DNA of 64,000 nucleotides, from the NCBI RefSeq assembly GCF_040796495.1, contig NZ_JBFNQN010000006.1, positions 124,001-188,000 on the forward strand. Direction: 5' to 3'. The stretch's first letter is position 1, and the number at the start of each line of letters is the position of its first letter. Below the pieces are notes generated by a model. The model did no database searches and was not told the DNA's origin. It saw only the letters and a program-made list of their open reading frames with translations. A program made the position numbers and the translations under genes. Below are positions 1 to 64,000 of the stretch, one piece after another. This DNA comes from Kineococcus endophyticus (GTDB lineage Bacteria > Actinomycetota > Actinomycetes > Actinomycetales > Kineococcaceae).

Positions 1-1112
1 ATGTGCGCGCGCGTGTGGAACCCGCGCCAGCCGAGGACGGCGCCGGAGGACAGGGCGTCCCAGTGCGGGGTCTGCGTCGCGTTCCAGTGCGGCAGCGTCA
101 GCAGACCCTCCGAACCCACCGGGACGGCGGCGGCCGCGGCCTCCAGTTCGGGGTCCGGGCGGCCGTCCGCTCCGGCCTCGCCGAACTCCCTGCGGAACCA
201 GGTGGACAGGAACGTCCCCGAGGAGGAGAACGTCTCCAGCGTCCGCTGCCCCGCGAACGCGGACACCATCGTCCGGTAGGCGCGGGAGGGCCGGTACTCC
301 TCGTGCTGGGCGCCGATGACGACGGCCGTGCCCATGACGAGGTAGGCGTCACCGGGTTCCGTGACACCGACACCGAGGCCGGCGGCCTGGCCGTCGCCGA
401 GGCCCGCGACGACCACGGTCCCCGCGGCGAGGCCCCACGCCTGCCGCACGACGGGCAGGAGTTCCCCGAGGTCCGCGCCGACGGGAGCGAGGTCCGGCAG
501 CTGGTCGCGGCGCACCCCGGCGATGCGCAGGAGGTCGGGGTGGTAGTCCTTCGTCTCCACGTCCAGCAGCGCGAGCGGGTCCATCGACGCCGTGCTCGTC
601 ACCCAGCGACCCGTGAGCCGCTGCACGAGGTAGCCCTGGACGTCGACGACGTGGTGCGCCCGGTCGAGGACGTCGGGGGCGTGGTCGCGCAACCAGGCCA
701 GCTTGTACAGGCCGGGGGTGATGTCGGCGGGTTTCCCGCAGAGCCGTTCGACGTGCTCGCTGCCGTCGCGCGCCACCTGCTCGGCCGCTCGCCCGTCGAG
801 CCAGAGCATGGCCGGGGCGAGTGGTTCGCCGGCCTCGTCGAGGCACACGAACGACTCCCGCTGGTGGCTGATGCACAGCGCGCGGACGACACCGCGGTCC
901 GGGAGCGACTGCAGCGCAGCGCGGACGGCCTCGTCCAGTGCCGTCCACCACGACCGCGCGTCCTGCTCGGCGCGGCCGGGGGCGGGCGAACGCGTCTGGA
1001 GCGGGGAGGAGGCCGAGGCCAGCACAGCGCCGTCGGAGGCGGTGACGAGGGCCTTGACGGCGGTCGTCGAGCAGTCGACGGCGATGACGGCGACGACGGG
1101 GGAGGTGTTCAC
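1..1112 (-). CDS. FGGY-family carbohydrate kinase, 3' part beyond the window
   Basis: About 370 residues are visible of a family that is usually near 500, and the gene runs off the left edge. Translation from GTG at 1112 gives the N-terminal phosphate-binding segment VDCSTTAVKAL, then CISHQRESFVCLD and MLWLDGR, and later GLGDGQAAGLGVG, all typical of FGGY kinases such as xylulo-, glucono- and ribulokinases. These phosphorylate a sugar or sugar acid with ATP in the cytoplasm. The start overlaps the stop of the DeoR gene in a GTGA (1109-1112), so the two are translationally coupled and the kinase is probably under DeoR control. The exact substrate cannot be read from the sequence. No internal stop was found. 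Confidence 0.85.
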   Translation of the reverse strand, partial: MNTSPVVAVIAVDCSTTAVKALVTASDGAVLASASSPLQTRSPAPGRAEQDARSWWTALDEAVRAALQSLPDRGVVRALCISHQRESFVCLDEAGEPLAPAMLWLDGRAAEQVARDGSEHVERLCGKPADITPGLYKLAWLRDHAPDVLDRAHHVVDVQGYLVQRLTGRWVTSTASMDPLALLDVETKDYHPDLLRIAGVRRDQLPDLAPVGADLGELLPVVRQAWGLAAGTVVVAGLGDGQAAGLGVGVTEPGDAYLVMGTAVVIGAQHEEYRPSRAYRTMVSAFAGQRTLETFSSSGTFLSTWFRREFGEAGADGRPDPELEAAAAAVPVGSEGLLTLPHWNATQTPHWDALSSGAVLGWRGFHTRAH

Positions 1113-1891
1113 GGGTGCGCCTCCTCGGCGACGACGAGTTCGACGCCCGCAGCGCGCACGGCGTCGACGTCGGCGGGATCGGTCTCGGCGTCGACGACGA
1201 CGACGTCGAACTCCGCGAGGTTCCCGATGCGGTGCACGGCGCGGCGCGTGAACTTCGTGTGGTCGGCCAGCAGGACCCGCAGTTCCGCGCTGCGCAGGAA
1301 GGCGCGCTTGAGGTCCGCCGTGGCGCGGGACGGGTGGAAGCAGGCGCCGTCGGACACGGCCGTGACGGACATGAACACGACGTCGTAGTGCAGGTCGGCC
1401 AGCGCGGCGACGGCGCTGGAACCGCCGAAGGAGGCGAACTCGGGGACGAACTCCCCGCCCACCGCCGTGAGCCGGACCTCCGGTTCGGTGGCGAAGGCGG
1501 TGAGGACGGGCAGGAAGTTCGACACCACCGTGAGGGGCCCGCGCTCCTTGAGGGCGGGGACGAGGTGCAGCGCCGTCGTGCTGTCGTCCAGGGCCACGGC
1601 CTGCAGCGCTCCGCGGTCCGCCGCCCACCGCAGGGCCGCGGCGGCGATGGCTCGCTTCTGCGGCACGTTGAGGTCGGCGCGGTAGGCGTGGTGGTGCTCG
1701 AACGCCTCGCTCGGCCGGGCCTCGGCCCCCGAGCGCACCTTGCGCAGCACCCCGCGGCTGTGGAGGTGGTCCAGGTCGCGGTGGATGGTCATGGCGCTCA
1801 CGCCGAACTCCTCGGCGAGCGCGTCGATGCGCACGGACCCCTGCGCGCGGACGCGTTCGGCGATCACGTGGCGACGGTCGAGACTGCTCAC
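1109..1891 (-). CDS. DeoR/GlpR-family transcriptional regulator
   Basis: 260 residues from GTG at 1891, preceded by a GGAGCGGAG ribosome site. The N-terminus has the DeoR-type winged helix (ALAEEFGVSAMTIHRDL, about residues 20-37). It is followed by the phosphosugar-isomerase-like effector domain with VALDDSTTA and VVSNFLPVL, and DHTKF near the C-terminus. These proteins usually repress sugar-use genes until a phosphorylated sugar binds. The gene is first in an operon with the FGGY kinase, so it is likely the local repressor for that pathway. The start was chosen because SSLDRRHVIAERV aligns with the usual DeoR N-terminus and a ribosome site precedes it. A longer open frame upstream lacks family similarity. 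Confidence 0.9.
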   Translation of the reverse strand: MSSLDRRHVIAERVRAQGSVRIDALAEEFGVSAMTIHRDLDHLHSRGVLRKVRSGAEARPSEAFEHHHAYRADLNVPQKRAIAAAALRWAADRGALQAVALDDSTTALHLVPALKERGPLTVVSNFLPVLTAFATEPEVRLTAVGGEFVPEFASFGGSSAVAALADLHYDVVFMSVTAVSDGACFHPSRATADLKRAFLRSAELRVLLADHTKFTRRAVHRIGNLAEFDVVVVDAETDPADVDAVRAAGVELVVAEEAHP

Positions 1892-1982
1892 GTGGCTCCG
1901 CTCCGGGACCGGTGGTCGCGTCCGTGCGACCGGGTGAGGGGGAGTCAACCAGCCCTCCGCCCCATTGGCAACAGGCCGCAAC

Positions 1983-1993
1983 GTGAAGTTCAC
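1983..1993. promoter_or_regulatory. Palindrome upstream of the DeoR gene, candidate operator
   Basis: GTGAAGTTCAC is a perfect 11-base palindrome about 90 bases upstream of the DeoR-kinase operon and 100 bases upstream of the divergent gene at 2094. Position and symmetry suit a repressor site. Binding is inference. Confidence 0.3.
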
Positions 1994-2093
1994 ACGGACA
2001 TGCGTGATGACAGGATGTCGTCGTCCCACGAGCAGCAGGGTGCGGCCCCTCTGGTGCCCCGGATGATCCTCGCCGCCGGTTCGACGGAACCGC

Positions 2094-3344
2094 GTGGGCC
2101 TGCTGGAGGACGATGGGGACGTGGACGAGGACGAGCACGAGTTCGCATCCCCCACGGGCCTGGCGCCGGAGGAGTTGGCGGCGACCCTCCGGCTGGCGAC
2201 GAGCGAACGCGGGGGAGGCCACCAGGCGGCCGTGGACCTGCTGGCCCGGTGCGGCGGCTGGCTGCCCGTGCTCGACGCGGCGGGTTTCATCGCGGTCGGT
2301 CCGCCGTCCGGCCGGGACCCCGAGCTGCGTCCGCGCGCCGTGGTGCGGTGGGCGGACGCCGTCGCGGCCCTGGAGCACGGCGGGGCGCTGGACGCCGGGT
2401 GGGACCACCACCGACCGGCCCTGGACGACCGCGTCCTGCGGATCGCGGCGTCGCTCGCGGACGGTCCTGCCGTCGCGCTCCGCGCGCTGCTGGACAGTCT
2501 CGACCGCGAGCGGACGCGGTTCGTCCTGTCGGCGGTCGAGGCCGCCACCGCGGCGCACCACGTCGAGCACGAGTGGCGACTGCCCGACGGACGGGACTCG
2601 GGGAGGTCGGGCTTCCTCTCCGTGCCGGCGATCGTCCCCTGGCCCGAGGTGGACCTCGACACGGACTGGGAGCAGCCGGAACTGGCCCTCTGGCCGGAGC
2701 GGGTCGCCGAGGAGGAGGCGGTCGCCTGGGCCGCCGCGCACCCGGCACCCGCGGTGGGCCTGCCGTTGACCGGTCCGGTGGCGGACCTGCTGTCGCGGTT
2801 GCGGGCTCCGGGCGCGATGCGCGGTGGGGGTCTCGGGATGTGGTCCAGGACTCCGATCTCCGTGGAACTGCGGGCCCGGACCCCGGCCGAGGTCGAGGCG
2901 TGGCTCGGCGGGCCGCTGCCCGAACTCCCGCCCCTCGTCGCGGCGGGGCAGCGGTGCTGGTGCTTCAGCCGCGGGGAGGAGGGGGACGAGGGGTTCGAGG
3001 TGGTGCTCTGCTGGGTGCCGGCCGGGACGAGCATCCACGAGGTCGTCCTGCCCCGTTCCGCCGAACGGGACGCGACGGTCCTGCACGTCTGGGCTCGGCC
3101 GGGACCCGGCGCCGCACCCAGCGGCGCACCGGAGGACCGGACGAGCCTCATGGACCCCGCCGGCGGGCACACGACCGTCCGGGTCCGAGGTCGCCGGGTC
3201 GGTGTGCAGCGCTGGGGGCACGCGGAGTCCGGCCTCGGCTGGTTCCGCCGGGGCGGGGCGGACCACCAGTTCCTCCGCCTGCACGTCCCGCGCCTGCCCC
3301 CGGCGGCGGTGGAACTGCTGCTGCAGGGGGAGAACCTGGTGTGA
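2094..3344 (+). CDS. Hypothetical protein, 416 residues
   Basis: I do not recognise this protein. It starts at GTG 2094 with only a weak GGAA upstream and is read divergently from the DeoR operon. It is acidic at the N-terminus, has no signal peptide or clear membrane segment, and carries an Ala/Leu-rich helical first half (about residues 20-170). The Trp-rich second half contains the short blocks RCWCFSRG, CWVPAGTSIHEV and WGHAESGLGWFRRGG. Base use matches its neighbours, and third positions are G/C-rich, which supports real coding. A start in another frame at 2113 gives an Arg-rich product with no protein-like character and was rejected. No functional partner is evident; the next gene downstream has its own promoter and riboswitch. 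Confidence 0.65.
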   Translation: MGLLEDDGDVDEDEHEFASPTGLAPEELAATLRLATSERGGGHQAAVDLLARCGGWLPVLDAAGFIAVGPPSGRDPELRPRAVVRWADAVAALEHGGALDAGWDHHRPALDDRVLRIAASLADGPAVALRALLDSLDRERTRFVLSAVEAATAAHHVEHEWRLPDGRDSGRSGFLSVPAIVPWPEVDLDTDWEQPELALWPERVAEEEAVAWAAAHPAPAVGLPLTGPVADLLSRLRAPGAMRGGGLGMWSRTPISVELRARTPAEVEAWLGGPLPELPPLVAAGQRCWCFSRGEEGDEGFEVVLCWVPAGTSIHEVVLPRSAERDATVLHVWARPGPGAAPSGAPEDRTSLMDPAGGHTTVRVRGRRVGVQRWGHAESGLGWFRRGGADHQFLRLHVPRLPPAAVELLLQGENLV

Positions 3345-3366
3345 CCCGTTCCGGCAACGAGCCCCT

Positions 3367-3396
3367 TTGACGCTCCCGTCGCGCTCTCCCTAGGAT
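3367..3396 (+). promoter_or_regulatory. Sigma-70-type promoter for the riboswitch operon
   Basis: TTGACG (3367-3372) and TAGGAT (3391-3396) are separated by 18 bases, a near-consensus vegetative actinobacterial promoter. Transcription would begin around 3402-3404, exactly where the folded riboswitch starts. Confidence 0.7.
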
Positions 3397-3401
3397 CCGT
3401 G

Positions 3402-3510
3402 GCCGGTCACGAGCGGCAGCCTCGGGCCCTGGCCGGCTGCCCAGCAACCCTCCTCCGCGTGGGGTGCTCCAGGTGAAGACCCGGCCGCGCGGAGCGCGCG
3501 GCAAGAGCGG
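3402..3510 (+). ncRNA. SAM-IV-type S-adenosylmethionine riboswitch (candidate)
   Basis: The leader contains the ordered signature of the actinobacterial SAM-IV class: GGTCACGAG (about 3404), a hairpin ending in GCCCAGCAACCC (about 3439-3450), then CGTGGGGTGCTCCAGGTGAA and GACC closing on the first GGTC. A GC-rich hairpin (CCGCGC/GCGCGG, about 3485-3502) follows, then CAAGAGCGG as the expected pseudoknot strand. It lies between a good promoter and the ribosome site AGGAGA of the permease, so it can act on translation or early termination. SAM-I and SAM-IV share the ligand core; the single hairpin after the closing stem favours SAM-IV. No structure scan could be run. Confidence 0.8.
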
Positions 3511-3526
3511 ACGCGTGAGGAGAACC

Positions 3527-4954
3527 ATGGCCGACACCCCCGTCCCCCTGCAGGCGCAGCCGGGGACCGCCGAGCTGCGACGGGGCCTGCGGTCCCGCCA
3601 CCTGGTGATGATCGCCCTGGGGGGCGTCATCGGTTCCGGGTTGTTCATCTCCTCCGGTTACACGATCTACCAGGCCGGGCCACTGGGAGCCGTCATCGCC
3701 TACGCGATCGGCGCGGTCGTGGCCTGGCAGCTCATGACGTGCCTCGGTGAGCTGGCCGTGCAGATGCCCGAGTCCGGCGGGTTCCACGTCTACGCCCACC
3801 GCATCCTCGGTCCGGCGACGGGTTTCACGACGGCCTGGCTGTACTGGCTGTGCTGGGTGGCCGCGATCGGTTCGGAACTGACGGCGTCGGGCCTGCTCAT
3901 GCAGCGGTGGTTCCCCGCCGTGCCGGTCTGGTTGTGGTGCGCGGTGTTCGCCGCGGTGCTGCTGGCGGTGAACCTCGCGCCGGTGCGCTTGTACGGGGAC
4001 ACCGAGAGCCTGCTCGCCGCCGTCAAGGTGACCGCCGTCGTCGTCTTCATCGTCGTCGGGGCCCTGGCGATCGTGGGGATCAGCCGGTCGGACGCCCCGG
4101 CACCCCTGCTGTCGAACTTCGTCACTCCGGACGGACTGCTGCCCGCCGGGATCGGCGGGGTCCTCGTGGCCGTGCTCGCGGTGTTCTACGCCTTCTCGGG
4201 CACCGAACTCATCGCCATCGCGGCCGGCGAGACCGACGACCCGGCCCGCGTCGTGCCGCAGGCCGTCCGCACGACGATGGTGCGGCTGGTCGTGTTCTTC
4301 ATCGGCGCGATCGTCGTCATGGCCGCGCTGGTCCCGTACGCGCAACTCGGCAGCGCCGACGAGTCCGTGGAGACCAGTCCGTTCGTCACGGTGTTCGCCG
4401 CCTCGGGCATCCCGTACGCGGCCGACGTCATCGCCGTCGTCATCATCACGGCACTCATGTCCGCCGGGGTCTCCGGGCTGTACGCCTGTTCCCGCCTGCT
4501 GCGGTCGCTCGCGCTCACCGGGGACCTGCCGCCGGCGTTCGCCCGCACCGACCGTCGGGGCATCCCGGTGCTCGCGGTGGCGGTGAGCCTGGCCGGGGGC
4601 CTCGTGTCGCTCGTCAGTTCGTACGTCGCGGCGGGAACCGTCTACGTGGTGCTGGTGTCGGTCGCGGGTTTCGCCGTCGTGGCGGTGTGGGCGGTGATCG
4701 CTCTGGCGCAGTTCGTGCAGCGCCGCCGTCTGCGCGCTGCCGGGACGGATCCGGCCACGTTGCCCTACCACTCGCGCTTCTTCCCGTTCGCACCGGTGTT
4801 CGTCCTCGTGGCCTGCGCGGTCTCCGTGGTGGCGTCCCTGTTCGACGGGTCCCAGCGGCTGGCCACGGTCATCGGGGTCGTGTTCACCGCCGCCTGCTAC
4901 CTCGTGCACCGGTTGCGCCGGGGTTCTGGCGCCTCTGGCAGGGTTGCGGCGTGA
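3527..4954 (+). CDS. APC-superfamily amino-acid permease, probably for a methionine-type substrate
   Basis: 475 residues with about twelve hydrophobic segments. The N-terminus, RGLRSRHLVMIALGGVIGSG, is the classic start of the AAT group of APC permeases; GGVIGSGLF binds the amino acid backbone, and FYAFSGTELIAIAAGET follows in the sixth segment region. The start is the ATG at 3527, six bases after AGGAGA; an in-frame upstream start would lie inside the riboswitch. SAM control suggests import of methionine or S-methylmethionine (MmuP belongs to the same group), but specificity is inference. The stop overlaps the GTG of the next gene in GTGA, so both proteins are made together. Confidence 0.88.
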   Translation: MADTPVPLQAQPGTAELRRGLRSRHLVMIALGGVIGSGLFISSGYTIYQAGPLGAVIAYAIGAVVAWQLMTCLGELAVQMPESGGFHVYAHRILGPATGFTTAWLYWLCWVAAIGSELTASGLLMQRWFPAVPVWLWCAVFAAVLLAVNLAPVRLYGDTESLLAAVKVTAVVVFIVVGALAIVGISRSDAPAPLLSNFVTPDGLLPAGIGGVLVAVLAVFYAFSGTELIAIAAGETDDPARVVPQAVRTTMVRLVVFFIGAIVVMAALVPYAQLGSADESVETSPFVTVFAASGIPYAADVIAVVIITALMSAGVSGLYACSRLLRSLALTGDLPPAFARTDRRGIPVLAVAVSLAGGLVSLVSSYVAAGTVYVVLVSVAGFAVVAVWAVIALAQFVQRRRLRAAGTDPATLPYHSRFFPFAPVFVLVACAVSVVASLFDGSQRLATVIGVVFTAACYLVHRLRRGSGASGRVAA

Positions 4955-6318
4955 GCACGAACAGGCCCCTCGTCGTCGCCCTCTACGAACAGGCCAGCGT
5001 CGGCTGCGGTGGTGCCCCCGGGTTGTGGACCCACCCCGCGGACGACCGTGTCGGCGTCAACAGCCTCGACCGGTGGCGCCACGTCGCCACCACCGCCGAA
5101 CAGGCGGGGTTGCACGCCCTGTTCCTCGCCGACGTCCTGGGGTTGTACGACAGCTACGAGGGGTCGCTGGACGCCGCCGTCGGCGAGGCGGTCGAGGTTC
5201 CCGCGAACGACCCCTTCGCCTACGTCCCCGCACTGGCCGAGACCGCGCGCGACCTCGCGTTCGTCGTCACGGCGTCCACCACCTACGAGCACCCGTTCTC
5301 CCTGGCCCGCCGCTTCGCGACGCTCGACCACCTCACCGGTGGCCGCATCGGGTGGAACGTGGTGACCAGCTACCTGGAGAGCGCCGCTCGCAGCTTCGGG
5401 TTGGACCGCCAGCTCGCCCACGCCGACCGGTACGGCCGCGCGGACGAGTTCCTCGAGGTCACCCACCAGTTGTGGGAGAGCTCGTGGGCCGACGACGCCG
5501 TGGTGGCCGACAAGGCCGGCGCGACGTGGGCCCGGCCCGGATCGGTCCGCCCCCTCGCGCACGACGGGGAGCACTTCCGCGTGCACGGCCCGGCGCTCAC
5601 GTCCCCCTCCCCGCAGCGCACCCCGCTGCTGTTCCAGGCCGGGTGGTCGCCGCGCGGCCGGGAGTTCGGGGCCCGGCACGGCGAGGTACTGCTGCTGCCG
5701 CAGGCGGACCCGACGAAGATCGCCGCCGGCCTGGCCGACGTCCGCAGCCGTGCCGCGGCCCTCGGCCGAGCGGACGACGACCTGCGCGCCCTCGCCCTGG
5801 CGCGTGTCGTGGTGGGTCGCACCGAGGACGAGGCGCAGGCCAAGTACGACGACCTCCAGAGCACCTACCGGTTGCGTGCCCAGCTCGTCTCCTACTCCGG
5901 CGACACCGGCATCGACATCTCCCGCTACGCCGACGACGAACCCCTGAGCACCGTCACGAACGGCTTGTCCAGCTACGTGCTGAAGGCCGGGCCGGGTTCC
6001 CCGCCGCTGACCGCCGGCGAGGTGCGGCGGCGGTTCACGTCCGTCGCCCGCGGTGGCGACTTGTTCTTCGTCGGAACTCCCGACCAGGTGGCCGACGCGA
6101 TGGGCGAGCACGCCGCCGCCGCAGGGCTCGACGGCTACGTCCTCAACCCGCTGCTCAGCCCCGGGACGTTGGAGGACTTCGCCGAGCTCGCCGTGCCGGC
6201 CCTCGTCGACCGGGGCCTGTACGACCCCTCGGTGAAGACGGGAACCCTGCGCTCGCGGGTGCGGGGCGACGGGCGGGACCGGCTGAGCGCGACGTACCCG
6301 GCCCTGCAGCGGGGCTGA
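4951..6318 (+). CDS. FMN-dependent monooxygenase of the NtaA/SnaA/DszA family
   Basis: 455 residues from GTG 4951, coupled by GTGA to the permease. The sequence has the bacterial-luciferase TIM barrel with the family marks LFLADVLGLYD, TTYEHPFSLARRFATLDHLTGGRIGWNVVTS (seen about residues 107-135), YGRADEFLEV and PLLFQAGWSPRGREFG. Such enzymes oxidise a carbon-sulfur or carbon-nitrogen substrate with oxygen and FMNH2 supplied by a separate reductase, which is not in this window. Being in a SAM-riboswitch operon with a permease points to use of an organosulfur compound feeding methionine or cysteine supply. The real substrate is unknown. Confidence 0.88.
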   Translation: MSTNRPLVVALYEQASVGCGGAPGLWTHPADDRVGVNSLDRWRHVATTAEQAGLHALFLADVLGLYDSYEGSLDAAVGEAVEVPANDPFAYVPALAETARDLAFVVTASTTYEHPFSLARRFATLDHLTGGRIGWNVVTSYLESAARSFGLDRQLAHADRYGRADEFLEVTHQLWESSWADDAVVADKAGATWARPGSVRPLAHDGEHFRVHGPALTSPSPQRTPLLFQAGWSPRGREFGARHGEVLLLPQADPTKIAAGLADVRSRAAALGRADDDLRALALARVVVGRTEDEAQAKYDDLQSTYRLRAQLVSYSGDTGIDISRYADDEPLSTVTNGLSSYVLKAGPGSPPLTAGEVRRRFTSVARGGDLFFVGTPDQVADAMGEHAAAAGLDGYVLNPLLSPGTLEDFAELAVPALVDRGLYDPSVKTGTLRSRVRGDGRDRLSATYPALQRG

Positions 6319-6332
6319 CCGCCGCAGGACCG

Positions 6333-6348
6333 GGGCTCGTCAGAGCCC
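6333..6348. terminator. Short hairpin between convergent genes
   Basis: GGGCTC-GTCA-GAGCCC forms a perfect six-pair stem and contains the stop codon of the minus-strand GH15 gene. It sits 15 bases after the monooxygenase stop. No U-run follows on either side, as is common in GC-rich actinobacteria. Confidence 0.35.
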
Positions 6349-8166
6349 GTCGGCCTCGGCGCGGGCCAGCAGCACCGCGGAGGAGATCAACCCGATGTGG
6401 CTGAACGCCTGCGGGAAGTTCCCGAGGAACTCACCCGTCGTCGGGTCCACCTGTTCGGCGAGCAAGCCCACGTGGTTGACGCGCGCCGCCAGGCTCTCGA
6501 ACAGTTCCCGCGCCTCCTGCACGCGTCCGCTCTGCACCAGGTTGTCGACCCACCAGAACGAGCACAGCACGAACGCCCCCTCGTTGCCCTCCAGGCCGTC
6601 GGGGGAGTCGGCGTGCAGGTAGCGGTACAGCAGTCCTCCGCCGGGGGAGAGCTTGCGCGCCACGGCGTCCACGGTCGCGACCATCCGCGGGTCGGCCGCG
6701 TCGACGACGCGGCGCAGCGGCAACGCCAGCAGGCTCGCGTCGAGCGTTCCCGGCTGGTCGAGGTGCTCGGTGAAGCAGCCGTCCTCCTCGCTCCACGCCC
6801 GGTCCACGAGGTCGGCCCGCACGTCGTCGGCGAGCGCACGCCAGTGCGCTGCACGGTCCGCGCGTCCGCTGAGTTCGGCCAGCCGCGCGAGCCGGTCGAA
6901 CGCGACCTGGCACATCGCCACTGAGTAGGTGAACGGGCGGCCCGCGTCGCGGATCTCCCAGATCCCCTGGTCGGGCGTGAGGTGGTGGCGTTCGGCGAGC
7001 CGGCCGAGGTGCTCGAGGCGGTCCCACCGCGCGTCGGTCAGGGTTCCGCCGTGGCGGACGTGCTGGTAGGCGCAGTCGAGGATCTCGCCGTAGACGTCGT
7101 GCTGCAGCTGCCCGCTCGCCCCGTTGCCCCAGCGGACGGGACCCGAGCCCCGGTACCCCTCGAACTCCTCGTCCTCGACCTCGTCCTGCGGGAACGTCCC
7201 GTCGAGCGTGTAGAGCACGTCGGGCCGGGCGTCCTCCCGCGTGGCGGCGTCGAGCACCCAGTCGAGGAACGCGTCCGATTCCTCGACCATCCCGATGCGC
7301 CGCAGCGCGTACACCGTGTAGGCGGCGTCGCGGACCCAGGTGAACCGGTAGTCCCAGTTCCGTTCACCCCCGACGGCCTCGGGCAGGGACGACGTCGGGG
7401 CCGCGACGACCGCGCCGCTGGCGTGGTGGTCGCAGAGCTTCAGCGTGATGGCGCTGCGCAGGACGAGGTCGGCGTGCGCGCCGTCGAACCGGACGCCCGC
7501 GCTCCAGTCCCGCCAGGCGGTGTCGGTGCGCTGCAGCGCCTCCGCCAGGGTGTCGGGGTCGAGGTCCAGCGGTTCGTCCGTCCAGGACAGCGTGAGCGCC
7601 CACCGGTCGCCCGCGCCGAGCACGTGCCCCCGGTCCGTGTCCCGGGAGGACGAGAGGTGCAGGGCGCGGTCGCCGCCGCCGGGCAGGGGGACGGCGGAAC
7701 CCTCGACGGTCGCGCCGTCGCGTCCGCGCAGCTCGCTGCGGACGTCCACCGTCCCGTGCACCACCTCCAGCAGCCGGCCGAGGGCGCCGGTCGCCGACGA
7801 CGTCCGCGGCTGCAGCGCGCCGTCCAGGAGCAACGCGTCCGTGACGCGCAGGGTGCCGGTGCCCGTCGTGAGCTCGGTGACGAGGACGGCCGACCCGGGC
7901 AGGTAGTGCTGGCGGCTGCTGCGCAGGTCCCGGACGGGCAGGTCCCAGCGCCCACCGCGGTCGGCGTCGAGCAGGGAGGCGAAGACCGCGGGGGAGTCGA
8001 AGCGCGGCAGGCAGGCCCAGGCGACGCGGGCGTCCAGACCCACGAGCGCCGCGGTCTCGCCGTCCCCGACGAGGGCGTGGTCGGCGATGGGCGGGTAGCG
8101 GTCGGCGAGGTCCTGGCGGACGTCGTCGGTCTGCATCGTGGTGGGTGTGGGGTGCGTCGTCGTCAC
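6340..8166 (-). CDS. Glycoside hydrolase family 15 protein (glucoamylase/trehalase-like)
   Basis: 608 residues, close to the usual 600 of bacterial GH15 proteins. The N-terminal half is the beta-sandwich (ALVGLDARVAWACLPRFDSPAVFASLLD). The (alpha/alpha)6 barrel carries GGERNWDYRFTWVRDAAYTVYALRRIG, YRGSGPVRWGNGASGQLQHDVYGE, GIWEIRD and NEGAFVLCSFW. The catalytic glutamates are expected in GIWEIRD and near the C-terminal NEGAF block, as known for the family. There is no signal peptide, so it acts inside the cell on maltodextrin, trehalose or a similar alpha-glucan. I chose GTG 8166 because GGGAG lies seven bases upstream; ATG 8136 has no ribosome site. Confidence 0.92.
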   Translation of the reverse strand: MTTTHPTPTTMQTDDVRQDLADRYPPIADHALVGDGETAALVGLDARVAWACLPRFDSPAVFASLLDADRGGRWDLPVRDLRSSRQHYLPGSAVLVTELTTGTGTLRVTDALLLDGALQPRTSSATGALGRLLEVVHGTVDVRSELRGRDGATVEGSAVPLPGGGDRALHLSSSRDTDRGHVLGAGDRWALTLSWTDEPLDLDPDTLAEALQRTDTAWRDWSAGVRFDGAHADLVLRSAITLKLCDHHASGAVVAAPTSSLPEAVGGERNWDYRFTWVRDAAYTVYALRRIGMVEESDAFLDWVLDAATREDARPDVLYTLDGTFPQDEVEDEEFEGYRGSGPVRWGNGASGQLQHDVYGEILDCAYQHVRHGGTLTDARWDRLEHLGRLAERHHLTPDQGIWEIRDAGRPFTYSVAMCQVAFDRLARLAELSGRADRAAHWRALADDVRADLVDRAWSEEDGCFTEHLDQPGTLDASLLALPLRRVVDAADPRMVATVDAVARKLSPGGGLLYRYLHADSPDGLEGNEGAFVLCSFWWVDNLVQSGRVQEARELFESLAARVNHVGLLAEQVDPTTGEFLGNFPQAFSHIGLISSAVLLARAEADGL

Positions 8167-8241
8167 GGGCGTCTCCCGGCTCGTGGCTGGCGGTGCGGGC
8201 CACGCTAGGCGGATCGGCGGCGGTCCGCCCTCCGAGGGGGC

Positions 8242-9903
8242 ATGCTCAAGACCGGGAGCGCCGAGGTCGATGTCCTGGTGCCGACGACGGACGCCGGCGA
8301 CGGGGACGCAGCGCGCGTGGAGAGGAGCAGGCGGTTGTCGGCACACCACGACGCGGACGAGCACGCCGACCTGCTGGCCCGCCTGCACACCCTCGAGCGG
8401 GACCGCGGGTTCGGCCTGTTCGGGCAGGACCACGAGGCCCGCGCTCTCGAACGCGCCGCCGCGGACGCGGGCTGCGACGTGCTGCGGGCCCGCGCCCAGC
8501 TCGTCGTGGCGGACGTCCTGCAGGCCGCGGGCCGCAGCCGGGAAGCGCTCGACCTGGTGGTCTCGGCCGGCGAGACGGCTCGCCTCCACCAGGACGCGGA
8601 ACTGCTGGCCCGGGTGCACTTCCTCCAGTTCGTGCTGCACCTGCTCGCCGGGAACGTCGTCGAGGCCCGACGCCACGGCCTGCTGAGCGTCGAGACGCTG
8701 CCGGAGTCCGCTCCCGGGTGGCTGCGTGCCGAGCACCTCCTGGCGCTGACGGTCGTCCTGAACGACGCGGCGCTCTCCCGCAGCGACGTCTTCGTCGAGC
8801 TGGACCGGCTCGCCCGCGCCGAGCAGGACAAGCGGTGGGAGCTGTTCACCGCGAACAACCGCGCCTGGTGGCTGTTGCTGGACGGGGACGTGCCCGGTGC
8901 GCTCGCGCTGGTGGCGCAGTTGCGCCACCTGTCCGCGCGGCACGGGATCGCGCTGCGGCAGGCCGACCTCGACACCATCGCCTGCGTCGAACTGGCCGAC
9001 GGCCGTCCCGACGACGCCCTGCGCACCGTCCGGGAGGCCGTGGGGACCGCGGACCGGACGACCACCCAGGCCGACCACCTCGTCCTCGTGCTCCTCACCC
9101 TGTGCTCGGTGCTGCGCACCCTCGGGCGGACCGACGACGCCGATCGCGAACTCGCCCGCGCCCGTGACCTCGCCGCGGCCCGGGAACTGCCCGGCCTGCT
9201 CGCGGACGTCGAGGCGCTGCAGGCCGCGCTCGTCGCGGACCGGGGTCAGTGGGAGGCGGCCTACCGCGCTCAGCTGCGCCACGACGAGGCACGCCGTGCG
9301 CTCCTGGCCGTCCAGGACGCGACCCGGGTGCTCCTGGCCCAGGCGGAGTACGACGCCCGCGCCGCCCGGCGCGACCGCGACCACTACAAGCTGCTCGCGC
9401 ACACCGACGTCCTCACGGGGTTGCCGAACCGTCGCGCGGCGCAGGTCCACCTGGAGGGCCTGCTGGCCGACGGTCCCGCCGCCGACCTGTCGGTGTTCCT
9501 GCTCGACGTCGACCACTTCAAGGCCATCAACGACACGTTCTCCCACGAGGTGGGCGACGCCGTGCTGCAGCAGTTCGCGGACGTCCTGCGCCGCAGCGGG
9601 AAACGGGCCGGTGCGTTCGCCGGCCGGCTGGGGGGCGAGGAGTTCGTCGTCGCCTTCACGGGCTCGGCGGAGGAGGCCGAGCGGGTGGCGGAGTCGCTGC
9701 GTGCCGCGGTGGCCGAACGCGACTGGTCCGACCTGTGCCCGGGGGCACCCGTGACCGTGAGCATCGGAGTCGCCGGGGTGCGCGAGGGCCACACGACCTT
9801 CAGCGCGCTCCTGTCGGCGGCCGACCACCGGCTCTACGAGGCCAAGCGCGCAGGTCGGAACCGGGTCGTCACCGGTGGGTCAGGGGTTGCTGCACGTCGC
9901 TGA
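8242..9903 (+). CDS. Diguanylate cyclase with an N-terminal helical-repeat sensor region
   Basis: 553 residues. Residues 1-370 are helical and Leu/Ala/Arg-rich with TPR-like spacing and no membrane segment. A GGDEF domain (about 385-545) follows, with [33 protein letters not shown] and the active-site motif GGEEF, a functional variant. The inhibitory RxxD site is not present at its usual place, so product inhibition may be weak. The enzyme would make cyclic di-GMP from two GTP in the cytoplasm in response to partners of the repeat region. The start ATG 8242 follows GAGGGGG. Its 3' end overlaps the convergent carbonic anhydrase remnant by 35 bases. Confidence 0.88.
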
Positions 9904-10553
9904 CGCCGGGACCGCGCTCGTGGCGGACCCGCGTCGGCTGCACGCGGCCGGTGGCCAGTTCGTACACGGTGGACAGCACGCCGACGCAGCCTTCGAACAC
10001 GGCTTCGCGCAGCAGCGTCGAGCGCTGCTGCAGGAGGTCCGCGGTGGCGGCCGCGTGCCACTCCGAGACCTCGGTCGGGTCGGTCCGCCCGGCGTGGTGC
10101 GCGGCGGAGACGTGCAGGCTGAGACGCTCGACGACGGTGCGGACGTGGCCGCCGGGGGGCCGTTCCCCCGGCCAGGGTCTGCGCCGCGGCGGCGACGGCA
10201 CCGCACCCCCCGTGGCCCATGACGAGGACGAGGTCGACGCCGAGGACGCTCACCGCGTACTCCAGCGATCCCAGCACGGTGTCGTCGAGGGCGTGACCCG
10301 CGGTGCGGACGACGAAGAGGTCGCCCGGGCCCTGGTCGAAGACGAGTTCTGCGGGGACCCGCGAGTCCGCGCACGACAGGACGGCGGCGAACGGCGTCTG
10401 CCCCGCCACGAGGTCGGCCCGGCCCTGCGGGCTGCGCCCCGAGTGGTCTCCCGTCGTCCCGGCGACCCAGTGGGCGTTGCCCGTCTGCAGCCGAGTCCAG
10501 GCCTCGGTGCGGCGGTCGGTGGAACTCGTGGCGAAGGGTGGTGCGGTGTCCAT
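9869..10553 (-). pseudogene. Beta-carbonic anhydrase interrupted by a frameshift
   Basis: From ATG 10553 (GAGGAG upstream) the reading is a clear beta-carbonic anhydrase: SCADSRVP (zinc Cys61, Asp63-Arg65 dyad) and MGHGGCGAV (His114, Cys117). After about residue 130 the frame becomes Arg/Pro-rich, while the next frame continues the family C-terminus ([14 protein letters not shown] ... [22 protein letters not shown]) to the stop at 9869. Removing one base in the G5 or C6 runs at 10154-10169 restores one 227-residue protein. This is either a recent inactivating insertion or a homopolymer sequencing error. If functional, it would interconvert CO2 and bicarbonate. Confidence 0.85.
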
Positions 10554-10638
10554 GGCTCGGGCTCCTCAGGTGGGGTTCTGCCAGCACATCGGTTGGGGCG
10601 CAGGGGGACCTGAGGCCCGTAAAGCAACCACCAGAATG

Positions 10639-10662
10639 TCTAGATCTCTAGATCGACCTAGA
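10639..10662. repeat. CTAG-rich tandem element upstream of the carbonic anhydrase
   Basis: Two perfect tandem copies of TCTAGATC (10639-10654) are followed by CCTAGA (10657-10662). The element lies in the 239-base gap between the divergent carbonic anhydrase and chemoreceptor genes. CTAG is very rare in such GC-rich DNA, so three copies in 24 bases suggest selected protein-binding sites. The rest of the gap shows nothing else I can name. Confidence 0.35.
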
Positions 10663-10792
10663 AGCAACCGCTGATCGGGTGACCGTTCCGTCCCGGTCTC
10701 AACCTTCCGGCGAGGAGGTCGATGACGCCGGAGGAGATCACCGAAGTTCCACGTCGGGGCCCGCGGACGGGTTCCCCCAGCTCAGGAGCGAC

Positions 10793-12358
10793 ATGTTCGG
10801 CAAGACCACGAGCGCGGCCCTCGCCAGCACGACCGAACGGCTCGTCGCCAGCGAGGCCGACGTCGCCGCCATGACCGAGGTGGTGCGGGCCCTGGCGTCG
10901 GTGCGGTCCCCGCAGGAGGCGGTGCGGATCGCCCTCGACACGGTCCGGGAGCGGTTCGGCTGGGCCTACGGGTCGTTCTGGGCGCTCGACCCGGCGGCGG
11001 AGGGTGGCCGCGGGGTGTTGCGGTTCGCCCAGGAGTCGGGCGACGCCGGGGCCGAGTTCCGCCAGGTGACCCTGGAAGCCTCCTTCGCCGAGGGGGTCGG
11101 GTTGTCCGGCCGGGCGTGGCGTTCCCGCGACCTCGTCTTCGTGCCTGACCTGGCCGAGGTCACCGACTGCGTCCGGGCACCCGCGGCCCAGCGGGCCGGG
11201 GTGAAGTCGGGCGTGTGCTTCCCGATCGTCGACCGCGGCCGGGTCGTCGGCACCATGGACTTCTTCACGACGGAGGTGCTGGCGCCGTCCCAGGGGAGGT
11301 TGGACGCGTTGCGCGCCGTCGGCGTGCTCGTCTCCAGCGCCCTGGAACGCGCCCACGAGGTCGTGCGCCAGGAGAAGGCCGCTCAGGACGTCGACGCCGT
11401 GTCGACCGTCATCCGGGAACTCACCACGGCCTCGGACGAGGAACTCGTCCTGCGCACCGCGCTCGACGTCGTCCGCCGCGACTTCGACTGGCAGTACGGG
11501 TCGTTCTGGCGTCTCGACGAGCAGGCGCAGGTCCTGCGGTTCGAACTCGAGTCGGGGACCGCGGGCGAGGAGTTCCGCCGCGTCACCCTGTCGGCGTCCT
11601 TCGCCAAGGGGGTCGGCCTGTCCGGGCGCACGTGGGCGAAGCAGGACCTCGTGTTCGTCGAGGACCTGGGCGAGATGACGGACTGCGTCCGGGCGCCTGC
11701 GGCGCAGCGGGCGGGGGTGAAGTCCGGCGTCTGCCTGCCCGTCGTCGTCGGGGGCCGGCTGATCGGCACGATGGACTTCTTCGCCACCCGGACGCTCATC
11801 ATGTCCGCGAGCCGGGAGAGTGCGCTGCGCAACACCGCCTTCCTCGTGGGGCAGGCCATGGAGCGGCTGACCGCCGGGACCCGGTTGCGGGAGGCGGGCG
11901 GAGAACTGCTGTCCTCCATCGCCGAGGTCGAGCGGAACGTGACGTCGGCCGCCGGGGTCGCCGCGCAGGGTGAGGCCCTGGCGCAGGAGGCGAACGGACA
12001 GGTGGCCGCCCTCGGCGAGGCCAGCAACGAGATCGACGACGTCGTGCGGGCCATCCAGTCGATCGCCGCCCAGACGAAGCTGCTCGCCCTCAACGCCACG
12101 ATCGAGGCCGCGCGGGCGGGGGAGGCGGGGAAGGGTTTCGCCGTCGTCGCGGGCGAGGTCAAGGAACTGTCCTCGCAGACCGAACGGGCCACCGACGACG
12201 TGAGCCACAAGGTCGCGACGATCCAGGACCGGGTCCAGGCCGTCGTCACGTCGCTCGCCGGGATCCACGCGGCCGTCGAGGAGATCAACCACACCCAGGC
12301 GCTCATCGGGACCGTCCTCGCCGAGCAGGAGGCGACGACCCGCACCGTCCTCACCTGA
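10793..12358 (+). CDS. Soluble chemoreceptor with two GAF domains
   Basis: 521 residues without membrane segments. Two tandem GAF domains (about 20-190 and 205-370) are close copies: each contains FGWAYGSFW or FDWQYGSFW, then [18 protein letters not shown] and GTMDFF, which shows an internal duplication. Residues 390-521 are the methyl-accepting signalling tip with [40 protein letters not shown]. The protein would sense a cytoplasmic ligand or redox state and control a CheA-CheW kinase complex. The start is ATG 10793, set by CAGGAG; upstream in-frame codons lack a ribosome site. It is first of three co-directional signalling genes (GAF receptor, RsbQ-like, PAS-GGDEF-EAL). Confidence 0.9.
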
Positions 12359-12446
12359 GCTCGTGCGACATCGCCCGTCCGGAGGATCAGGGCCGGCGCC
12401 GCCCGCGCCGATGACCACCCCGTCTGCATTCACCGTGAGGACCCTC

Positions 12447-13364
12447 ATGCACCCCACCACCGGTTCCGTCGCCGCGTCACCCTGCCCCAGTCGGGGCGGG
12501 GTCCAGCGGTGCGGGCTGCCGACCCCCGTCCTCGGCGTTCCCGAGCCGTCCTCGGTGCTCACCCGGCACTGTGTGACCGAGGCCGGTGATCCCGACGGAC
12601 CGGTGCTCCTGCTGGCCCACGGTTTCGGCGCCGGGCAGAGCGCCTGGCAGCGGTTGCTCCCCCACTTCGCCGACCACCGCGTCGTCCTCTTCGACTACGC
12701 CGGGTCCGGCTCGACGCGCATGGCGGACTTCGACCCGGTGCGCCACGGCACGCTGACGGGGTACGCCCAGGACCTGCTCGAGGTGTGCGCGGCGCTGGAC
12801 CTGCAGGACGTCAACGTCGTGGCGCACTCGGTCAGCGGGGTGGTCTCGCTGCTGGCCGCGGCCGCCCAGCCCGACCGCTTCGCGTCGCTCTCCCTGGTGG
12901 CACCCTCGCCCCGGTACGTCGACGAGCCGGAGACGGGGTGGACCGGGGGTTTCTCGCTGGAGGACATCCACGAGCTCCTCGAATCCCTCGACAGCAACTA
13001 CTACGCGTGGTCCGCCGCGATGGCGCCGGTCGTCATGGGAAACCCCCAGGACCCTGACCTGGGAGCCGAGCTCACCGAGAGCTTCCTGGGCACCCACCCC
13101 GACGCGGCGGCGGCCTTCGCGCGGGCGATCTTCCTCAGCGACGCCCGGGACGTCCTGCCGCGGGTGCAGCTCCCCACGCTCGTGCTGCAGACCCGGCACG
13201 ACGCGCTGGCCCCGGAGGCGGTCGGGGCGGCCGTGGCGGCCGCGCTGCCGCACGGGCACCTCGTGGCGCTGGACGCGACCGGCCACTGCCCCCACATCAG
13301 CGCCCCGCTGCAGACGGCCACCGCGGTCCGCGCCCACCTCGCCGGACACCTGGCCCGGCCGTGA
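12447..13364 (+). CDS. RsbQ-like alpha/beta hydrolase, signalling partner of the next gene
   Basis: Alpha/beta hydrolase fold of the RsbQ/KAI2 group: LLLAHGFGAGQSAW (oxyanion region), VVAHSVSGVVSLLAA (nucleophile Ser in SVSG), LQTRHDALAPEAV (acid Asp) and ATGHCPHISAP (His; GHCPH-SAP is a hallmark of RsbQ proteins). In Bacillus, RsbQ supplies a signal to the PAS domain of RsbP. Here the gene is coupled by GTGA (13361-13364) to a PAS-GGDEF-EAL gene, so it probably makes the ligand for that PAS domain. ATG 12447 follows GAGGAC and gives 305 residues. The fold itself begins about 38 residues later, so a shorter start is possible. Confidence 0.85.
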   Translation: MHPTTGSVAASPCPSRGGVQRCGLPTPVLGVPEPSSVLTRHCVTEAGDPDGPVLLLAHGFGAGQSAWQRLLPHFADHRVVLFDYAGSGSTRMADFDPVRHGTLTGYAQDLLEVCAALDLQDVNVVAHSVSGVVSLLAAAAQPDRFASLSLVAPSPRYVDEPETGWTGGFSLEDIHELLESLDSNYYAWSAAMAPVVMGNPQDPDLGAELTESFLGTHPDAAAAFARAIFLSDARDVLPRVQLPTLVLQTRHDALAPEAVGAAVAAALPHGHLVALDATGHCPHISAPLQTATAVRAHLAGHLARP

Positions 13365-15157
13365 CCGTCGTCGTGCCACCCGCCGAGGCCGTCGCCGGAC
13401 CGATCGCGGCGGACTGGTGGCAGGACTCCCCGTGCGCCCACCTCGTCCTCGACGGCGACGCGGGCCTCGTGCTGGACGCGAACCGGACGTTCACGTCGTG
13501 GACCGGGCTGTCGCGCAAGGACGTCGTCGGCACGCCGTTCGCGCGCCTGCTGCCGGTCGGAGACCGCATCGTGTGGACGACGCACGGGTTGCCGAAGCTC
13601 TCCACGTCCGGTCGCGTCGAGGAGATCTCGGTCCAGGTGGTCGGGACCGGTGGCACCCGGCACGCGGCCTTCCTCAGCGCCATGAGCGTCACCGGCCCGG
13701 ACGGTCCGACGGTCCTGGTCGCGCTCTTCGGCGCGCGCGAACGCCGGCGCTACGAGCAGGAGCTGCTGACGTCGAAGCGGGCCGCGGAGGCCTTGGAGGC
13801 GCAGCGCGCCGCCGCGGAGGCGCACCTGCAGCACCTCGTCCACCACGACCCGGTCACGGGTCTGCTCAACCGCACGGGCTTGCACGCCGCCCTCGCCGCC
13901 TCCCTCACGGGCCTGACGGCGGACGGCGCGGACCCGACGGGCCGGCTGGCCGTGCTCTTCCTCGACCTCGACGGGTTCAAGGCCGTCAACGACAGCGTCG
14001 GGCACGCCGGCGGTGACGAACTCCTGCGCGTCCTGGGCGGACGACTGCGGGCCGCCCTGCGCCCGGACGCGGTCCTGGCCCGGTTCGCCGGGGACGAGTT
14101 CGTCGTCGCCGAGGTCCTCCGCGGAGCGGACGAGGCCGAGGCGTTGGGCCGCAGGCTGCTGGCCGAACTCGCGGCGCCGGTCGTCATCGCCGGCATCGAG
14201 GTCGTCCCCTCGGCCAGCGCGGGCATCGCCTTCGCCGACGTCCCGGGCGACGTGTGGGCGTGCACCGTGGACGGCGGCGCCGGAGGACCTGCCTGCGCGG
14301 CGGTGGCCGACGCGCTGCTGCGGCGGGCCGACACGGCGATGTACTCCGTGAAGGACAGCGGCCGGGGTGGGCTGGCCGTCCACGACCCGCACGCCGCCGA
14401 CGGCGCCGCCGACCGCCTGCGTCTGCTGCAGGAGCTGCGGACCGCGCTGGCCCAGGGGGAGTTCCGGCTGCACTACCAACCCCGGGTCCGGCTCGCCGGC
14501 GGTGCGACCACAGGGGTGGAGGCCCTGGTCCGGTGGCAGCACCCCGAGCGCGGTCTGCTGGGACCGGGCGAGTTCATCGAGGTCGCCGAGGCGTCCGGCC
14601 TGATCCGCGAGCTGGGGGCGTGGGTCCTGGACTCCGCGGTGGCCCAGACCGCCGCCTGGAACGCCGCCGGCGTCGGCGTGCAGGTGAGCGTCAACATCTC
14701 GACCCGGCAGCTCGCCGACCCGGACCTGGTGCTGCTGGTGACCAGTGCCCTGGCCCGCCACGGCGTCCCGGCGTCGCAGGTGGTGCTGGAGATCACCGAG
14801 ACCGCGTTGATGGTCGACCCGGAGACCGCGCTGTCCACCCTGCAGGTGCTGGCGGGGCTGGGCATGCAGATCGCCGTGGACGACTTCGGCACGGGGTACG
14901 CGAGCTTGACGTACCTGCAGCGGTTCCCGGTGCACGAGCTGAAGATCGACCGGTCGTTCGTGTCGGGTGTCGTGGACAGCGCACCCGACCGCGCCATCGT
15001 CGGCGCCTGCGTGCACCTGGCCCGGTCGATGGGACTGGTCTGCGTGGCCGAGGGCGTGGAGACCGACGAGCAGCGGGACGTCCTGCTCTCGCTCGGCTGC
15101 GACCTGGCCCAGGGGTACCTGTTCAGCAGGCCGCGGCCGGCGGGTTCGCGACCCTGA
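13361..15157 (+). CDS. PAS-GGDEF-EAL cyclic di-GMP signalling protein
   Basis: 598 residues: PAS domain (about 15-130), coiled linker (130-160), GGDEF domain (165-340) and EAL domain (350-590). The cyclase motif reads AGDEF, so synthesis may be weak or the domain may only bind GTP. The RxxD inhibitory site is not intact. The phosphodiesterase half keeps EALVRW, LEITETAL, DDFGTGYASL, KIDRSFV and EGVET, so cyclic di-GMP hydrolysis to pGpG is likely its main activity. It has no membrane segment. Coupling to the RsbQ-like hydrolase suggests that a small molecule made or bound by that enzyme is read by the PAS domain. Confidence 0.9.
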   Translation: MTVVVPPAEAVAGPIAADWWQDSPCAHLVLDGDAGLVLDANRTFTSWTGLSRKDVVGTPFARLLPVGDRIVWTTHGLPKLSTSGRVEEISVQVVGTGGTRHAAFLSAMSVTGPDGPTVLVALFGARERRRYEQELLTSKRAAEALEAQRAAAEAHLQHLVHHDPVTGLLNRTGLHAALAASLTGLTADGADPTGRLAVLFLDLDGFKAVNDSVGHAGGDELLRVLGGRLRAALRPDAVLARFAGDEFVVAEVLRGADEAEALGRRLLAELAAPVVIAGIEVVPSASAGIAFADVPGDVWACTVDGGAGGPACAAVADALLRRADTAMYSVKDSGRGGLAVHDPHAADGAADRLRLLQELRTALAQGEFRLHYQPRVRLAGGATTGVEALVRWQHPERGLLGPGEFIEVAEASGLIRELGAWVLDSAVAQTAAWNAAGVGVQVSVNISTRQLADPDLVLLVTSALARHGVPASQVVLEITETALMVDPETALSTLQVLAGLGMQIAVDDFGTGYASLTYLQRFPVHELKIDRSFVSGVVDSAPDRAIVGACVHLARSMGLVCVAEGVETDEQRDVLLSLGCDLAQGYLFSRPRPAGSRP

Positions 15158-15159
15158 CC

Positions 15160-15178
15160 AGCCGCCGGTGCGGCGGCT
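15160..15178 (+). terminator. GC-rich hairpin after the PAS-GGDEF-EAL gene
   Basis: AGCCGCCG-GTG-CGGCGGCT forms an eight-pair perfect stem starting two bases after the stop codon. It probably ends the signalling operon. Confidence 0.5.
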
Positions 15179-15194
15179 GCGGTAGGAAGACCGC

Positions 15195-15497
15195 GTGGGG
15201 AAACTGGTGCGCGACCGCATACCGGACGTGATCCGCGCGAACGGGGAGGAACCCGTCGTGCGGGTGCTGGGCGGGGACGAGTTCGTCGACGCCGTGCTCG
15301 AGAAGGTCGTCGAGGAGGCCGGCGAACTGCGCGCCGCCACCACGGTGGAGGAACGGCTCGCCGAGGCCGCGGACGTCTACGAGGTGCTCCTGGCCGTCGC
15401 CGGGGTCTGCGGCACGACGATCGACGAGGTCGTCCGGCGCGCGGCGGCCAAGCGCGCCGAGCGCGGTGGTTTCCAGGGCCGCGTCTGGCTGGAGTGA
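15195..15497 (+). CDS. MazG/PRA-PH-like all-alpha NTP pyrophosphohydrolase
   Basis: 100 residues. GKLVRDRIPDVIRANGEEP is the typical start of the small all-alpha phosphoribosyl-ATP pyrophosphatase-like family. The metal-binding pattern EKVVEEAGELRAA...ERLAEAADVYEVL (E-x2-E then E-x3-D) is present. Such house-cleaning enzymes split unusual nucleoside triphosphates into the monophosphate and pyrophosphate. It is probably leaderless: a TAGGAA box (15183-15188) lies six bases before GTG 15195. It stands alone and converges on a TetR gene with a shared palindromic terminator. Confidence 0.8.
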   Translation: MGKLVRDRIPDVIRANGEEPVVRVLGGDEFVDAVLEKVVEEAGELRAATTVEERLAEAADVYEVLLAVAGVCGTTIDEVVRRAAAKRAERGGFQGRVWLE

Positions 15498-15511
15498 GCC
15501 GGCCGGCTCAC
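15494..15511. terminator. Bidirectional palindrome holding both stop codons
   Basis: GTGAGCCGGCCGGCTCAC is a perfect 18-base palindrome. It contains the TGA of the MazG-like gene and, on the other strand, the TGA of the TetR gene, so one element can end both convergent transcripts. Confidence 0.45.
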
Positions 15512-16101
15512 CCGGCGGGCGGCAGCAGCGTCGCGAGGACCCGGTCGAGCGCGGTGCGCTGCCGGTGCGGCGTGTAGGTCTCCGGGTCGGCGGCCGCGAG
15601 GGCGTTGAGGCCCTCGACCTGCGCGACGAGGGTCACGGCCGCGTTCCGGCGGGCCGCCGGGGCCAGGTCCGGACGACAGGCGCCGACGAGGTCCGCGACG
15701 CGTTCGACGAACGAGCGGTTGTGGGCGACGTGCACGGCCCGCAGGTCCTCGTCGGGGAGGGCGGCGGCGAGGAAACCCACCCACACCCGAGCCTCCTCGC
15801 GCTTGCCGTCGGTGAGCGACAGGGCCTGGCGCAGCACGTCCCGCAACGCCGTCGTGGGGTTCTGGGCGCCGCCCGCCGCGGCGTCGGCGCGGACCCCCGT
15901 CCGCTCGTGCAGCAGGTCGCGTGCGTGGCGCAGCAGGGCGCGCTTGTCGGTGAAGGTGTGCAGCACCAGACCGGTCGTGCACCCCGCCTCGACCGCGACG
16001 GCGCGCAGGGTCAGGCCGGGCAGCCCCTCGCGGGCCAGCACCGCCCAGACCGCCGTCGACAGCGTGCGGCGCTGGGCGTCAACGTCGCGGCGACGGGGCA
16101 C
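15508..16101 (-). CDS. TetR-family transcriptional regulator
   Basis: 197 residues from GTG 16101 with GGAGGT five bases upstream. The helix-turn-helix is LTLRAVAVEAGCTTGLVLHTFTDKRALL (about residues 30-57). The rest is the helical ligand-binding domain. It is divergent from a GNAT acetyltransferase gene, and a perfect palindrome (16133-16145) sits between them, so it most likely represses itself and the acetyltransferase. The ligand is unknown. Confidence 0.85.
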   Translation of the reverse strand: MPRRRDVDAQRRTLSTAVWAVLAREGLPGLTLRAVAVEAGCTTGLVLHTFTDKRALLRHARDLLHERTGVRADAAAGGAQNPTTALRDVLRQALSLTDGKREEARVWVGFLAAALPDEDLRAVHVAHNRSFVERVADLVGACRPDLAPAARRNAAVTLVAQVEGLNALAAADPETYTPHRQRTALDRVLATLLPPAG

Positions 16102-16132
16102 GGGACCTCCTGGACGACCTGTTCGTGACGAG

Positions 16133-16145
16133 CGTTACGGTAACG
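16133..16145. promoter_or_regulatory. TetR operator overlapping the GNAT -10 box
   Basis: CGTTACGGTAACG is symmetric around one central base. Its middle contains TACGGT (16136-16141), a TANNNT -10 box seven bases before GTG 16149. The mirrored TACCGT could serve the TetR gene on the other strand. A repressor bound here would block RNA polymerase in both directions. Confidence 0.55.
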
Positions 16146-16148
16146 GAC

Positions 16149-16613
16149 GTGACGGAACAGCAGTTCACCGTGCAGGCCGAGCCGTGGGACGCGCCGGACG
16201 GCACCCGTCTGCGGGCGGCCCAGCGGGCCGAGCTCGACGCCCGCTACGGCAGCGACGACCACGAACCGGGCACCGCTCCCACCGCGGACGACGTCCCCGT
16301 CTTCCTCGTGGCCCGCGACGGCCCCGGCCGGGCCGTGGCGTGCGGCGGGCTGCGTCCCCTCGCCGAGGGCGAGGCCGAGGTGAAGCGGATGTACGTCGAC
16401 CCCGGGTCGCGCGGCAGCGGCGTGGCCACCGCCGTCCTGCGGGCGCTGGAGGACGCGGCCCGGTCCCGCGGGGTGCGCCGGATGCTGCTGGAGACCGGCA
16501 CGGCGCAGCCGGAGGCCCTCCGGTTCTACCTGCGCGAGGGCTACGAGCGGATCGAGGCATTCGGCCCCTACGTCGGCTCCTCGCTGTCCATCTGCTGCGC
16601 CCGGGACCTCTGA
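16149..16613 (+). CDS. GNAT-family N-acetyltransferase
   Basis: 154 residues. The acetyl-CoA site is visible as VKRMYVDPGSRGSGVATAVLRALEDAA (motif A, R-x2-G-x-G/A as RGSGVA) followed by RRMLLETGTAQPEALRFYLREGYE. Such enzymes move an acetyl group from acetyl-CoA to a small amine or protein. I prefer GTG 16149 over 16125 because the palindromic operator and -10 box lie just before it, which would make the transcript leaderless. The family core begins well after both. The substrate is not predictable; TetR control suggests a role in response to a toxic small molecule. Confidence 0.82.
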   Translation: MTEQQFTVQAEPWDAPDGTRLRAAQRAELDARYGSDDHEPGTAPTADDVPVFLVARDGPGRAVACGGLRPLAEGEAEVKRMYVDPGSRGSGVATAVLRALEDAARSRGVRRMLLETGTAQPEALRFYLREGYERIEAFGPYVGSSLSICCARDL

Positions 16614-16628
16614 GAGGATGGGGGAGCC

Positions 16629-17744
16629 ATGCAGTGCTCGTACTTCGACGCCCACGCCTGCCGCTCCTGCACCCTGATCGAGCTGCCCTACGCCGACCAG
16701 GTGCGCGGCAAGGAGGAACGCTGCGCCGAGCTCCTGGGGGAGCGTCCCGGGCTGCAGTGGCTGCCGACGGTGCGCAGCCGTGAGGTCGGCTACCGCAACA
16801 AGGCGAAGATGGTCGTGGGTGGCACGGTCGAGCACCCCACCCTGGGCATCCTCGACGCCGGCGGTCGCGGCGTCGACCTGCGCTCGTGCCCCGTCGTGGC
16901 CGAGGGCATCCGGGCGGCTCTGCCCCACGTGGCGCGCTTCGTGACGCGGGCCGGCCTCACCCCCTACGACGTGCCCCGCCGACGCGGCGAGCTCAAGCAC
17001 GTCCTCGTCACCGAATCGCCCGCAGGCGAGCTCATGGTGCGGTTCGTCCTGCGCTCCGACCGCGCCCTGCCGCGCCTGCGCGAGCACCTGCCCCGCCTCC
17101 TGCGGGAGGCGCCGGGCATCGCGGTCGTCACGGCGAACCTCCTGCCCGAGCACAAGGCCGTCCTCGAGGGCGAGGTGGAGGTCGCGCTGACCGAGCGGAC
17201 GACCCTGCCCATGCCGCTGGGCGCGGTGGAGCTCGACCTGCGTCCGCGCAGCTTCTTCCAGACGAACACCGACGTCGCGACGGCCCTCTACGCCCAGGTC
17301 CGGCAGTGGGTGGACGAGGTGGCCCCGGCGTCCGTGTGGGACCTCTACTGCGGCGTCGGCGGTTTCGCCCTGCACTGCGCCGCCCCCGGGCGGCGCGTCG
17401 TCGGCATCGAGGTGAGCGCCGAGGCCGTCGAGAGCGCGCGCCTGGCCGCCCGCGACCTGCCGGGTGTCGAGTTCGCCGCGGGCGACGCGACGGCCTTCGC
17501 GCTCGCGGCGACGGACGTGCCGGACCTCGTCGTCGTCAACCCGCCCCGCCGGGGCATCGGCCCGGAGCTGGCGGGGTGGCTGGAGCGCTCCGGCGTCCGG
17601 CACGTCGTCTACTCCAGCTGCAACCCCGAGACGCTCGCCGCGGACCTGCGCGAGATGCCCTCGCTGCGGCCGGTGCGGGCGCGGGTCCTCGACATGTTCC
17701 CCCACACCCCGCACGTCGAGGTCGCGGTCCTGCTCTCGCGCTGA
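16629..17744 (+). CDS. rlmC: 23S rRNA (uracil-747-C5)-methyltransferase RlmC
   Basis: 371 residues, matching RlmC (RumB) along its length. MQCSYFDAHACRSC carries three of the four iron-sulfur cysteines (the fourth is in LRSCPVV). FRNKAKMVV-like YRNKAKMVVGG and LTPYDVPRRRGELKHVLVTES follow. The SAM domain has RSFFQTNTDVATALY, WDLYCGVGGFALHCA, NPPRRGIG, and the catalytic cysteine in VYSSCNPETLAADL. It methylates U747 of 23S rRNA from S-adenosylmethionine. The start ATG 16629 follows GGGGGAG. Its resemblance to the proteobacterial enzyme is strong for an actinobacterium, but base composition matches the neighbours. Confidence 0.93.
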   Translation: MQCSYFDAHACRSCTLIELPYADQVRGKEERCAELLGERPGLQWLPTVRSREVGYRNKAKMVVGGTVEHPTLGILDAGGRGVDLRSCPVVAEGIRAALPHVARFVTRAGLTPYDVPRRRGELKHVLVTESPAGELMVRFVLRSDRALPRLREHLPRLLREAPGIAVVTANLLPEHKAVLEGEVEVALTERTTLPMPLGAVELDLRPRSFFQTNTDVATALYAQVRQWVDEVAPASVWDLYCGVGGFALHCAAPGRRVVGIEVSAEAVESARLAARDLPGVEFAAGDATAFALAATDVPDLVVVNPPRRGIGPELAGWLERSGVRHVVYSSCNPETLAADLREMPSLRPVRARVLDMFPHTPHVEVAVLLSR

Positions 17745-17902
17745 GCGCGGCCTGGAGTGACGGGAAACACTCGCCACCTCGGCGTGTCGGAGTTTCTAGC
17801 AGAGAACTCTCCGTCGTGCTCTGGTGACGTTCCCAGGAACTTCCATCGTTGCAGGGACGCCAGGTCTAGAAACTACTGATCTAGGAAACCCTCAGCGGTC
17901 GC
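17745..17902. repeat. CTAG-rich convergent intergenic region with inverted motifs
   Basis: This 158-base gap between rlmC and a convergent TetR gene is AT-richer than its surroundings. GTTTCTAG (17792-17799) is the reverse complement of CTAGAAAC (17866-17873), and CTAGGAAAC follows at 17881-17889. GTTCC-CA-GGAAC (17829-17840) and GAGTT...AACTC around 17790 can form small hairpins. It may end both transcripts or hold binding sites. I see no gene in it. Confidence 0.4.
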
Positions 17903-18541
17903 TCAGGCGCAGGAGCCGTCGAGCCAGCTCTGCAGCACCCGGCACAACGGCCGAAGTTCCTCGTCCAGCTGCGTCAGCGCGTCACGACCGACCTCCTCGA
18001 CGTCGAGCCAGCGCCGCAGCATCGCGACGTAGCCGCCGTGGACGGCGCCCGCGATGCTCTGCGGCGCCACGTCGCTCGCGGAGAAACCGTGTCTCCGGGC
18101 CACGAACGAGGCGATCTGGTCCCGCCACGCCGCCCACTGCTCGGACTCGCCCGAGCGCAGCTCCGTCGACTCGAACAGGACGCGGACGCGCTGCATCCAC
18201 AGACCCTCGTCGTCCAGGACCCGTTGCAGCGCAGTCACGACGCTGCCGCGCACGAGGTCCATCGTGCCGTCGGAGGAGTCCGCGGACGCGTCCAGAGCGT
18301 CGCCGAGACCGCCGGTGAACTCGTCGAAGCGCCACCAGATGATGGAGCCCTTCGACGGGAAGTAGCGGAAGAAGCTCGTCTTGCTGACGCCGGCCGCGGC
18401 GGTGATCTCCGCCAGCGTCGTCTCCTCGAACCCCTTCCGCAGGAAGAGTTCGATGGCGACGGTCTCGATCTCCTCGCGGGAGGAGGCGGGCGGGCGTCCA
18501 CGACGGGGGGCGGCGGGGGCTTCCACCGACTGCTCAGTCAC
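17903..18541 (-). CDS. TetR-family transcriptional regulator
   Basis: 212 residues from GTG 18541. RRGRPPASSREEIETVAIEL leads into the helix-turn-helix ETTLAEITAAAGVSKTSFFRYFPSKGSII (about 42-70), and an AcrR-like helical domain follows. FFRYFPSK is common to regulators of fatty-acid, redox-cofactor and efflux genes. Its start overlaps the end of the CheW gene by eight bases, so it is the last gene of the chemoreceptor-CheW-TetR operon, an unusual partner for chemotaxis genes. The ligand is unknown. Confidence 0.85.
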   Translation of the reverse strand: MTEQSVEAPAAPRRGRPPASSREEIETVAIELFLRKGFEETTLAEITAAAGVSKTSFFRYFPSKGSIIWWRFDEFTGGLGDALDASADSSDGTMDLVRGSVVTALQRVLDDEGLWMQRVRVLFESTELRSGESEQWAAWRDQIASFVARRHGFSASDVAPQSIAGAVHGGYVAMLRRWLDVEEVGRDALTQLDEELRPLCRVLQSWLDGSCA

Positions 18542-20048
18542 GTGTGACAGCGTGCCACAACTCCGGCCCCCGGGAGGGGGACGTCGCGGCGCTGCCCACC
18601 CGGACGAAGGGTTCGGCCAGGGCGTGCAGGTCCACGCAGGCGAGCAGCGGACCCGTCGCCGAGCCCGTCCGCACGAGGGGCGCCCGTTCCTCGGCCGCCG
18701 CCTCGTCGAGGGCCTCGCGCCACACCGGACGCTCGATGTCGGACAACTCCTCCACGACGAGACCGACCCGGCGCGGAGGACCGTCCGGGTCGTCCGCCGG
18801 GGGACGCACCAGGAGGACGACGCCCGCGGTGGGGTCGGCGAGCCGTCCACGACCCAGCAGTTCGGACAGGTCCAGCAGGGGCACCACGTCGGCGTCGGTG
18901 ACGAGGGCGCCGAGGTCGGAGCTCCCACCGATCCACGGCACGGGGGCGGCGGGGAACGGCACCACCCCGTCCACCTGGTCCAGCGGGGCCGTCACCGTGC
19001 CGCGGGCCCGGAAGAGCACGACGGGGTCGTGGTGGAGGGCGGCCGTGACCTCGCCGGTGACCTCGCCGGCGGGCGCAGCAGCCCCCGGCCCGGTGTTCAG
19101 GGAGGTCAGCGCGCTGACCTCGGCGTCGGCGAGCAGGGCGGCCACGTCGACGACGAACGCCGGGCCCTGGGGCAGGCGGGCCACGTCCCGGACGACGCCG
19201 GCCGCCAGCCCCCGCGAGGGCGGTGCCGCCGAGCGCGCCGACGGCGCCACCCGCACGATGTCGAGTGCCTCGGCGAAGACGAGCGCGAGGAGTCCCCGCT
19301 CGGAGCGGACGAGCAGGGCCTGCCACGACGTCGACCGGTCGGCCGGAGGCAACCCGAGCAGCGCCAGCGGGTCGACGACGGGCAGCCGGACGTCGCCGTG
19401 GTCGGTGACGCCCAGGCACCACGCCGACGACAGCTGCGAGGGCCGGGGGGACAACGAGGGCAGCGTCGTCTGGACGTCAGCGACGTCGATCGCGAGCAGC
19501 ACGTCCCCCGCGCCCCCGGCCGAGGTGCAGCGCACCACGAGGTGGGCGGGGTCGAGCCCGGTGCCCGTGCCGGTGCCCGCAGGGGGTTGGCCCTCGGCGG
19601 CGTCGGGGGCGCTGGTCATCGCGAGCACCCCGGGGACCCCGAAGACGGCGGCCGGGTCGAGCAGGCTGCCGACCTCTCCCGTGCCCGGCCGGACGAACGC
19701 CGCCGTGAACAGGCGCCGCTCCCCGGCGGCCACCGGTTGCAGCGCCGCCGGGTCGAGGGTGACGACGTCGTGGACGCTGTCGACGAGCACCCCGAGGGCG
19801 CGGCCGTCGTGCACGAGGACGACGACGCCCATCGCCGCCGTGGGAGGTGCGGTGCCGTCCGTCGTCCCGCTGAGCGCGGCGAGGTCCAGGACGGGCAGGA
19901 CGGTGTCGCGCAGCAGCACCGCCCCGACCAGCCCCGGCGCCGCCGTCGGCAGGGCGTCGAAGCGCTCGGGCAGGGGGACGACCTCGCGCAGGACGTCGAC
20001 GGGCAGGGCGACGAGCGCCCCCTGCACGCGCAGGAGTCCGACCTTCAC
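18534..20048 (-). CDS. Triple CheW-domain scaffold protein
   Basis: 504 residues from GTG 20048, seven bases after the stop of the chemoreceptor gene. Three CheW-like beta-barrel units can be seen: about 1-150 (LRVQGALVALPVDVLREVVPLPE ... AVLLRDTVLPVLDLAAL), 185-325 and 350-500 (DLGALVTDADVVPLLDLSELLG). The units have diverged, and the second lacks the usual central V-x-LR-G segment. CheW links chemoreceptors to the kinase CheA. A three-unit version could bridge several receptors at once. No CheA is in the window, so the kinase must be elsewhere. Confidence 0.8.
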   Translation of the reverse strand: MKVGLLRVQGALVALPVDVLREVVPLPERFDALPTAAPGLVGAVLLRDTVLPVLDLAALSGTTDGTAPPTAAMGVVVLVHDGRALGVLVDSVHDVVTLDPAALQPVAAGERRLFTAAFVRPGTGEVGSLLDPAAVFGVPGVLAMTSAPDAAEGQPPAGTGTGTGLDPAHLVVRCTSAGGAGDVLLAIDVADVQTTLPSLSPRPSQLSSAWCLGVTDHGDVRLPVVDPLALLGLPPADRSTSWQALLVRSERGLLALVFAEALDIVRVAPSARSAAPPSRGLAAGVVRDVARLPQGPAFVVDVAALLADAEVSALTSLNTGPGAAAPAGEVTGEVTAALHHDPVVLFRARGTVTAPLDQVDGVVPFPAAPVPWIGGSSDLGALVTDADVVPLLDLSELLGRGRLADPTAGVVLLVRPPADDPDGPPRRVGLVVEELSDIERPVWREALDEAAAEERAPLVRTGSATGPLLACVDLHALAEPFVRVGSAATSPSRGPELWHAVTRD

Positions 20049-20055
20049 CGCAGGC

Positions 20056-22119
20056 TCACGACTCGGCGCTGGTCCGGTCGGCCAGTTCGGCGATGAGCGC
20101 GCGCACCACGGCCGAGGTGTCCTGCTGCAGCCGCGTCGCCCCGGCGATCGTCGAGATGGACTCCGAGGTCTGCGCGACGCTGGAGACGATGTTCTCGAAC
20201 GCCTCCTGGGCCGCGCGGGAGACCTCGGCACCCTCGTTGACGCGGGACTCCGACTCGGCGATGAGCTCGGCGATCTGACCGGCCGCCGTCGAGGAGCGCT
20301 CGGCGAGCTTGCGGACCTCGCCCGCGACCACGGAGAACCCGACCCCGTGCTCGCCGGCCCGCGCCGCCTCGATGGAGGCGTTGAACGCCAGCAGGTTCGT
20401 CTGGGCGGCGATCTCGGTGATGACGCGGACGATCTCGGCGATGGAACCCGACGAGCGCCGGATCAGCTCGATCGCGGCCATCGAGCTCTTGAGCGCCTCG
20501 AACCCCGTCTGCGCGTCGCCGTGGGTGCGGGCCGCGAGGTCGCGGGCCTGGACGGCGTTCGAGGCGATGGCGTCGATCGAGTGCGAGAGCTCGGCCACCG
20601 TCTCGCTCATCTGCCCGCTCTTGGCGGTGATGAGCTGCTCGAGCTGGGCCTGCGCCGTCACGTCGTAGGCGTACTTGATGACCTTGAACGGCCGGCCGCG
20701 CAGGTCGAAGACGGGGTTGTACGTCGCCTGGATCCACACGTCGCGGTCGAACTTGCCGACCCGGTGGAACCGTCCCGCGATGAAGTCGCCCTTGCGCAGG
20801 CGCAGCCAGAAGTCGCGGTACTCCGCGGACACCCGGTACTCGGCGGAGCAGAACAGGCTGTGGTGCTGGCCCTGGAGCTCCTTGAGGGAGTACCCCATCG
20901 TCCGCAGGAAGTTCTCGTTGGCCGTCAGGACGTTGCCCTCGAGGTCGAACTCGATGACGGCCTGGGCCCGGTCGACGGCCTGCACGCGGCTGGCGAACTC
21001 GGCGTTCTCCACAGTGTTCCGCGTGACGTCGACGGCGTACTTGACGACCTTCAGCGGCCGCCCCTCGGGGTCGAGGATCGGGTTGTAGGTGGCCTGGATG
21101 AACACGTCCTCACCGGACTTGGTGATCCGGCGGTAGGTGCCCTCGTCGAAGTGCCCGCGTCCCAGCTTCTCCCAGAACCGCTGGTACTCCGCCGACACCG
21201 CGTCCACGGGGTCGACGAACAGGCGGTGGTGCTGACCGACGACCTCGGCCTCGCTGTACCCGAGCAGAGCCAGGAAGTTCTCGTTCGCCGCCAGCACCGT
21301 CCCGTCCAGGCCGAACTCGATGACGGCCTGGGACCGGTCGATCGCGGCGACGCGGCCCTCCAGCTCGACGGCGCGGCGGGCGGCGCCGGTGACGTCGTAG
21401 GCGTACTTGATCACCCTGACGACCTTGCCGTCCGCCCCGAAGACGGGGTTGTAAGTCGCGCGGATGCGGATCTCCTGGCCGCTGGCGCCGTACCGCGTGA
21501 ACTCGCCGGCCTCCGTGCTGCCGGCGCGCAGGCGGCGCCAGAACGCGACGTAGTCGGGGCTGGCGGCGTAGGTGGCGTCGCAGAACATGCGGTGGTGCTG
21601 CCCCACGACGTCGTCCGCCTCGTACCCGAGGAGGTCCAGGGCGAGGTCGTTGGCGCGGAGCACGATCCCGTCGGGCGACAGCTCGACCACGGCCTGGGAG
21701 CGCTCGACGGCGCGGGACTTGCTGCGCAGGTCCCACAGCTCGGCGCGGGCGAGGGTGACGTCGGCCAGCAGCACCAGCGTCGCGGCGGTCCCGTCGATCC
21801 GCCGGGAGGTGCAGCGGACCCAGCGCTCGTCGGGGGTGCCCGCCACGAGGGCCTCCAGGCCCTGGCTGCGGTCGCCGAGCAGTTCGGCGACGTCGACGCC
21901 GTGCGGCACGGACAGCACGTCCGTCAGCGTGCGGCCGGTGAGGCCCTCCACCGTCGAGCCGAGCAGCTCGACGGCCCGGGGGCACGCGTGCAGGAGGACA
22001 CCGCTCGTCGCGTCCACGACGACGAAGGCCTCGCGCTCGGCGATCAGCGCGGTGAGCGTCTGCTGCAGGGGGGCCGACGACAGGTCGACGGGACGGACTG
22101 CGGGAGGGCGTGCGGTCAC
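20056..22119 (-). CDS. Soluble chemoreceptor with four PAS domains
   Basis: 687 residues, no membrane segments. A divergent PAS (about 15-130) is followed by three near-identical PAS-PAC units (145-260, 270-385, 390-505), each ending in ATYNP(V/I)...KV(I/V)KYA-DVT, as in Aer-2/BdlA-type receptors. The signalling tip (510-687) reads [43 protein letters not shown]. It probably senses oxygen or redox state through haem or flavin. BdlA-type proteins link such sensing to cyclic di-GMP and biofilm dispersal, which fits the several GGDEF/EAL proteins nearby. GTG 22119 is the only in-frame start near the first PAS. It is first in the operon. Confidence 0.9.
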
Positions 22120-22170
22120 ACGGGGACCATCGACCTCGCGGGGGGTCGGCTTGAGGTGTCCGGGATGGAA

Positions 22171-22176
22171 TAACCT
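22171..22176 (+). promoter_or_regulatory. -10 box of a leaderless transcript
   Basis: TAACCT lies six bases before GTG 22183, the spacing expected when transcription starts at the first base of the start codon. No ribosome site is present. Confidence 0.45.
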
Positions 22177-22182
22177 CCCCGT

Positions 22183-22752
22183 GTGGTGACTGACGGGCAG
22201 CGGACGACGTACGTCGTCGTCGACGGCGAGAACATCGACGCGACGCTGGGGGCCTCGATCCTCGAGGGTCGTCCCGGGCCCGAGCAGCGCCCGCGCTGGG
22301 AGCGCCTGCTCAACTTCGCCCGCACGACGTTCCAGCAGCCCGCCAAGGGGTTGTTCTTCCTCAACGCCTCCAGCGGGCACCTGCCGATGTCGTTCGTGCA
22401 GGCGCTGCTGGCCCTGGGCTACCAGCCGATCCCGCTGGCCGGCGGGCCGGGGGAGAAGGTCGTCGACATCGGCATCCAGCGCACGCTGGACGCCCTCGTC
22501 GACCGCGAGGGCGACGTCCTGCTGGGCTCCCACGACGTCGACTTCCTGCCGCAGGTCGACCGGCTCCTGACGGGCGACCGGCTGGTCGGCATGGTCGGGT
22601 TCCGCGAGTTCATGAACTCCCAGTACGCCGGTCTCGCCGAGCGCGGTCTGAAGGTGTTCGACCTCGAGGACGACGTCCGCGCGTTCAACGTCGTCCTGCC
22701 GCGCGTGCGGATCATCCCGCTGGCCGACTTCGACCCGACGCGATACCTCTGA
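22183..22752 (+). CDS. NYN-domain (PIN-like) putative ribonuclease
   Basis: 189 residues from GTG 22183. [14 protein letters not shown] is the acidic first strand of the NYN fold, and [36 protein letters not shown] carries the later acidic residues (GSHDVDF in place of the usual S-D-x-D-F). These metal-dependent nucleases cut structured RNA. The C-terminal 41 bases overlap the convergent DNA ligase gene. It is divergent from the chemoreceptor operon and appears leaderless. The target RNA is unknown. Confidence 0.8.
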
Positions 22753-24265
22753 CGGTCTCGATGGTGTCGGCGTCCGCGGCGGTCTTGTCGTCGCGGTAGC
22801 GCACGACGCGGGCGAACCGCAGCGCGAGTCCGCCCGGGTAGCGGGTGGACCGCTGCAACCCGTCGAACGCGATCTCCACGACCTGCTCGGGGCGGACGCG
22901 GACGACGTACCCGTCCTCGTCGGACGGCTCCACCTGCAGTTCCCGGAAGCGCTGCGTCTGCCACGCCAGCACCTCGTCCGTCATGCCCTTGAACGTCTTG
23001 CCCAGCATGACGAAACCGCCCGACTCCGGGTCGCGGGCACCGAGGTGGATGTTCGACAGCCACCCCGAGCGACGGCCCGAGCCGCGTTCGACGGCCAGCA
23101 CGACGAGGTCGAGCGTGTGGACCGGTTTGACCTTCACCCAGGCGCCGCCGCGCCGGCCGGCCGCGTAGGGCGACGCGAGGTCCTTGACCACGACGCCCTC
23201 GTGACCGGACGCGACCGCCTGCGCGGCGAACTCCGTCGCCGCGTCGGCGTCGGCCGTGACGAGACGGGCGACGCGGTTCGGTTCCGGCACGAGCGCGTCC
23301 AGGACGTCGAGGCGTTCGCGCAGCGGCACGTCGAGCAGGTCACGGCCGCCGGCGTGCAGGACGTCGAAGAAGAACGGGGTCACGACCGTCCCGCTCGCCT
23401 GCGCGGTGCGCGAAGCGGTCTCCTGGAACGCCCTTGGCCGGCCGGCCTCGTCGAGGGCCAGCGCCTCGCCGTCCAGGACGACGTCCCCGCCCGGCAGCGC
23501 CGCGACGACCGCGACGACCTCGGGCAGCCGGGCCGTGATGTCCTCCAGCGTGCGGGTCGCGATGATCACCTCGCCGTCGCGGCGGTGCACCTGCACGCGG
23601 ATCCCGTCGAGCTTGGTGTCGACGGCCACCGGGCCACCACCCAGACCCGCGAGCGCCTCGGCGACCGTCGTCGCGCTCGAGGCGAGCATCGGCAGCAGGG
23701 CGCGGCCGACCTGCAGCCCGAACCCCGCCAGCTCCTGCGCCCCGCCGTGCAGCGCCGCCACGACCGCCGCGACGGTCGAGCCCGCGAGCATCGCCGCGCG
23801 CCGCACGTCCGCGGCGGGGACGCCCGCGACGGCGGCGGCCGCGTCCTGCACGAGCGCGTCGAGGGCACCCTGGCGCAGTTCGCCGGTGACGACACCGCGC
23901 AGCCACCGCTGCTCCTGCTCGGTGGCGCGGCCCAGGAGGTCGGACAGGGCCGCCGAGCGCCGGCCCTGGGACCCTGGCCCGGCGAGCGCCGCCATCGCGT
24001 CGAACCGGGCGTGGACGTCGAGGACCTCCAGCGACGGCTCGTCGGCCGGTGGCGGGGCGGAGGCCATGGACCGCCACCCCAGACCGGTCCGGCGCTGCGG
24101 CAGGCTGCCGCCGAGGTAGCTGGCCACGACGGTCGTCAGCTCGAGCCCGGTGGGGTCGGCGGGGTCGAGCCGGCGCAGCAGCTCGGCGATCTCGGCGACC
24201 TTGCGCGTGCGCGCCCGGGTGGCGGCCACGGCGGCGGACGTGGTGACGACGTCGGCGAGGAGCAC
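22712..24265 (-). CDS. ATP-dependent DNA ligase (LigB-type)
   Basis: 517 residues. The adenylation site is [13 protein letters not shown] (about 215-227; KLDG lysine), with motifs [42 protein letters not shown] and WVKVKP. An N-terminal helical domain (1-190) and a C-terminal OB domain complete the archaeal/eukaryal-like ATP ligase. It joins nicks using ATP, as an accessory to the NAD-dependent LigA. The start is GTG 24265; the upstream GGATGG is a weak ribosome site. It is divergent from the reverse transcriptase with only about 210 bases between them. Confidence 0.92.
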
Positions 24266-24318
24266 CCCGCCATCCTGCCCATCCCCGCCCGCGACCGCCC
24301 TCCGTGTGCCAGGGTGAT

Positions 24319-24481
24319 CACGTGCGGTGGCGCCGGGACGAGAGGGCTCTCTCGAGCAGCTCCGGGGTCACCCCGGGGACAGCACGTCTCCTCCGGCACC
24401 ACGTCGCAGGATCCTTTGTGCGCTGCGCGCACGGTCGATCCCGCACAGCAGGACAGGTCGCCCGACGTCACCGCACCCGTG
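24319..24481 (+). ncRNA. Possible retron msr-msd RNA upstream of the reverse transcriptase
   Basis: GTGCGGTG (24322-24329) is the exact reverse complement of CACCGCAC (24469-24476). With a two-base bulge the pair extends to CAC/GTG (24319-24321 and 24479-24481). Between them lie three perfect six-pair hairpins: CGAGAG-GGCT-CTCTCG (24339-24354), CCGGGG-TCA-CCCCGG (24362-24376) and GTGCGC-TGC-GCGCAC (24418-24432). This matches the layout of retron RNAs, with a1/a2 repeats enclosing hairpins upstream of the polymerase gene. A long msd stem is not obvious, and GC-rich DNA makes hairpins easily, so this is a hypothesis. Confidence 0.4.
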
Positions 24482-25813
24482 GCTGACCGCAGGGGCGAGC
24501 CGCCCGACCCCGTCGCCGCGGCGCTCGCGGCCGCCTTCCTCGACGGCCCCTGGACGGCGGCCGACCTCGCTGCGCGCGGGCGTCGGGCCGTCGGGCGCCC
24601 GCGGGTACGCTGGGTCCGGACCCTCGCCGAGCAGGTGCTCGAGCGGTTCCCCCGGCCACCGCTGGACGAGACCCGGTCCCTGCAGGCGGTCGTCGCCTGG
24701 TCCACGCCGTACCAGGAGGCCCGCACCAGGGCCTCGCGCGCCGGCGAGCCCCTGCGGGTGGCGCACCTGGCCACGGCGGCCACGGCCATGGGCCGCAACC
24801 GGTGGGGCGTGCCGGTCCTGGACACCGTCGCCGACCTCGCCGCCTTCCTCGAGCTGGACGACGCCCACCTGGACTGGTTCGCCGACGTCCACCGGTTCCA
24901 GGTCCGCGCACCCGCGGGTCCGCTGCACCACTACCGGTCGCGCTGGACCGCGAAGCGCGGCGCCCCGCGGCTGCTGGAAGCACCGCTGCCGCGGCTGAAG
25001 GCCGTGCAGCGCACGCTGCTGCACCGGGTGCTGGCCCGGTTCCCGGTGCACGACGCCGCGCACGGGTTCGTGCCGGGGCGGTCGGCGCTGACGGGGGCGT
25101 GGGACCACGTGCAGGCCCGCACCGTCGTCCGGTTCGACCTCGAGGGGTTCTTCGCGGCCGTCCCCGCCGCCCGCGTGTTCGGGCTGTTCCGGCAGACGGG
25201 GTACGCCGAACCCGTCGCCCACGTGCTGACCGGGCTCGTCACGCACGTCACGCCGTTGACCGTCCTGCGGACGATGCCCGCGGGTGGTTCGCCGGACGAA
25301 CGCCACCGGTTGCGCCGCAACCTGTCCCGGGCTCACCTCCCGCAAGGGGCGCCGACGTCACCGGCGCTGGCGAACCTCGTCGCGCTCGGGCTGGACCGGC
25401 GGCTGGCCGGCTGGGCGCGGGCCACCGGTGCGACCTACACGCGGTACGCGGACGACCTGACGTTCTCCTCGATCGACGGCATCGACCCGCGGCGGCTGGA
25501 GCGGGCCGTGGCGGGGATCGCCGAGGACGAGGGGTTCCGGCTCAACCCCGCCAAGACGCGGGTGCGCGGGGCCGGTGCGCGGCAGCTCGTCACGGGCCTC
25601 GTCGTCAACGAGCGCCCCAACGTGCCGCGCGAGGAGTTCGACCGGCTCAAGGCCGTGCTGCACAACTGCGTGCAGCACGGCCCGGACGGTCAGAACCGGG
25701 AGGGCCACCCGGACTTCCGGGCCCACCTGCAGGGCCGGGTCGCGCGGGTGGAGGCCGTCAACCCCGCGAGGGGGCGGCGGTTGCGGTCGAGCCTCGACGC
25801 GATCGCGTGGTGA
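24479..25813 (+). CDS. Retron-type reverse transcriptase
   Basis: 444 residues if read from GTG 24479. The RT fold covers about 145-400: HYRSRWTAKRGAPRLLEAP, HGFVPGRSALTGAWDHV, RFDLEGFF (catalytic Asp220), LPQGAPTSPALANL, YTRYADDLTFS (catalytic YADD at 323-326) and RQLVTGLVVN (VTG at 371-373). YADDLTFS, QGAPTSP and VTGLVVN are retron marks. The NAxxH motif of region X reads GAWDH, so Asn is replaced by Gly. An N-terminal extension of about 140 helical residues has no recognised domain and may be an effector or RNA-binding part. No ribosome site is clear; TTG 24416 is an alternative start. It overlaps the convergent DUF3817 gene by 56 bases. Confidence 0.88.
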   Translation: MADRRGEPPDPVAAALAAAFLDGPWTAADLAARGRRAVGRPRVRWVRTLAEQVLERFPRPPLDETRSLQAVVAWSTPYQEARTRASRAGEPLRVAHLATAATAMGRNRWGVPVLDTVADLAAFLELDDAHLDWFADVHRFQVRAPAGPLHHYRSRWTAKRGAPRLLEAPLPRLKAVQRTLLHRVLARFPVHDAAHGFVPGRSALTGAWDHVQARTVVRFDLEGFFAAVPAARVFGLFRQTGYAEPVAHVLTGLVTHVTPLTVLRTMPAGGSPDERHRLRRNLSRAHLPQGAPTSPALANLVALGLDRRLAGWARATGATYTRYADDLTFSSIDGIDPRRLERAVAGIAEDEGFRLNPAKTRVRGAGARQLVTGLVVNERPNVPREEFDRLKAVLHNCVQHGPDGQNREGHPDFRAHLQGRVARVEAVNPARGRRLRSSLDAIAW

Positions 25814-26114
25814 GCAGGCCTCGGCGCAGCAGCCAGCGCTCGAAGACGATGGTGCCGAAGGGCGGTACCCCGGCGGCCAGCCCCACGGCGAGCGTCTTCA
25901 GGGACCACCCCATCGTCCGGGCGGCCCACACGGTGGACAGCAGGTAGACCACGAACCCGATGCCGTGGATCATCCCGACGACCGGCACCCCGCCCTCGTG
26001 GGGAGCCTTGACGATCCACTTCAGGAACATCGCGATGAGCAGTGCGGTCCACGAGATCGCCTCGAACGTGGCGATGACGCGGAACCAGCGGGCGGCGAGC
26101 GGCCCGGAGGTCAT
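25758..26114 (-). CDS. DUF3817 small membrane protein
   Basis: 118 residues, ATG 26114 after GAGGAGGA. FRVIATFEAISWTALLIAMFLKW, GMIHGIGFVVYLLSTVWAA and a third hydrophobic stretch (LKTLAVGLAAGVPPFGTIVFE) give three membrane segments, the DUF3817 pattern. The function is unknown; relatives are often fused or adjacent to transporters. The last 56 bases overlap the reverse transcriptase gene on the other strand, which constrains both. Confidence 0.8.
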   Translation of the reverse strand: MTSGPLAARWFRVIATFEAISWTALLIAMFLKWIVKAPHEGGVPVVGMIHGIGFVVYLLSTVWAARTMGWSLKTLAVGLAAGVPPFGTIVFERWLLRRGLLTTRSRRGSTATAAPSRG

Positions 26115-26236
26115 GGGGTCCTCCTCGTGACGGGGTGGTCCCCCAAGTCTGACGGGCCGTCGTAGGTCATGGGACCGGTGAGGGTGTGTCGTCGCTCACC
26201 CGGTGGCCGTGGCAGCGCTGGCACGTGCCCTCGCGC

Positions 26237-28459
26237 TCAGCCCGCCAGCAGTTCGTCGTCCGCCGCGCGACCGAGGCGCCGGACGTACCCCGGAACGTCG
26301 GCGGCGGCCATCGCGCCGCCGAACAGGTGGCCCTGCGCCCGGCGCACGCCGAGGGCGCGCAGGGGGGCGACCTGGTCGGCGCGCTCCACGCCCTCGGCGA
26401 GGATCTCCATGTCCAGCGCCCGGCACAGCGCGGCGATGCCCTCGAGCAGGGACGTGTCCCCGCCGGTGGCCAGGGTCGTCAGCGACCGGTCCAGCTTGAC
26501 CGTCGAGACCGGGAACCGGCGCATGTACGACAGCGACGTGTAGCCGATGCCGAAGTCGTCGAGGTCGAGGTGGAAACCCGCCGCGACGACCTCGCGCAGA
26601 GATGCCGCGATGCACGGGTCGTCCGGGAGTTCCTCGTGCTCGGTGATCTCCAGGTGCACGCGGGAGGGGTGGATCCCGTTGCGGGCGGCCAGGTCGGAGA
26701 TCCAGCGGCCCATGCCCTGACGGTGCAGGCTGCCGATGCCGAGGTTCACGGCGAGGTGCAGCCCGTCGACACCGGCCGCGTCCCAGCGGGCCAGGTCGCG
26801 CAGCGCGCGCGTGGCGACGTGCTCGTCGAGGCGGGCGCCCAGCCCGGCCGTCTCGGCGTGCTGGAGGAACTGGTCGGGGGCCAGCAGGCCGCGGCGGGGG
26901 TGGTCCCAGCGGACGAGCGCCTCGACGCCGACGATCCGCGGGACGTCACCCACGAGGTCCACGACCGGCTGGTGGACCACGACGAGTTCGCCGACGTCCT
27001 CGGCGCGACCGCCCTGCAGCAGCAACGACCGCAGTTCCTGCTGCAGGGCCAGGCCCCCGAGGACCTTCTCGCGCAGCTGGGGGCGGTACACGAGCGCCCG
27101 TCCCTTGCCGGCCTGCTTCGCCGCGTACATCGCCACGTCCGCGTCGACGAGGGCCTCCTCGAAGGCGATGCCGACGCGCAGGGGCGCGATGCCGATGCTG
27201 GCGCTCACCCGGTAGGGCAGGCGGTTGAACTCGAAGGGGGCGTCCAGGGCCTCCAGCAGCAGGTCCGCGGGGCCCTCGTCCTCGTCGTCGCGGGTCCACA
27301 GCACGACGATGAACTCGTCGCCGCCGGTGCGGGAGACCACGCCGTGCTGCCCGACGGCGCTCCGCAGGCGTTCGGAGACCTCGACGAGGAGCGCGTCGCC
27401 GACGGCGTGCCCGCGGGTGTCGTTGATCTGCTTGAAGTCGTCGAGGTCGACGAGGCACAGGTGCAGGTCCTGGCCGTGCAGACGGCGGCGCAGGTCCTCG
27501 GCGGCGCCGGGCAGCCCGCGCCGGTTCACGAGGTCGGTGAGCGGGTCCCGTTCGGCGCTGCGTTCGGCCCGCCGCACCGACAGCGCGGCCCAGCCGACGC
27601 CGGCGCAGGCCAGGACGTACCCGCTGGGGGCGACGACCTCGACGGCCACGTCGGGCAGGACGTGGACGGCGCCGAGCAGCCACAGCAGCGGCACGGTGCA
27701 GAAGACCGGCAGCACGCTGAGCAGGCGTTGCCCGTCACCCCGCAGCGCGCCGCCCGCGACGGGCGTGCCGAAGTGCCGCATGCTCGGGTGCAGCGCGGCC
27801 GCGGCCAGCAGCACCATGGCCAGGCTCTGCACCCCGTGCAGGAGGTGCCGCCCGTCGCTGACGACGTCGGCGCGCGCGGTGACGAGGGCCGAGATGGCGA
27901 GCAGGACCCCGGCGGCCAGGAGGACGAGGGTCGTCCCGGGGGCCATCCCCGTCCGGGTTCCGAGGATCCGCAGCAGCACGATGGCCAGCACGATGTCCGC
28001 CGCCGTGCCGATGAGCACGGCCGGGTCGTCGGCCAGGCCCGTCTCCCGCAGCATGCCGAGCACCTGCGCCACCACCAGGGCTCCCGCGAACGCCGTCAGC
28101 GCCAGGTCGGGCCACGTCCGGCGCAGCGGGACCCCCGTGTGCCGCAGCGTGCGGACGACGAACGGCACCAGGGACAGCGCGACGACCTGCACCGCGCCGA
28201 CGCTCCAGCGCGTGTCCGGTCCCGTGACCAGGGCGCCCACCGCCGTGGCGAAGCCGACGGCGAGCAGGACCAGGACGGCCACCCACGCCTGCGGCAGCAC
28301 CGGACGGTGGCGACGGACGCCCGCGACGGCCAGCGCGAGTGCACCGCCGTCGACGACGGCGGCGACCACCTCTCCCGCCCCACCGCTGAGGGCGGGGACC
28401 GCCACGACGAGGCCGAGGACGGCGAGCAGACCGAGCAGCGTGACGTCGCGCCTGGCCAT
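26237..28459 (-). CDS. Membrane GGDEF-EAL cyclic di-GMP protein
   Basis: 740 residues from ATG 28459. Residues 1-300 hold about nine hydrophobic segments forming a membrane sensor. The GGDEF domain (about 305-470) has intact GGDEF (SRTGGDEFIVVLW) but no RxxD inhibitory site. The EAL domain (about 485-735) keeps EALVRWDH, LEITEHEEL, DLDDFGIGYTSLSYM, KLDRS and EGVER. Both activities could be real, one often being dominant. The membrane part resembles no named sensor that I recognise. It stands alone, with about 120 bases to the next gene on the same strand. Confidence 0.88.
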   Translation of the reverse strand: MARRDVTLLGLLAVLGLVVAVPALSGGAGEVVAAVVDGGALALAVAGVRRHRPVLPQAWVAVLVLLAVGFATAVGALVTGPDTRWSVGAVQVVALSLVPFVVRTLRHTGVPLRRTWPDLALTAFAGALVVAQVLGMLRETGLADDPAVLIGTAADIVLAIVLLRILGTRTGMAPGTTLVLLAAGVLLAISALVTARADVVSDGRHLLHGVQSLAMVLLAAAALHPSMRHFGTPVAGGALRGDGQRLLSVLPVFCTVPLLWLLGAVHVLPDVAVEVVAPSGYVLACAGVGWAALSVRRAERSAERDPLTDLVNRRGLPGAAEDLRRRLHGQDLHLCLVDLDDFKQINDTRGHAVGDALLVEVSERLRSAVGQHGVVSRTGGDEFIVVLWTRDDEDEGPADLLLEALDAPFEFNRLPYRVSASIGIAPLRVGIAFEEALVDADVAMYAAKQAGKGRALVYRPQLREKVLGGLALQQELRSLLLQGGRAEDVGELVVVHQPVVDLVGDVPRIVGVEALVRWDHPRRGLLAPDQFLQHAETAGLGARLDEHVATRALRDLARWDAAGVDGLHLAVNLGIGSLHRQGMGRWISDLAARNGIHPSRVHLEITEHEELPDDPCIAASLREVVAAGFHLDLDDFGIGYTSLSYMRRFPVSTVKLDRSLTTLATGGDTSLLEGIAALCRALDMEILAEGVERADQVAPLRALGVRRAQGHLFGGAMAAADVPGYVRRLGRAADDELLAG

Positions 28460-28601
28460 GAACCCCCCGTTCCTCGTGGTCCCGCACACGGGGAGACCCC
28501 CGCCGTCTGTGCTTCGACGCGACCGGTGGTGAACTCATTCGCCCGTTCAGGCGGTGCCCACCCCCCGGAACACGGGTGGCGTGGCCACGGTTGGCGACGG
28601 C

Positions 28602-29456
28602 ATGAGCGTCATCAGTCTGTGGGGCGGCGGCCCGTGGCAGGACCCGTCGAAGCTCGCCGAGGCCCGGGAGGTGGCCGCGGAGGTCGAGGAGCTGGGCTAC
28701 CACCGCCTGTGGTTCTCCGGCGGTTTCGACCCCGGGATCCTGCCCGCTTTCGGTGAGCTGCTGGGCGCGACGCGGACGCTCGGCGTCGCCAGCGGCATCG
28801 TCAGCATCTGGACGGCCACGCCCGACGACTCCGCCGAGGCGTTCGCGCGCTTCGAGGCCGAGCACCCCGGCCGCTTCCTGCTGGGCCTGGGCAACTCGCA
28901 CGCCCCGGCCGTCGAAGGTGGGGGGCAGCGGTACGACAAGCCGTACACCCGCACGGTCGAGTACCTCGACGCCCTCGGCGACCGGGTCCCGGAGGACCGT
29001 CTCGTCCTCGCCGCGCTGGGCCCGAAGATGCTCGAGCTGGCCCGCGACCGGACCGCGGGGGCGCACCCCTACTTCGTGACGGTCGAGCACACCGTCGCCG
29101 CCCGCGAGGCGCTCGGCGCGGGCTCGTGGCTGGCGCCCGAAGCCGCCGTCGTCCTCGACGAGGACCCCGTCACGGCTCGTGCGACCGCGCGCGAGCACCT
29201 GGCGGTCTACCTCGCCCTGCCGAACTACACGAACAACCTCCGCCGCTACGGCTGGGGCGACGACGACCTCCTGCACGGGGGCAGCGACCGCCTCGTCGAC
29301 GAACTCGTCGCCTGGGGGTCGCTGGACGACGTCGTCGCCGGGGTCCGCCGGCACGTCGACGCGGGCGCCGACGAGGTGGCCCTGCAGGTCCTCGGTGGGG
29401 ACGGGGAGTTCCCGCGCCGGCAGTTCCGGGAGCTGGCGGGGGCGCTGATCGTGTAG
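28602..29456 (+). CDS. LLM-class (F420-dependent) oxidoreductase
   Basis: 284 residues. SLWGGGPWQDPSKLAEAREVAAEVEELGYHRLWFSGGF and FEAEHPGRFLLGLGNSHAP mark the luciferase-like TIM barrel of short actinobacterial F420-dependent oxidoreductases (TIGR03620-like). It would use reduced F420 or FMN on an unknown substrate. ATG 28602 fits the family start; GTG 28581 is a longer option. Neither has a good ribosome site. It is divergent from the GGDEF-EAL gene and ends at a strong terminator. Confidence 0.82.
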   Translation: MSVISLWGGGPWQDPSKLAEAREVAAEVEELGYHRLWFSGGFDPGILPAFGELLGATRTLGVASGIVSIWTATPDDSAEAFARFEAEHPGRFLLGLGNSHAPAVEGGGQRYDKPYTRTVEYLDALGDRVPEDRLVLAALGPKMLELARDRTAGAHPYFVTVEHTVAAREALGAGSWLAPEAAVVLDEDPVTARATAREHLAVYLALPNYTNNLRRYGWGDDDLLHGGSDRLVDELVAWGSLDDVVAGVRRHVDAGADEVALQVLGGDGEFPRRQFRELAGALIV

Positions 29457-29484
29457 GTGGACGGTGCGCTCGCCCGCTCGGCGT

Positions 29485-29525
29485 CGCGCCGGCGGTCAGG
29501 GGATGAACCCCTGACCGCCGGCGCG
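29485..29525. terminator. Strong bidirectional hairpin terminator
   Basis: An 18-pair perfect stem (29485-29502 with 29508-29525) encloses a five-base loop, ATGAA. It ends the oxidoreductase transcript, and on the minus strand it includes the stop codon of the 62-residue membrane protein. Confidence 0.8.
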
Positions 29526-29684
29526 CCCGTTGTCGATCTGTCGGCTGAGCTCGCGGGCCACGGCCGCCCGTTCCCCGGTCCGCCCCTGCGCCGCCCGGTA
29601 CAGCCGGACGTCCACGTCCCAGCGCCAGGCCAGCACGCACAGCCCGACGACCACGATCCCGATGCCCACGGCAACCAGTGTCAC
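29496..29684 (-). CDS. Small single-span membrane protein, 62 residues
   Basis: GTG 29684 starts MTLVAVGIGIVVVGLCVLAW-like sequence, one membrane segment (residues 2-20). A charged tail follows, with RLYRAAQGRTGERAAVARELSRQIDNG. It has no recognised family. TAGCGT lies six bases before the start codon (29691-29696 on the minus strand), so the transcript is probably leaderless. The stop lies inside the terminator stem. It may be a small regulatory or structural membrane peptide; this is uncertain. Confidence 0.55.
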   Translation of the reverse strand: MTLVAVGIGIVVVGLCVLAWRWDVDVRLYRAAQGRTGERAAVARELSRQIDNGRAGGQGFIP

Positions 29685-29847
29685 AGGACGACGCTAGACC
29701 TCGTCGTCCCTCCTCACCAGGCCTGCCCGCTGGAGCGGTACGTCCCGACCCGCTCACGCGTCGCGGACGGGTCGCAACGCACCACTTGCGCGGTGTGGCA
29801 CGTTCGCGTCCCGCGCAGCACTCCCGTCGTGGCTCGCAGGGGCCCGC

Positions 29848-30717
29848 TCAGGCCGTCGGGTAGGCGATGAACGCGAACTGCGACCCGTCCGGCGCCCAGC
29901 CGTTGACGTTGGTCGTCCCCTGCCCGCCGGGGACGGCGTACCGCTGGACCGACGCCGTCCAGTCGTCGGCGGCGACGACGTGGACGACGACGTCGAGGTC
30001 GGCGGGGTGGCCGAGGGTTCCGGGCGGGAAGGACAGGTAGTTGCCGTGCCGCCCGTCGGGGGACAGGTGCGGGAACCAGTCGACGGTGTCGCTGACGACG
30101 AGTCGTTCCAGCGGACCCCCACCGTCGGGGACGCGGGCCAGCTGGGCGTGCCCGGGGACGGAGCTGAACGCCTCGGTGTTGAGCAGGATCCAGCGGCCGT
30201 CCGGGCTCCACTCCGGTCCGTCGAGGTGCCCGGTGCCCGCGTCGAGACGCCGGGGTGCGCCGCCGACGGGCTGGACGACGAGGTGCCCGGGTTCGTCGAA
30301 CGTGCTGATCTCGACGTAGGCGATCCGCGAGCCGTCGGGGGAGACGCCGTGCAGGAAGTGCCAGTTCCCGTCCTCGACGGTGATCCGCTCGACGGGCCCG
30401 CCGGAGAGGTCCCCGCGGTACACGTGGCCGTCGTCCGCCGTCATGAGGACGTGCCGGCCGTCCGGGTGCAGGACGTGGTCGTTGTTGAGCGGGGGCAGTC
30501 CCACGAACTCCACGCGGTGCACGCCGGCCTCGGGTGCGTGGACGGCGAGGCGCCACAGGTGGCCGTCGCCGTTCAGCAGCAGGGACGTGCCGTCGAGCGA
30601 CCAGTTCGGCGCCTCGAGCAGGAGGTCCGACGTCTCGAACAGGACCCGGGGAACCGCGATGTCCGGACCCCCGAGCAGGACCTGGCAGTGCTGCGACGGG
30701 GCGAGGTGACGGGGCAC
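29848..30717 (-). CDS. TolB-like PD40 beta-propeller protein
   Basis: 289 residues made of repeated blades with the PD40 pattern: NWSLDGTSLLLN, HPDGRHVLMTADDG, SPDGSRIAYVE, PEWSPDGRWILLN, HLSPDGRHGNYLSF and WAPDGSQFAFI, about six blades. There is no signal peptide, so it is probably cytoplasmic, unlike periplasmic TolB. It begins nine bases after the stop of the zinc-type exporter gene, so the two share a transcript, but a role in metal handling is not shown. Start GTG 30717. Confidence 0.75.
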   Translation of the reverse strand: MPRHLAPSQHCQVLLGGPDIAVPRVLFETSDLLLEAPNWSLDGTSLLLNGDGHLWRLAVHAPEAGVHRVEFVGLPPLNNDHVLHPDGRHVLMTADDGHVYRGDLSGGPVERITVEDGNWHFLHGVSPDGSRIAYVEISTFDEPGHLVVQPVGGAPRRLDAGTGHLDGPEWSPDGRWILLNTEAFSSVPGHAQLARVPDGGGPLERLVVSDTVDWFPHLSPDGRHGNYLSFPPGTLGHPADLDVVVHVVAADDWTASVQRYAVPGGQGTTNVNGWAPDGSQFAFIAYPTA

Positions 30718-30726
30718 GGGAAGAAC

Positions 30727-31656
30727 CTAGTCGTGCGTCCCGCTCTCGTGCCCGACGTGGCCGACGGGTTCGAGCTGGAACGTCGCGTGCTGCACGGCGA
30801 CGGGGAAGTGCTCGGCCACGCACGCCTGCAGGGAATCCAGGATCTCGGGGGCGTGCCCGTCCAGGAAGCAGGAGTCGTCGAGCACGACGTGCGCCGACAG
30901 GACCGGCAGGCCCGAGGTGATCTGGCTGGCGTGCAGGTCGTGGACGGCGTGCACGTGGGGGAGTTCGAGGAGGTGGCGACGGACGTCCTCCAGGTCGAGG
31001 CCGGGCGGGGTGGACTCCAGCAGGACCGACGTCGTCTCCCGCAGCAGCTTCACCGTCCGCGGGACGATGAGGACGCCGATGAGCAGGGAGACGACGGCGT
31101 CGGCACGCGTCCACCCCGTGAGGGCGATGACGCCGGCCGCCACGAGGACGGCGATCGACCCGAGTCCGTCGTTCACCACCTCGAGGACAGCGGCGCGGAC
31201 GTTGACGTTCGCGTCGGCGTTGCCGCGCAGCAGGAGCCACAGCGCGACGACGTTGCCGAGCAGGCCGATCACGCCGAAGACCAGCATCGCGCCGGAACTC
31301 ACCTCGGGCGGTGCGAGCAGCCGCCGGACGCCCTCGACGAGCACGAAGACGCCGACCGCCAGCAGTGCCGCGGCCTGCAGGGTGGCGGCCAGCACCTCGG
31401 CGCGCCGGTACCCCCACGTCCGCTGCGCCGATGCCGGGCGGGCGGCGAGGTTGGCCGCGATGAGCGCGATGGTCAGCCCGGCGACGTCGGTGAGCATGTG
31501 ACCGGCGTCGGCCAGCAGGGCCAGGGAGCCGGAGACGAACGCGCCGACGGCCTCGGCGACGAGGACGGTGGCGGTGACGGCGAGCGCCGCCGTCAGCCGG
31601 CGGCGGTTCTGCGCGAGGTCCGCGCCGCCGTGTCCGTGGCCGTGGCCGTGGCTCAC
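30727..31656 (-). CDS. CDF-family cation efflux transporter (CzcD/ZitB-like)
   Basis: 309 residues. A His-rich N-terminus (HGHGHGHGG) is followed by six membrane segments with the metal sites LALLADAGHMLTDV (H-x3-D) and VVNDGLGSIAVL (N-D-x3 in place of the usual H-x3-D, so one site ligand differs). The soluble tail carries HVHAVHDLHASQI. These antiporters export zinc, cobalt or cadmium in exchange for protons. It is coupled to the ArsR gene by GTGA (31653-31656), with GGAGGTGG upstream, so metal-induced control by that regulator is likely. Confidence 0.9.
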   Translation of the reverse strand: MSHGHGHGHGGADLAQNRRRLTAALAVTATVLVAEAVGAFVSGSLALLADAGHMLTDVAGLTIALIAANLAARPASAQRTWGYRRAEVLAATLQAAALLAVGVFVLVEGVRRLLAPPEVSSGAMLVFGVIGLLGNVVALWLLLRGNADANVNVRAAVLEVVNDGLGSIAVLVAAGVIALTGWTRADAVVSLLIGVLIVPRTVKLLRETTSVLLESTPPGLDLEDVRRHLLELPHVHAVHDLHASQITSGLPVLSAHVVLDDSCFLDGHAPEILDSLQACVAEHFPVAVQHATFQLEPVGHVGHESGTHD

Positions 31657-32000
31657 CGCGCCACCTCCTCGGGCGCGCAGTGGTCGTCACCGACCGCCAG
31701 CACCACGCCGAGGAGGTCCCCGAGGGCGTGGCTGAGCCGGGCGTCGGCGATCTCGTAGCGCACGCGCCGGCCCTGCGGCACCGAGACGACGAGACCGCAG
31801 CCGCGCAGGCACGCGAGGTGGTTCGACAGCGACTGGCGCGAGACGCCGAGCAGGTCGGCCAGTTCCGCGGGGTACCCGGGGGCCTCGCGGAGCGCGAGCA
31901 GCAGCCGGGTCCGTGTCGGGTCGGACAGGGCGTGCCCGAAGCGGGCGAGGACCTCTGCGTGGCCGACTGCGTGCGGTGCGATCACGGAACGACGGTACAT
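31653..32000 (-). CDS. ArsR/SmtB-family metal-sensing repressor
   Basis: 115 residues from ATG 32000. The winged helix is SDPTRTRLLLALREAPGYPAELADLLGVSRQSLSNHLACLRGCGLV (about 22-66); VVSVPQGRRVRYEI is the wing. The C-terminus DDHCAPEE and the cysteine in NHLACLRGCG could bind metal. It controls the coupled CDF exporter. A longer in-frame start (GTG 32048) would run through the palindromic operator, so the shorter form is preferred although no ribosome site is visible. Confidence 0.88.
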   Translation of the reverse strand: MYRRSVIAPHAVGHAEVLARFGHALSDPTRTRLLLALREAPGYPAELADLLGVSRQSLSNHLACLRGCGLVVSVPQGRRVRYEIADARLSHALGDLLGVVLAVGDDHCAPEEVAR

Positions 32001-32028
32001 CGAGAACTGGATGGTCGGGTGGCTTGAC

Positions 32029-32045
32029 CCTGACGCGACGTCAGG
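32029..32045. promoter_or_regulatory. Palindromic operator between ArsR and VOC genes
   Basis: CCTGACG-CGA-CGTCAGG has perfect seven-base arms and a TGA...TCA core like ArsR-family sites. It lies 29 bases upstream of the ArsR start and 29 bases before the divergent VOC gene, so both may be metal-regulated. Confidence 0.5.
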
Positions 32046-32073
32046 CACGAGCGTGCTCCTCGTGCGCTACGTC

Positions 32074-32556
32074 ATGGACACGTCCCACAGCACCGTCCCC
32101 GTGCCGGCCCTGGACGCCGAACCCCCGCCCGTCGAGGAGCGGGTCTACGGGATGCCGATGTTCCCCACGCTGCCGACCGCGGACCTGGCCGCGTCGGTCG
32201 AGTTCTGGACCCGCGGGCTGGGGTTCGTCGAGCTGTTCGCGATCCCCGGTCGCCTGGTCCACCTCCGCCGCTGGCGGTTCCAGGACGTCCTGCTCGTCCC
32301 GGGCGAACCCCCGGCCACCCCGCCGCCGGGCACCCTGAGCGTGGCGTGCGTGCTGCGTCAGCTCGCCGAGGTCGCCGCAGCCTGCGAGACCCTGCGGCCG
32401 GGCAGCACGAGCGGACCGGAGCGCCGGCCCTGGAACAGCGTGGAACTGCAGGTCGTGACGCCGGAACGGGCGCGGGTCGTGCTCACCGCGGCGCTGCCCC
32501 TGGACGACGCCGCGGCGCGCGACCTGCAGGAGGTGGGCATCGGTGCGCCACGGTGA
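32074..32556 (+). CDS. VOC (glyoxalase/bleomycin-resistance) superfamily protein
   Basis: 160 residues. MFPTLPTADLAASVEFWTRGLGFVELFAIPG is the first beta-alpha-beta unit of a VOC domain, and RWRFQDVLLVPG continues it. The usual second unit is short, ending in LQVVTPERARVVLTAALP. The metal ligands expected as His and Glu are not all evident, so it may bind rather than convert its ligand. The start ATG 32074 is the first in-frame ATG after the operator. The end overlaps the start of the MerR gene, suggesting a common transcript and a possible resistance role. Confidence 0.7.
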   Translation: MDTSHSTVPVPALDAEPPPVEERVYGMPMFPTLPTADLAASVEFWTRGLGFVELFAIPGRLVHLRRWRFQDVLLVPGEPPATPPPGTLSVACVLRQLAEVAAACETLRPGSTSGPERRPWNSVELQVVTPERARVVLTAALPLDDAAARDLQEVGIGAPR

Positions 32557-33382
32557 CAGGCTCTGCCCCGTGGAGGAGGCGCAGGGTGAGGGACCGGACG
32601 GGGAGCTGACGGTGGGCCGGGTGGCGGAACTCCTCGGCGTCAGTGTGCGGACGTTGCACCACTGGGAGTCGCTGGGCCTGGTCACGGCCGCCCGGACGAA
32701 CGGCGGGTACCGCACCTACGGCCCCGAGGAGGTCGCGCGCCTGCAGCGGGTCGTGCGCTACCGCGAACTCGGGGTTCCGTTGGCGGCGGTCGCGGAACTC
32801 CTCGACGGGGGTTCGCCCTCCGACGGCCTGGACGCCCTGCGCCGGCAGCGGGCGGAACTCGTCGACCGGCTGGACCGGACCCGCGACACCCTCGACGCGG
32901 TGGACCGGCTCATCGACGCCACCGAACGCGGGACGACGCTCACCGCGCAGGAGCAGGCCGCCCTCTTCGGCGCCGACTGGGACCCGTCCTGGCCCGGGCA
33001 GGCGCGCGAGCGGTGGGGGGACTCGCCCCAGTGGCGACAGCACGCCGAACGCGCGGCCGACCGGTCGACCGCGGACTGGGCCGCGCTCGCGGAACGGATC
33101 GAGACCCTCGAGGCCGACCTCGCGGCGGCGTTCCGCGCCGGCACCGCGCCGGGTTCGGTGCAGGCCGCGGAACTCGCGGAGCGGCACCGTGCGTCGGTGG
33201 CCGAGCACTTCGACTGCACGTACTCGATGCACGTGTGCCTGGCCCGCAGCTACGTCGACGACCCCCGGTTCCGCGAGCACTACGACCGGCGAGAACCCGG
33301 CCTCGCCCCGTGGCTGCGGGCCGTCGTGGAGGAGAACGCGCGGGCACGGGGCGTCGACCCCGAGACCGCGGTGTGGGAGTAG
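32543..33382 (+). CDS. MerR-family regulator with a TipAS-type drug-binding domain
   Basis: 279 residues. The MerR helix-turn-helix is TVGRVAELLGVSVRTLHHWESLGLV...YRTYGPEEVARLQRVVRYRELGVPLAAVAELL (about 15-80), followed by a coiled coil and the TipAS domain (about 130-275) with ADRSTADWAALAERIETLEADLAA and DCTYSMHVCLARSYVDDPRFREHYDR. TipA-like proteins bind thiopeptide and other antibiotics and activate promoters with a wide spacer. GTG 32543 was chosen because AGGAGG lies eight bases upstream. It overlaps the VOC gene, so the two may form a drug-response unit. Confidence 0.88.
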   Translation: MRHGDRLCPVEEAQGEGPDGELTVGRVAELLGVSVRTLHHWESLGLVTAARTNGGYRTYGPEEVARLQRVVRYRELGVPLAAVAELLDGGSPSDGLDALRRQRAELVDRLDRTRDTLDAVDRLIDATERGTTLTAQEQAALFGADWDPSWPGQARERWGDSPQWRQHAERAADRSTADWAALAERIETLEADLAAAFRAGTAPGSVQAAELAERHRASVAEHFDCTYSMHVCLARSYVDDPRFREHYDRREPGLAPWLRAVVEENARARGVDPETAVWE

Positions 33383-33392
33383 CGTTCCGCGC

Positions 33393-34214
33393 GTGACGAT
33401 CCACGAGGGCATCCACGACGACCGCGCGGACGGCGTGCCGGTCCGCGTCTACCGGCCCGACGTCGACCTCCACCCCGAACCCCGGGCCGCCCTCGTCTGG
33501 GCCCACGGCGGGGGTTTCGTCGCCGGCGACCTCGACATGCCCGAGTCCGACGCCGTCGCGCGGAGGTTGCAGGAGAACGGGATCCTCGTCGTCGCGGTCG
33601 ACTACCGGCTCGCCGGCCCGGGGACGACGTACCCCGTCCCCTCCGACGACGTGCTGACGGCGTGGCGGTGGGGGCGGGAGTTCAGCCGCACGGCGGGGGT
33701 TCCCGTCGCACGGATCCAGCTGGGTGGGGCCAGTGCCGGCGGGAACCTCGTCGCGGGCGCGGTGTTGCGCCTGCTCGCGGGTGAGGGCGACGTCCCCGCC
33801 GCGGTGTTCCTCGCCTACCCCACGCTGCACGCCGTGCCGCCCGTCGCGTCGCCGGCCGCCCAGGCCGCCGTCGAGACGTTGCCCGAGGCCGAGCGGTGGT
33901 CGGCGGCCGACGTCGCCGCGATGTACGAGGCGTACCTCGGGGGACCGTCGGGCACCGCCCCGGCCCCCGCCGTCCCGGGGACGGCCGACCTCGAGGGTTT
34001 CCCGCCCACGTTCGTCCTCACGAGCGAGGTCGACGGGTTGCGGGGTTCGGCCGACGAGTTCGCCCGCCGCCTGGTGCTGGCGGGTTCGCCCGTCCTGTCG
34101 GTGTGCGAGCCGGGCACGGTGCACGGGCACCTCAACACCCCGGACCCGCGGTTCGACGCGAGCCTGCGGCGCATCACGCGCTGGCTGCTGTCCGCCGACG
34201 AGTTCGCCGGGTAG
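33393..34214 (+). CDS. HSL-family alpha/beta hydrolase (esterase)
   Basis: 273 residues. The hormone-sensitive-lipase marks are clear: WAHGGGFVAGDL (oxyanion HGGG), LGGASAGGNLVAGAVLRLL (nucleophile Ser in GASAGG), LTSEVDGLRGSADEF (acid Asp) and CEPGTVHGHLN (His). It would hydrolyse short-chain esters in the cytoplasm. TAGCGT (33380-33385) ends seven bases before GTG 33393, so a leaderless transcript is likely. The natural substrate is unknown. Confidence 0.88.
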   Translation: MTIHEGIHDDRADGVPVRVYRPDVDLHPEPRAALVWAHGGGFVAGDLDMPESDAVARRLQENGILVVAVDYRLAGPGTTYPVPSDDVLTAWRWGREFSRTAGVPVARIQLGGASAGGNLVAGAVLRLLAGEGDVPAAVFLAYPTLHAVPPVASPAAQAAVETLPEAERWSAADVAAMYEAYLGGPSGTAPAPAVPGTADLEGFPPTFVLTSEVDGLRGSADEFARRLVLAGSPVLSVCEPGTVHGHLNTPDPRFDASLRRITRWLLSADEFAG

Positions 34215-34223
34215 GCCGTCGGG

Positions 34224-35242
34224 TCAGGGGACCAGGACCACCTTGCCGACGACCGTCCGGGACTCGGCCAGCCGCACGGCCTCGGTGACGCGGTCGAGCG
34301 GGAACGTCGCCGCCACCTGCGTGCGCAGGCGCCCAGCGGCGGCCAGGGCGAACACCTGGCCCAGGTCCTCGCGCACCCCGGCCCGGAACCGGGCGGGGTT
34401 CCGCTTGCCGGCCCAGACGTTGAAGAACGTCGCCCGGTGCCCGCCCGGGCGCAGGTTCCACCCCTGCAGGCGTGCCATGAGCCGCAGGATGGTCCAGGTG
34501 GCGTTCCCGTGGGCGTCGCGGGTGTCCGCGCTGCCGTAGGAGACGAGCGTGCCGCCGCGGCGCAGCAGGCGGTGCGACACCGTCAGCACGTCGCCGCCGA
34601 CGTGGTCGAAGACGGCGTCGACGCCGTCGGGGGCCAGCGCCCGCACCCGGTCCTCCAGCCCGTCGAGGGCGTAGTCCACGGGTTCGACGCCGAGCGAGCG
34701 CAGGGCGTCGCGGTGGCGGGGCGCGGCGGTCCCCAGGACGCGGGCACCGGCGATCGCGGCGAGTTCGGCCAGGACCGTGCCGACACCACCGTTCACCCCG
34801 TGCACGAGGACCGTCTGCCCGGCCCGCACGCGGGCGGCGCGGTGCAGCATGCGCCAGGCCGTCAGGCCGTTGACGACGAGCGTCGAGGCCGCCGCCGGGT
34901 CCAGGCCCGCCGGCACGGGCACGAGGGCGTCGACGTCGACGACGGCGTGCGTCGTCCACCCGCCCGTGCCGAGGAGCGCCGCGACCCGGTGCCGACCGGT
35001 GCGGAGGAGGTGGCGGGCCCCACGGCGTGGACGGTGCCGACGAGGTCGTAGCCGGGGACGAAGGGGAACCGCGGCTGGTCGTAGTAGCGGCCCCGGCGCA
35101 TCTGCTGCTCGGCGAACGAGACGCCGCTGGCCTCGACCGCGACGAGGGCCTGGCCGGGACCGGGGACGGGCACGTCGGTGCGTTCGACGCGCAGGCCCTC
35201 GGGCTCGACGACGCCGGGGAGGACGACACGGGTGGTGGTCAC
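34224..35242 (-). pseudogene. Zinc-type NADPH:quinone oxidoreductase interrupted by a frameshift
   Basis: From GTG 35242 (AGGAG upstream) the N-terminal MDR half is read: TRVVLPGVVEPEGLRVERTDVPVPGPGQ, VEASGVSFAEQQMRRG and FVPGYDLVGTVHAVGP. Beyond about residue 85 the frame is lost, and the family continues in another frame as RVAALLGTGGWTTHAVV, GQTVLVHGVNGGVGTVLAELA and VDAVFDHVGGD to the stop at 34224. One missing base near 34984-34990 (a C run) explains the break; with it the protein has about 339 residues. It would reduce a quinone or enone with NADPH. This may be a true mutation or a sequencing error. A TetR gene lies upstream on the same strand. Confidence 0.85.
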
Positions 35243-35257
35243 GGGAACTCCTGGTGA

Positions 35258-35273
35258 GTGATCGGACAGTCAC
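35258..35273. promoter_or_regulatory. Second GTGA-N8-TCAC site, upstream of the quinone oxidoreductase
   Basis: GTGATCGGACAGTCAC has the same outer arms and spacing as the TetR self-operator at 35864-35879, and the half site GTGAGTG also begins at 35254. It lies 16 bases upstream of the oxidoreductase start, so the TetR protein probably controls that gene too. Confidence 0.5.
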
Positions 35274-35310
35274 AACTGCGGGCGTGCGGAAGCGGCTGCG
35301 GGGGAGCGGG

Positions 35311-35859
35311 TCAGAAGTGGCGGATGCCGTGCGTGAGCGTGCGAGCCCAGGACCCGGGCACCTCGTCGAGGTCGGCCATGACGACGAGGTGGCACAGCTG
35401 CCCCCACGCCATGAACCGCTGGACGAACTCCGGACCGGCGCCCGACAGGCCCCCGACCGTGCCCACGACCGAGGCCAGTCCGCGGCGCAGGCAGTCCCGC
35501 ACCTCGGGCACGTCGCTGGCCGACTGGGCGTGCACCTGCAGCATCAGCAGGTCGCGGTCGGCGATGAGGTGGGCGTAGGCCAGGCCCATCGCGTCGAGCA
35601 GACCCTGCGGGGAGCGGTCGGTCGCTTCCTGGGCCCCGGCCGTGAGGGCGTCGACGACGCGGGCGTAGCAGTGCTCCACGGCGGCCAGGAACAGGCCGAG
35701 CTTGCCGTTGAAGAGCCGGAAGACGTACGCCGGGGAGATGCCGGCGTCCGCGGCGACGGCCGTCACCGGGGTCGCGTGGTAGCCCGCCCGGGCGAAGACC
35801 CGGGTCGCGCTCGCGACGACGAGCGCGCGTTGCGCCTCGGCGGTGGATCGGACGGCCAT
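35311..35859 (-). CDS. TetR-family regulator of the quinone oxidoreductase
   Basis: 182 residues, ATG 35859. The helix-turn-helix is ATPVTAVAADAGISPAYVFRLFNGKLGLFLAAVE (about 29-62). It resembles the QacR/YfiR-like group that senses electrophiles or quinones. It lies upstream of, and in the same direction as, the oxidoreductase, with 68 bases between them, and matching sites occur before both genes. It therefore likely represses itself and the reductase until a reactive compound binds. Confidence 0.87.
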   Translation of the reverse strand: MAVRSTAEAQRALVVASATRVFARAGYHATPVTAVAADAGISPAYVFRLFNGKLGLFLAAVEHCYARVVDALTAGAQEATDRSPQGLLDAMGLAYAHLIADRDLLMLQVHAQSASDVPEVRDCLRRGLASVVGTVGGLSGAGPEFVQRFMAWGQLCHLVVMADLDEVPGSWARTLTHGIRHF

Positions 35860-35862
35860 GTG

Positions 35863-35880
35863 TGTGAGTGAACACTCACA
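35863..35880. promoter_or_regulatory. TetR self-operator
   Basis: TGTGAGTG-AA-CACTCACA has perfect eight-base arms and begins four bases upstream of the TetR start codon, where it would block transcription directly. Confidence 0.65.
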
Positions 35881-35972
35881 ACGTGGGACTCGTCAAGACC
35901 CCCGGGTCGGGACCGCCCTAGGATCGCTGCGACCCAGCCCCGCTCGTTGCCGAGCAGATCGGAGGAGTGACC

Positions 35973-36656
35973 GTGACGGACCCGCAGCGCTCGGCCGACC
36001 TCGCCGACCTGGCCCGTTCCCTGCAGCGCAGGTCGAGCCCGCAGGAGGTGATGGACGCCGTCGTGGAGGCCGCGGTCTCGCTCGTGCCCGGGGCCGAGCA
36101 CGGCTCGATCAGCCTCGTCACGGGCCGACGCGGGGTGTTCTCCGCCTCCGCCAGCAGCCAGGTCGCGCGCGACTTCGACAGCCTGCAGGAGGAACTCGGC
36201 GAGGGGCCCTGCCTGGAGGCGATGTTCAGCGAACCCGTCGTCCACGGTCCCGACCTGACGGCCGAGAGCCGGTGGCCGCGGTTGTCCAAGACCGCGCCGG
36301 ACACGCTCGGTATCCGCAGCGTCCTGTGCTTCCAGCTGTTCGTGCACGAGGAGAACACCCTCGGTGGCCTGAACCTCCTCGCGACCCGTCCCGACGCCTT
36401 CGACGAGGAGGCGCCCGAGCTCGGGTCGGTGTTCGCCGCGCACGCCGCGTCGGCGCTGGCCGCCGCGCAGGAACTGGACCAGATCAAGCAGGCCCTGGTC
36501 AGCCGGGACGTCATCGGCCAGGCCAAGGGCATGCTGATGGAGCGCTACCAGATGGGGCCCCAGCAGGCCTTCGCCCTCCTGGCCCGCTTGAGCCAGGACG
36601 AGAACGTCAAGCTGCACGTGCTCGCCGAGCGCCTGGTGACTACCCGCACCCTGTGA
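35973..36656 (+). CDS. GAF-ANTAR RNA-binding antiterminator
   Basis: 227 residues. A GAF domain (about 15-160; HGSISLV, EGPCLEAM, SVLCFQLFVHEENTLGGLNLLA) precedes an ANTAR domain (165-220; IKQALVSRDVIGQAKGMLMERYQMGPQQAFALLARLSQDENVKLHVLAERLV). ANTAR proteins bind paired hexaloop RNA hairpins and stop premature termination. The start GTG 35973 is placed six bases after GGAGGA; GTG 35967 would overlap that site. A TAGGAT box (35919-35924) upstream is a likely -10. The RNA target is not evident in the window. Confidence 0.87.
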   Translation: MTDPQRSADLADLARSLQRRSSPQEVMDAVVEAAVSLVPGAEHGSISLVTGRRGVFSASASSQVARDFDSLQEELGEGPCLEAMFSEPVVHGPDLTAESRWPRLSKTAPDTLGIRSVLCFQLFVHEENTLGGLNLLATRPDAFDEEAPELGSVFAAHAASALAAAQELDQIKQALVSRDVIGQAKGMLMERYQMGPQQAFALLARLSQDENVKLHVLAERLVTTRTL

Positions 36657-36673
36657 CCGGGCCGCTGCCGGAC

Positions 36674-37009
36674 TCAGCGGACGTCGACGACGGTGACGTT
36701 CACCGCCGTCACCCGCAGGTCCGTCATCTCCCGCACGGAGGTGGCGACGGTGCGTCGCACCTGGGTCGCGAGCTGTGCGAGGTCCACGCCGTGGGACGCG
36801 ACGAGGCTGACGTCGACGACGGCGTCGGTCGGTCCGAGGTGGACGACGGCGCGCGGTGGACCGTGGCGCTCGCCGGTGGGGTGGTCCTCGGGGGAGAGGA
36901 CGCCGGTCACCGTGCGGGCCGCCAGCGCGGCGATGCCGGCGACGACGCTCTCGCTCATCGTCGTCGCGCCGCCCGGGGTGGGGCAGCCGTCGGCACTCGT
37001 CTCCGACAC
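36674..37009 (-). CDS. Asp23/Gls24-family envelope stress protein
   Basis: 111 residues. SESVVAGIAALAARTVTGVLS, AVVDVSLVASHGVDLAQLATQVRRTVATSVREMTDLRVTAVNVTVVDV is the complete Asp23 fold. Members attach to the membrane or cell envelope and respond to stress. A GTG start at 37009 gives a short Gly/Thr leader; ATG 36958 inside it is an alternative. It is divergent from a TetR gene, and palindromes between them suggest shared control. Confidence 0.8.
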   Translation of the reverse strand: MSETSADGCPTPGGATTMSESVVAGIAALAARTVTGVLSPEDHPTGERHGPPRAVVHLGPTDAVVDVSLVASHGVDLAQLATQVRRTVATSVREMTDLRVTAVNVTVVDVR

Positions 37010-37040
37010 CGGTCGACCCCCTCGTTCCGTCCTCGGGTGT

Positions 37041-37084
37041 TGACCGGACGGTTCGACCGGTCATGGAGAGGCTTACACCGTAAG
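37041..37084. promoter_or_regulatory. Two inverted repeats between Asp23 and TetR genes
   Basis: TGACCGG-N9-CCGGTCA (37041-37063) and CTTAC-ACC-GTAAG (37072-37084) lie side by side in the 167-base divergent gap. The second looks like a TetR-type site. Which regulator binds is unknown. Confidence 0.45.
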
Positions 37085-37176
37085 TGCGCTGAACGCCAAC
37101 CCCTCCCGTCGTGCGTCTGCGCCGGGCCGGGAGCCGACGGCGGGCGGGGGTCCGGCGCGGGTGCCAGGATCGGCGG

Positions 37177-37959
37177 GTGCCAGGGACCCCCGCCGCCGGA
37201 GCCGGCGGACCGTCGCCGCAGCCGGACCCGTCCGTGCTGCCGGACGTCGACGAACTCGTCGTCGCGGGGCAGGAGCGTCCGTCGGACCGCGTGCCCCTCA
37301 GCCGCGAGCGCATCCTCGCCTCCGCCCTGGAGTTCATCGACGAGGACGGGCTCGGTGCCCTGACGATGCGGCGGCTCGGTGCCCGTCTCGGTGTCGAGGC
37401 GATGTCGCTCTACCGCTACGTCCCGGGCCGGGAGGAACTGCTCGACGGGGTCGTCGACGCGATGGTCGGGGAACTGGGTCACGACCCGGAGGTGCTGCGC
37501 CGACCCACCCACGGGTGGCAGGACTTCCTCCAGCGCCTCGCGCACGGGGTGCGGCGCGTGGCCATCGCCCACCCCCGCGCGTTCCCGCTCGTCGCCTCGA
37601 CGCCCCCGCAGGCGCCGTGGTTGCGCCCGCCGCTGCGCAGCGTCGAGTGGGTCGAGACGTTCCTGTCCGGTCTGGTGGCCGACGGGTTCTCGGACGACCA
37701 GGCCGTCGCCGCCTACCGCGCATTCACCAGCTTCCTGCTGGGCAACCTGCTCCTCGAGGTCTCCCAGCGCGGCGGTGCCGTCGGTCCCCTGGACCTCGTG
37801 GACGAGGAGGTGCCCCCGGGTGGTCTCGACGACGCACCCCACGTCCGGCGCCTCGCGCCCCGGCTGGCCGAGGACCGGGCCCTGCAGGAGTTCGAGGAGT
37901 CCCTCGAGAGCCTCATCGACCGCATCTCCGTGCTGGTCCTCGGGACCAGCGGGGCCTGA
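37177..37959 (+). CDS. TetR-family regulator with TetR_C-type domain
   Basis: 260 residues. A Pro/Asp-rich leader of about 50 residues precedes the helix-turn-helix ILASALEFIDEDGLGALTMRRLGARLGVEAMSLYRYVPGREELLDGVVDAMVGEL, the TetR class in which the ligand domain resembles tetracycline repressors. CAGGAT lies six bases before GTG 37177, so the transcript may be leaderless. Possible targets are itself, the Asp23 gene and the tiny membrane protein downstream. Confidence 0.85.
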   Translation: MPGTPAAGAGGPSPQPDPSVLPDVDELVVAGQERPSDRVPLSRERILASALEFIDEDGLGALTMRRLGARLGVEAMSLYRYVPGREELLDGVVDAMVGELGHDPEVLRRPTHGWQDFLQRLAHGVRRVAIAHPRAFPLVASTPPQAPWLRPPLRSVEWVETFLSGLVADGFSDDQAVAAYRAFTSFLLGNLLLEVSQRGGAVGPLDLVDEEVPPGGLDDAPHVRRLAPRLAEDRALQEFEESLESLIDRISVLVLGTSGA

Positions 37960-38037
37960 ACGGTCCGGGGCGGGACTGCCGGGCCGTCCGCCGCCGTTCC
38001 GCAGGCGCCGCCCAGCCCGAGGCGCGATGCTCCGCGG

Positions 38038-38196
38038 GTGAAGATCGCCCTCGTCGTCCTGTGCTTCTTCTTCCCGTTCCTCGCGGTCCTCATCAAGGAG
38101 GGGCCGTCCCGGAGGGTGCTCATCGCCTTCCTGCTGCAGCTGCTCGGGCACGTCCCGGGGGTGGTCTACGGCCTGCTCGTGGTGACGCGCGACTGA
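38038..38196 (+). CDS. PMP3/YqaE-family small membrane protein, 52 residues
   Basis: GTG 38038 begins KIALVVLCFFFPFLAVLIKEG, then RVLIAFLLQLLGHVPGVVYGLLVVTRD. The two hydrophobic helices, the FFFPFLAV core and the LLGHVPGVVYGL end are the PMP3 (stress-induced hydrophobic peptide) signature. Members affect membrane potential and salt or cold tolerance. A GATGCT sequence six bases upstream could be the -10 of a leaderless transcript. It is too short to be found by length-filtered gene callers. Confidence 0.8.
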   Translation: MKIALVVLCFFFPFLAVLIKEGPSRRVLIAFLLQLLGHVPGVVYGLLVVTRD

Positions 38197-38340
38197 CGTG
38201 CGGACGCCGGCGTTCCCGCTGTGGCGGCTGGGGGAGTGGGATTCCCGAACCGCCCGCGAGCCGTGACAGGTTGCCGCGCAGCCCCTCTGCGCCCGGTGGC
38301 CGGTCCGCCGGGTGGCCCGCCGGTCGAGCGGGTGGCGCGG

Positions 38341-38346
38341 TAGCGT
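38341..38346 (+). promoter_or_regulatory. -10 box of a leaderless transcript
   Basis: TAGCGT is six bases before GTG 38353. The same TAGCGT-to-GTG arrangement occurs before the genes starting at 29684 and 33393. The 38197-38340 stretch before it shows no gene. Confidence 0.45.
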
Positions 38347-38352
38347 CCCGGC

Positions 38353-39045
38353 GTGGGACTGCGCAGCCGGCCGGAATCCGTCGCGGTGGCCTGCCTGCTC
38401 GCCGCGACGGGAGGTTTCCTCGACGCCAGCACCTACCTGGCGCGCGGTGGTGTGCTCGCCGCGGCCCAGACGGGCAACGTCGTCCTGCTCGCCGTCGCGG
38501 CGGCCGGCGGGGACGTCGGCAAGGCGCTCGGCCACGTGCCGAGCCTCCTCGCCTTCCTCGCCGGGGTCCTGCTCACGGAGGTCGTCGGCGGGCCGCGCTG
38601 GCGCCGCCTGCTGCGGCGACCCGTCCGGGCGGTGCTGCTGCTGCAGGTCGCGGTGCTCGTGGGGGTGGGGTTCGTCCCCGGCGCCCCGGCGGGGACCACG
38701 GCCACGTCCCTCGCCTCCGCGGGGGTGGCCTTCGCGGCCGCGTTGCAGCTCAACGTCTTCCGGTCCGTCCGAGGCATGACCTACGCGACGACGTTCGCGT
38801 CGGGGAACCTGCGCAGCCTCGTCGAGAAGACCTACGCGGTCGTGCGCCACCGGGGGGACCCCGAGAGCACGGCGCGGCAGGCGCGGGACATCGCCGCGGT
38901 CCTCGTGTCCTTCGCCGCCGGCGCGTTCGCGGGAGCCCTGGCCACCGACGCCTGGGGAGCGCGGGGGATCTGGGGCAGCGTCGTGCTGCTGCTCACGGTC
39001 CTCGTCCTCGTCGTGCGCGAGACCCGGCACATCGAGCGTGGCTGA
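38353..39045 (+). CDS. YoaK/DUF1275-family membrane protein
   Basis: 230 residues. LLAATGGFLDASTYLARGGVLAAAQTGNVVLLAVA is the conserved first part of DUF1275 (G-G-F-D-A, Q-TGN). FAAALQLNVFRSVRGMTYATTFASGNLRSL is the second hallmark (S/A-GN). Six to seven membrane segments are present. The family function is unknown. It ends five bases before the convergent MFS gene in TGACCGGGTCA, which contains both stop codons. Confidence 0.85.
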   Translation: MGLRSRPESVAVACLLAATGGFLDASTYLARGGVLAAAQTGNVVLLAVAAAGGDVGKALGHVPSLLAFLAGVLLTEVVGGPRWRRLLRRPVRAVLLLQVAVLVGVGFVPGAPAGTTATSLASAGVAFAAALQLNVFRSVRGMTYATTFASGNLRSLVEKTYAVVRHRGDPESTARQARDIAAVLVSFAAGAFAGALATDAWGARGIWGSVVLLLTVLVLVVRETRHIERG

Positions 39046-39050
39046 CCGGG

Positions 39051-40448
39051 TCAGGGCCCCAACGTGGTGCGCGGCAACGCCAGTGCGGCCACGAGTCCCA
39101 GGGCGAACGCGCCGGCGACGGTGAGGAACACCGCGGAGAACGCCGTCCCGTAGGAGGCGCCCGCGGCCAGCCCCGCCGCGACCACGCCGCCCAGCAGCGC
39201 CGTGCCCAGGGTGGCGCCCGTCTCGCGGACGTAGGCGATCGTCCCGGTCGTCCCGGCCACGGCCTGCGGCGGTGCGGCGTCCTGCGCCAGCACGACGAGC
39301 AGGGCCATGAACGACCCGGCCCCCAGTCCGAAGGCCACGAGGACACCGGCAGTGGCGACGAGGCCCAGGTGCGACCCCGCCGTCGCGAGGACCACCGCGG
39401 CCGTTCCGGCCAGGGCGCAGCCGCCGACGGGGAACCGGCGCCAGCGGCCCGTGCGCCGGACGAGCTGACCGCTGGTGTTGACGCCGAGGACCAGGCCCGC
39501 CGTCACCGGCAGCAGCAGCACGCCCGACGTCGTCGCCGAGGTGCCGTGGACTCCCTGCACCCAGCTCGGCACGTAGGCGATGACGCCGAACATCCCGAAC
39601 CCCACGACCGCCGCCAGGAACGCGGACAGCACGACGCCCCGCGTGCGCAGGACCGCCACCGGCAGCAGCGGGGCGCTGCTGCGCAGCTGGTGCACGACGA
39701 GGGCGGCGACGGCCACGACCGTCAGCACGAGGGCCCCCGCCGTGACGGGCGCCCAGCCGTCGCGCGGCAGGACGGCTGCCGACCACGCGAGTGCCGACGT
39801 GCCGAGGGCCAGCAAGGCGGTGCCCGCGACGTCGAAGCGTTCCGCGGTGCGGCGGCGCGGCCCCGCTCGCAGGAGCGTGCAGGCCAGCACGAGCGCGACG
39901 CCGCCGACGGGCACGTTGATCCAGAAGACCCAGTGCCACGACCCGACGTCCGTCAGCCAGCCGCCCAGGAGGGGACCGGCGACCGTCGCGACGGCGAAGA
40001 CCGCGCCGAGCGGACCGAGGACGGCGGCCCGGTCCCGCGCCGGGACGACCTCGGCGACGAGGGCCTGCGGCATGACGAGCATGCCCGCGCCGCCGACGCC
40101 CTGGAGGGCGCGCGCGGCGGCTAGGACCTCGATCGAGGGGGCGGCCGCGCAGACCAGGGAGGCCAGGACGAACAGCACGACGCTCGCGCGCAGCACCCGC
40201 ACCGTGCCGTGCCGGTCGGCGAGGGTCCCGACGACGGGCATGGCCACCGACATCGAGAGGAGGTAGGCGGTCAGGACCCAGGCGACCGAACCGACGGCGT
40301 CGAAGTGGGTCGCGATCGTCGGCAGCGCCGTGGCGACGACGGTCTGGTCCAGGGCGCCCAACGACGTCGTGAGGACCAGGCAGGTCATGAGCGGCCGCAA
40401 CCGGGAGCGGGGAACCGTCCCCTCGAGCGTGGGACCGGGGTGGAGCAC
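39051..40448 (-). CDS. MFS drug exporter (DHA2/EmrB-QacA type)
   Basis: 465 residues with about fourteen hydrophobic segments. TTSLGALDQTVVATALPTI (motif D1), GTLADRHGTVRVLRASVVLFVLASLVCAAA (motif A) and GPLLGGWLTDVGSWHWVFWINVPVGG (motif C, proton antiporter signature) place it in the DHA2 group. It exports drugs or metabolites using the proton gradient. The start GTG 40448 follows GGAGGC by five bases. It is divergent from the ABC transporter operon. Confidence 0.9.
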   Translation of the reverse strand: MLHPGPTLEGTVPRSRLRPLMTCLVLTTSLGALDQTVVATALPTIATHFDAVGSVAWVLTAYLLSMSVAMPVVGTLADRHGTVRVLRASVVLFVLASLVCAAAPSIEVLAAARALQGVGGAGMLVMPQALVAEVVPARDRAAVLGPLGAVFAVATVAGPLLGGWLTDVGSWHWVFWINVPVGGVALVLACTLLRAGPRRRTAERFDVAGTALLALGTSALAWSAAVLPRDGWAPVTAGALVLTVVAVAALVVHQLRSSAPLLPVAVLRTRGVVLSAFLAAVVGFGMFGVIAYVPSWVQGVHGTSATTSGVLLLPVTAGLVLGVNTSGQLVRRTGRWRRFPVGGCALAGTAAVVLATAGSHLGLVATAGVLVAFGLGAGSFMALLVVLAQDAAPPQAVAGTTGTIAYVRETGATLGTALLGGVVAAGLAAGASYGTAFSAVFLTVAGAFALGLVAALALPRTTLGP

Positions 40449-40578
40449 GGGAGCCTCCGTCGTCCGACGGGGCGTGCGCGCACTCGGACCGGACGGCCCG
40501 GCGACGGGCCGGCGCGTGCCGACCCCACCGTCGTCCGCCCATCGTGGCCGACACCGCGGACGGACGGGGCCGTCCGCG

Positions 40579-40624
40579 GCATCGCCGTCCGCGATGCCCG
40601 GTATAGCGACTCGTTGTTTCCGCC
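40579..40624 (+). promoter_or_regulatory. Shared LysR-type regulatory module, copy 1
   Basis: GCATCGC-CGTCC-GCGATGC (40579-40597, perfect seven-base arms) is followed after exactly 15 bases by GTTGTTTCCGCC (40613-40624). The same pair with the same spacing recurs at 44236-44281 before the binding-protein gene. ATC-N9-GAT suits a LysR-type box. It lies about 85 bases upstream of the first permease. Confidence 0.65.
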
Positions 40625-40707
40625 CGGCCCGTCCGCGCCCGGAGACTCGGCGACCAGACGCTCCACCAGAACGACACCACCCTGACGACGAGGTCCCGGG
40701 AGTTCGA

Positions 40708-41655
40708 GTGCACGAGACGCTGAAGGTCCGCCCGGGAACACCCGGCCCGGACGTCCCACCGGCCCGGTCCCCACGGGGCGGCCGCCGCCGTGCCGCCTCG
40801 CGCGTGGCCGCCTGGTGGTGGTCGCTGCCGGCGCTGGCCCTCATCGCAGCCGTCCACTACGCCGCCACCCTCGCCGGGTCGGCCTACGCGTTCACCGACT
40901 TCAACGGGTTCCGCACCCCGGAGTTCGTCGGCCTGGAGAACTTCCGGGAGATCTTCACCGGCGAGGCCCCGCTGCGGGCGCTGCTGAACACGATCGTCAT
41001 CGCCGTGGCGTTCCTCGTCCTGACCAACGTCCTCGGCATGGCCTTCGCCGTGGCCCTGAACCGGCAGCTCAAGAGCCGGTTCGTCCTGCGGACGGTCCTC
41101 TTCGCGCCGGTCGTCCTCAGCCCGCTGGCCGTCTCCTACGTCTGGAAGTTCCTGTTCCAGCAGGACGGCCCCCTCAACCAGGTCCTCGGGGCCGTGGGTC
41201 TGGAGTCGCTGCAGCGCACGTGGTTGGGCGACCCGTGGACGGTCGTCCCAGCGATCACCACCGTGATGGTCTGGCAGCACATCGGTCTGACGATGGTCAT
41301 CTACCTCGCCGGGCTGGCCGGCGTCCCGCCGGAGAGCGAGGAGGCCGCCGCCATCGACGGCGCGGGCGCCTGGGCGCGGTTCCGCCACGTCGTCCTGCCC
41401 GCGCTGCGACCGACGGTCCTCATCGCCAGCACCATGATCCTCGTGCAGGGTCTGCGCGTCTTCGACCAGGTGCAGGCCCTCACCGGCGGCGGCCCCTTCG
41501 GAGCGTCGGACACCCTGGCCACCAGCGTCTACCAGCAGACGTTCGTCAACGGCAGGTTCGGCTACGGCTCGGCCCTGGCCCTCGTCATGACCGGCATCGT
41601 GCTGCTGTGCGCGGGCCTGCAGATGTTCCTCCTCCGCGACCGCAAGGAGAAGTGA
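40708..41655 (+). CDS. ABC sugar transporter permease (MalF/UgpA type)
   Basis: 315 residues with six membrane segments after a Pro/Arg-rich leader. LPALALIAAVHYAATLAGSAYAFTDFNG, and the permease loop EEAAAIDGAGAWARFRHVVLPALRPTVL (EAA motif: EAAAIDGA-x9-LP), are standard for CUT1 sugar permeases. It forms half of the membrane channel with the next gene. GTG 40708 follows GGGAG. No ATPase gene is nearby, so a shared MsiK-like ATPase probably powers it. The binding protein is 2.7 kb downstream beyond the LysR gene. Confidence 0.9.
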   Translation: MHETLKVRPGTPGPDVPPARSPRGGRRRAASRVAAWWWSLPALALIAAVHYAATLAGSAYAFTDFNGFRTPEFVGLENFREIFTGEAPLRALLNTIVIAVAFLVLTNVLGMAFAVALNRQLKSRFVLRTVLFAPVVLSPLAVSYVWKFLFQQDGPLNQVLGAVGLESLQRTWLGDPWTVVPAITTVMVWQHIGLTMVIYLAGLAGVPPESEEAAAIDGAGAWARFRHVVLPALRPTVLIASTMILVQGLRVFDQVQALTGGGPFGASDTLATSVYQQTFVNGRFGYGSALALVMTGIVLLCAGLQMFLLRDRKEK

Positions 41656-41658
41656 CCC

Positions 41659-42495
41659 GTGTTCCGCTACACCCGCCGCACCGCAGCGCGCGAGGTCCTC
41701 GTCGTCCTCGCCGCCCTGGTCGTGTTCTCCCCGATGCTCATCCTGCTGAACGTCTCGCTCAAGACGTCGCAGAACTCCGTCTCGACGTCGGCGTTCAGCC
41801 TCGCGAACCCCGTCTCGCTCGACGGTTTCCGCGAAGCCCTGGCCGCCGACGGACAGAACAGCCTCGTCACCGGTGCGTTGAACAGCGCGATCATCACGGG
41901 CGGCAGTGTCCTCGTCCTCGTGCTGCTCGGGTCGATCACGGCCTTCACCCTGACCCGCATCACGAGCGGCTGGAGCAAGGTCGCGTTCGGCAGCTTCCTC
42001 GTCGCCATCGTCCTGCCTGCCCAGCTCGGTCAGGTCCCGCTGTACAGCGCCATGCGTGAACTCGGCCTGCTGGGGACGCGGACGGGGATGGTCCTCGCCT
42101 ACTCCGGGATGCTCATGCCGCTGGCGGTGTTCCTCTACTCCGGCTTCACCCGCTCGTTGCCGACCGAGTACGAGGAGGCGGCGCAGATGGAGGGAGCGGG
42201 TCGGTTCGCCATCTTCACCCGGATCGTGTTCCCGCTGCTGGCCCCGGCGACGGGCACCGTCGCGATCCTCACGGGCCTCATCGTCTGGAACGACTTCTTC
42301 ACCTCCCTGGTGTTCCTCAACGGGTCCGACGCCGTCACGCTGCCGGTGGTCGTCTACAGCTTCGTCGGGACCCTGGTCTCCCGCTGGAACGTCGTCTTCG
42401 CCGCGGTCCTGCTGTCGATGGTCCCGGTGCTCGTCCTCTACCTGCTGGCCCAGAAGAAGTTCATCCAGGGGTTCGCCGGCGGGGTCAAGGGGTGA
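41659..42495 (+). CDS. ABC sugar transporter permease (MalG/UgpE type)
   Basis: 278 residues, GTG 41659 three bases after the first permease. FSPMLILLNVSLKTSQNS is the usual first periplasmic boundary, and EYEEAAQMEGAGRFAIFTRIVFPLLAP is the EAA loop. QKKFIQGFAGGVKG is the typical C-terminus of CUT1 permeases. It pairs with the preceding permease. The stop overlaps the next start in GTGA. Confidence 0.9.
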   Translation: MFRYTRRTAAREVLVVLAALVVFSPMLILLNVSLKTSQNSVSTSAFSLANPVSLDGFREALAADGQNSLVTGALNSAIITGGSVLVLVLLGSITAFTLTRITSGWSKVAFGSFLVAIVLPAQLGQVPLYSAMRELGLLGTRTGMVLAYSGMLMPLAVFLYSGFTRSLPTEYEEAAQMEGAGRFAIFTRIVFPLLAPATGTVAILTGLIVWNDFFTSLVFLNGSDAVTLPVVVYSFVGTLVSRWNVVFAAVLLSMVPVLVLYLLAQKKFIQGFAGGVKG

Positions 42496-43163
42496 GCGCC
42501 GTCGCCCTCCTCACAGCGGTCGAGTTCGCCTCGTCGGTGCCCGCCGGGGACGCCGAGCGCCTCTCCGGCCTCGGGTTCGTCGTCCGGGCGGCCGGCGGCG
42601 GGCCGGGCGTCGAGCTGCGGACCTGTGCCGACCCCTACGGCTGCCGGGTCGTCGTGCGGGCGGGCCCGCGGGCCGCGCTGCGGCAGCTCACCTGGCGGCT
42701 GCCCGACGCCGACCGGCTCGACGCGGCCGTGCGGGCGGTCCGGGCGGGACGCACCGTCGCCGGTCTCGTGTCCGACGCCGGCTGGGTGGGGGACGGCTTC
42801 CGCATCGAGCACCCGGACGGGTCCTCGAGCGTCCTGCACTGGCAGCAGGACCGGGAGTGGGTCGCGGGCCCGGCCCTGAGCTGTCCGTTGCACCCCGACG
42901 GCAGCACGCGGCTGTGCGACGTGGCGCCGCCGCTCGTGCAGGCCGTCGCGGTCCCCGCGGCCGTCGGGGACCTCGTCCGCTGGGCGGAGGCCGCCCTCGG
43001 GCGGACCGTCACGACGGCGGTGGTCCTCGCCGACGGCCCGGGGCTGCTGCTGCGCTCCGGCCTCGTGCGCTCGGCGGAGGTGAGCACGACCCCGGGCGGG
43101 TTGACGCTCCGCCTCGCGCCGGACGAGGTGGTCGCCACCCTAGAATCAGAACACGCCTTCTGA
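42492..43163 (+). CDS. Unknown protein in the transporter operon, 223 residues
   Basis: Coupled by GTGA to the MalG-type permease. I do not recognise it with confidence. The stretch RQLTWRLPDADRLDAAVRAVRAGRTVAGLVSDAGWVGDGFRIEHPDGSSSVLHWQQD (about residues 60-115) has the look of a VOC-type beta-alpha-beta unit with a D-P-x-G-turn, and the protein is soluble without a signal peptide. It may process the imported compound. The 3' end contains the LysR-type palindrome at 43145-43164. Confidence 0.6.
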   Translation: MSAVALLTAVEFASSVPAGDAERLSGLGFVVRAAGGGPGVELRTCADPYGCRVVVRAGPRAALRQLTWRLPDADRLDAAVRAVRAGRTVAGLVSDAGWVGDGFRIEHPDGSSSVLHWQQDREWVAGPALSCPLHPDGSTRLCDVAPPLVQAVAVPAAVGDLVRWAEAALGRTVTTAVVLADGPGLLLRSGLVRSAEVSTTPGGLTLRLAPDEVVATLESEHAF

Positions 43164-43164
43164 T
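43145..43164. promoter_or_regulatory. Palindrome upstream of the LysR gene with overlapping -10 box
   Basis: ATCAGAACACGCCTTCTGAT has seven-base arms and a six-base spacer. It overlaps TAGAAT (43141-43146), a good -10 box, and holds the stop codon of the preceding gene. It fits LysR autoregulation. Confidence 0.5.
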
Positions 43165-43231
43165 AACGTCCCCGACGAACTCGGCGGGCCCGCGGGGGTC
43201 CGAGCCGGACGACGACGTCGGGAGCCGCTCC

Positions 43232-44197
43232 GTGGTCAACCTGCTCAACACCGATCTGAACCTGCTGGTCCCGCTCGACGCGCTGCTCACCGAGCGCAAC
43301 GTGACGCGGGCCGGTGCGCGCATCGGGGTCAGCCAACCCGCCATGTCCGCCGCCCTCGGACGCCTGCGACGGCAGTTCGGGGACGAGCTGCTCGTCCGCG
43401 TCGGCTCCCGCTACGAGCTGACCCCCCTGGCCGAGGAGCTCGGCAGCCGGGTGCGCGACGTGCTGCGCCTGGCCGAGGAGACCCTCCACCCCACGCCGGG
43501 CTTCGATCCCGCGAGCTCGACACGGGAGTTCACGGTCATCTCCTCCGACTACGCGGTCGCGGTCCTGTTCCCGCTGGTCATGGCGCGGCTGCGCGCCGAG
43601 GCGCCGGACGTCAAGGTGCGGGTCGTCAGCGTCGACGCCACCGCGATCGAGTCGCCGCAGACCGTCCTGCGCTCCGCCGACCTCCTGTTCACGCCCCGGG
43701 GCCAGACGTCCGGCATCGCCAGCACGGACCTGTTCACCGACCACTGGGTGTGCGTCAGCGGAACGCCCCGCCTCGGAGGCCGGCTCGACGAGGACGGTCT
43801 GCGCCGGTCCCGCTGGGCCCGGGCCTTCGCCGACCACGGGGGCACGGCGGCCGACCGCCGCGTCGACGAACTCGTCGTCGGAGCGCGCGTCGACCTCGTC
43901 GTCGACAGCCTCGCCCTGCTCCCGACCGCCATCGGCGGCACCGACCTGCTGGCCCTCGTCCCGCACCGGATGCTCCGGCACGCCGAGGCCCTCACGACGG
44001 TGCACCGCATCGACGTCCCCCTGCCGCGCACCTTTCTGCGCGAGGCGGCCTGGTGGCACCCGTCGTGGCAGGACGACGCCGGTCACCGGTGGTTCCGCCG
44101 GCTCGTGCGCGAGGCGGCGCGCGGACTGCCGGCCGACCCGTTCGCCGACCCGCTCGCCGACCCGGTGGCGACGGCGGACCTGGTGGCCACCGCCTGA
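43232..44197 (+). CDS. LysR-family transcriptional regulator of the ABC transporter
   Basis: 321 residues, GTG 43232 after GGGAG. DLNLLVPLDALLTERNVTRAGARIGVSQPAMSAALGRLRRQFGDELLVR is the LysR helix-turn-helix of the NodD/LinR-like group. The effector domain follows (FTVISSDYAVAVLFPLVMARLRAEAPDVKV). Placed between the permeases and the binding protein, it most likely recognises the twin modules at 40579 and 44236. The effector is probably the transported compound. A Pro/Asp-rich end (ADPFADPLADPVATADLV) is unusual. Confidence 0.88.
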   Translation: MVNLLNTDLNLLVPLDALLTERNVTRAGARIGVSQPAMSAALGRLRRQFGDELLVRVGSRYELTPLAEELGSRVRDVLRLAEETLHPTPGFDPASSTREFTVISSDYAVAVLFPLVMARLRAEAPDVKVRVVSVDATAIESPQTVLRSADLLFTPRGQTSGIASTDLFTDHWVCVSGTPRLGGRLDEDGLRRSRWARAFADHGGTAADRRVDELVVGARVDLVVDSLALLPTAIGGTDLLALVPHRMLRHAEALTTVHRIDVPLPRTFLREAAWWHPSWQDDAGHRWFRRLVREAARGLPADPFADPLADPVATADLVATA

Positions 44198-44235
44198 GTT
44201 CCCGCCCTGGGTTCCCACCGGAGTTCCGGGGTGCG

Positions 44236-44281
44236 GCATCACGCCGCGCGATGCGCACCATCCCGAGTAGTTGTTTCCGCC
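44236..44281 (+). promoter_or_regulatory. Shared LysR-type regulatory module, copy 2
   Basis: GCATC-N9-GATGC (44236-44254) is followed after exactly 15 bases by GTTGTTTCCGCC (44270-44281), as in copy 1 at 40579-40624. It lies 80 bases upstream of the binding-protein gene, the same distance as copy 1 from its gene. Confidence 0.65.
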
Positions 44282-44360
44282 GGACGTCACGGGCGGGGGA
44301 GGATCGGTGCAGGCGCCAGGGACTTGGCGAAAACCCCGACAACGCTGTCAGGAGATCTGC

Positions 44361-45656
44361 ATGCGACGCTCCACAACACGTTCCCGGATCCTCGCGGGTT
44401 TCATCGCCGGTGCCGTGGTGGCGACCACCGCGGCGTGTTCCTCCGGCGGTGACACCGCGGCGGGCGACGGACCCGTCACCATCAAGTTCGCGACCGAGAC
44501 ACCGACCGACGGTGAGGGCCCCTACCGCGCGCTGGCCAAGGCCTTCGAGGCCGCGAACCCCGACATCAAGGTCGAGGTCGTCGAAACCCCCCTCGACTCC
44601 TACGCCAACGTGCTGCGCACGCAGTTGCGCGGCGGCAACGCCCCCGACGTCTTCTACGGCGCTCCCGGCACCGGCAACAGCAACGCGCTGCTCACCCTCG
44701 CCGACGCGGGGCTGGTCGAGGACCTCGGCGACGCGGACTGGGTGACCAAGGCCGTGCCCGCGAGCTCGAAGAACCTCTTCGAGGTGGACGGGAAGACGTA
44801 CGCCGTCCCGCTCGACGTGTCGCCGAGCACCGAGATCGTCAACCAGACCGCCTACGCGGCAGCTGGGATCAAGCCGGCCACGACGACGGCCGAACTGCTC
44901 GGGCAGTGTGCGACGCTCAAGGCCGCCGGCAAGTCGATGTTCGCCGTCGCCGGGTCGGTGCCGGGCAACCTGTCCCTCATGGCGATGCAGTTCGCGTCCA
45001 GCACCGTCTACTCCGCGCAGCCGGACTGGAACGAGCAGCGCAAGGAGGGGAAGGTCACCTTCGCCGCAAGTGCGGAGTGGAAGCAGGCCCTCGGGGACGT
45101 CGTGGCCATGAAGGAGGCCGGCTGCTTCCAGGAAGGCGTCGCCGGCGCCGGGTTCGCCGAGATCACGCAGGCACTGACGAGCGGGTCCTCGTTGGGGATC
45201 TTCGCGCCGGCAGGGGCCGTGAGCGAGATCGCCGCCTCGACGCCAGGGACCGAGTTCGGTGTCGCGGTCCCCCCGGGGAAGACCGCGGAGGACACGCGGC
45301 TGACGGTCACCCTCTCGAACGCCATCGCTGTCTCGGCCCAGAGCAAGCACCTCGACGCGGCGAAGAAGTTCGTCGAGTTCGCGACCCAGCCGGCGCAGCA
45401 GGACGCCTTCGCGAAGGTCTCGGGGAACCTGTCCCTCACGTCGCTGGCGAACGAGGGGTCGCAGGTCCCGGCCCAGTTGTCCGGTCTGTCGACCCAGCTG
45501 GCCGACCAGAGCAAGCAGGTCCCGCTCGGCTACATCACCTGGAGCAACGGCGGTGTGACCGACGCCGTCGGCAAGGGTGTGCAGGGTCTGCTCACCGACC
45601 AGACGAGCGTCGACGACGTCCTCAAGGCCATGGACGCCGCCTACGACCAGGGCTGA
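44361..45656 (+). CDS. ABC transporter sugar-type substrate-binding lipoprotein
   Basis: 431 residues, ATG 44361 after CAGGAGA. The signal peptide RSRILAGFIAGAVVATTAAC ends in the lipobox TAAC, so the mature protein is a lipoprotein on the outer membrane face. The body is a family-1 binding fold: TIKFATETPTDGEGPYRALAKAFEAANPDIKVEVVETP, LRGGNAPDVFYGAPG, YAVPLDVSPSTEIVNQTAYAAAG. It would deliver an oligosaccharide, glycoside or similar solute to the two permeases at 40.7-42.5 kb. The shared upstream module supports co-regulation. Confidence 0.9.
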   Translation: MRRSTTRSRILAGFIAGAVVATTAACSSGGDTAAGDGPVTIKFATETPTDGEGPYRALAKAFEAANPDIKVEVVETPLDSYANVLRTQLRGGNAPDVFYGAPGTGNSNALLTLADAGLVEDLGDADWVTKAVPASSKNLFEVDGKTYAVPLDVSPSTEIVNQTAYAAAGIKPATTTAELLGQCATLKAAGKSMFAVAGSVPGNLSLMAMQFASSTVYSAQPDWNEQRKEGKVTFAASAEWKQALGDVVAMKEAGCFQEGVAGAGFAEITQALTSGSSLGIFAPAGAVSEIAASTPGTEFGVAVPPGKTAEDTRLTVTLSNAIAVSAQSKHLDAAKKFVEFATQPAQQDAFAKVSGNLSLTSLANEGSQVPAQLSGLSTQLADQSKQVPLGYITWSNGGVTDAVGKGVQGLLTDQTSVDDVLKAMDAAYDQG

Positions 45657-45664
45657 GCGGCGCT

Positions 45665-45701
45665 GCGCGAGGCCGGTACCCGAGGGGTGCCGGCCTCGCG
45701 C
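45665..45701. terminator. Strong bidirectional hairpin terminator
   Basis: GCGCGAGGCCGG (45665-45676) pairs perfectly with CCGGCCTCGCGC (45690-45701), and the inner bases extend the stem with one wobble pair. It separates the binding-protein gene from the convergent anti-sigma-like gene. Confidence 0.8.
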
Positions 45702-45705
45702 GCGT

Positions 45706-46611
45706 TCACCCGCCGGACCCCTGGTCCGCCCGCAGGTCCGCCACCGCGGCCGACAGGAGGGAGGTGAGTTCCTCCTCGCGGGCCGGTCGGGAACTCTCGA
45801 CCGACACGCCCACGGCGAGGTCACCCACCCGGGCGGCTGCGGAGACCTGGTGCACCGGACCGCCCTGGTAGTCGCCCGTGAAGTCGGTCGTCGCGGCCCA
45901 CGTCTGGTCCGCGCCCTGGACACTCACGGGGAACGGGGTGACCGCCCAGCCGAACCGGCAGGCCGCCCCGTCGGACCCGAGGCCGTCGAACGCGGCTTGC
46001 GCAGTGCCCGTCGGCCACCGCGTCACCAGCAGGGTGACGCCCTCCTGGGCGTCCGCCGGGGCGTCGACCGCGTTCCACTGCCACTTCCGCGCCGAGACGG
46101 TGCTCGGGTGGACCGTCGTCAGGTCGCAGGTGACGCCGAGACCCGCCAGCGGCGAGTTCTCCCGCTGGTAGGGGCCGCTGTCCGAGATCAGCTCGACCCC
46201 CGTCGGCACGGTCGCCAGGGTCCGGGGCAGCGGGGGCGGGGGCTCCTGCGCGGCGGGATCGGCGGGGCCGCTCGACGTCGGGGTCGTCGGGGGCGTCGAG
46301 GGCGAGGCCGGACGTTCCGGGAGCCGGCTCTCCGAACCCGTGGGGGTCCCGACGGGGGTGGTCGACACGCTCCCGCCCGGCCACACCTGCAGGGTGAGGG
46401 GTACGGCGGCGACGAGCACGACCGCGGCGACCGCCGTGCGGACGCGGCGTCGGGATCGGCGGCGGCGCACGCGCGTCAGCGCGCCCGTGGCCAGCGACCG
46501 CTCGTCCACCGGGCCCGTACGCACCTCACTCTCGAACGCTGCGAGGAGGAGGTCGGTGACCTCGTCGCCGGGGGGCTCCGGGGCCCTGCTCCGGTCGTCG
46601 TGGTCAGGCAC
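45706..46611 (-). CDS. Single-span membrane protein, probable anti-sigma partner
   Basis: 301 residues. The cytoplasmic part (1-60) is followed by one membrane segment (VRTAVAAVVLVAAVPLTLQV), a Pro/Ser/Thr-rich linker (about 85-130) and an extracellular domain with WQWNAVDAPADAQEGVTLLV and AACRFGWAVTPFPVSV. It overlaps the ECF sigma gene by eight bases, the usual arrangement of sigma and anti-sigma genes in actinobacteria. No zinc-binding HxxxCxxC is seen, so inhibition, if any, uses another fold. Start GTG 46611. Confidence 0.7.
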   Translation of the reverse strand: MPDHDDRSRAPEPPGDEVTDLLLAAFESEVRTGPVDERSLATGALTRVRRRRSRRRVRTAVAAVVLVAAVPLTLQVWPGGSVSTTPVGTPTGSESRLPERPASPSTPPTTPTSSGPADPAAQEPPPPLPRTLATVPTGVELISDSGPYQRENSPLAGLGVTCDLTTVHPSTVSARKWQWNAVDAPADAQEGVTLLVTRWPTGTAQAAFDGLGSDGAACRFGWAVTPFPVSVQGADQTWAATTDFTGDYQGGPVHQVSAAARVGDLAVGVSVESSRPAREEELTSLLSAAVADLRADQGSGG

Positions 46612-47269
46612 GGGTGACCCCCTCCTCCGTGAGCAGTCGGCGCAAGGTCGCCAGGCCGCGGTGCGCGTTGCTGCGCACGGTGGCCGTGGAGCAGTCCATG
46701 AGGTCGGCGATCTCGCTGTCCGGCAACCCCTCGTAGAGCCGCAGGACGATGGCGATGCGCTGCTTGTCCGGCAGTCGGCGCAGCAGGGCGAGGCACCGCT
46801 GGCGTTCGGCGAAGGGACCCGAGCCGTCGTCGGTCCCCGGGTCGGGGAGGTCTGCCGGGTCCGCGGTGTGCTCGCGGCGCCACGGCCGCCGGCGCAGGGT
46901 CGTGACGGCGTTGACGACCATCCGGTTGAGGTAGGCCGAGGGGTCGTCGACGGTCCGGATGCGGCTCCACTTGTCCACGCAGGTCGCCAGGACGTCCTGC
47001 ACCACGTCCTCGGCCTGGTGCTCGTCGCGCAGGAGGACCCGGGCCAGCCGCACCAGCTGCGGCCCCTTCCAGGCGACCAGCGACTCCAGGTCCAGCGGGA
47101 CGTCCGCCCCGGCGGGACCCCGCCCCGCGGCGCGTGCGCGGGCGGTGCGGTCCCCTCCGGCCGCACCGCCCGTCGCAGCACCCGCCACCTCGCCCCACCA
47201 GCCCGTGGACCACCCCGAGGAGGAGGCAGGTGCGGCGCCGCGCTCGGCGCCCTCGCTGGGAGGTGTCAC
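46604..47269 (-). CDS. ECF RNA polymerase sigma factor (SigE-family type)
   Basis: 221 residues. Region 2 is LVRLARVLLRDEHQAEDVVQDVLATCVDKW...DPSAYLNRMVVNAV (about 70-120). Region 4 is LRRLPDKQRIAIVLRLYEGLPDSEIADLMDCSTATVRSNAHRGLATLRRLL (about 165-215). A Gly/Ala-rich N-terminal leader of about 55 residues is unusual, and the true start could be internal. It probably directs a small stress or envelope regulon with the membrane protein encoded next to it. It lies 65 bases downstream of the nitrilase-like gene on the same strand. Confidence 0.88.
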   Translation of the reverse strand: MTPPSEGAERGAAPASSSGWSTGWWGEVAGAATGGAAGGDRTARARAAGRGPAGADVPLDLESLVAWKGPQLVRLARVLLRDEHQAEDVVQDVLATCVDKWSRIRTVDDPSAYLNRMVVNAVTTLRRRPWRREHTADPADLPDPGTDDGSGPFAERQRCLALLRRLPDKQRIAIVLRLYEGLPDSEIADLMDCSTATVRSNAHRGLATLRRLLTEEGVTRA

Positions 47270-47334
47270 GGACCTACGACGCGATCACCTCTGCCGTTCG
47301 TTGCACCGTGCGCTGGATCTGGTCTCGACGCGGT

Positions 47335-48201
47335 TCACGGCTCGGTCCGGTAGGTGTCGGGACGGCGCTCGGCCAGGTGGTGCAGCTTGCGGCGCGCCCG
47401 GTCGACGACGTGGTCGACGTCGACGGTCGCCTCGGCCAGACCACCCTTGGACCCGGTGCGCGCCAGGACGTCACCGCCGGGGCCGACGACCTTCGCCTGC
47501 CCGAGGAACCGCAGGTTCCCCTGGATGCCGGTCTGGTTCGAGGACACCCAGAGCACCTGGTTCTCCGCCGCGCGGGCGGAGTCGTAGAGGTCGAACAACC
47601 GGGACTGCCGGTCGTTGGGCAGCCGGGCGGCCCGGTCGGTGACGCTGGCGGGCCACGCGGAGAGGCAGGCGATGGTCCTCGCCCCGTCCAGGGCGAGGGA
47701 GCGGCTCGCCTCGGGGAACGTCTTGTCGTAGTCGATGAGCAGGCCCAGGCGCCCGACAGGGGTGTCGAAGGCGGTGAAGGAGTCACCGGCCGACAGCACC
47801 TCGGCTTCGCCGGCCGGCTGGTGGACCTTGCGGTGCCGCCCCAGCACCCCGTCACCGGTGACGCAGACCGCCGCGCTAAACCAGCACTGCCGACCGTGCA
47901 CGACCGCCACCTCGGTGTACCCCAGGCACACCGTCACCGGCCCCGCCGCGCGGGCGACCGCGGCGATCTCCTCGCAGCCCTCCTCCACGGCCGGGGGGGT
48001 GCCGCCGGTGTGCGGGTCGTCGAGGTCGGACAGGTACCCGCCCAGCGTCCCGTGGGGCAGGACCAGCAGGTCGACCCCGCTGCGCCGCGCTCCGGAGACG
48101 ACGGCCAGCGCCTTCTCGACCCCGCGTCCCACGTCGCGCCCGAAGTGCGCGGCCGCCGCCGCGACGCGGACGGAGCGGGAGTCCTCAGAGGTCGTGGTCA
48201 T
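47335..48201 (-). CDS. Nitrilase-fold pseudoenzyme lacking catalytic Glu and Cys
   Basis: 288 residues, clearly paralogous to the nitrilase at 52385-53284 (HFGRD, LGGYL, RHRKVHQP, AFDTPVGRLGL, GPGGDVLA). In the active family the triad is Glu-Lys-Cys. Here the Glu position reads LPHGTLGGY (His50), the Lys is kept (Lys125) and the Cys position reads LIDYDKTFPE (Asp157). The frame is intact, and the rest is well conserved, so this is not simple decay. It may bind a substrate, form mixed oligomers with the active nitrilase or have a changed reaction. ATG 48201; it overlaps the AMP-ligase gene by 17 bases. Confidence 0.85.
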   Translation of the reverse strand: MTTTSEDSRSVRVAAAAAHFGRDVGRGVEKALAVVSGARRSGVDLLVLPHGTLGGYLSDLDDPHTGGTPPAVEEGCEEIAAVARAAGPVTVCLGYTEVAVVHGRQCWFSAAVCVTGDGVLGRHRKVHQPAGEAEVLSAGDSFTAFDTPVGRLGLLIDYDKTFPEASRSLALDGARTIACLSAWPASVTDRAARLPNDRQSRLFDLYDSARAAENQVLWVSSNQTGIQGNLRFLGQAKVVGPGGDVLARTGSKGGLAEATVDVDHVVDRARRKLHHLAERRPDTYRTEP

Positions 48202-49636
48202 CGCAGGTGATCCTCCCGGACGGGGACGGCTGGGGACGCCAGCGGCTGCGCTGGACCTTGCCGGCCTCGTCGCGCAGCGGCTCGTCCACGAACCTCCACG
48301 CCACCGGTCTGGCCGGCGGGTCCAACCGCTCGGCGCACCAGCCGGCCAGCGCGTCCCGAGCGCCCTCGACCGGCGTTCCGCCGTGCAGGTCGACGACGGC
48401 GTGCACCCCGGGGACGGGGCCCGCCACGGCCACCGCCGACCGCACGTGCGGGTGTTCCTCCAGCACGGTCTCGACGTCGGCGGGAGCGATGCGGGAGGTG
48501 CCGACGGTGACGAGGTCGGCGAGGCGGTCACCGATGAAGAGGTACCCGTCGGCGTCGAGCCATCCGCTGTCGCCCAGGGTGTCCCACCCGTCGCGGACCG
48601 ACTTCCGTGCGCCGACGTAGCTGTAGGTGGGGTGGTCACGGCGCATGAGGACCTCGCCGACCTCTCCGGGCGCGCACTCGCTGAGGTCCGGGCGCACGAC
48701 GCGGAAGCTCGACCCCGGCAGGGCCCGGCCCACGGTTCCCGGCCGGGCCGTCCAGTCGTGCCCGTCGGTGAAGGCGAGTCCCTGGGACTCGGTGCCCGCG
48801 TAGAGCTCGTGGACCCGGTCCGGGCCGAGCCAGTCGATCCACGCCCGTTTCAGCCACGGTGCGCACCTCGCCCCCAGGTGCAGGACGGCCGTGAGCGAGG
48901 AGACGTCGGTGCGCGCCCGGTCCGGGTGCCGCCACACGGCGTGCATCATCGACGGGACGAGGACCCCCCAGGTGACGCTGTGCTGCGTCACCGTCCGCAA
49001 CCACTCGCCGGCGTCGAACCGGGGCAGGACGACGAGCTCGTGGCCGGTCATGAGGCCCCGCGCCGCGTAGACGAAGGGGGCGGCGTGGGTCAGCGGGCCC
49101 GCTACTAGCTGCACGGCCGACCGCGGGACGAAGGGGGCGACGCTTCCCCGGGGGTCGAAGCGGGCGGGAGCGGCTGCCCGGACGACCTTCGGTCGGCCCG
49201 TGCTGCCCGAGGACGTGGGGGCCTTCCAGCAGCTCGCGGCCAGGTCCGGCAGGGGTGTCGCCGGCGGTCCGTCCGGGGGGCCGGGAACGTCCGCGACCCG
49301 GTCGAGCACGACGGCGGGTCGACCGGCGGCGAGCACCGTGGCGCGATCGGCGGCGTCCATCCGCGGGGACAGCGGTTGCGGGGTCGCACCCGCCTTCCAC
49401 GCCGCGGCGAACGCGACGACGGTCTCGCAGCTGTTCGGCAGCGCGACCGCGACGAGGTCGTCGACCTGGACGCCCTGCGCGAGCCAGCGGCGGGCGAGGT
49501 CGTCGCTCCACTCGTCCAGCCCACGGCGGGTCAGGACGCGTCCGGCGCAGCGGACGGCGCCGGCGTCGGGATCGCGCCGCGCCCACCAGCGCAGTGCGGC
49601 GCCGATCGTCGGCGTCGTCTCCACGGGGCCGGTCAC
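48185..49636 (-). CDS. AMP-forming acyl/aryl ligase (ANL superfamily)
   Basis: 483 residues. SSGSTGRPKVVRA is the P-loop-like A3 motif. YAGTESQGLAF (A5), GWDTLGDSGWLDADGYLFIGDR (A7/A8) and RDEAGKVQRSRW (catalytic Lys) are all present, so the enzyme should activate a carboxylate with ATP. It may pass the acyl group to CoA or an amine. It is coupled by GTGA to the glycosyltransferase gene and overlaps the pseudo-nitrilase gene. It is not one of the core Nit1 families that I know, so it may tailor the cluster's product. Confidence 0.87.
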   Translation of the reverse strand: MTGPVETTPTIGAALRWWARRDPDAGAVRCAGRVLTRRGLDEWSDDLARRWLAQGVQVDDLVAVALPNSCETVVAFAAAWKAGATPQPLSPRMDAADRATVLAAGRPAVVLDRVADVPGPPDGPPATPLPDLAASCWKAPTSSGSTGRPKVVRAAAPARFDPRGSVAPFVPRSAVQLVAGPLTHAAPFVYAARGLMTGHELVVLPRFDAGEWLRTVTQHSVTWGVLVPSMMHAVWRHPDRARTDVSSLTAVLHLGARCAPWLKRAWIDWLGPDRVHELYAGTESQGLAFTDGHDWTARPGTVGRALPGSSFRVVRPDLSECAPGEVGEVLMRRDHPTYSYVGARKSVRDGWDTLGDSGWLDADGYLFIGDRLADLVTVGTSRIAPADVETVLEEHPHVRSAVAVAGPVPGVHAVVDLHGGTPVEGARDALAGWCAERLDPPARPVAWRFVDEPLRDEAGKVQRSRWRPQPSPSGRITCDDHDL

Positions 49637-50745
49637 AGGGCCGGCACCAGCCGCCGGTAGAGCCGCAGGTGCGCCTGCGCCGCGGCGTCCCAGGTGTGGG
49701 CGGCCGCCAGGTCGGTCCCCACCCGTCGGCGTTCGCGCTGCCCGGGACCGTCGGGGTCGGTCACCGCCGCGTGCAGCGCCGAGGCGATCGCGGGGATGTC
49801 GTCGGCGAAGGCGGCCGCGCCGGCGAAGACCTCGCGCAGCACCGGCAGGTCCCGGGTCACGAGCGGGACGCCCGCGGCCAGGGCCTCCATGGCCGCGAGG
49901 CCGAAACCCTCCTTGGTGGACACGAACCCCATGGCGGACGCGCCGGCGACGAGCGAAGGCAGGTCGTCCTGCGCGACGGGCCCCAGGACGACCGGGGCGA
50001 CGCGCAGGTCGCGGGCCAGCCGGTCGAACTCCGTCCGGTAGTCGCGGTAGTCGAACAACGTCTCCCCACCGGCGACGACGAGGGAGACGTCGGGCAGGTC
50101 GCGGCGCAGCAGCGCGACGGCACGCAGGAGGTCGGTGCTGCCCTTGCGCGGTTCGATGCCGCCGACGGCCAGGACGTACCGCCCGAACCGTTCCCGCCAC
50201 CGCACGCGCCGCGCCCGCGCGGAGGGTGCGTCGGAACCCGCTGCGGTGAACGGTGCGGCGTCGACCCCGTTCGGGATGACGACGGGGTCGAGGCCCCAGC
50301 CGGCGCGCACCTCGGCGGCCACGGCCTGCGACACGCAGACGTGGGCGAACGGTTCGACGATCGCCCGCTCGTGGCAGGCCGCCAGTTCCGGCGTCGTGAA
50401 CGTGTCGAGGTGGTGGACGGTGCGCACGCACCGGCCGACGGCGTTGGCGCTGATGCAGTCCTGGGCGTGCACGACGTCGTAGCCGGCCGCGTCGAAACCC
50501 CGTCGCAGCACGTCGATCGACCGCAGGATCCGCGCACCCACCGTCTCGCCCTCCTGCGCGGCGAACTCCACGACGCGGACGTCGACGCGGGGGTCCACGG
50601 GCCGGAAGAACGTCTGGTCGCCGCCGCGGCCCAGCGTCCACACCGACACCTGCGCCCCGGCCTCGACGAGCGCCTCGGCGAGGGCGAGGGTGTGGACGAC
50701 CCCGCCGCGGGGTTTGGTGGAGTACGTGGTGAGGGCGATGCGCAT
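49633..50745 (-). CDS. Family-4-type glycosyltransferase (MSMEG_0565-like)
   Basis: 370 residues. RIALTTYSTKPRGGVVHTLALAEAL is the start of the MSMEG_0565 group. The GT-B donor half has AVGGIEPRKGSTDLLRA, VLGPVAQDDLPSLVAGASAMGFVSTKEGFGLAAMEALAAGVPLV, which includes the E-x7-E donor motif. It would move a sugar from a nucleotide sugar to an unknown acceptor. Its presence in nitrogen-starvation clusters is typical. ATG 50745, one base after the flavoprotein stop. Confidence 0.9.
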   Translation of the reverse strand: MRIALTTYSTKPRGGVVHTLALAEALVEAGAQVSVWTLGRGGDQTFFRPVDPRVDVRVVEFAAQEGETVGARILRSIDVLRRGFDAAGYDVVHAQDCISANAVGRCVRTVHHLDTFTTPELAACHERAIVEPFAHVCVSQAVAAEVRAGWGLDPVVIPNGVDAAPFTAAGSDAPSARARRVRWRERFGRYVLAVGGIEPRKGSTDLLRAVALLRRDLPDVSLVVAGGETLFDYRDYRTEFDRLARDLRVAPVVLGPVAQDDLPSLVAGASAMGFVSTKEGFGLAAMEALAAGVPLVTRDLPVLREVFAGAAAFADDIPAIASALHAAVTDPDGPGQRERRRVGTDLAAAHTWDAAAQAHLRLYRRLVPAL

Positions 50746-50746
50746 G

Positions 50747-52084
50747 TCAGCCGACGCCGACGGTCCGGTGCTCGTGGTCCTGGTCCTGGTCGTGGTGGTG
50801 GTCGTGCTGGAGCGGGAGTTCCGCGACGGGCGGTGCACCGGTGATGCGGTCGGCCAGGAACTCCGCGTCCCGCGCCACCCCGGCGAAGCGTCCCGAACCC
50901 CACGTGTGCATCCAGGGCAGACCGAGGAAGAACAGGCCGGGGGTGCCCGTGACCCCGCGCGTCTGGCGCGGGCGGCCCCGGCCGTCGAACACGCCGACCT
51001 CGATCCAGCGGTGGTCGGCGCGGTAGCCGACGCTCCACACGACCGACGTGACGCCGGCCGCTGCCAGGTCGAGTTCCGTCGCCTCCCCCTCCGGGCGCCA
51101 CACGGGGGTGTAGCGCTCCTCGGCGGGCGCATCGATCCCCCGCGCCGCGATCCACCGGTCGATGCCGTCCTTGATGGACTCGGCGACCGCGTCGGCGTGG
51201 TCGAGCGCCGCGCCCAGCGTCGGGGTGAACCGGGCCACGCCGTCGCGGACGTCCACGAGGCGGCCGTGCAGGCCCATGCCCTCGCGGGCGAAGGCGCGCA
51301 GGTCGATGTCGCGCCCGCCGTCGCGGCCCGTCATGTAGTGGTTCGTCTTCTCCTGCGCGGCAGCCCCTCCGGGGACCTCGGCCGCGGTGACGTCGTAGGT
51401 GCCCATGTCCTCGAGCCAGGCGATGCAGTCCCGGCCGCGGTAGCGACGGGCGCAGCGCGGTGCGTTGCCGACGGCCAGGTGGACCCGACGGCCGGCCAGG
51501 TGCAGGTCCTCGGCGATCTGCGCCCCCGACTGCCCCGACCCGACCACGAGGACCGCCCCGGCGGGCAGCTGGTCGGGACCGCGGTAGGCGGAGGAGTGCA
51601 GTTGCGTGACGTCCGCGGGGAGCCGCTCGGCGGCCGCGGGGACGACGGGCGTGTGGTACCCGCCCGTCGCGACGACGACGTGGTCGGCGGTGAAGCGTCC
51701 GGCGGTCGTGTCGAGCGAGAACCGGTGCTCACCCTCCTGCCGCAGCGACGTGACCGCCACCCCCTCGCGCACCGGGGCACCGAAGGACCGGGCGTACTCC
51801 GTGACGAACCGGTGCACCTCGTCGCGGGGCATGAAACCGTCGGGGTCGGTCCCGCCGAACTCGCCCGAGTAGGACCACCCCGGCAGGCGGCACTGGAAGT
51901 TCGGGGTGACGAGCGTGAACGCGTCCCACCGTCCGTCCCGCCACTCGTGGGCTGTGCGGTCGCGTTCGAGCAGGACGTGGTCGACGCCGCGGGCCCTGAG
52001 GTGCCAGCTCAGGGACAGACCGGCCTGCCCGGCGCCCACGACGACGACCGCGTGGTGCTCGGGGGTGGTTCCGGTGGCGTTCAC
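50747..52084 (-). CDS. Flavin-dependent oxidoreductase (MSMEG_0569-like)
   Basis: 445 residues. [30 protein letters not shown] is the FAD Rossmann motif, and [29 protein letters not shown] is the NADPH motif, as in group B monooxygenases. [16 protein letters not shown] and [18 protein letters not shown] fit the MSMEG_0569 family. The C-terminus carries the run [13 protein letters not shown], a possible metal-binding tail. It probably oxygenates the pathway intermediate. GTGA coupling (52081-52084) links it to the small protein upstream. Confidence 0.9.
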
Positions 52085-52383
52085 GGGGTGGCTCCGGGGG
52101 TGGGTGGCAGGGGCGGGGTGAGGTCCAGGACGTGGACGGGGGCCGTCGGTGCGAACCCGGCGGCGCGCACGGTGAGGTCCTGGAGCTGCGCGACGGCTGC
52201 GCTGCAGCCCATCCCGTAGCGGGCGCGGACGCGGTCGCTCGCCTCGGTGAGGGCTGTGCGGCAGCGGGTCGTGAACTCCTCCACGGAGTAGCTCTCACCC
52301 GCGCTGAGGTGGTCGTGGACGACGAGGGAGGGGGAGTAGCACTGCTGGACGGTGTCGTCGGGCCAGCGGACGGTGAAGGTCAT
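52081..52383 (-). CDS. MSMEG_0570-family nitrogen starvation response protein
   Basis: 100 residues from ATG 52383. MTFTVRWPDDTVQQCYSPS, YSVEEFTTRCRTALTEASDRVRARYGMGCSAAVAQL follows the family pattern closely. The protein has no known catalytic site. Members always occur in Nit1-type clusters, so a chaperone or carrier role is possible. It lies one base after the nitrilase stop codon. Confidence 0.85.
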   Translation of the reverse strand: MTFTVRWPDDTVQQCYSPSLVVHDHLSAGESYSVEEFTTRCRTALTEASDRVRARYGMGCSAAVAQLQDLTVRAAGFAPTAPVHVLDLTPPLPPTPGATP

Positions 52384-52384
52384 C

Positions 52385-53284
52385 TCAGGCAAGAGCGGGC
52401 ACCTCCTGCCGGAGCGCGTGGGTGTTGGGGGCGACGACCGCGCCGTAGGCGTCGGGCCGACGGTCGCGCAGGGCGAACATCGCGCGCCGGGCGGCCGCGA
52501 GTTCGGCGTCCACGTCCACGTCGGCGATCGCGACGCCCGCCTCCACCCCCGTGTCGGCCAGCACCTCCCCACCGGGGCCGACGACCTTGGCGCTGCCGAC
52601 GTAGCGCAGCGAGCCGAACGTCCCGGCCTGGTTCGCGGCCACCCAGACGACCTGGTTCTCCAGGGCCCGGGCCTGGTCGTAGAGGTCGAACCGCTTCTTC
52701 CAGCGGTCCTGTGCGAGGTCACCGGACGCGGCGGTGCGCGCACCGGGCCACGCGGAGATGCTGACGACCACCTCCGCCCCGTCGAGGGCTGCCGCGCGGG
52801 CAGCCTCGGGGAACGCCTTGTCGTAGCAGATCTGGAGACCGATCCGGCCGACCGGGGTGTCGAAGGCGTCGAACGTCGACCCGGCGGCGTACGAGAGGTT
52901 CTCGCCCAGGGGTTGGTGGACCTTGCGGTGGTGGCCGAGGACGCCGTCGCCGGTGAGGGCGACGGCGGTGTTGTAGAGGTCCGCGCCGCCGTCCTCGCAG
53001 AAGCCCAGGACGACGACGGTGTCGCCGGCGAGCTGCTGCACCCGGCGCAGTTCAGGACCGTCGAGCCGCAGCGGCGGTGGTCCGGAGCGGTCGCGGCGCG
53101 AGGCGGCGGTGCCGCGGTCCTGCGCCGACCCCAGGGACGACAGGTACCCGCCGAGGCAGGCCTCGGGGAACGCGACGAGGTCGGCTCCGTCCGCCTGCCG
53201 CAGCACGCGTTCGATGGTCGCGTAGGCGTGCTCGAGGTCGCGGCCGAAGTTCTCCGCGACCGCGGCGAGTCTGGTGGTGGTCAT
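52385..53284 (-). CDS. Nitrilase of the Nit6803 type
   Basis: 299 residues. The complete triad is visible: Glu41 (AFPEACLGGYL), Lys121 (HHRKVHQPLGE) and Cys153 (LQICYDKAFPE). Such enzymes hydrolyse a nitrile to the acid and ammonia, which fits a nitrogen-scavenging cluster. It is coupled by ATGA to the GNAT-AIR synthase fusion. A paralogue without Glu and Cys is encoded 4 kb downstream. Confidence 0.92.
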   Translation of the reverse strand: MTTTRLAAVAENFGRDLEHAYATIERVLRQADGADLVAFPEACLGGYLSSLGSAQDRGTAASRRDRSGPPPLRLDGPELRRVQQLAGDTVVVLGFCEDGGADLYNTAVALTGDGVLGHHRKVHQPLGENLSYAAGSTFDAFDTPVGRIGLQICYDKAFPEAARAAALDGAEVVVSISAWPGARTAASGDLAQDRWKKRFDLYDQARALENQVVWVAANQAGTFGSLRYVGSAKVVGPGGEVLADTGVEAGVAIADVDVDAELAAARRAMFALRDRRPDAYGAVVAPNTHALRQEVPALA

Positions 53285-54699
53285 GCGGTTCCCATCCCCG
53301 TGACGGGGCCCGGAAGGGCCGTGGTCACGTCTCCGTCGGGCCAGCGCAGCGACACCCCGCGGGTTCCTGCGTGCAACCGGCCGATCGTGGTCGTGGTGGC
53401 GGGCCCCGCGGGTGCGGGGGGCCGGTCCGGGGCGTCGGCGGTCACCATGCCGAACCCCGGGAAGCAGGTGAACCAGTCGCCGACGGTGGTGCCCGCCGGC
53501 CGGGGGACGGCGGTGACGTCGACCTCCGCGCCGACCCCGCTGGCCTCGGCGAGCATCCCGACGGTGCCGAGCAGGCCGGCCATGCTGACGTCCTTGGCCG
53601 CCGCCGGGCGGGTCCGGGTCACGACGGACCCCATGACCCGCAGGTCCTCCGCACGCCGCCAGGACGTGGAGTCCCACTGGGTGCCGGTGTACCCGGGCCG
53701 CCAACCCCCCTGGAGGTCGACGGTCAGCGAGAGCGCGTGCCCGGCCCGCCCGCCGCCCGCGGGGACGGGGTCGGCCGTGCGGCCCAGGGCGGTCACCGAC
53801 AGGGCCGCCGGCACCCCGAACTGGGTGTGCCCGCCGAGGACGGGGACGCCCCAGGCCCGGGAGGCCTCCCTGAGCCCTTCGACCACCGCCCGGACGTGCT
53901 CGGTCGTCGGCGCGCCGACGGCGTCGAGCAACCCGACGGGGGCCGCTCCCATGGCGGCGAGGTCGTTGAGGTTGACGAGCACCGCGCACCACCCGGCCCA
54001 CCGCGGGTCGCGGTCGACGAGGGAGGGCAGGACCGCGTCGCAGGCGGCGACGACGTCCGTGCCCGGCACGGGCGACCCGTCGTCCCCGAGGAACCCCGCG
54101 GGGGTGCTCACGAGGCCGTCGAGGACGCCGGCGAGTGCGGACTTCGTGGCCCGGGCCAGCCGTTCCACGCGGTCCACCGGGTAGCGCACGAGGGCGTGCG
54201 GCGTGCCCTGCACCACCACGTCGCGCACGTGCTCCCAGCCGAGACGGCGGAACAGGACCGCGCTGCGCCGCTGGACCGTGGCGTCGAACCGCAGCGCCCC
54301 GAGGTCCTCGGCGTGGGCGCAGGCGGCTCGCACCAGCGCCGATCCGACGCCGCCCAGGGTCCGCGCCCCGGGGGTGACGGCGAGCCTGCTGCCCCGCCAC
54401 CAGCCGACGTCGGGTTCGTGGCACGGGGCCAGGCGCACCCCGCCGACGACGGAACCGTCCGCGGTCCGGGCGACGAGGACCCGACGGCGGGGGTCGTCGT
54501 CCGCCGCGTCCCTGTCGTCGCCGGTGAACAACCCCTGCTCGGCGACGAAGACGTCCCGACGGAGCTCGCGGTAGGCCTGTTCGGCGGCGGTGTCGGCGAC
54601 CTCGACGTGGAACGCCGAGCGGGGACGGGGCACCCCGGCCAGGACGGGCACGTCCAGCGGCGCGAGCAGGCTGTGCGGGACGGTCAGGTCCGCGTCCAC
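53281..54699 (-). CDS. GNAT acetyltransferase / AIR synthase-like fusion (Sll0786 + Sll0787 types)
   Basis: 472 residues. The first part (about 1-150) is a GNAT domain with FHVEVADTAAEQAYRELRRDVFVAEQGLF and GVGSALVRAACAHAEDLG. The second (about 170-472) is an AIR synthase/PurM-like ATP-binding fold with VNLNDLAAMGAAPVGLLDAVG, GHTQFGVPAALSVTALG and KDVSMAGLLGTVGMLAEASGVGAEV. In cyanobacterial clusters these are separate genes. PurM folds phosphorylate amides or carboxylates. GTG 54699 starts two bases after the radical SAM stop. Confidence 0.88.
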   Translation of the reverse strand: MDADLTVPHSLLAPLDVPVLAGVPRPRSAFHVEVADTAAEQAYRELRRDVFVAEQGLFTGDDRDAADDDPRRRVLVARTADGSVVGGVRLAPCHEPDVGWWRGSRLAVTPGARTLGGVGSALVRAACAHAEDLGALRFDATVQRRSAVLFRRLGWEHVRDVVVQGTPHALVRYPVDRVERLARATKSALAGVLDGLVSTPAGFLGDDGSPVPGTDVVAACDAVLPSLVDRDPRWAGWCAVLVNLNDLAAMGAAPVGLLDAVGAPTTEHVRAVVEGLREASRAWGVPVLGGHTQFGVPAALSVTALGRTADPVPAGGGRAGHALSLTVDLQGGWRPGYTGTQWDSTSWRRAEDLRVMGSVVTRTRPAAAKDVSMAGLLGTVGMLAEASGVGAEVDVTAVPRPAGTTVGDWFTCFPGFGMVTADAPDRPPAPAGPATTTTIGRLHAGTRGVSLRWPDGDVTTALPGPVTGMGTA

Positions 54700-54701
54700 G
54701 G

Positions 54702-55793
54702 TCAGGCCCCGAGGTTCTGCAGGACCGAGCACGCCCCGCACGCGGCGCACCCCGCCATCTGGTCCGCGCCGCGCATCCCGGCCTCGCGCAACGCCTCCGC
54801 GACGCGTCGGGAGACGTCCTCGAGGACGGCGGGGTCCGGGGCCGTGGCGTGGTCGACGTCCACCGCGAGGGTTCCCGCCAGCGGGCGGAACGGCACGACG
54901 AACGGGTACACGCCCAGCTCGGCGAGGCGGCGGGCCCCCTCGACGAGGTCGTCGGGGTCCTCGCCGAGACCGACGAGGAGGTACGTCGAGACCTGGTTGC
55001 GCCCGAACACGCGGACGGCCTCGGTCCAGGCGGCCCAGTAGTCGGCCAGCGGGACCGTCGACTTCCCCGGCATCCAGCGCCGGCGGACGGCGTCGTCGAG
55101 GGACTCGACGTGGAGGCCGACCGAACTCGCCCCGGCCTCCTGGAGTTCGGTGAGGGTGGCGAGGTCGGCCGGGGGTTCGCACTGGACCTGCACCGGCAGC
55201 CCGGGAACGGCGTCCCGGATGGCCCGCACGCAGCGGGCCAGGTGGCGGGCTCCGCGGTCGGGGGCCGTCGACGTCCCCGTCGTGAGCACGACGTGCCGGA
55301 TCCCGTCGAGGTCGACCGCTGCCCGCGTGACCTCGGCGAGGACGGCCGGCGTCTTGACCGCGATCGTGGCGCCGGAGTTCAAGGACTCCTCGATCGCGCA
55401 GAACCGGCAGCGGTCCTCCGGCGAGTACCGCGAGCAGGTCTGGACCACCGTGGTGGCCAGGACGTCCCGGCCGTGCAACCGCGCGACCTTCTCGTAAGGG
55501 GTTCCGTCCGCGGTGCTGAGGTCGTAGAACCGGGGCCGTCGCACCGCCTCGACGTCGACCCCGAGGTCGGTGACCGCCCCGGTCTGCTCCAGCAGCAGCC
55601 GGCCGTCCCGCACCAGGTAGGGGCTGTCCTGTCGCAACGGGACGGCCGTGGCGAGGCCGTCGAGGACGACGTGCCCGTCGTCGGTGGGTCCGGCCCCGCC
55701 CCGGCGCTGCACCGGAGCGGCCAGCCGCACCCCGCGGATCGCGACGTCGACCCGGGTCGCCACCGCCCCCGCGGGACGCGCTTCGCAGGTCAC
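54702..55793 (-). CDS. Radical SAM enzyme (MSMEG_0568-like)
   Basis: 363 residues. The iron-sulfur motif is Cys120-x8-Cys129-x2-Cys132 (TCSRYSPEDRCRFCAIE), longer than the classic CxxxCxxC but usual for this group. HVVLTTGTSTAPDRG and EAGASSVGLHVESLDD belong to the barrel, and a second cysteine cluster GCAACGACS ends the protein, perhaps holding an auxiliary cluster. It would start radical chemistry on the pathway substrate. GTG 55793, seven bases after the Sll0783-like gene. Confidence 0.9.
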   Translation of the reverse strand: MTCEARPAGAVATRVDVAIRGVRLAAPVQRRGGAGPTDDGHVVLDGLATAVPLRQDSPYLVRDGRLLLEQTGAVTDLGVDVEAVRRPRFYDLSTADGTPYEKVARLHGRDVLATTVVQTCSRYSPEDRCRFCAIEESLNSGATIAVKTPAVLAEVTRAAVDLDGIRHVVLTTGTSTAPDRGARHLARCVRAIRDAVPGLPVQVQCEPPADLATLTELQEAGASSVGLHVESLDDAVRRRWMPGKSTVPLADYWAAWTEAVRVFGRNQVSTYLLVGLGEDPDDLVEGARRLAELGVYPFVVPFRPLAGTLAVDVDHATAPDPAVLEDVSRRVAEALREAGMRGADQMAGCAACGACSVLQNLGA

Positions 55794-55800
55794 GGCGTCC

Positions 55801-56364
55801 TCACACCATGTAGGTCGAGTTGATGATGGCGCCCTTGCGGGCGTAGTGGATGACCGCGTCCTGCACGTCGAGCGGGTGGCACGGGACGACGCCCTCGATG
55901 AGGTCCTCCTCGCGGTTGCCGTGCAGGGCCAGGCCGAACCGGCAGCAGTAGACCGTCCCGCCCTCCTTGATGAAGGTCTCCAGGGCCCCGTTGATGTTCT
56001 GCTCGCCGGGGAAGCCCGAGTCGCCGACCGTGGGGAAACCGCGGGTGGCGATGCAGTTCATCGCCCCGGGTCCGTAGAAGTAGATGGCGGACTCGAAACC
56101 CTTGCGCAGGGCGCGGGTGGCCTGCAGGACGGCGACGAAGCTCACCGAGGACTCGTGGGCGATGCCGTGGACGAGCGTGAAGTAGGTCTCCCCGCCCTCG
56201 GCCTGGTAGTCGGGGAACACCTTGGTCGAACCGTAGAGGTTCTCCCCCTTGGGCTTGCTGGGGTGGGGGATCTCGGTGAGGGACTTCGCGATGTTCGCCT
56301 TGATCTGCTCCTCCAACGCGGTGTCGGTGTCGGTGCCGGTGGTGGTCGTGGTCGTCGTGGTCAT
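55801..56364 (-). CDS. Sll0783/MSMEG_0572-family nitrogen starvation response protein
   Basis: 187 residues with an odd N-terminal run of eight threonines (GTC/GTG-like repeat in the DNA at 56325-56360). The body, TYFTLVHGIAHESSVSFVAVLQATRALRKGFESAIYFYGPGAMN, GEQNINGALETFIKEGGTVYCCRFGLALHGNREEDLIEGVVP, has a DsrE-like look with paired cysteines. It is the hallmark gene of Nit1-type clusters. ATG 56364 follows GAGGAGAAACC. The amidohydrolase gene precedes it by 16 bases. Confidence 0.9.
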   Translation of the reverse strand: MTTTTTTTTGTDTDTALEEQIKANIAKSLTEIPHPSKPKGENLYGSTKVFPDYQAEGGETYFTLVHGIAHESSVSFVAVLQATRALRKGFESAIYFYGPGAMNCIATRGFPTVGDSGFPGEQNINGALETFIKEGGTVYCCRFGLALHGNREEDLIEGVVPCHPLDVQDAVIHYARKGAIINSTYMV

Positions 56365-56380
56365 GGTTTCTCCTCGAGGG

Positions 56381-57202
56381 TCAGCCGTAGAGGGCGGTGA
56401 AGTTGTCCTGCAGGAACATCCGGGTGAGGTCCCCGTCGCCGGAGGCCGCCCGCATCCGGGCGAGTTCTCCGGCGTGGTCGCCCCACGGTTCGTCGGAGGC
56501 GAAGAGGACGCGGTCCCCGCCGACTCCGCGGCGTTCGATCTCGGCTGCGAGCCAGCGGGGCGCGAAACCGATGGCCCAGCTGGTGTCGGTGTAGACCCGC
56601 TTGCCGGCCTCGATCCAGTCGAAGAACCGACCGCCGATGAGCTTGATGTGCGCGCTCATCCCTCCGCCGAGGTGCACGAGGTGGATGCGGACGTCGTCGC
56701 CGTACCGCTCGACGAGCTCGCCCACCTCGTCGATGTCGGAGGCGGCGCCGGGGGAGGTGTGGACGTGGACGACGAGCCCGAACTCCCGAGCGGTGCCGAA
56801 GATCTTCTCGATCTGCGGCTGGGACGACGGGTCGTCGACCCCGCCGCCGAGCAGGAAGCTCGTCTTGAGCGCGACGACGCCGGGTTCGCCGGCCAGGGCG
56901 AGGGCCGCGTCCGTGAGGGCGGCGTCCTCGACGCGCGGGGAGGTCCACAACCCGCAGACGAAGCGGTCGTCCTTCGTCGTCGTCTCCAGCACGAGGTCGT
57001 TGAGGGCGAAGGACGCCGCGGCGACGGGAACGCCGTAGTTCGGCAGCAGGAGGGCGCGTTCGGTGCCCTCGCGGTCGAGGTCGGCGAGGAGGTCGGAGAT
57101 CTGCTCGCGGGCCGTCGTGTCGGGGTTGACGGGGGGACCGCCGTAGAAGGGGTACGCCGGCAGCCGCCCGAGGTGGCGGTGCGCGTCGTGGGTCCGGTTC
57201 AC
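56381..57202 (-). CDS. Amidohydrolase-2-family metal-dependent hydrolase
   Basis: 273 residues, first gene of the nitrogen-starvation run. DAHRHLG (H-x-H metal pair), VVALKTSFLLGGG, VVHVHTSPG, HLVHLGGG and FASDEPWGD (metal Asp) are in the order expected of the barrel. These enzymes hydrolyse or decarboxylate small acids and amides. It may release ammonia or a carboxylate. GTG 57202 lies 23 bases from a GlnR-like box. Confidence 0.85.
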   Translation of the reverse strand: MNRTHDAHRHLGRLPAYPFYGGPPVNPDTTAREQISDLLADLDREGTERALLLPNYGVPVAAASFALNDLVLETTTKDDRFVCGLWTSPRVEDAALTDAALALAGEPGVVALKTSFLLGGGVDDPSSQPQIEKIFGTAREFGLVVHVHTSPGAASDIDEVGELVERYGDDVRIHLVHLGGGMSAHIKLIGGRFFDWIEAGKRVYTDTSWAIGFAPRWLAAEIERRGVGGDRVLFASDEPWGDHAGELARMRAASGDGDLTRMFLQDNFTALYG

Positions 57203-57224
57203 AGGACTAGTTGATGCGCGAACT

Positions 57225-57240
57225 GTTTCGAGGTGGTTAC
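57225..57240 (-). promoter_or_regulatory. GlnR-like nitrogen-control box
   Basis: On the minus strand, GTAAC-CACCTC-GAAAC matches the known actinobacterial GlnR half-pair GTnAC-n6-GAAAC at all fixed positions. A weaker pair, GTGCG-N6-GAAAC, lies about three helical turns upstream (57258-57273). The box begins 23 bases upstream of the first gene of the Nit1-type run, which supports induction under nitrogen limitation. Confidence 0.55.
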
Positions 57241-57288
57241 GCCGAGAACATCTCTGTGTTTCGTGTTCCGCACACCACCCGTCGTGGA

Positions 57289-57320
57289 ACCGGCCCCGGA
57301 CGTCGTCGTCCGGGGCCGGT
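57289..57320 (-). terminator. Strong hairpin terminator of the glycoside operon
   Basis: A 14-pair perfect stem (57289-57302 with 57307-57320) with loop TCGT lies 24 bases after the stop of the last gene of the GH3/GMC operon. It separates that operon from the nitrogen-starvation run downstream. Confidence 0.85.
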
Positions 57321-57343
57321 CGGTGGGGTGGAGCCAGGTCTGC

Positions 57344-58300
57344 TCAGAGCCCTAGGCGGTGCTTCGCGTACCAGCCGTTGAGCATGACGGTCGAGGCCGG
57401 GTTGGGGGTCTGCTCGCTCTCGAAGACGACCCAGCCGTCGTAGCCGTTCCCGCGCAGCACGTCCAGCACAGCGGGGGCGTCGACGAGCCCGTCCCGGGTG
57501 CCGACCTCGTGGAACCAGCGCTCGACCTCGCGGTCCCCGCCGGCGGTGAGGAAGGCGTGCTCGGCGTGCGGGCGCAGCCGTTCCCCGGCGGTGTCGACGA
57601 ACCGGGTGTCCTTGAGCTGCAGGTGGTCGACGCGGTCGACGTGGCGGCGCACGACGTCCGCGGCGTCGAGGCCGGCCAGGGTCAGCTCCCCGGTGTCCAC
57701 CGTGAGCCCGACGAGCGCCGGGTCCGTGGCGGCCAGCAGCCGCGCCAGGACGTCGGCGTCGGCCGCGGCGGACAGCACGTCGGCGTGCAGGGTGGTGCGG
57801 ACCCCGTGCTCGGCGGTCGCGGCGCCGAGCGCGTCGAAGCAGGCCGCGGCCGTGTCGACGGCGTCGTCGTCCACCGTTCCGACCTGCCAGGCGGGGGGCA
57901 GGGCGCGCACGACGAGCCGGGAACCGCCGAGTTCGGCGAGGGCGGCGGCGAAGGGCCTGGCCCACTCCACGATCGCGGCGTGCTGCCCGCGGTCGAGGAC
58001 GGACCGCCCGTGCGAGAGCTCCTCGTCGACGGGTTCCCCGGGGTCGACGGACCAGCTGCTGACGCCGTCCAGGCCGACGTCGGCGAGCACCTTGGCGAAG
58101 GTGGACAGGGAACCGTAGGTGGCCTCGATGGACGCGGGGCGCCCGAGGGGGTCCCAGCGGCCCGTGCCCCCGCGCAGTTCGACGGCGCGGAACCCGGCGG
58201 CCCGCACCGTCTTGAAGGCGCGCAGGTGCGCGTCGGGACGGCAGAAGTCGTCGAAGTTCGGCTTCCACTGGTTCACCGCGTAGGCACGGCGGATGCTCAC
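57344..58300 (-). CDS. Xylose-isomerase-like TIM barrel protein (second)
   Basis: 318 residues. FKTVRAAGFRAVELRGGTGRWDPLGRPASIEATYGS, TLHADVLSAA, VGLTVDTGELTLAG, VDHLQLKDTRF and WVVFESEQTPNP give the AP-endonuclease-2/sugar isomerase barrel with metal ligands E, D, H and E. Such proteins isomerise sugars or, in glycoside-3-oxidation routes, cleave or hydrate 3-keto glycosides. It is coupled by GTGA to its paralogue and is last in the operon. Start GTG 58300. Confidence 0.87.
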   Translation of the reverse strand: MSIRRAYAVNQWKPNFDDFCRPDAHLRAFKTVRAAGFRAVELRGGTGRWDPLGRPASIEATYGSLSTFAKVLADVGLDGVSSWSVDPGEPVDEELSHGRSVLDRGQHAAIVEWARPFAAALAELGGSRLVVRALPPAWQVGTVDDDAVDTAAACFDALGAATAEHGVRTTLHADVLSAAADADVLARLLAATDPALVGLTVDTGELTLAGLDAADVVRRHVDRVDHLQLKDTRFVDTAGERLRPHAEHAFLTAGGDREVERWFHEVGTRDGLVDAPAVLDVLRGNGYDGWVVFESEQTPNPASTVMLNGWYAKHRLGL

Positions 58301-59232
58301 GACGCCACCTTCCCCAGGACCTGCTGCGCGTACCACATGGACAGGGCCGTGCTCTCGGCGTAGTCGCCGCCGATGTTCGCCTTGTCGTGCTCGACGGTGA
58401 CCCAGCCGTCGTAGCCGTGGGCGTCCATCGCCCGCACGAGGCGCTGGAAGTCGACCAGACCGCCCTCGACGCCCATCTCGTGGAACCAGCGGTCGGTCTG
58501 CGGTGCCATGAGTTCGGCGTCGGGACGGTGCTGGTAGGCGCTGGTCGTGTCCTGCTGCACGGTGTCCTTGAAGTGGAACCCGCTGACACGGTCGTGCAGC
58601 CGTTCGTACAGCTCGACGGGGTCGACCCCCGCGATGCAGTGCTGCGCGGTGTCGCAGAAGAAGCTGACGTACCGCGGGTCGGTGAGGTCGTAGAACCGGA
58701 CGATGTCGTCGAACGTCCGGATGGCGCAGAAGAACTCGTGGTGTCCCGTGGTCCTCACCCCGAACTCGGTGAGGGACATCTCCCCGACGCGCGTCCAGCA
58801 CTCCGCGGCGGCCTTGATCTTGTCGTCGGTGACGGGCGCGGTGGTGGTCCACAGGCTCGCCGGCATGACGATGAGGTTCTCGATCTGCAGGTCCGACCAC
58901 ATCCCGAGCATCCGGCGGGTGCTCTCGACGATCTCGTCGTGCGTCTCCCGCACGTGCGCGTCGGCGACGCGGGGGTCGTACATGATGCCCCGGAACAGGT
59001 TGACGATCTTCGCGATGCCGTGGTCCTGCAGGTACTCCTGGTACTTCGCGATGGACCCGAACATCCCGCTCAGGCCGAAGACCTGGAAGTCGAACATGTC
59101 CAGGCCCTCGAAGCCGACGGCCGAGATCTGCTTCACGAAGTCGTCCATGAGCCGCCGGTTGGCGTACTGCGTCTGCGGACCGCGTGGGGTGTCCACGCGC
59201 CAGTGGTCCATGTAGGCCCAGCGGTACGTCAC
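58297..59232 (-). CDS. Xylose-isomerase-like TIM barrel protein (first)
   Basis: 311 residues. ISAVGFEGLDMFDFQVFG, GVRTTGHHEFFCAI, YVSFFCDTAQHCIAG, VSGFHFKDTVQQDT and GWVTVEHDKAN show the same barrel with a likely E-D-H-E metal site. It differs much from the next gene, so the two probably carry out different steps. GTGA overlaps join it to the GMC oxidoreductase upstream and to the second barrel downstream. The context suggests action on an oxidised glycoside. Confidence 0.87.
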   Translation of the reverse strand: MTYRWAYMDHWRVDTPRGPQTQYANRRLMDDFVKQISAVGFEGLDMFDFQVFGLSGMFGSIAKYQEYLQDHGIAKIVNLFRGIMYDPRVADAHVRETHDEIVESTRRMLGMWSDLQIENLIVMPASLWTTTAPVTDDKIKAAAECWTRVGEMSLTEFGVRTTGHHEFFCAIRTFDDIVRFYDLTDPRYVSFFCDTAQHCIAGVDPVELYERLHDRVSGFHFKDTVQQDTTSAYQHRPDAELMAPQTDRWFHEMGVEGGLVDFQRLVRAMDAHGYDGWVTVEHDKANIGGDYAESTALSMWYAQQVLGKVAS

Positions 59233-60773
59233 GGGGTGTCCTTCCCATCGGGGGTGGACGTCGCGAGCGTCTTCGCGACGTGGCGGGCTCCGCCGACGGC
59301 CAGGGCCACGGCGGTGAGGGTGGGGTTGCAGGCGGTCTCGGTGGGGATGACACCGTTCCCGGCGACGAACAGGCCCGGGACGTCCCAGACCTCGCCGTGG
59401 ACGTCGCACACGCTCGTGCCGTCGTCCTCCCGGCCCATCCGCGTGGTGCCCTGGTAGTGCAGGGAACTGCCCGCGGGCAGGCGGATCGGCCGTTCGTCGA
59501 TGACGGTTCCGAGCGCCCGGCCCGCGGTCGTGATGGCCTCCTCGGCCGCGGCGATCCGCTGCTCGTCCAGCGCGGTGAGCGTGTGGTGCACGCTCGGTGC
59601 GGGCATCCCGTAGCCGTCGACCGCGGTCTCGGAGAACTCCACCCGGTCCTGCGGCCGGACGTCCTTGGCGGTGAACCACCCGAGCCCGACGTAGGCGCCG
59701 GGCCGGTCGGCGGGCAGGTCCGGGCGCGGCACGGGGGAGGCGTCCATCTGCATGACCTGGCCGTGGAACGGGTGACGGTCGTCGTCGAAGGGGACCCAGC
59801 TCACGCCGCTGCCCCTGCTGACGACGGTCGGGTCGTCCGCCGCGGGGACGGGGACCCCCGCGAGCAGGTCGTCGGCCAGCCGGACCGCGAGGAGGACCTG
59901 CGGCTGGTCGTTGAGGTACCGGCCGAGGGCCGTGGGGCGGATCCCCGAGGCGAACAGCAGTTGCGGAGTGCGGAGTGCGTCGGCGGCGGCGACGACCACC
60001 CGGGCGCCGACGTCGGCGACCGTGTCGTCCCGCAGGTCGCGCACGCTGACCCCCTGCACCGCACCCGACGGCGAGCGCCGGACGCGGGTGACGAGCGTCT
60101 CGGGCAGGAGCGCGACCCCGGTGCGCAGCACGTCGCCGAACACGACGGACGGGCCCGACCAGTGCAGACCCCCGTTGGAGTCGCGCCGAACCGCGAGCGG
60201 CATCGGCTGCACGCGTCGGTCGGCCGGTCGGTCGCCGTCGAGGGCGGAGCCCAGGACGCGGCGGACGTCGCCGGCCAGGGGGGCGTTCGCCAGGGCCTGC
60301 GCGCTGACCCCGAGGAGGCGTTCACCCTCGTCGAGCAGCGCGTCGAGGTCGTCGACGAAGCCGATCCGTTCGCTGCCGCCCGGACGCGGGCAGGCGCAGG
60401 TCCAGTGCGCGCCCATCCCGCCGACGTTGCTCGACATGGCCCCCACGGGCAGGCCGGTACCGCCGGCGGCGAACCCCTCGCCCACGAGGAAGGTGCCGGC
60501 CCGGCCGCGCCGTCCGTCCACCGTGGCCGCCGGGTCGGCGGCGCCGAGGTCGGCCTCAGGGCCCTCCGACGCGCGCTGGGCGCGTCGCCTGGCCTCGGGG
60601 TCGGCGATGTTCTTGACGTGGTCCCCGGGCGGATCGGACAGGACCGGCCCGACCTCGAACACCGCGATGCGCAGGTCCGGGCGCAGGTCGTGCAGCGTGC
60701 GCGCCCACGCGGCGCCCGCGGGGCCGCTGCCCACGACCGCGACGTCGACGGCGGCGGGGTACCGACCGTTCAC
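59229..60773 (-). CDS. GMC-family oxidoreductase (pyranose/glycoside 3-oxidase type)
   Basis: 514 residues. VAVVGSGPAGAAWARTLHD is the FAD motif, GAMSSNVGGMGAHWTCACPRP is the flavin-attachment and access loop of the pyranose-oxidase group, and SLHYQGTTRMGREDDGTSV with AGNGVIPTETACNPTLTAVALA carry the catalytic His/Asn pair. It would oxidise a sugar hydroxyl, likely C2 or C3, giving a keto-glycoside. No signal peptide is present. It lies between GH3 and the TIM barrels with GTGA coupling on both sides. Confidence 0.9.
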   Translation of the reverse strand: MNGRYPAAVDVAVVGSGPAGAAWARTLHDLRPDLRIAVFEVGPVLSDPPGDHVKNIADPEARRRAQRASEGPEADLGAADPAATVDGRRGRAGTFLVGEGFAAGGTGLPVGAMSSNVGGMGAHWTCACPRPGGSERIGFVDDLDALLDEGERLLGVSAQALANAPLAGDVRRVLGSALDGDRPADRRVQPMPLAVRRDSNGGLHWSGPSVVFGDVLRTGVALLPETLVTRVRRSPSGAVQGVSVRDLRDDTVADVGARVVVAAADALRTPQLLFASGIRPTALGRYLNDQPQVLLAVRLADDLLAGVPVPAADDPTVVSRGSGVSWVPFDDDRHPFHGQVMQMDASPVPRPDLPADRPGAYVGLGWFTAKDVRPQDRVEFSETAVDGYGMPAPSVHHTLTALDEQRIAAAEEAITTAGRALGTVIDERPIRLPAGSSLHYQGTTRMGREDDGTSVCDVHGEVWDVPGLFVAGNGVIPTETACNPTLTAVALAVGGARHVAKTLATSTPDGKDTP

Positions 60774-63175
60774 GGGGTTACCTCCAGTTCCTGCGCGTCG
60801 GGGTCCGCCGCCGACCGGGCGACGGTCAGCACGTGCGGGCCGGACGGGACCGACCAGGCGCCCGCGCCGGTGTCCCAGCGGCGGAAGGCGGTGCGGCCCA
60901 GCCGGACCACGGCCGTGGTGACCGAGCCGCCCGGGGCCTGCACGCGGGCGGACCCGACGAGGCGACCGACGGGTTCCCCGGGGGCTCGGCCGTAGACCTG
61001 CACGACGTCCGACCCCGTCCGGTGACCGGTGTTCCTCACCGGGACGTGCACGACCACCTCGCCGCCGACCCGGCTCGTCGAGGCCCGGCCCAGGCGCCAG
61101 GTCGTGTAGCCCAGGCCGTGCCCGAACGGGTACGCCGGCGTGCGACCGGTGGTGGCGAAGTGCGCGTGGCCGGCGGGTTCGACGCGGCGGTAGTCCAGGA
61201 CGAGGTCCTCGTCCAGCCCGACCCCGGCGCCGGGGTAGTCCTCGTCGGAGCGGGCGAACGTCAGCGGCAGGCGGCCACCGGGTTCGCGGTCTCCGCGCAG
61301 GACCTCTGCCAGCGCGGTCGCGAACTCCTCCCCGGCGTACCAGGGGACGAGGACGGCGCCGACCGTGTCGGCCCAGGACGTGTCGACCTGGTGGCCCGCG
61401 TCGAGGACGACGACGGTGCGGGGGTTGACGGCCGCCACCGCGCGCAGCAGCTCGAGCTGGCCCGCGGGCAGGTGGGTGGTCGTGCGGTCCGCGCTCTCCC
61501 GCGAGGCGTTGCGGTCGTCGCCGAGGACGAGCCCCACGTCGTCGGCCCGGCCGGCGAGGGCGACGGCCTCGTCGAGCAGGCCGGGAGGAGCGGGGGGCCG
61601 GTGCCCGAGCGTCACCGACTGCACGCGGCCGGGAACGAGGTCGAACTCGGCGACGACCGTGACCGTCCGCCCGGCGACGAGGTCGACGTCCGCGGCCACG
61701 GTGTCGGCGCGTGCGACGACCCCCATGACGTCCGCGGGGTCGGGTGCGGGCCAGGACGCGACGGGTTCCCCGTCGACGGTGAGCACCGCGTCGCCCGTGC
61801 CGCCGACGAGCAGTTCGTGCCGGCCGTCCTGGGACGCCGTGAAGCGGGTGGTCAACCGCACCCGACCGCCGACGCCAGGCCCGCCGATGCCGGGGATCTC
61901 GCCGAACCACACGAACGTCGAGGTGGGTCGCACCTGCGTCGCGCCGGGTTCCGCGGCACCGGGGGCGAAACCCTCCAGCACGACCTCGGCGAAGGGCTGC
62001 AACCCTGTCGGGGCGCTGCCGGGGGCGACGAGGACCTCGGCGTCGGGGAACGCCGCGACGAGTGCCTCGGCGGGTGTGGTGGGCCGGACCGCGGGGGTCA
62101 CCTTGGCGAACGTGCCGCCCTGCAGGCAGGGGACGACGGCGTTCGGGCCCAGGACCGCCAGCGTGCGGCCGGCGACCGTCCGCAGCGGGAGGATCCCACC
62201 GTCGTCGTGCAGCAGGACGGTGCCGGCGGCGGCCGCGGTGCGCAGCAGTTCCACCCGCTCCGCCGCGTCGCCCGGGGCGACGGTGCCGGTCCGGGCCACC
62301 CGGCGGCCGAGCCGGACGACGCGGTCGGCGGCGTCGCGCACCCGGTCCGCCGGGACGGCGCCGGCGCGGACGGCGTCGGCCAACGCCGGCCCGAAGCACC
62401 GCGGCGCGCCCGGCATCTCGAGGTCGAGACCGGCGAGCGCGGAGGCGACCGTGTCGCGCGTGGCGAACCAGTCGGACATCGTCACCCCGTCGAAACCCCA
62501 CTCCTCGCGCAGGACGCGCAGCAGGGCGGAGTTCTCGCAGCAGTGCTCGCCGCGGACGCGGTTGTAAGCGGTGAGGACCGTCCAGACGCCGGCCTCGACG
62601 GCGGCTTCGAACGGGGCCAGGTACACCTCGCGCAGTTCCCGCTCGTCGACCGCGACGTCCATCGCCTGGCGGCGCGTCTCGGTGTCGTTGGCGACGAAGT
62701 GCTTGGCGCACGCGGCGACCCCGTGCTCCTGCAGGCCCCGGATCCAGGCCGCCCCCAGGACGGAGGTCAGGTGCGGGTCCTCGGAGAACATCTCGAAGGC
62801 CCGGCCCGAGAACGGGGTGCGCGGCAGGTTGAGGTTGGGGCCCAGCACGACGTCGACGCCGTCGCGGCGCGCGTCCTCTCCGAGCAGGCCGGCGACGCGC
62901 CGGACGAGGTCGGGGTCCCAGCTCGCCGCGAGGGACGTGCCCGAGGGCAGCAGGGTCGCGGTGTCGCGTTCGTCCATCGTGCGGCTGACGAGCCCGAGGG
63001 GCCCGTCGAGGAGCGTGAGTTCCGCGACCCCGGCCACCGGCAGCCCGTGGGCCGTCCAGCCGTTCACCCCGGCCGTCGCGGCGGCCAGTTCGTCGAGCGG
63101 CAGCTCGTCGAGGGGCAGCTCGTCGAGGGGCAGGTCCCCGACCGCGGATCCGGTGGCCTCCTGGAGCTCGGTCAC
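60770..63175 (-). CDS. Glycoside hydrolase family 3 beta-glucosidase with PA14 insert
   Basis: 801 residues. The GH3 barrel has GVDVVLGPNLNLPRTPFSGRAFEMFSEDP, VAACAKHFVANDTETRR and GVTMSDWFAT (nucleophile Asp235). The second domain follows, with a PA14-like insert (about 400-550; FGEIPGIGG...YHELLVGGTGDAVLTVDG-type), and a C-terminal fibronectin-III-like domain (PVRNTGHRTGSDVVQVY). It removes beta-linked glucose from glycosides in the cytoplasm. The N-terminus carries three PLDEL repeats. GTG 63175 overlaps the oxidoreductase stop in GTGA. Confidence 0.92.
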   Translation of the reverse strand: MTELQEATGSAVGDLPLDELPLDELPLDELAAATAGVNGWTAHGLPVAGVAELTLLDGPLGLVSRTMDERDTATLLPSGTSLAASWDPDLVRRVAGLLGEDARRDGVDVVLGPNLNLPRTPFSGRAFEMFSEDPHLTSVLGAAWIRGLQEHGVAACAKHFVANDTETRRQAMDVAVDERELREVYLAPFEAAVEAGVWTVLTAYNRVRGEHCCENSALLRVLREEWGFDGVTMSDWFATRDTVASALAGLDLEMPGAPRCFGPALADAVRAGAVPADRVRDAADRVVRLGRRVARTGTVAPGDAAERVELLRTAAAAGTVLLHDDGGILPLRTVAGRTLAVLGPNAVVPCLQGGTFAKVTPAVRPTTPAEALVAAFPDAEVLVAPGSAPTGLQPFAEVVLEGFAPGAAEPGATQVRPTSTFVWFGEIPGIGGPGVGGRVRLTTRFTASQDGRHELLVGGTGDAVLTVDGEPVASWPAPDPADVMGVVARADTVAADVDLVAGRTVTVVAEFDLVPGRVQSVTLGHRPPAPPGLLDEAVALAGRADDVGLVLGDDRNASRESADRTTTHLPAGQLELLRAVAAVNPRTVVVLDAGHQVDTSWADTVGAVLVPWYAGEEFATALAEVLRGDREPGGRLPLTFARSDEDYPGAGVGLDEDLVLDYRRVEPAGHAHFATTGRTPAYPFGHGLGYTTWRLGRASTSRVGGEVVVHVPVRNTGHRTGSDVVQVYGRAPGEPVGRLVGSARVQAPGGSVTTAVVRLGRTAFRRWDTGAGAWSVPSGPHVLTVARSAADPDAQELEVTP
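63087..63131. repeat. Three 15-base tandem repeats in the GH3 gene
   Basis: AGTTCGTCGAGCGGC and two identical copies of AGCTCGTCGAGGGGC encode the peptide repeat DELPLDELPLDEL near residue 20. Copy number could change by slippage without breaking the frame. Confidence 0.7.
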
Positions 63176-64000
63176 GCCATCGTCCGGAAGTTCGGCATGA
63201 CGCGCTCGGCGAACAGGCGCATCGACTGGTCCGTCGCGCGACGGCGTTCGGGGGTCAGGGGACCGCCCATGAAGCCCCCGAGGAGGTTCCCGACGCCGAG
63301 GTCGGCGTACTGCTTCAGCTTGGCGGTCACAGTCTCGGGGGAGCCGTGCAGGCACCACACGCGCTTCCACTCCGGGGTGGTGCCGTCGGTGGGTTCCCTC
63401 AGGTCGACGCCGCTGATGGCCTCGGCCTTCTTGTTCGCGACGAACTCGCGCTCGACGGTGCGCTGGTACTGCCCGAGCAGGACGTCGAGCTCGGCCTCGG
63501 CCTGCTCGTCGGTCTCGGCGAGGTGGACGTACTGGTAGCTGTGCGTCGTCCACTCCAGCGCGTGGTCGAGGACGGGCTGCGCGTGGCCTGCGGCCTCGAG
63601 CGCGGTGCGGTAGCGCTGGTAGGACGCCGCGAACACGGTGAACGGGTCCTCCGGCACCATGTCGTGCGGCGGGAGGAAGTTGAGGATGAACGCCGGCTGG
63701 CCCAGGGCTGCAGCGCGTTCGGTGCTGGAGGGGCGGGCGGCGACCGGCATCATCGTGGGTGTCCGGCCACCGTAGGGCGTCGGGCTGATGCGGCTGACGA
63801 CGGCGCCGGAGTAGTGCGAGTTCGAGAACTGCACGGGTTCGTCGTCCGGCTGCTTCGCGAACAACCGGCCGACGACCTCCAGGTTCTCCTGGGACAGCCG
63901 CGAGGTGTCCTGGAAGTTGACGCCGAACCCGATGGACTCCTCCGGCGTGGTGCCCGATCCCACGCCCACGAGCAGCTTGCCGTCGGTGAGCTGGTCGAGC
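63172..64000 (-). CDS. LLM-class flavin oxidoreductase, 5' part beyond the window
   Basis: The visible part, about 276 residues, begins outside the right edge (LDQLTDGKLLVGVGSGTTPEESIGFGVNF, the luciferase-family turn before the substrate loop). It continues with SRISPTPYGGRTPTMMPVA, YQYVHLAETDEQAEAELDVLLGQYQRTVEREFVANKKA and WCLHGSPETVTAKLKQYADLGVGNLLGGFMGG. It uses reduced flavin or F420 on an unknown substrate. Its stop overlaps the GH3 start in GTGA, so it is upstream in the glycoside operon and may act on the aglycone. Confidence 0.87.
   Translation of the reverse strand, partial: LDQLTDGKLLVGVGSGTTPEESIGFGVNFQDTSRLSQENLEVVGRLFAKQPDDEPVQFSNSHYSGAVVSRISPTPYGGRTPTMMPVAARPSSTERAAALGQPAFILNFLPPHDMVPEDPFTVFAASYQRYRTALEAAGHAQPVLDHALEWTTHSYQYVHLAETDEQAEAELDVLLGQYQRTVEREFVANKKAEAISGVDLREPTDGTTPEWKRVWCLHGSPETVTAKLKQYADLGVGNLLGGFMGGPLTPERRRATDQSMRLFAERVMPNFRTMA

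Follow-up and report, generated by a model that had tools for sequence, protein, structure and literature searches.

A cysteine-less carbon-nitrogen hydrolase homologue, apparently of single origin, in an actinobacterial Nit1C-type (gpr) cluster

The last gene of a nitrogen starvation-related operon in Kineococcus endophyticus encodes a carbon-nitrogen hydrolase homologue that appears to be old, of single origin and swapped in its active site. The Glu-Lys-Glu-Cys tetrad of the superfamily has become x-Lys-Glu-Asp, which would put a carboxylate in place of the thiol nucleophile and leaves the first glutamate, the general base, free to drift. It is likely that this Cys-less protein has been retained for a function of a pocket that lacks cysteine, be it binding or new chemistry. 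That the function is binding without hydrolysis is the mechanism we tentatively put forward, at a confidence just short of even. The cluster was already known, and so was the gene, under the name of an aliphatic amidase; what is new is its placement in an active-site-swapped clade of the superfamily. Nit1C/gpr genes are strongly induced in Mycobacterium smegmatis during nitrogen starvation, and an amidase label on a protein without the cysteine misleads pathway models.

The window is the whole 64,000-nucleotide stretch that was analysed (contig NZ_JBFNQN010000006.1, positions 124,001 to 188,000 of the forward strand), and all coordinates are window positions. Numbers preceded by G, L, H or f are our own handles. 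Papers are cited by PMC number.

The operon and its surroundings

Ten consecutive minus-strand genes form one run (57202 to 47335) in which neighbours are -17 to +16 bases apart; both nitrilase-type paralogues belong to it, as an earlier reading of the sequence alone (hereafter the sequence-only reading) had noted. The run opens with an amidohydrolase (PF04909, 56381..57202), followed by a nitrogen starvation response protein of the MSMEG_0572/Sll0783 family (55801..56364, TIGR04044), an MSMEG_0568 family radical SAM protein (54702..55793, TIGR04043) and an MSMEG_0567-type fusion of GNAT and AIR-synthase-like parts (53281..54705, TIGR04045 and TIGR04050), the start codon of which is uncertain (54699 or 54705). 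Then come the active-type paralogue in the MSMEG_0571 position (52385..53284), an MSMEG_0570 family protein (52081..52383, TIGR04042), an MSMEG_0569 family flavin-dependent oxidoreductase (50747..52084, TIGR04046), an MSMEG_0565 family glycosyltransferase (49633..50745, TIGR04047) and an AMP-binding gene resembling acyl-CoA/acyl-AMP ligases (48185..49636), which overlaps the start of the Cys-less gene (47335..48201) by 17 bases. All the TIGR families named score over their cut-offs. The amidohydrolase is found in at least 27 and the AMP-binding gene in at least 14 of 80 related loci, both counts being lower bounds, with the loci cut at their ends. With the TIGR04043, TIGR04045 and TIGR04050 families and those of 0569, 0570, 0572 and 0565 in one run on one strand, this is the actinobacterial Nit1C-type (gpr, MSMEG_0565-0572) cluster, which occurs in numerous actinobacteria.

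A candidate GlnR-like box, GTAAC-n6-GAAAC (57225..57240, minus strand), stands 22 bases ahead of the GTG with which the first gene starts. The window has two copies of the strict form GTnAC-n6-GAAAC, where shuffles lead one to expect 0.16, but no excess of the looser mycobacterial form, with 10 copies for an expected 6.6. The consensus form was taken from PMC3662644. Because the candidate box precedes the first start of the operon, the Cys-less gene is probably transcribed in nitrogen starvation, like MSMEG_0566 of M. smegmatis, for which such transcription has been reported (PMC4222082, PMC4617892).

Several other features of the window may be recorded here. The second strict GlnR-like box, GTCACCCCGTCGAAAC, lies at 62481-62496 on the plus strand. 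Two xylose-isomerase-like TIM-barrel genes (57344-59250, minus strand), weakly IolE-like and below cut-off, are found directly upstream of the operon. At its other end, 65 bases downstream of the Cys-less gene, there is a SigE-family ECF sigma factor gene (46604-47269, minus strand), which at 140.7 falls just below the TIGR02983 cut-off of 141.55.

Residues at the catalytic positions

The Cys-less frame, translated from 47335-48201 on the minus strand, runs unbroken from ATG to TGA over 288 amino acids. It matches the Pfam CN_hydrolase family (PF00795) over residues 13-265 with 101.4 bits against a cut-off of 23.2 (6.8e-29). In a HMMER alignment to Pyrococcus 3ivz, counted by hand, His50 falls on Glu42, Lys125 on Lys113, Glu132 on Glu120 and Asp157 on Cys146. 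Codon 50, the first catalytic position and usually Glu, is CAC (48052..48054, minus strand) and codon 157, the nucleophile position and usually Cys, is GAC (47731..47733, minus strand), both coordinates being computed from the frame; codons 125 and 132 are AAG and GAA. The sequence-only reading had described an intact frame, a nitrilase body with Lys125 kept, His50 in place of the catalytic Glu and Asp157 in place of the catalytic Cys, all of which is borne out. It had made no mention of Glu132, the second glutamate and fourth tetrad residue, which is retained as well. The H-K-D combination is no sequencing slip, because a change from Cys to Asp takes two base changes and because Kineococcus rubinsiae (L001), independent of the window genome, shares it.

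A Cys-Glu-Glu-Lys tetrad is reported to be conserved across the superfamily (PMC6637149). Judged by descent and fold, that is by the CN_hydrolase match and the fold of the model described below, the Cys-less protein belongs to the carbon-nitrogen hydrolases. Judged by the tetrad it does not, with Lys and the second Glu retained, Cys turned into Asp and the first Glu replaced. The canonical catalytic residues are absent across a conserved family, and in this sense, which is one of sequence, the protein may be called a pseudoenzyme.

The active-type paralogue, a protein of 299 amino acids with a CN_hydrolase match of 6.1e-40, is 48 % identical to the Cys-less protein over a 295-column alignment. 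By Pfam match and alignment it carries Glu41-Lys121-Glu128-Cys153, three of which (Glu41, Lys121 and Cys153) had been correctly read before. The corresponding set of active-type sequences has E-K-E-C in 107 of 107 members (112 before identical rows were removed). The active-type paralogue of the window scores 34.5 bits against the 502.6 required for TIGR04048 (Nit6803/NitC), the Cys-less protein gives no match to this family at 0.001, and a TIGR04048 nitrilase over cut-off is found in none of 55 genomes (54 with the radical SAM gene, and G028). It has been proposed that the UGA of MSMEG_0571 encodes selenocysteine and is read through until the stop of MSMEG_0569 (PMC6039565). In the 75 loci among L001-L080 that carry both the active gene and an MSMEG_0570-type gene, the stop of the active gene is TGA in all 75, and in all 75 the MSMEG_0570-type gene behind it sits in a different frame.

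Orthologues and origin of the swap

Relatives were collected with a pattern-seeded search using six patterns, and the best 80 of 411 were retained. Together with the window copy, these 81 have Lys125 and Asp157 without exception, intact frames, and Asp (76), His (3) or Tyr (2) at position 50. One seed pattern was an octapeptide containing Asp157, so the count of 81 Asp could be biased, and the search was therefore repeated with the whole protein in the class and with a profile in the phylum. The whole-protein search of 394 class genomes gave 49 matches at 1e-50; 33 of these genomes carry the Cys-less protein and the other 16 have the Glu-Lys-Cys type alone. Lys125 and Asp157 are again present in 33 of 33, with Asp (24), Gly (7), His (1) or Gln (1) at position 50. 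The profile search of 396 phylum genomes gave 9 matches at 1e-45. Among them are eight copies from outside the class, of which L148 reads D-K-D-D, with Glu132 replaced by Asp in this far homologue, and the other seven read E-K-E-C.

Some genomes are shared between the samples (L035 and L160, for example), and removal of identical sequences reduced the Cys-less set from 124 to 108; one pair in each of the pooled sets (108 and 107) still differs in length alone. Asp157, Lys125 and Glu132 are invariant in all 108 pooled orthologues, at position 50 there are 95 Asp, 7 Gly, 3 His, 2 Tyr and 1 Gln, and neither Cys at 157 nor Glu at 50 occurs in any of the 108. Orthologues with Glu and Cys at these positions, which the sequence-only reading had named as grounds for giving it up, are thus absent. 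The alignment it had called for upholds Asp157 (108/108) and shows His50 to be lineage-specific: with only three occurrences (the window, K. rubinsiae L001 and Phycicoccus L010), His50 is ruled out as a functional residue. Two matches, L086 and L095, were flagged as crossing a stop; since their aligned open frames extend to about residue 285, these are taken as end stops. A relative of the Cys-less gene, 65-67 % identical to it, is also carried by large Rhodococcus plasmids of 0.5 to 1.4 Mb (H1-H4), and in the four records it is annotated three times as a carbon-nitrogen hydrolase family protein and once not at all.

A tree was built with columns 50 and 157 removed, from 84 rows (40 Cys-less and 44 Cys-bearing) that were left of 108 after the outgroup, two long rows (L151 and L159) and 21 chosen near-duplicates had been dropped. 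The 40 Cys-less rows make up one side of a single branch, with support of 93/96 and presence in 94 % of 200 bootstrap trees; L148, kept on a long branch, is less surely placed. One change is counted on this tree at position 157 and seven at position 50. It replaces an earlier quick tree, the root of which was not trusted owing to a very long outgroup. The direction from Cys to Asp is deduced from Cys being the nucleophile of the superfamily and not from a rooted tree. Read in this way, the sequences place the swap in a single old Cys-to-Asp event, fixed since.

Fold, fixed sites and the possibility of a new enzyme

The AlphaFold2 model of the Cys-less protein has a pLDDT of 91.3 and a pTM of 0.90 (pLDDT 88.3 for the active paralogue). 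Its top structural match is the Pyrococcus amidase 6ypa (Z 34.6, rmsd 2.7, 259 aligned), with rows within 1 tied, and amidases are matched at Z above 30.

Comparison of the 40 Cys-less with the 44 Cys-bearing rows of the tree brings out eleven sites (59, 63, 157, 161, 190, 199, 202, 212, 252, 273 and 278) fixed to letters that are rare in the Cys-bearing relatives, among them Thr161, Arg190, Gln199, Leu202, Ala212, Lys252 and Glu278. Gln199 may be ancestral, because Cys-bearing relatives from other classes share it. The fixed sites are suggestive of a remodelled pocket or interface; they may lie on the dimer face as well as in the pocket, the distinction between pocket and surface being judged from motif position alone.

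Such conservation is also what speaks for a neofunctionalised enzyme, in which Asp157, Lys125 and Glu132 would turn over another substrate of the Nit1C-type pathway, Asp157 being the nucleophile or general base. Not only these three residues but many of the motif residues around them are invariant, sites have been fixed to new letters, and the protein is better conserved overall than the active paralogue (mean pairwise identity of 74.1 % against 64.6 % in 76 common loci). However, the position of the usual general base drifts between Asp, Gly, His, Tyr and Gln, and we know of no natural member of the superfamily with an Asp nucleophile. A new enzyme is in our view rather unlikely, though it is the main rival to binding; if the protein were one, the nitrilase superfamily would have changed its nucleophile in nature, once from Cys to Asp and fixed across several actinobacterial families. 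Of the new reaction using His and Asp that the sequence-only reading had envisaged, the His part finds no support, 105 of 108 orthologues having another residue; Asp157 is invariant in them.

Company in genomes and the possibility of a mixed dimer

The sequence-only reading had also considered mixed oligomers. In such a mixed dimer the Cys-less subunit would be a non-catalytic partner that activates, stabilises or tunes the active paralogue. The distribution of the genes is at first sight favourable. The radical SAM gene is found in 54 of the 394 class genomes, and 32 of the 33 class genomes with the Cys-less protein also hold the active paralogue and the radical SAM gene; the active copy reads Glu-Lys-Cys in all 32, apart from the Glu of G224, which falls off the contig. 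In one group (L107-L111, L113 and L115-L117) the active and Cys-less genes are direct neighbours, perhaps as the remnant of a tandem duplication.

Against this, the 33rd genome, G028, has a Cys-less copy (L141:5342-6205, D-K-E-D) with no active paralogue, radical SAM, flavoprotein or GNAT-AIRS gene found in the genome and no other searched cluster gene within 10 kb around it. This orphan offers a natural test of stand-alone function. Conversely, the Cys-less protein is missing from 16 of the 48 genomes that have both the radical SAM gene and the active paralogue; 15 of the 16 bear the family code f26, and the other, G230, belongs to the same order as the window genome. The protein is thus not required everywhere, and the active enzyme can be found alone. 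Of the 80 named loci, which are the best of 411 relatives, all have the GNAT-AIRS gene, 79 the MSMEG_0565-type glycosyltransferase, 76 the active paralogue and 76 the radical SAM gene. Four loci lack the active paralogue, but their genomes hold it elsewhere. Two of the four were rejected as split loci on account of contig breaks, since L055 is a contig of 6.3 kb and L070 lies 550 bases from the end of one; L031 and L032 are clear splits, with the active gene at another place in the genome and the remaining cluster genes close to the Cys-less gene.

Partial mirror-tree values likewise withhold support, which is the only use made of them here, being small and confounded by linkage or shared transfer of neighbours. 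The Cys-less protein and the active paralogue give 0.05 in 69 loci, the lowest of seven partners, and 0.09 in 26 thinned loci, the third lowest. The Cys-less protein reaches 0.19-0.36 with the glycosyltransferase, radical SAM and 0572 proteins, and the active paralogue 0.60-0.64 with the flavoprotein. In addition, a pure scaffold would have no need of an invariant active site. The earlier argument that nitrilases form spirals concerns true nitrilases, those forming spirals having two insertions at the C surface (PMC4700190); the best structural matches of the Cys-less protein are amidases. Despite the co-occurrence and the tandem group, we consider a mixed dimer improbable.

Two further patterns of presence are recorded for completeness. 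Of the 48 genomes just mentioned, 31 have both the Cys-less protein and a flavoprotein over the TIGR04046 cut-off, 14 have neither, one (G022) has only the Cys-less protein and two (G038 and G230) have only the flavoprotein. This association was set aside as evidence, as the 14 double absences all belong to f26, one clade of the quick tree, and may be a single event; five of these 14 genomes have a lower-scoring flavoprotein elsewhere. The f26 clusters without the Cys-less protein and a TIGR04046-level flavoprotein are L120, L121, L123, L124, L127, L128, L131-L137 and L139. The MSMEG_0570 family, present in 17 of 55 genomes, shows no useful pattern with respect to the Cys-less protein.

Selection

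The median dN/dS (Nei-Gojobori) of the Cys-less protein in 1675 related pairs is 0.274; the active paralogue, which could be compared in 1592 of those pairs, has a median of 0.383. The absolute values are rough, with synonymous sites saturated in these GC-rich genomes. Among 35 comparable independent pairs the Cys-less value is below that of the active paralogue in 17, above it in 16 and equal in 2. These estimates indicate that the Cys-less protein is under purifying selection comparable to that on the active paralogue. Signs of relaxed selection, which would have told against the sequence-only reading, are not seen, dN/dS being far below 1. Its view that the paralogue was kept and is not decaying is well supported by these values and by the absence of Glu at 50 and Cys at 157 in 108 orthologues. 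A decaying duplicate, retained by chance or through its place in the operon, could account for the loss of two of the four catalytic residues but is scarcely credible in the face of a single change at 157, invariant residues, intact frames in 81 copies and dN/dS values of 0.01-0.48 in 36 independent pairs.

Proposed role

We propose, with the reserve stated at the outset, that the Cys-less protein binds without hydrolysing. It would fold and dimerise as its relatives do. Hydrolysis through a cysteine thioester, as practised by the superfamily, should be impossible for it because the cysteine is absent, and the usual general base would be dispensable, since position 50 drifts. The pocket is taken to be still in use because Lys125, Glu132 and Asp157 are invariant, eleven sites are fixed and the model is confidently amidase-like. 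A pocket formed by Lys125, Glu132 and Asp157 could hold a small metabolite of the pathway without cutting it, and the protein might then serve as a carrier, a sensor or a regulatory subunit in the nitrogen-starvation pathway. The lack of catalysis is deduced from the residues, and Asp157 might itself play the part of nucleophile or base. With one Cys-to-Asp swap that became fixed, and with Lys and Glu surviving, the protein lends itself to a clean test between binder, regulator and new enzyme, and the x-K-E-D pattern allows annotations to be corrected from sequence.

Comparison with known systems

A dead paralogue retained next to its active sister is found in the trypanosomatid deoxyhypusine synthase. 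There a complex of the two has been reported (PMC3663545), whereas for the Cys-less protein the indirect tests do not favour one. In the open-licence literature, as far as excerpts were available, no description of an inactive or pseudo-nitrilase paralogue of this kind was found.

The NitC/Nit6803 nitrilase of Nit1C clusters (Sll0784, TIGR04048) retains its own cysteine, and neither window paralogue reaches the cut-off of its family. The closest structural relative is the amidase/nitrilase PH0642 of Pyrococcus horikoshii (6ypa, 3ivz, 1j31), to which all four tetrad positions align: Glu42-Lys113-Glu120-Cys146 in PH0642 stand against His50-Lys125-Glu132-Asp157 in the Cys-less protein.

The known counterpart of the Cys-less gene is MSMEG_0566 of the M. 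smegmatis gpr operon (MSMEG_0565-0572), which occupies the same place in the same cluster. This correspondence is one of synteny, as 19 of the 80 loci share the M. smegmatis order 0572-0571-0570-0569-0568-0567-0566-0565, with the Cys-less protein at 0566; they come from Gordonia, Mycobacterium, Mycolicibacterium and one Nocardia, and two of them have an inserted AMP-binding gene. When nitrogen is short, GlnR induces the gpr operon, which confers resistance to peroxide, a phenotype that according to the authors could not be assigned to single genes (PMC6039565). MSMEG_0566 is named a (putative) aliphatic amidase in print (PMC6039565, PMC4222082, PMC4617892), and the available excerpts of the open-licence literature on the locus make no mention of a missing cysteine. 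Compared with the gpr operon of M. smegmatis, the window operon contains two additional genes, the amidohydrolase and the AMP-binding ligase.
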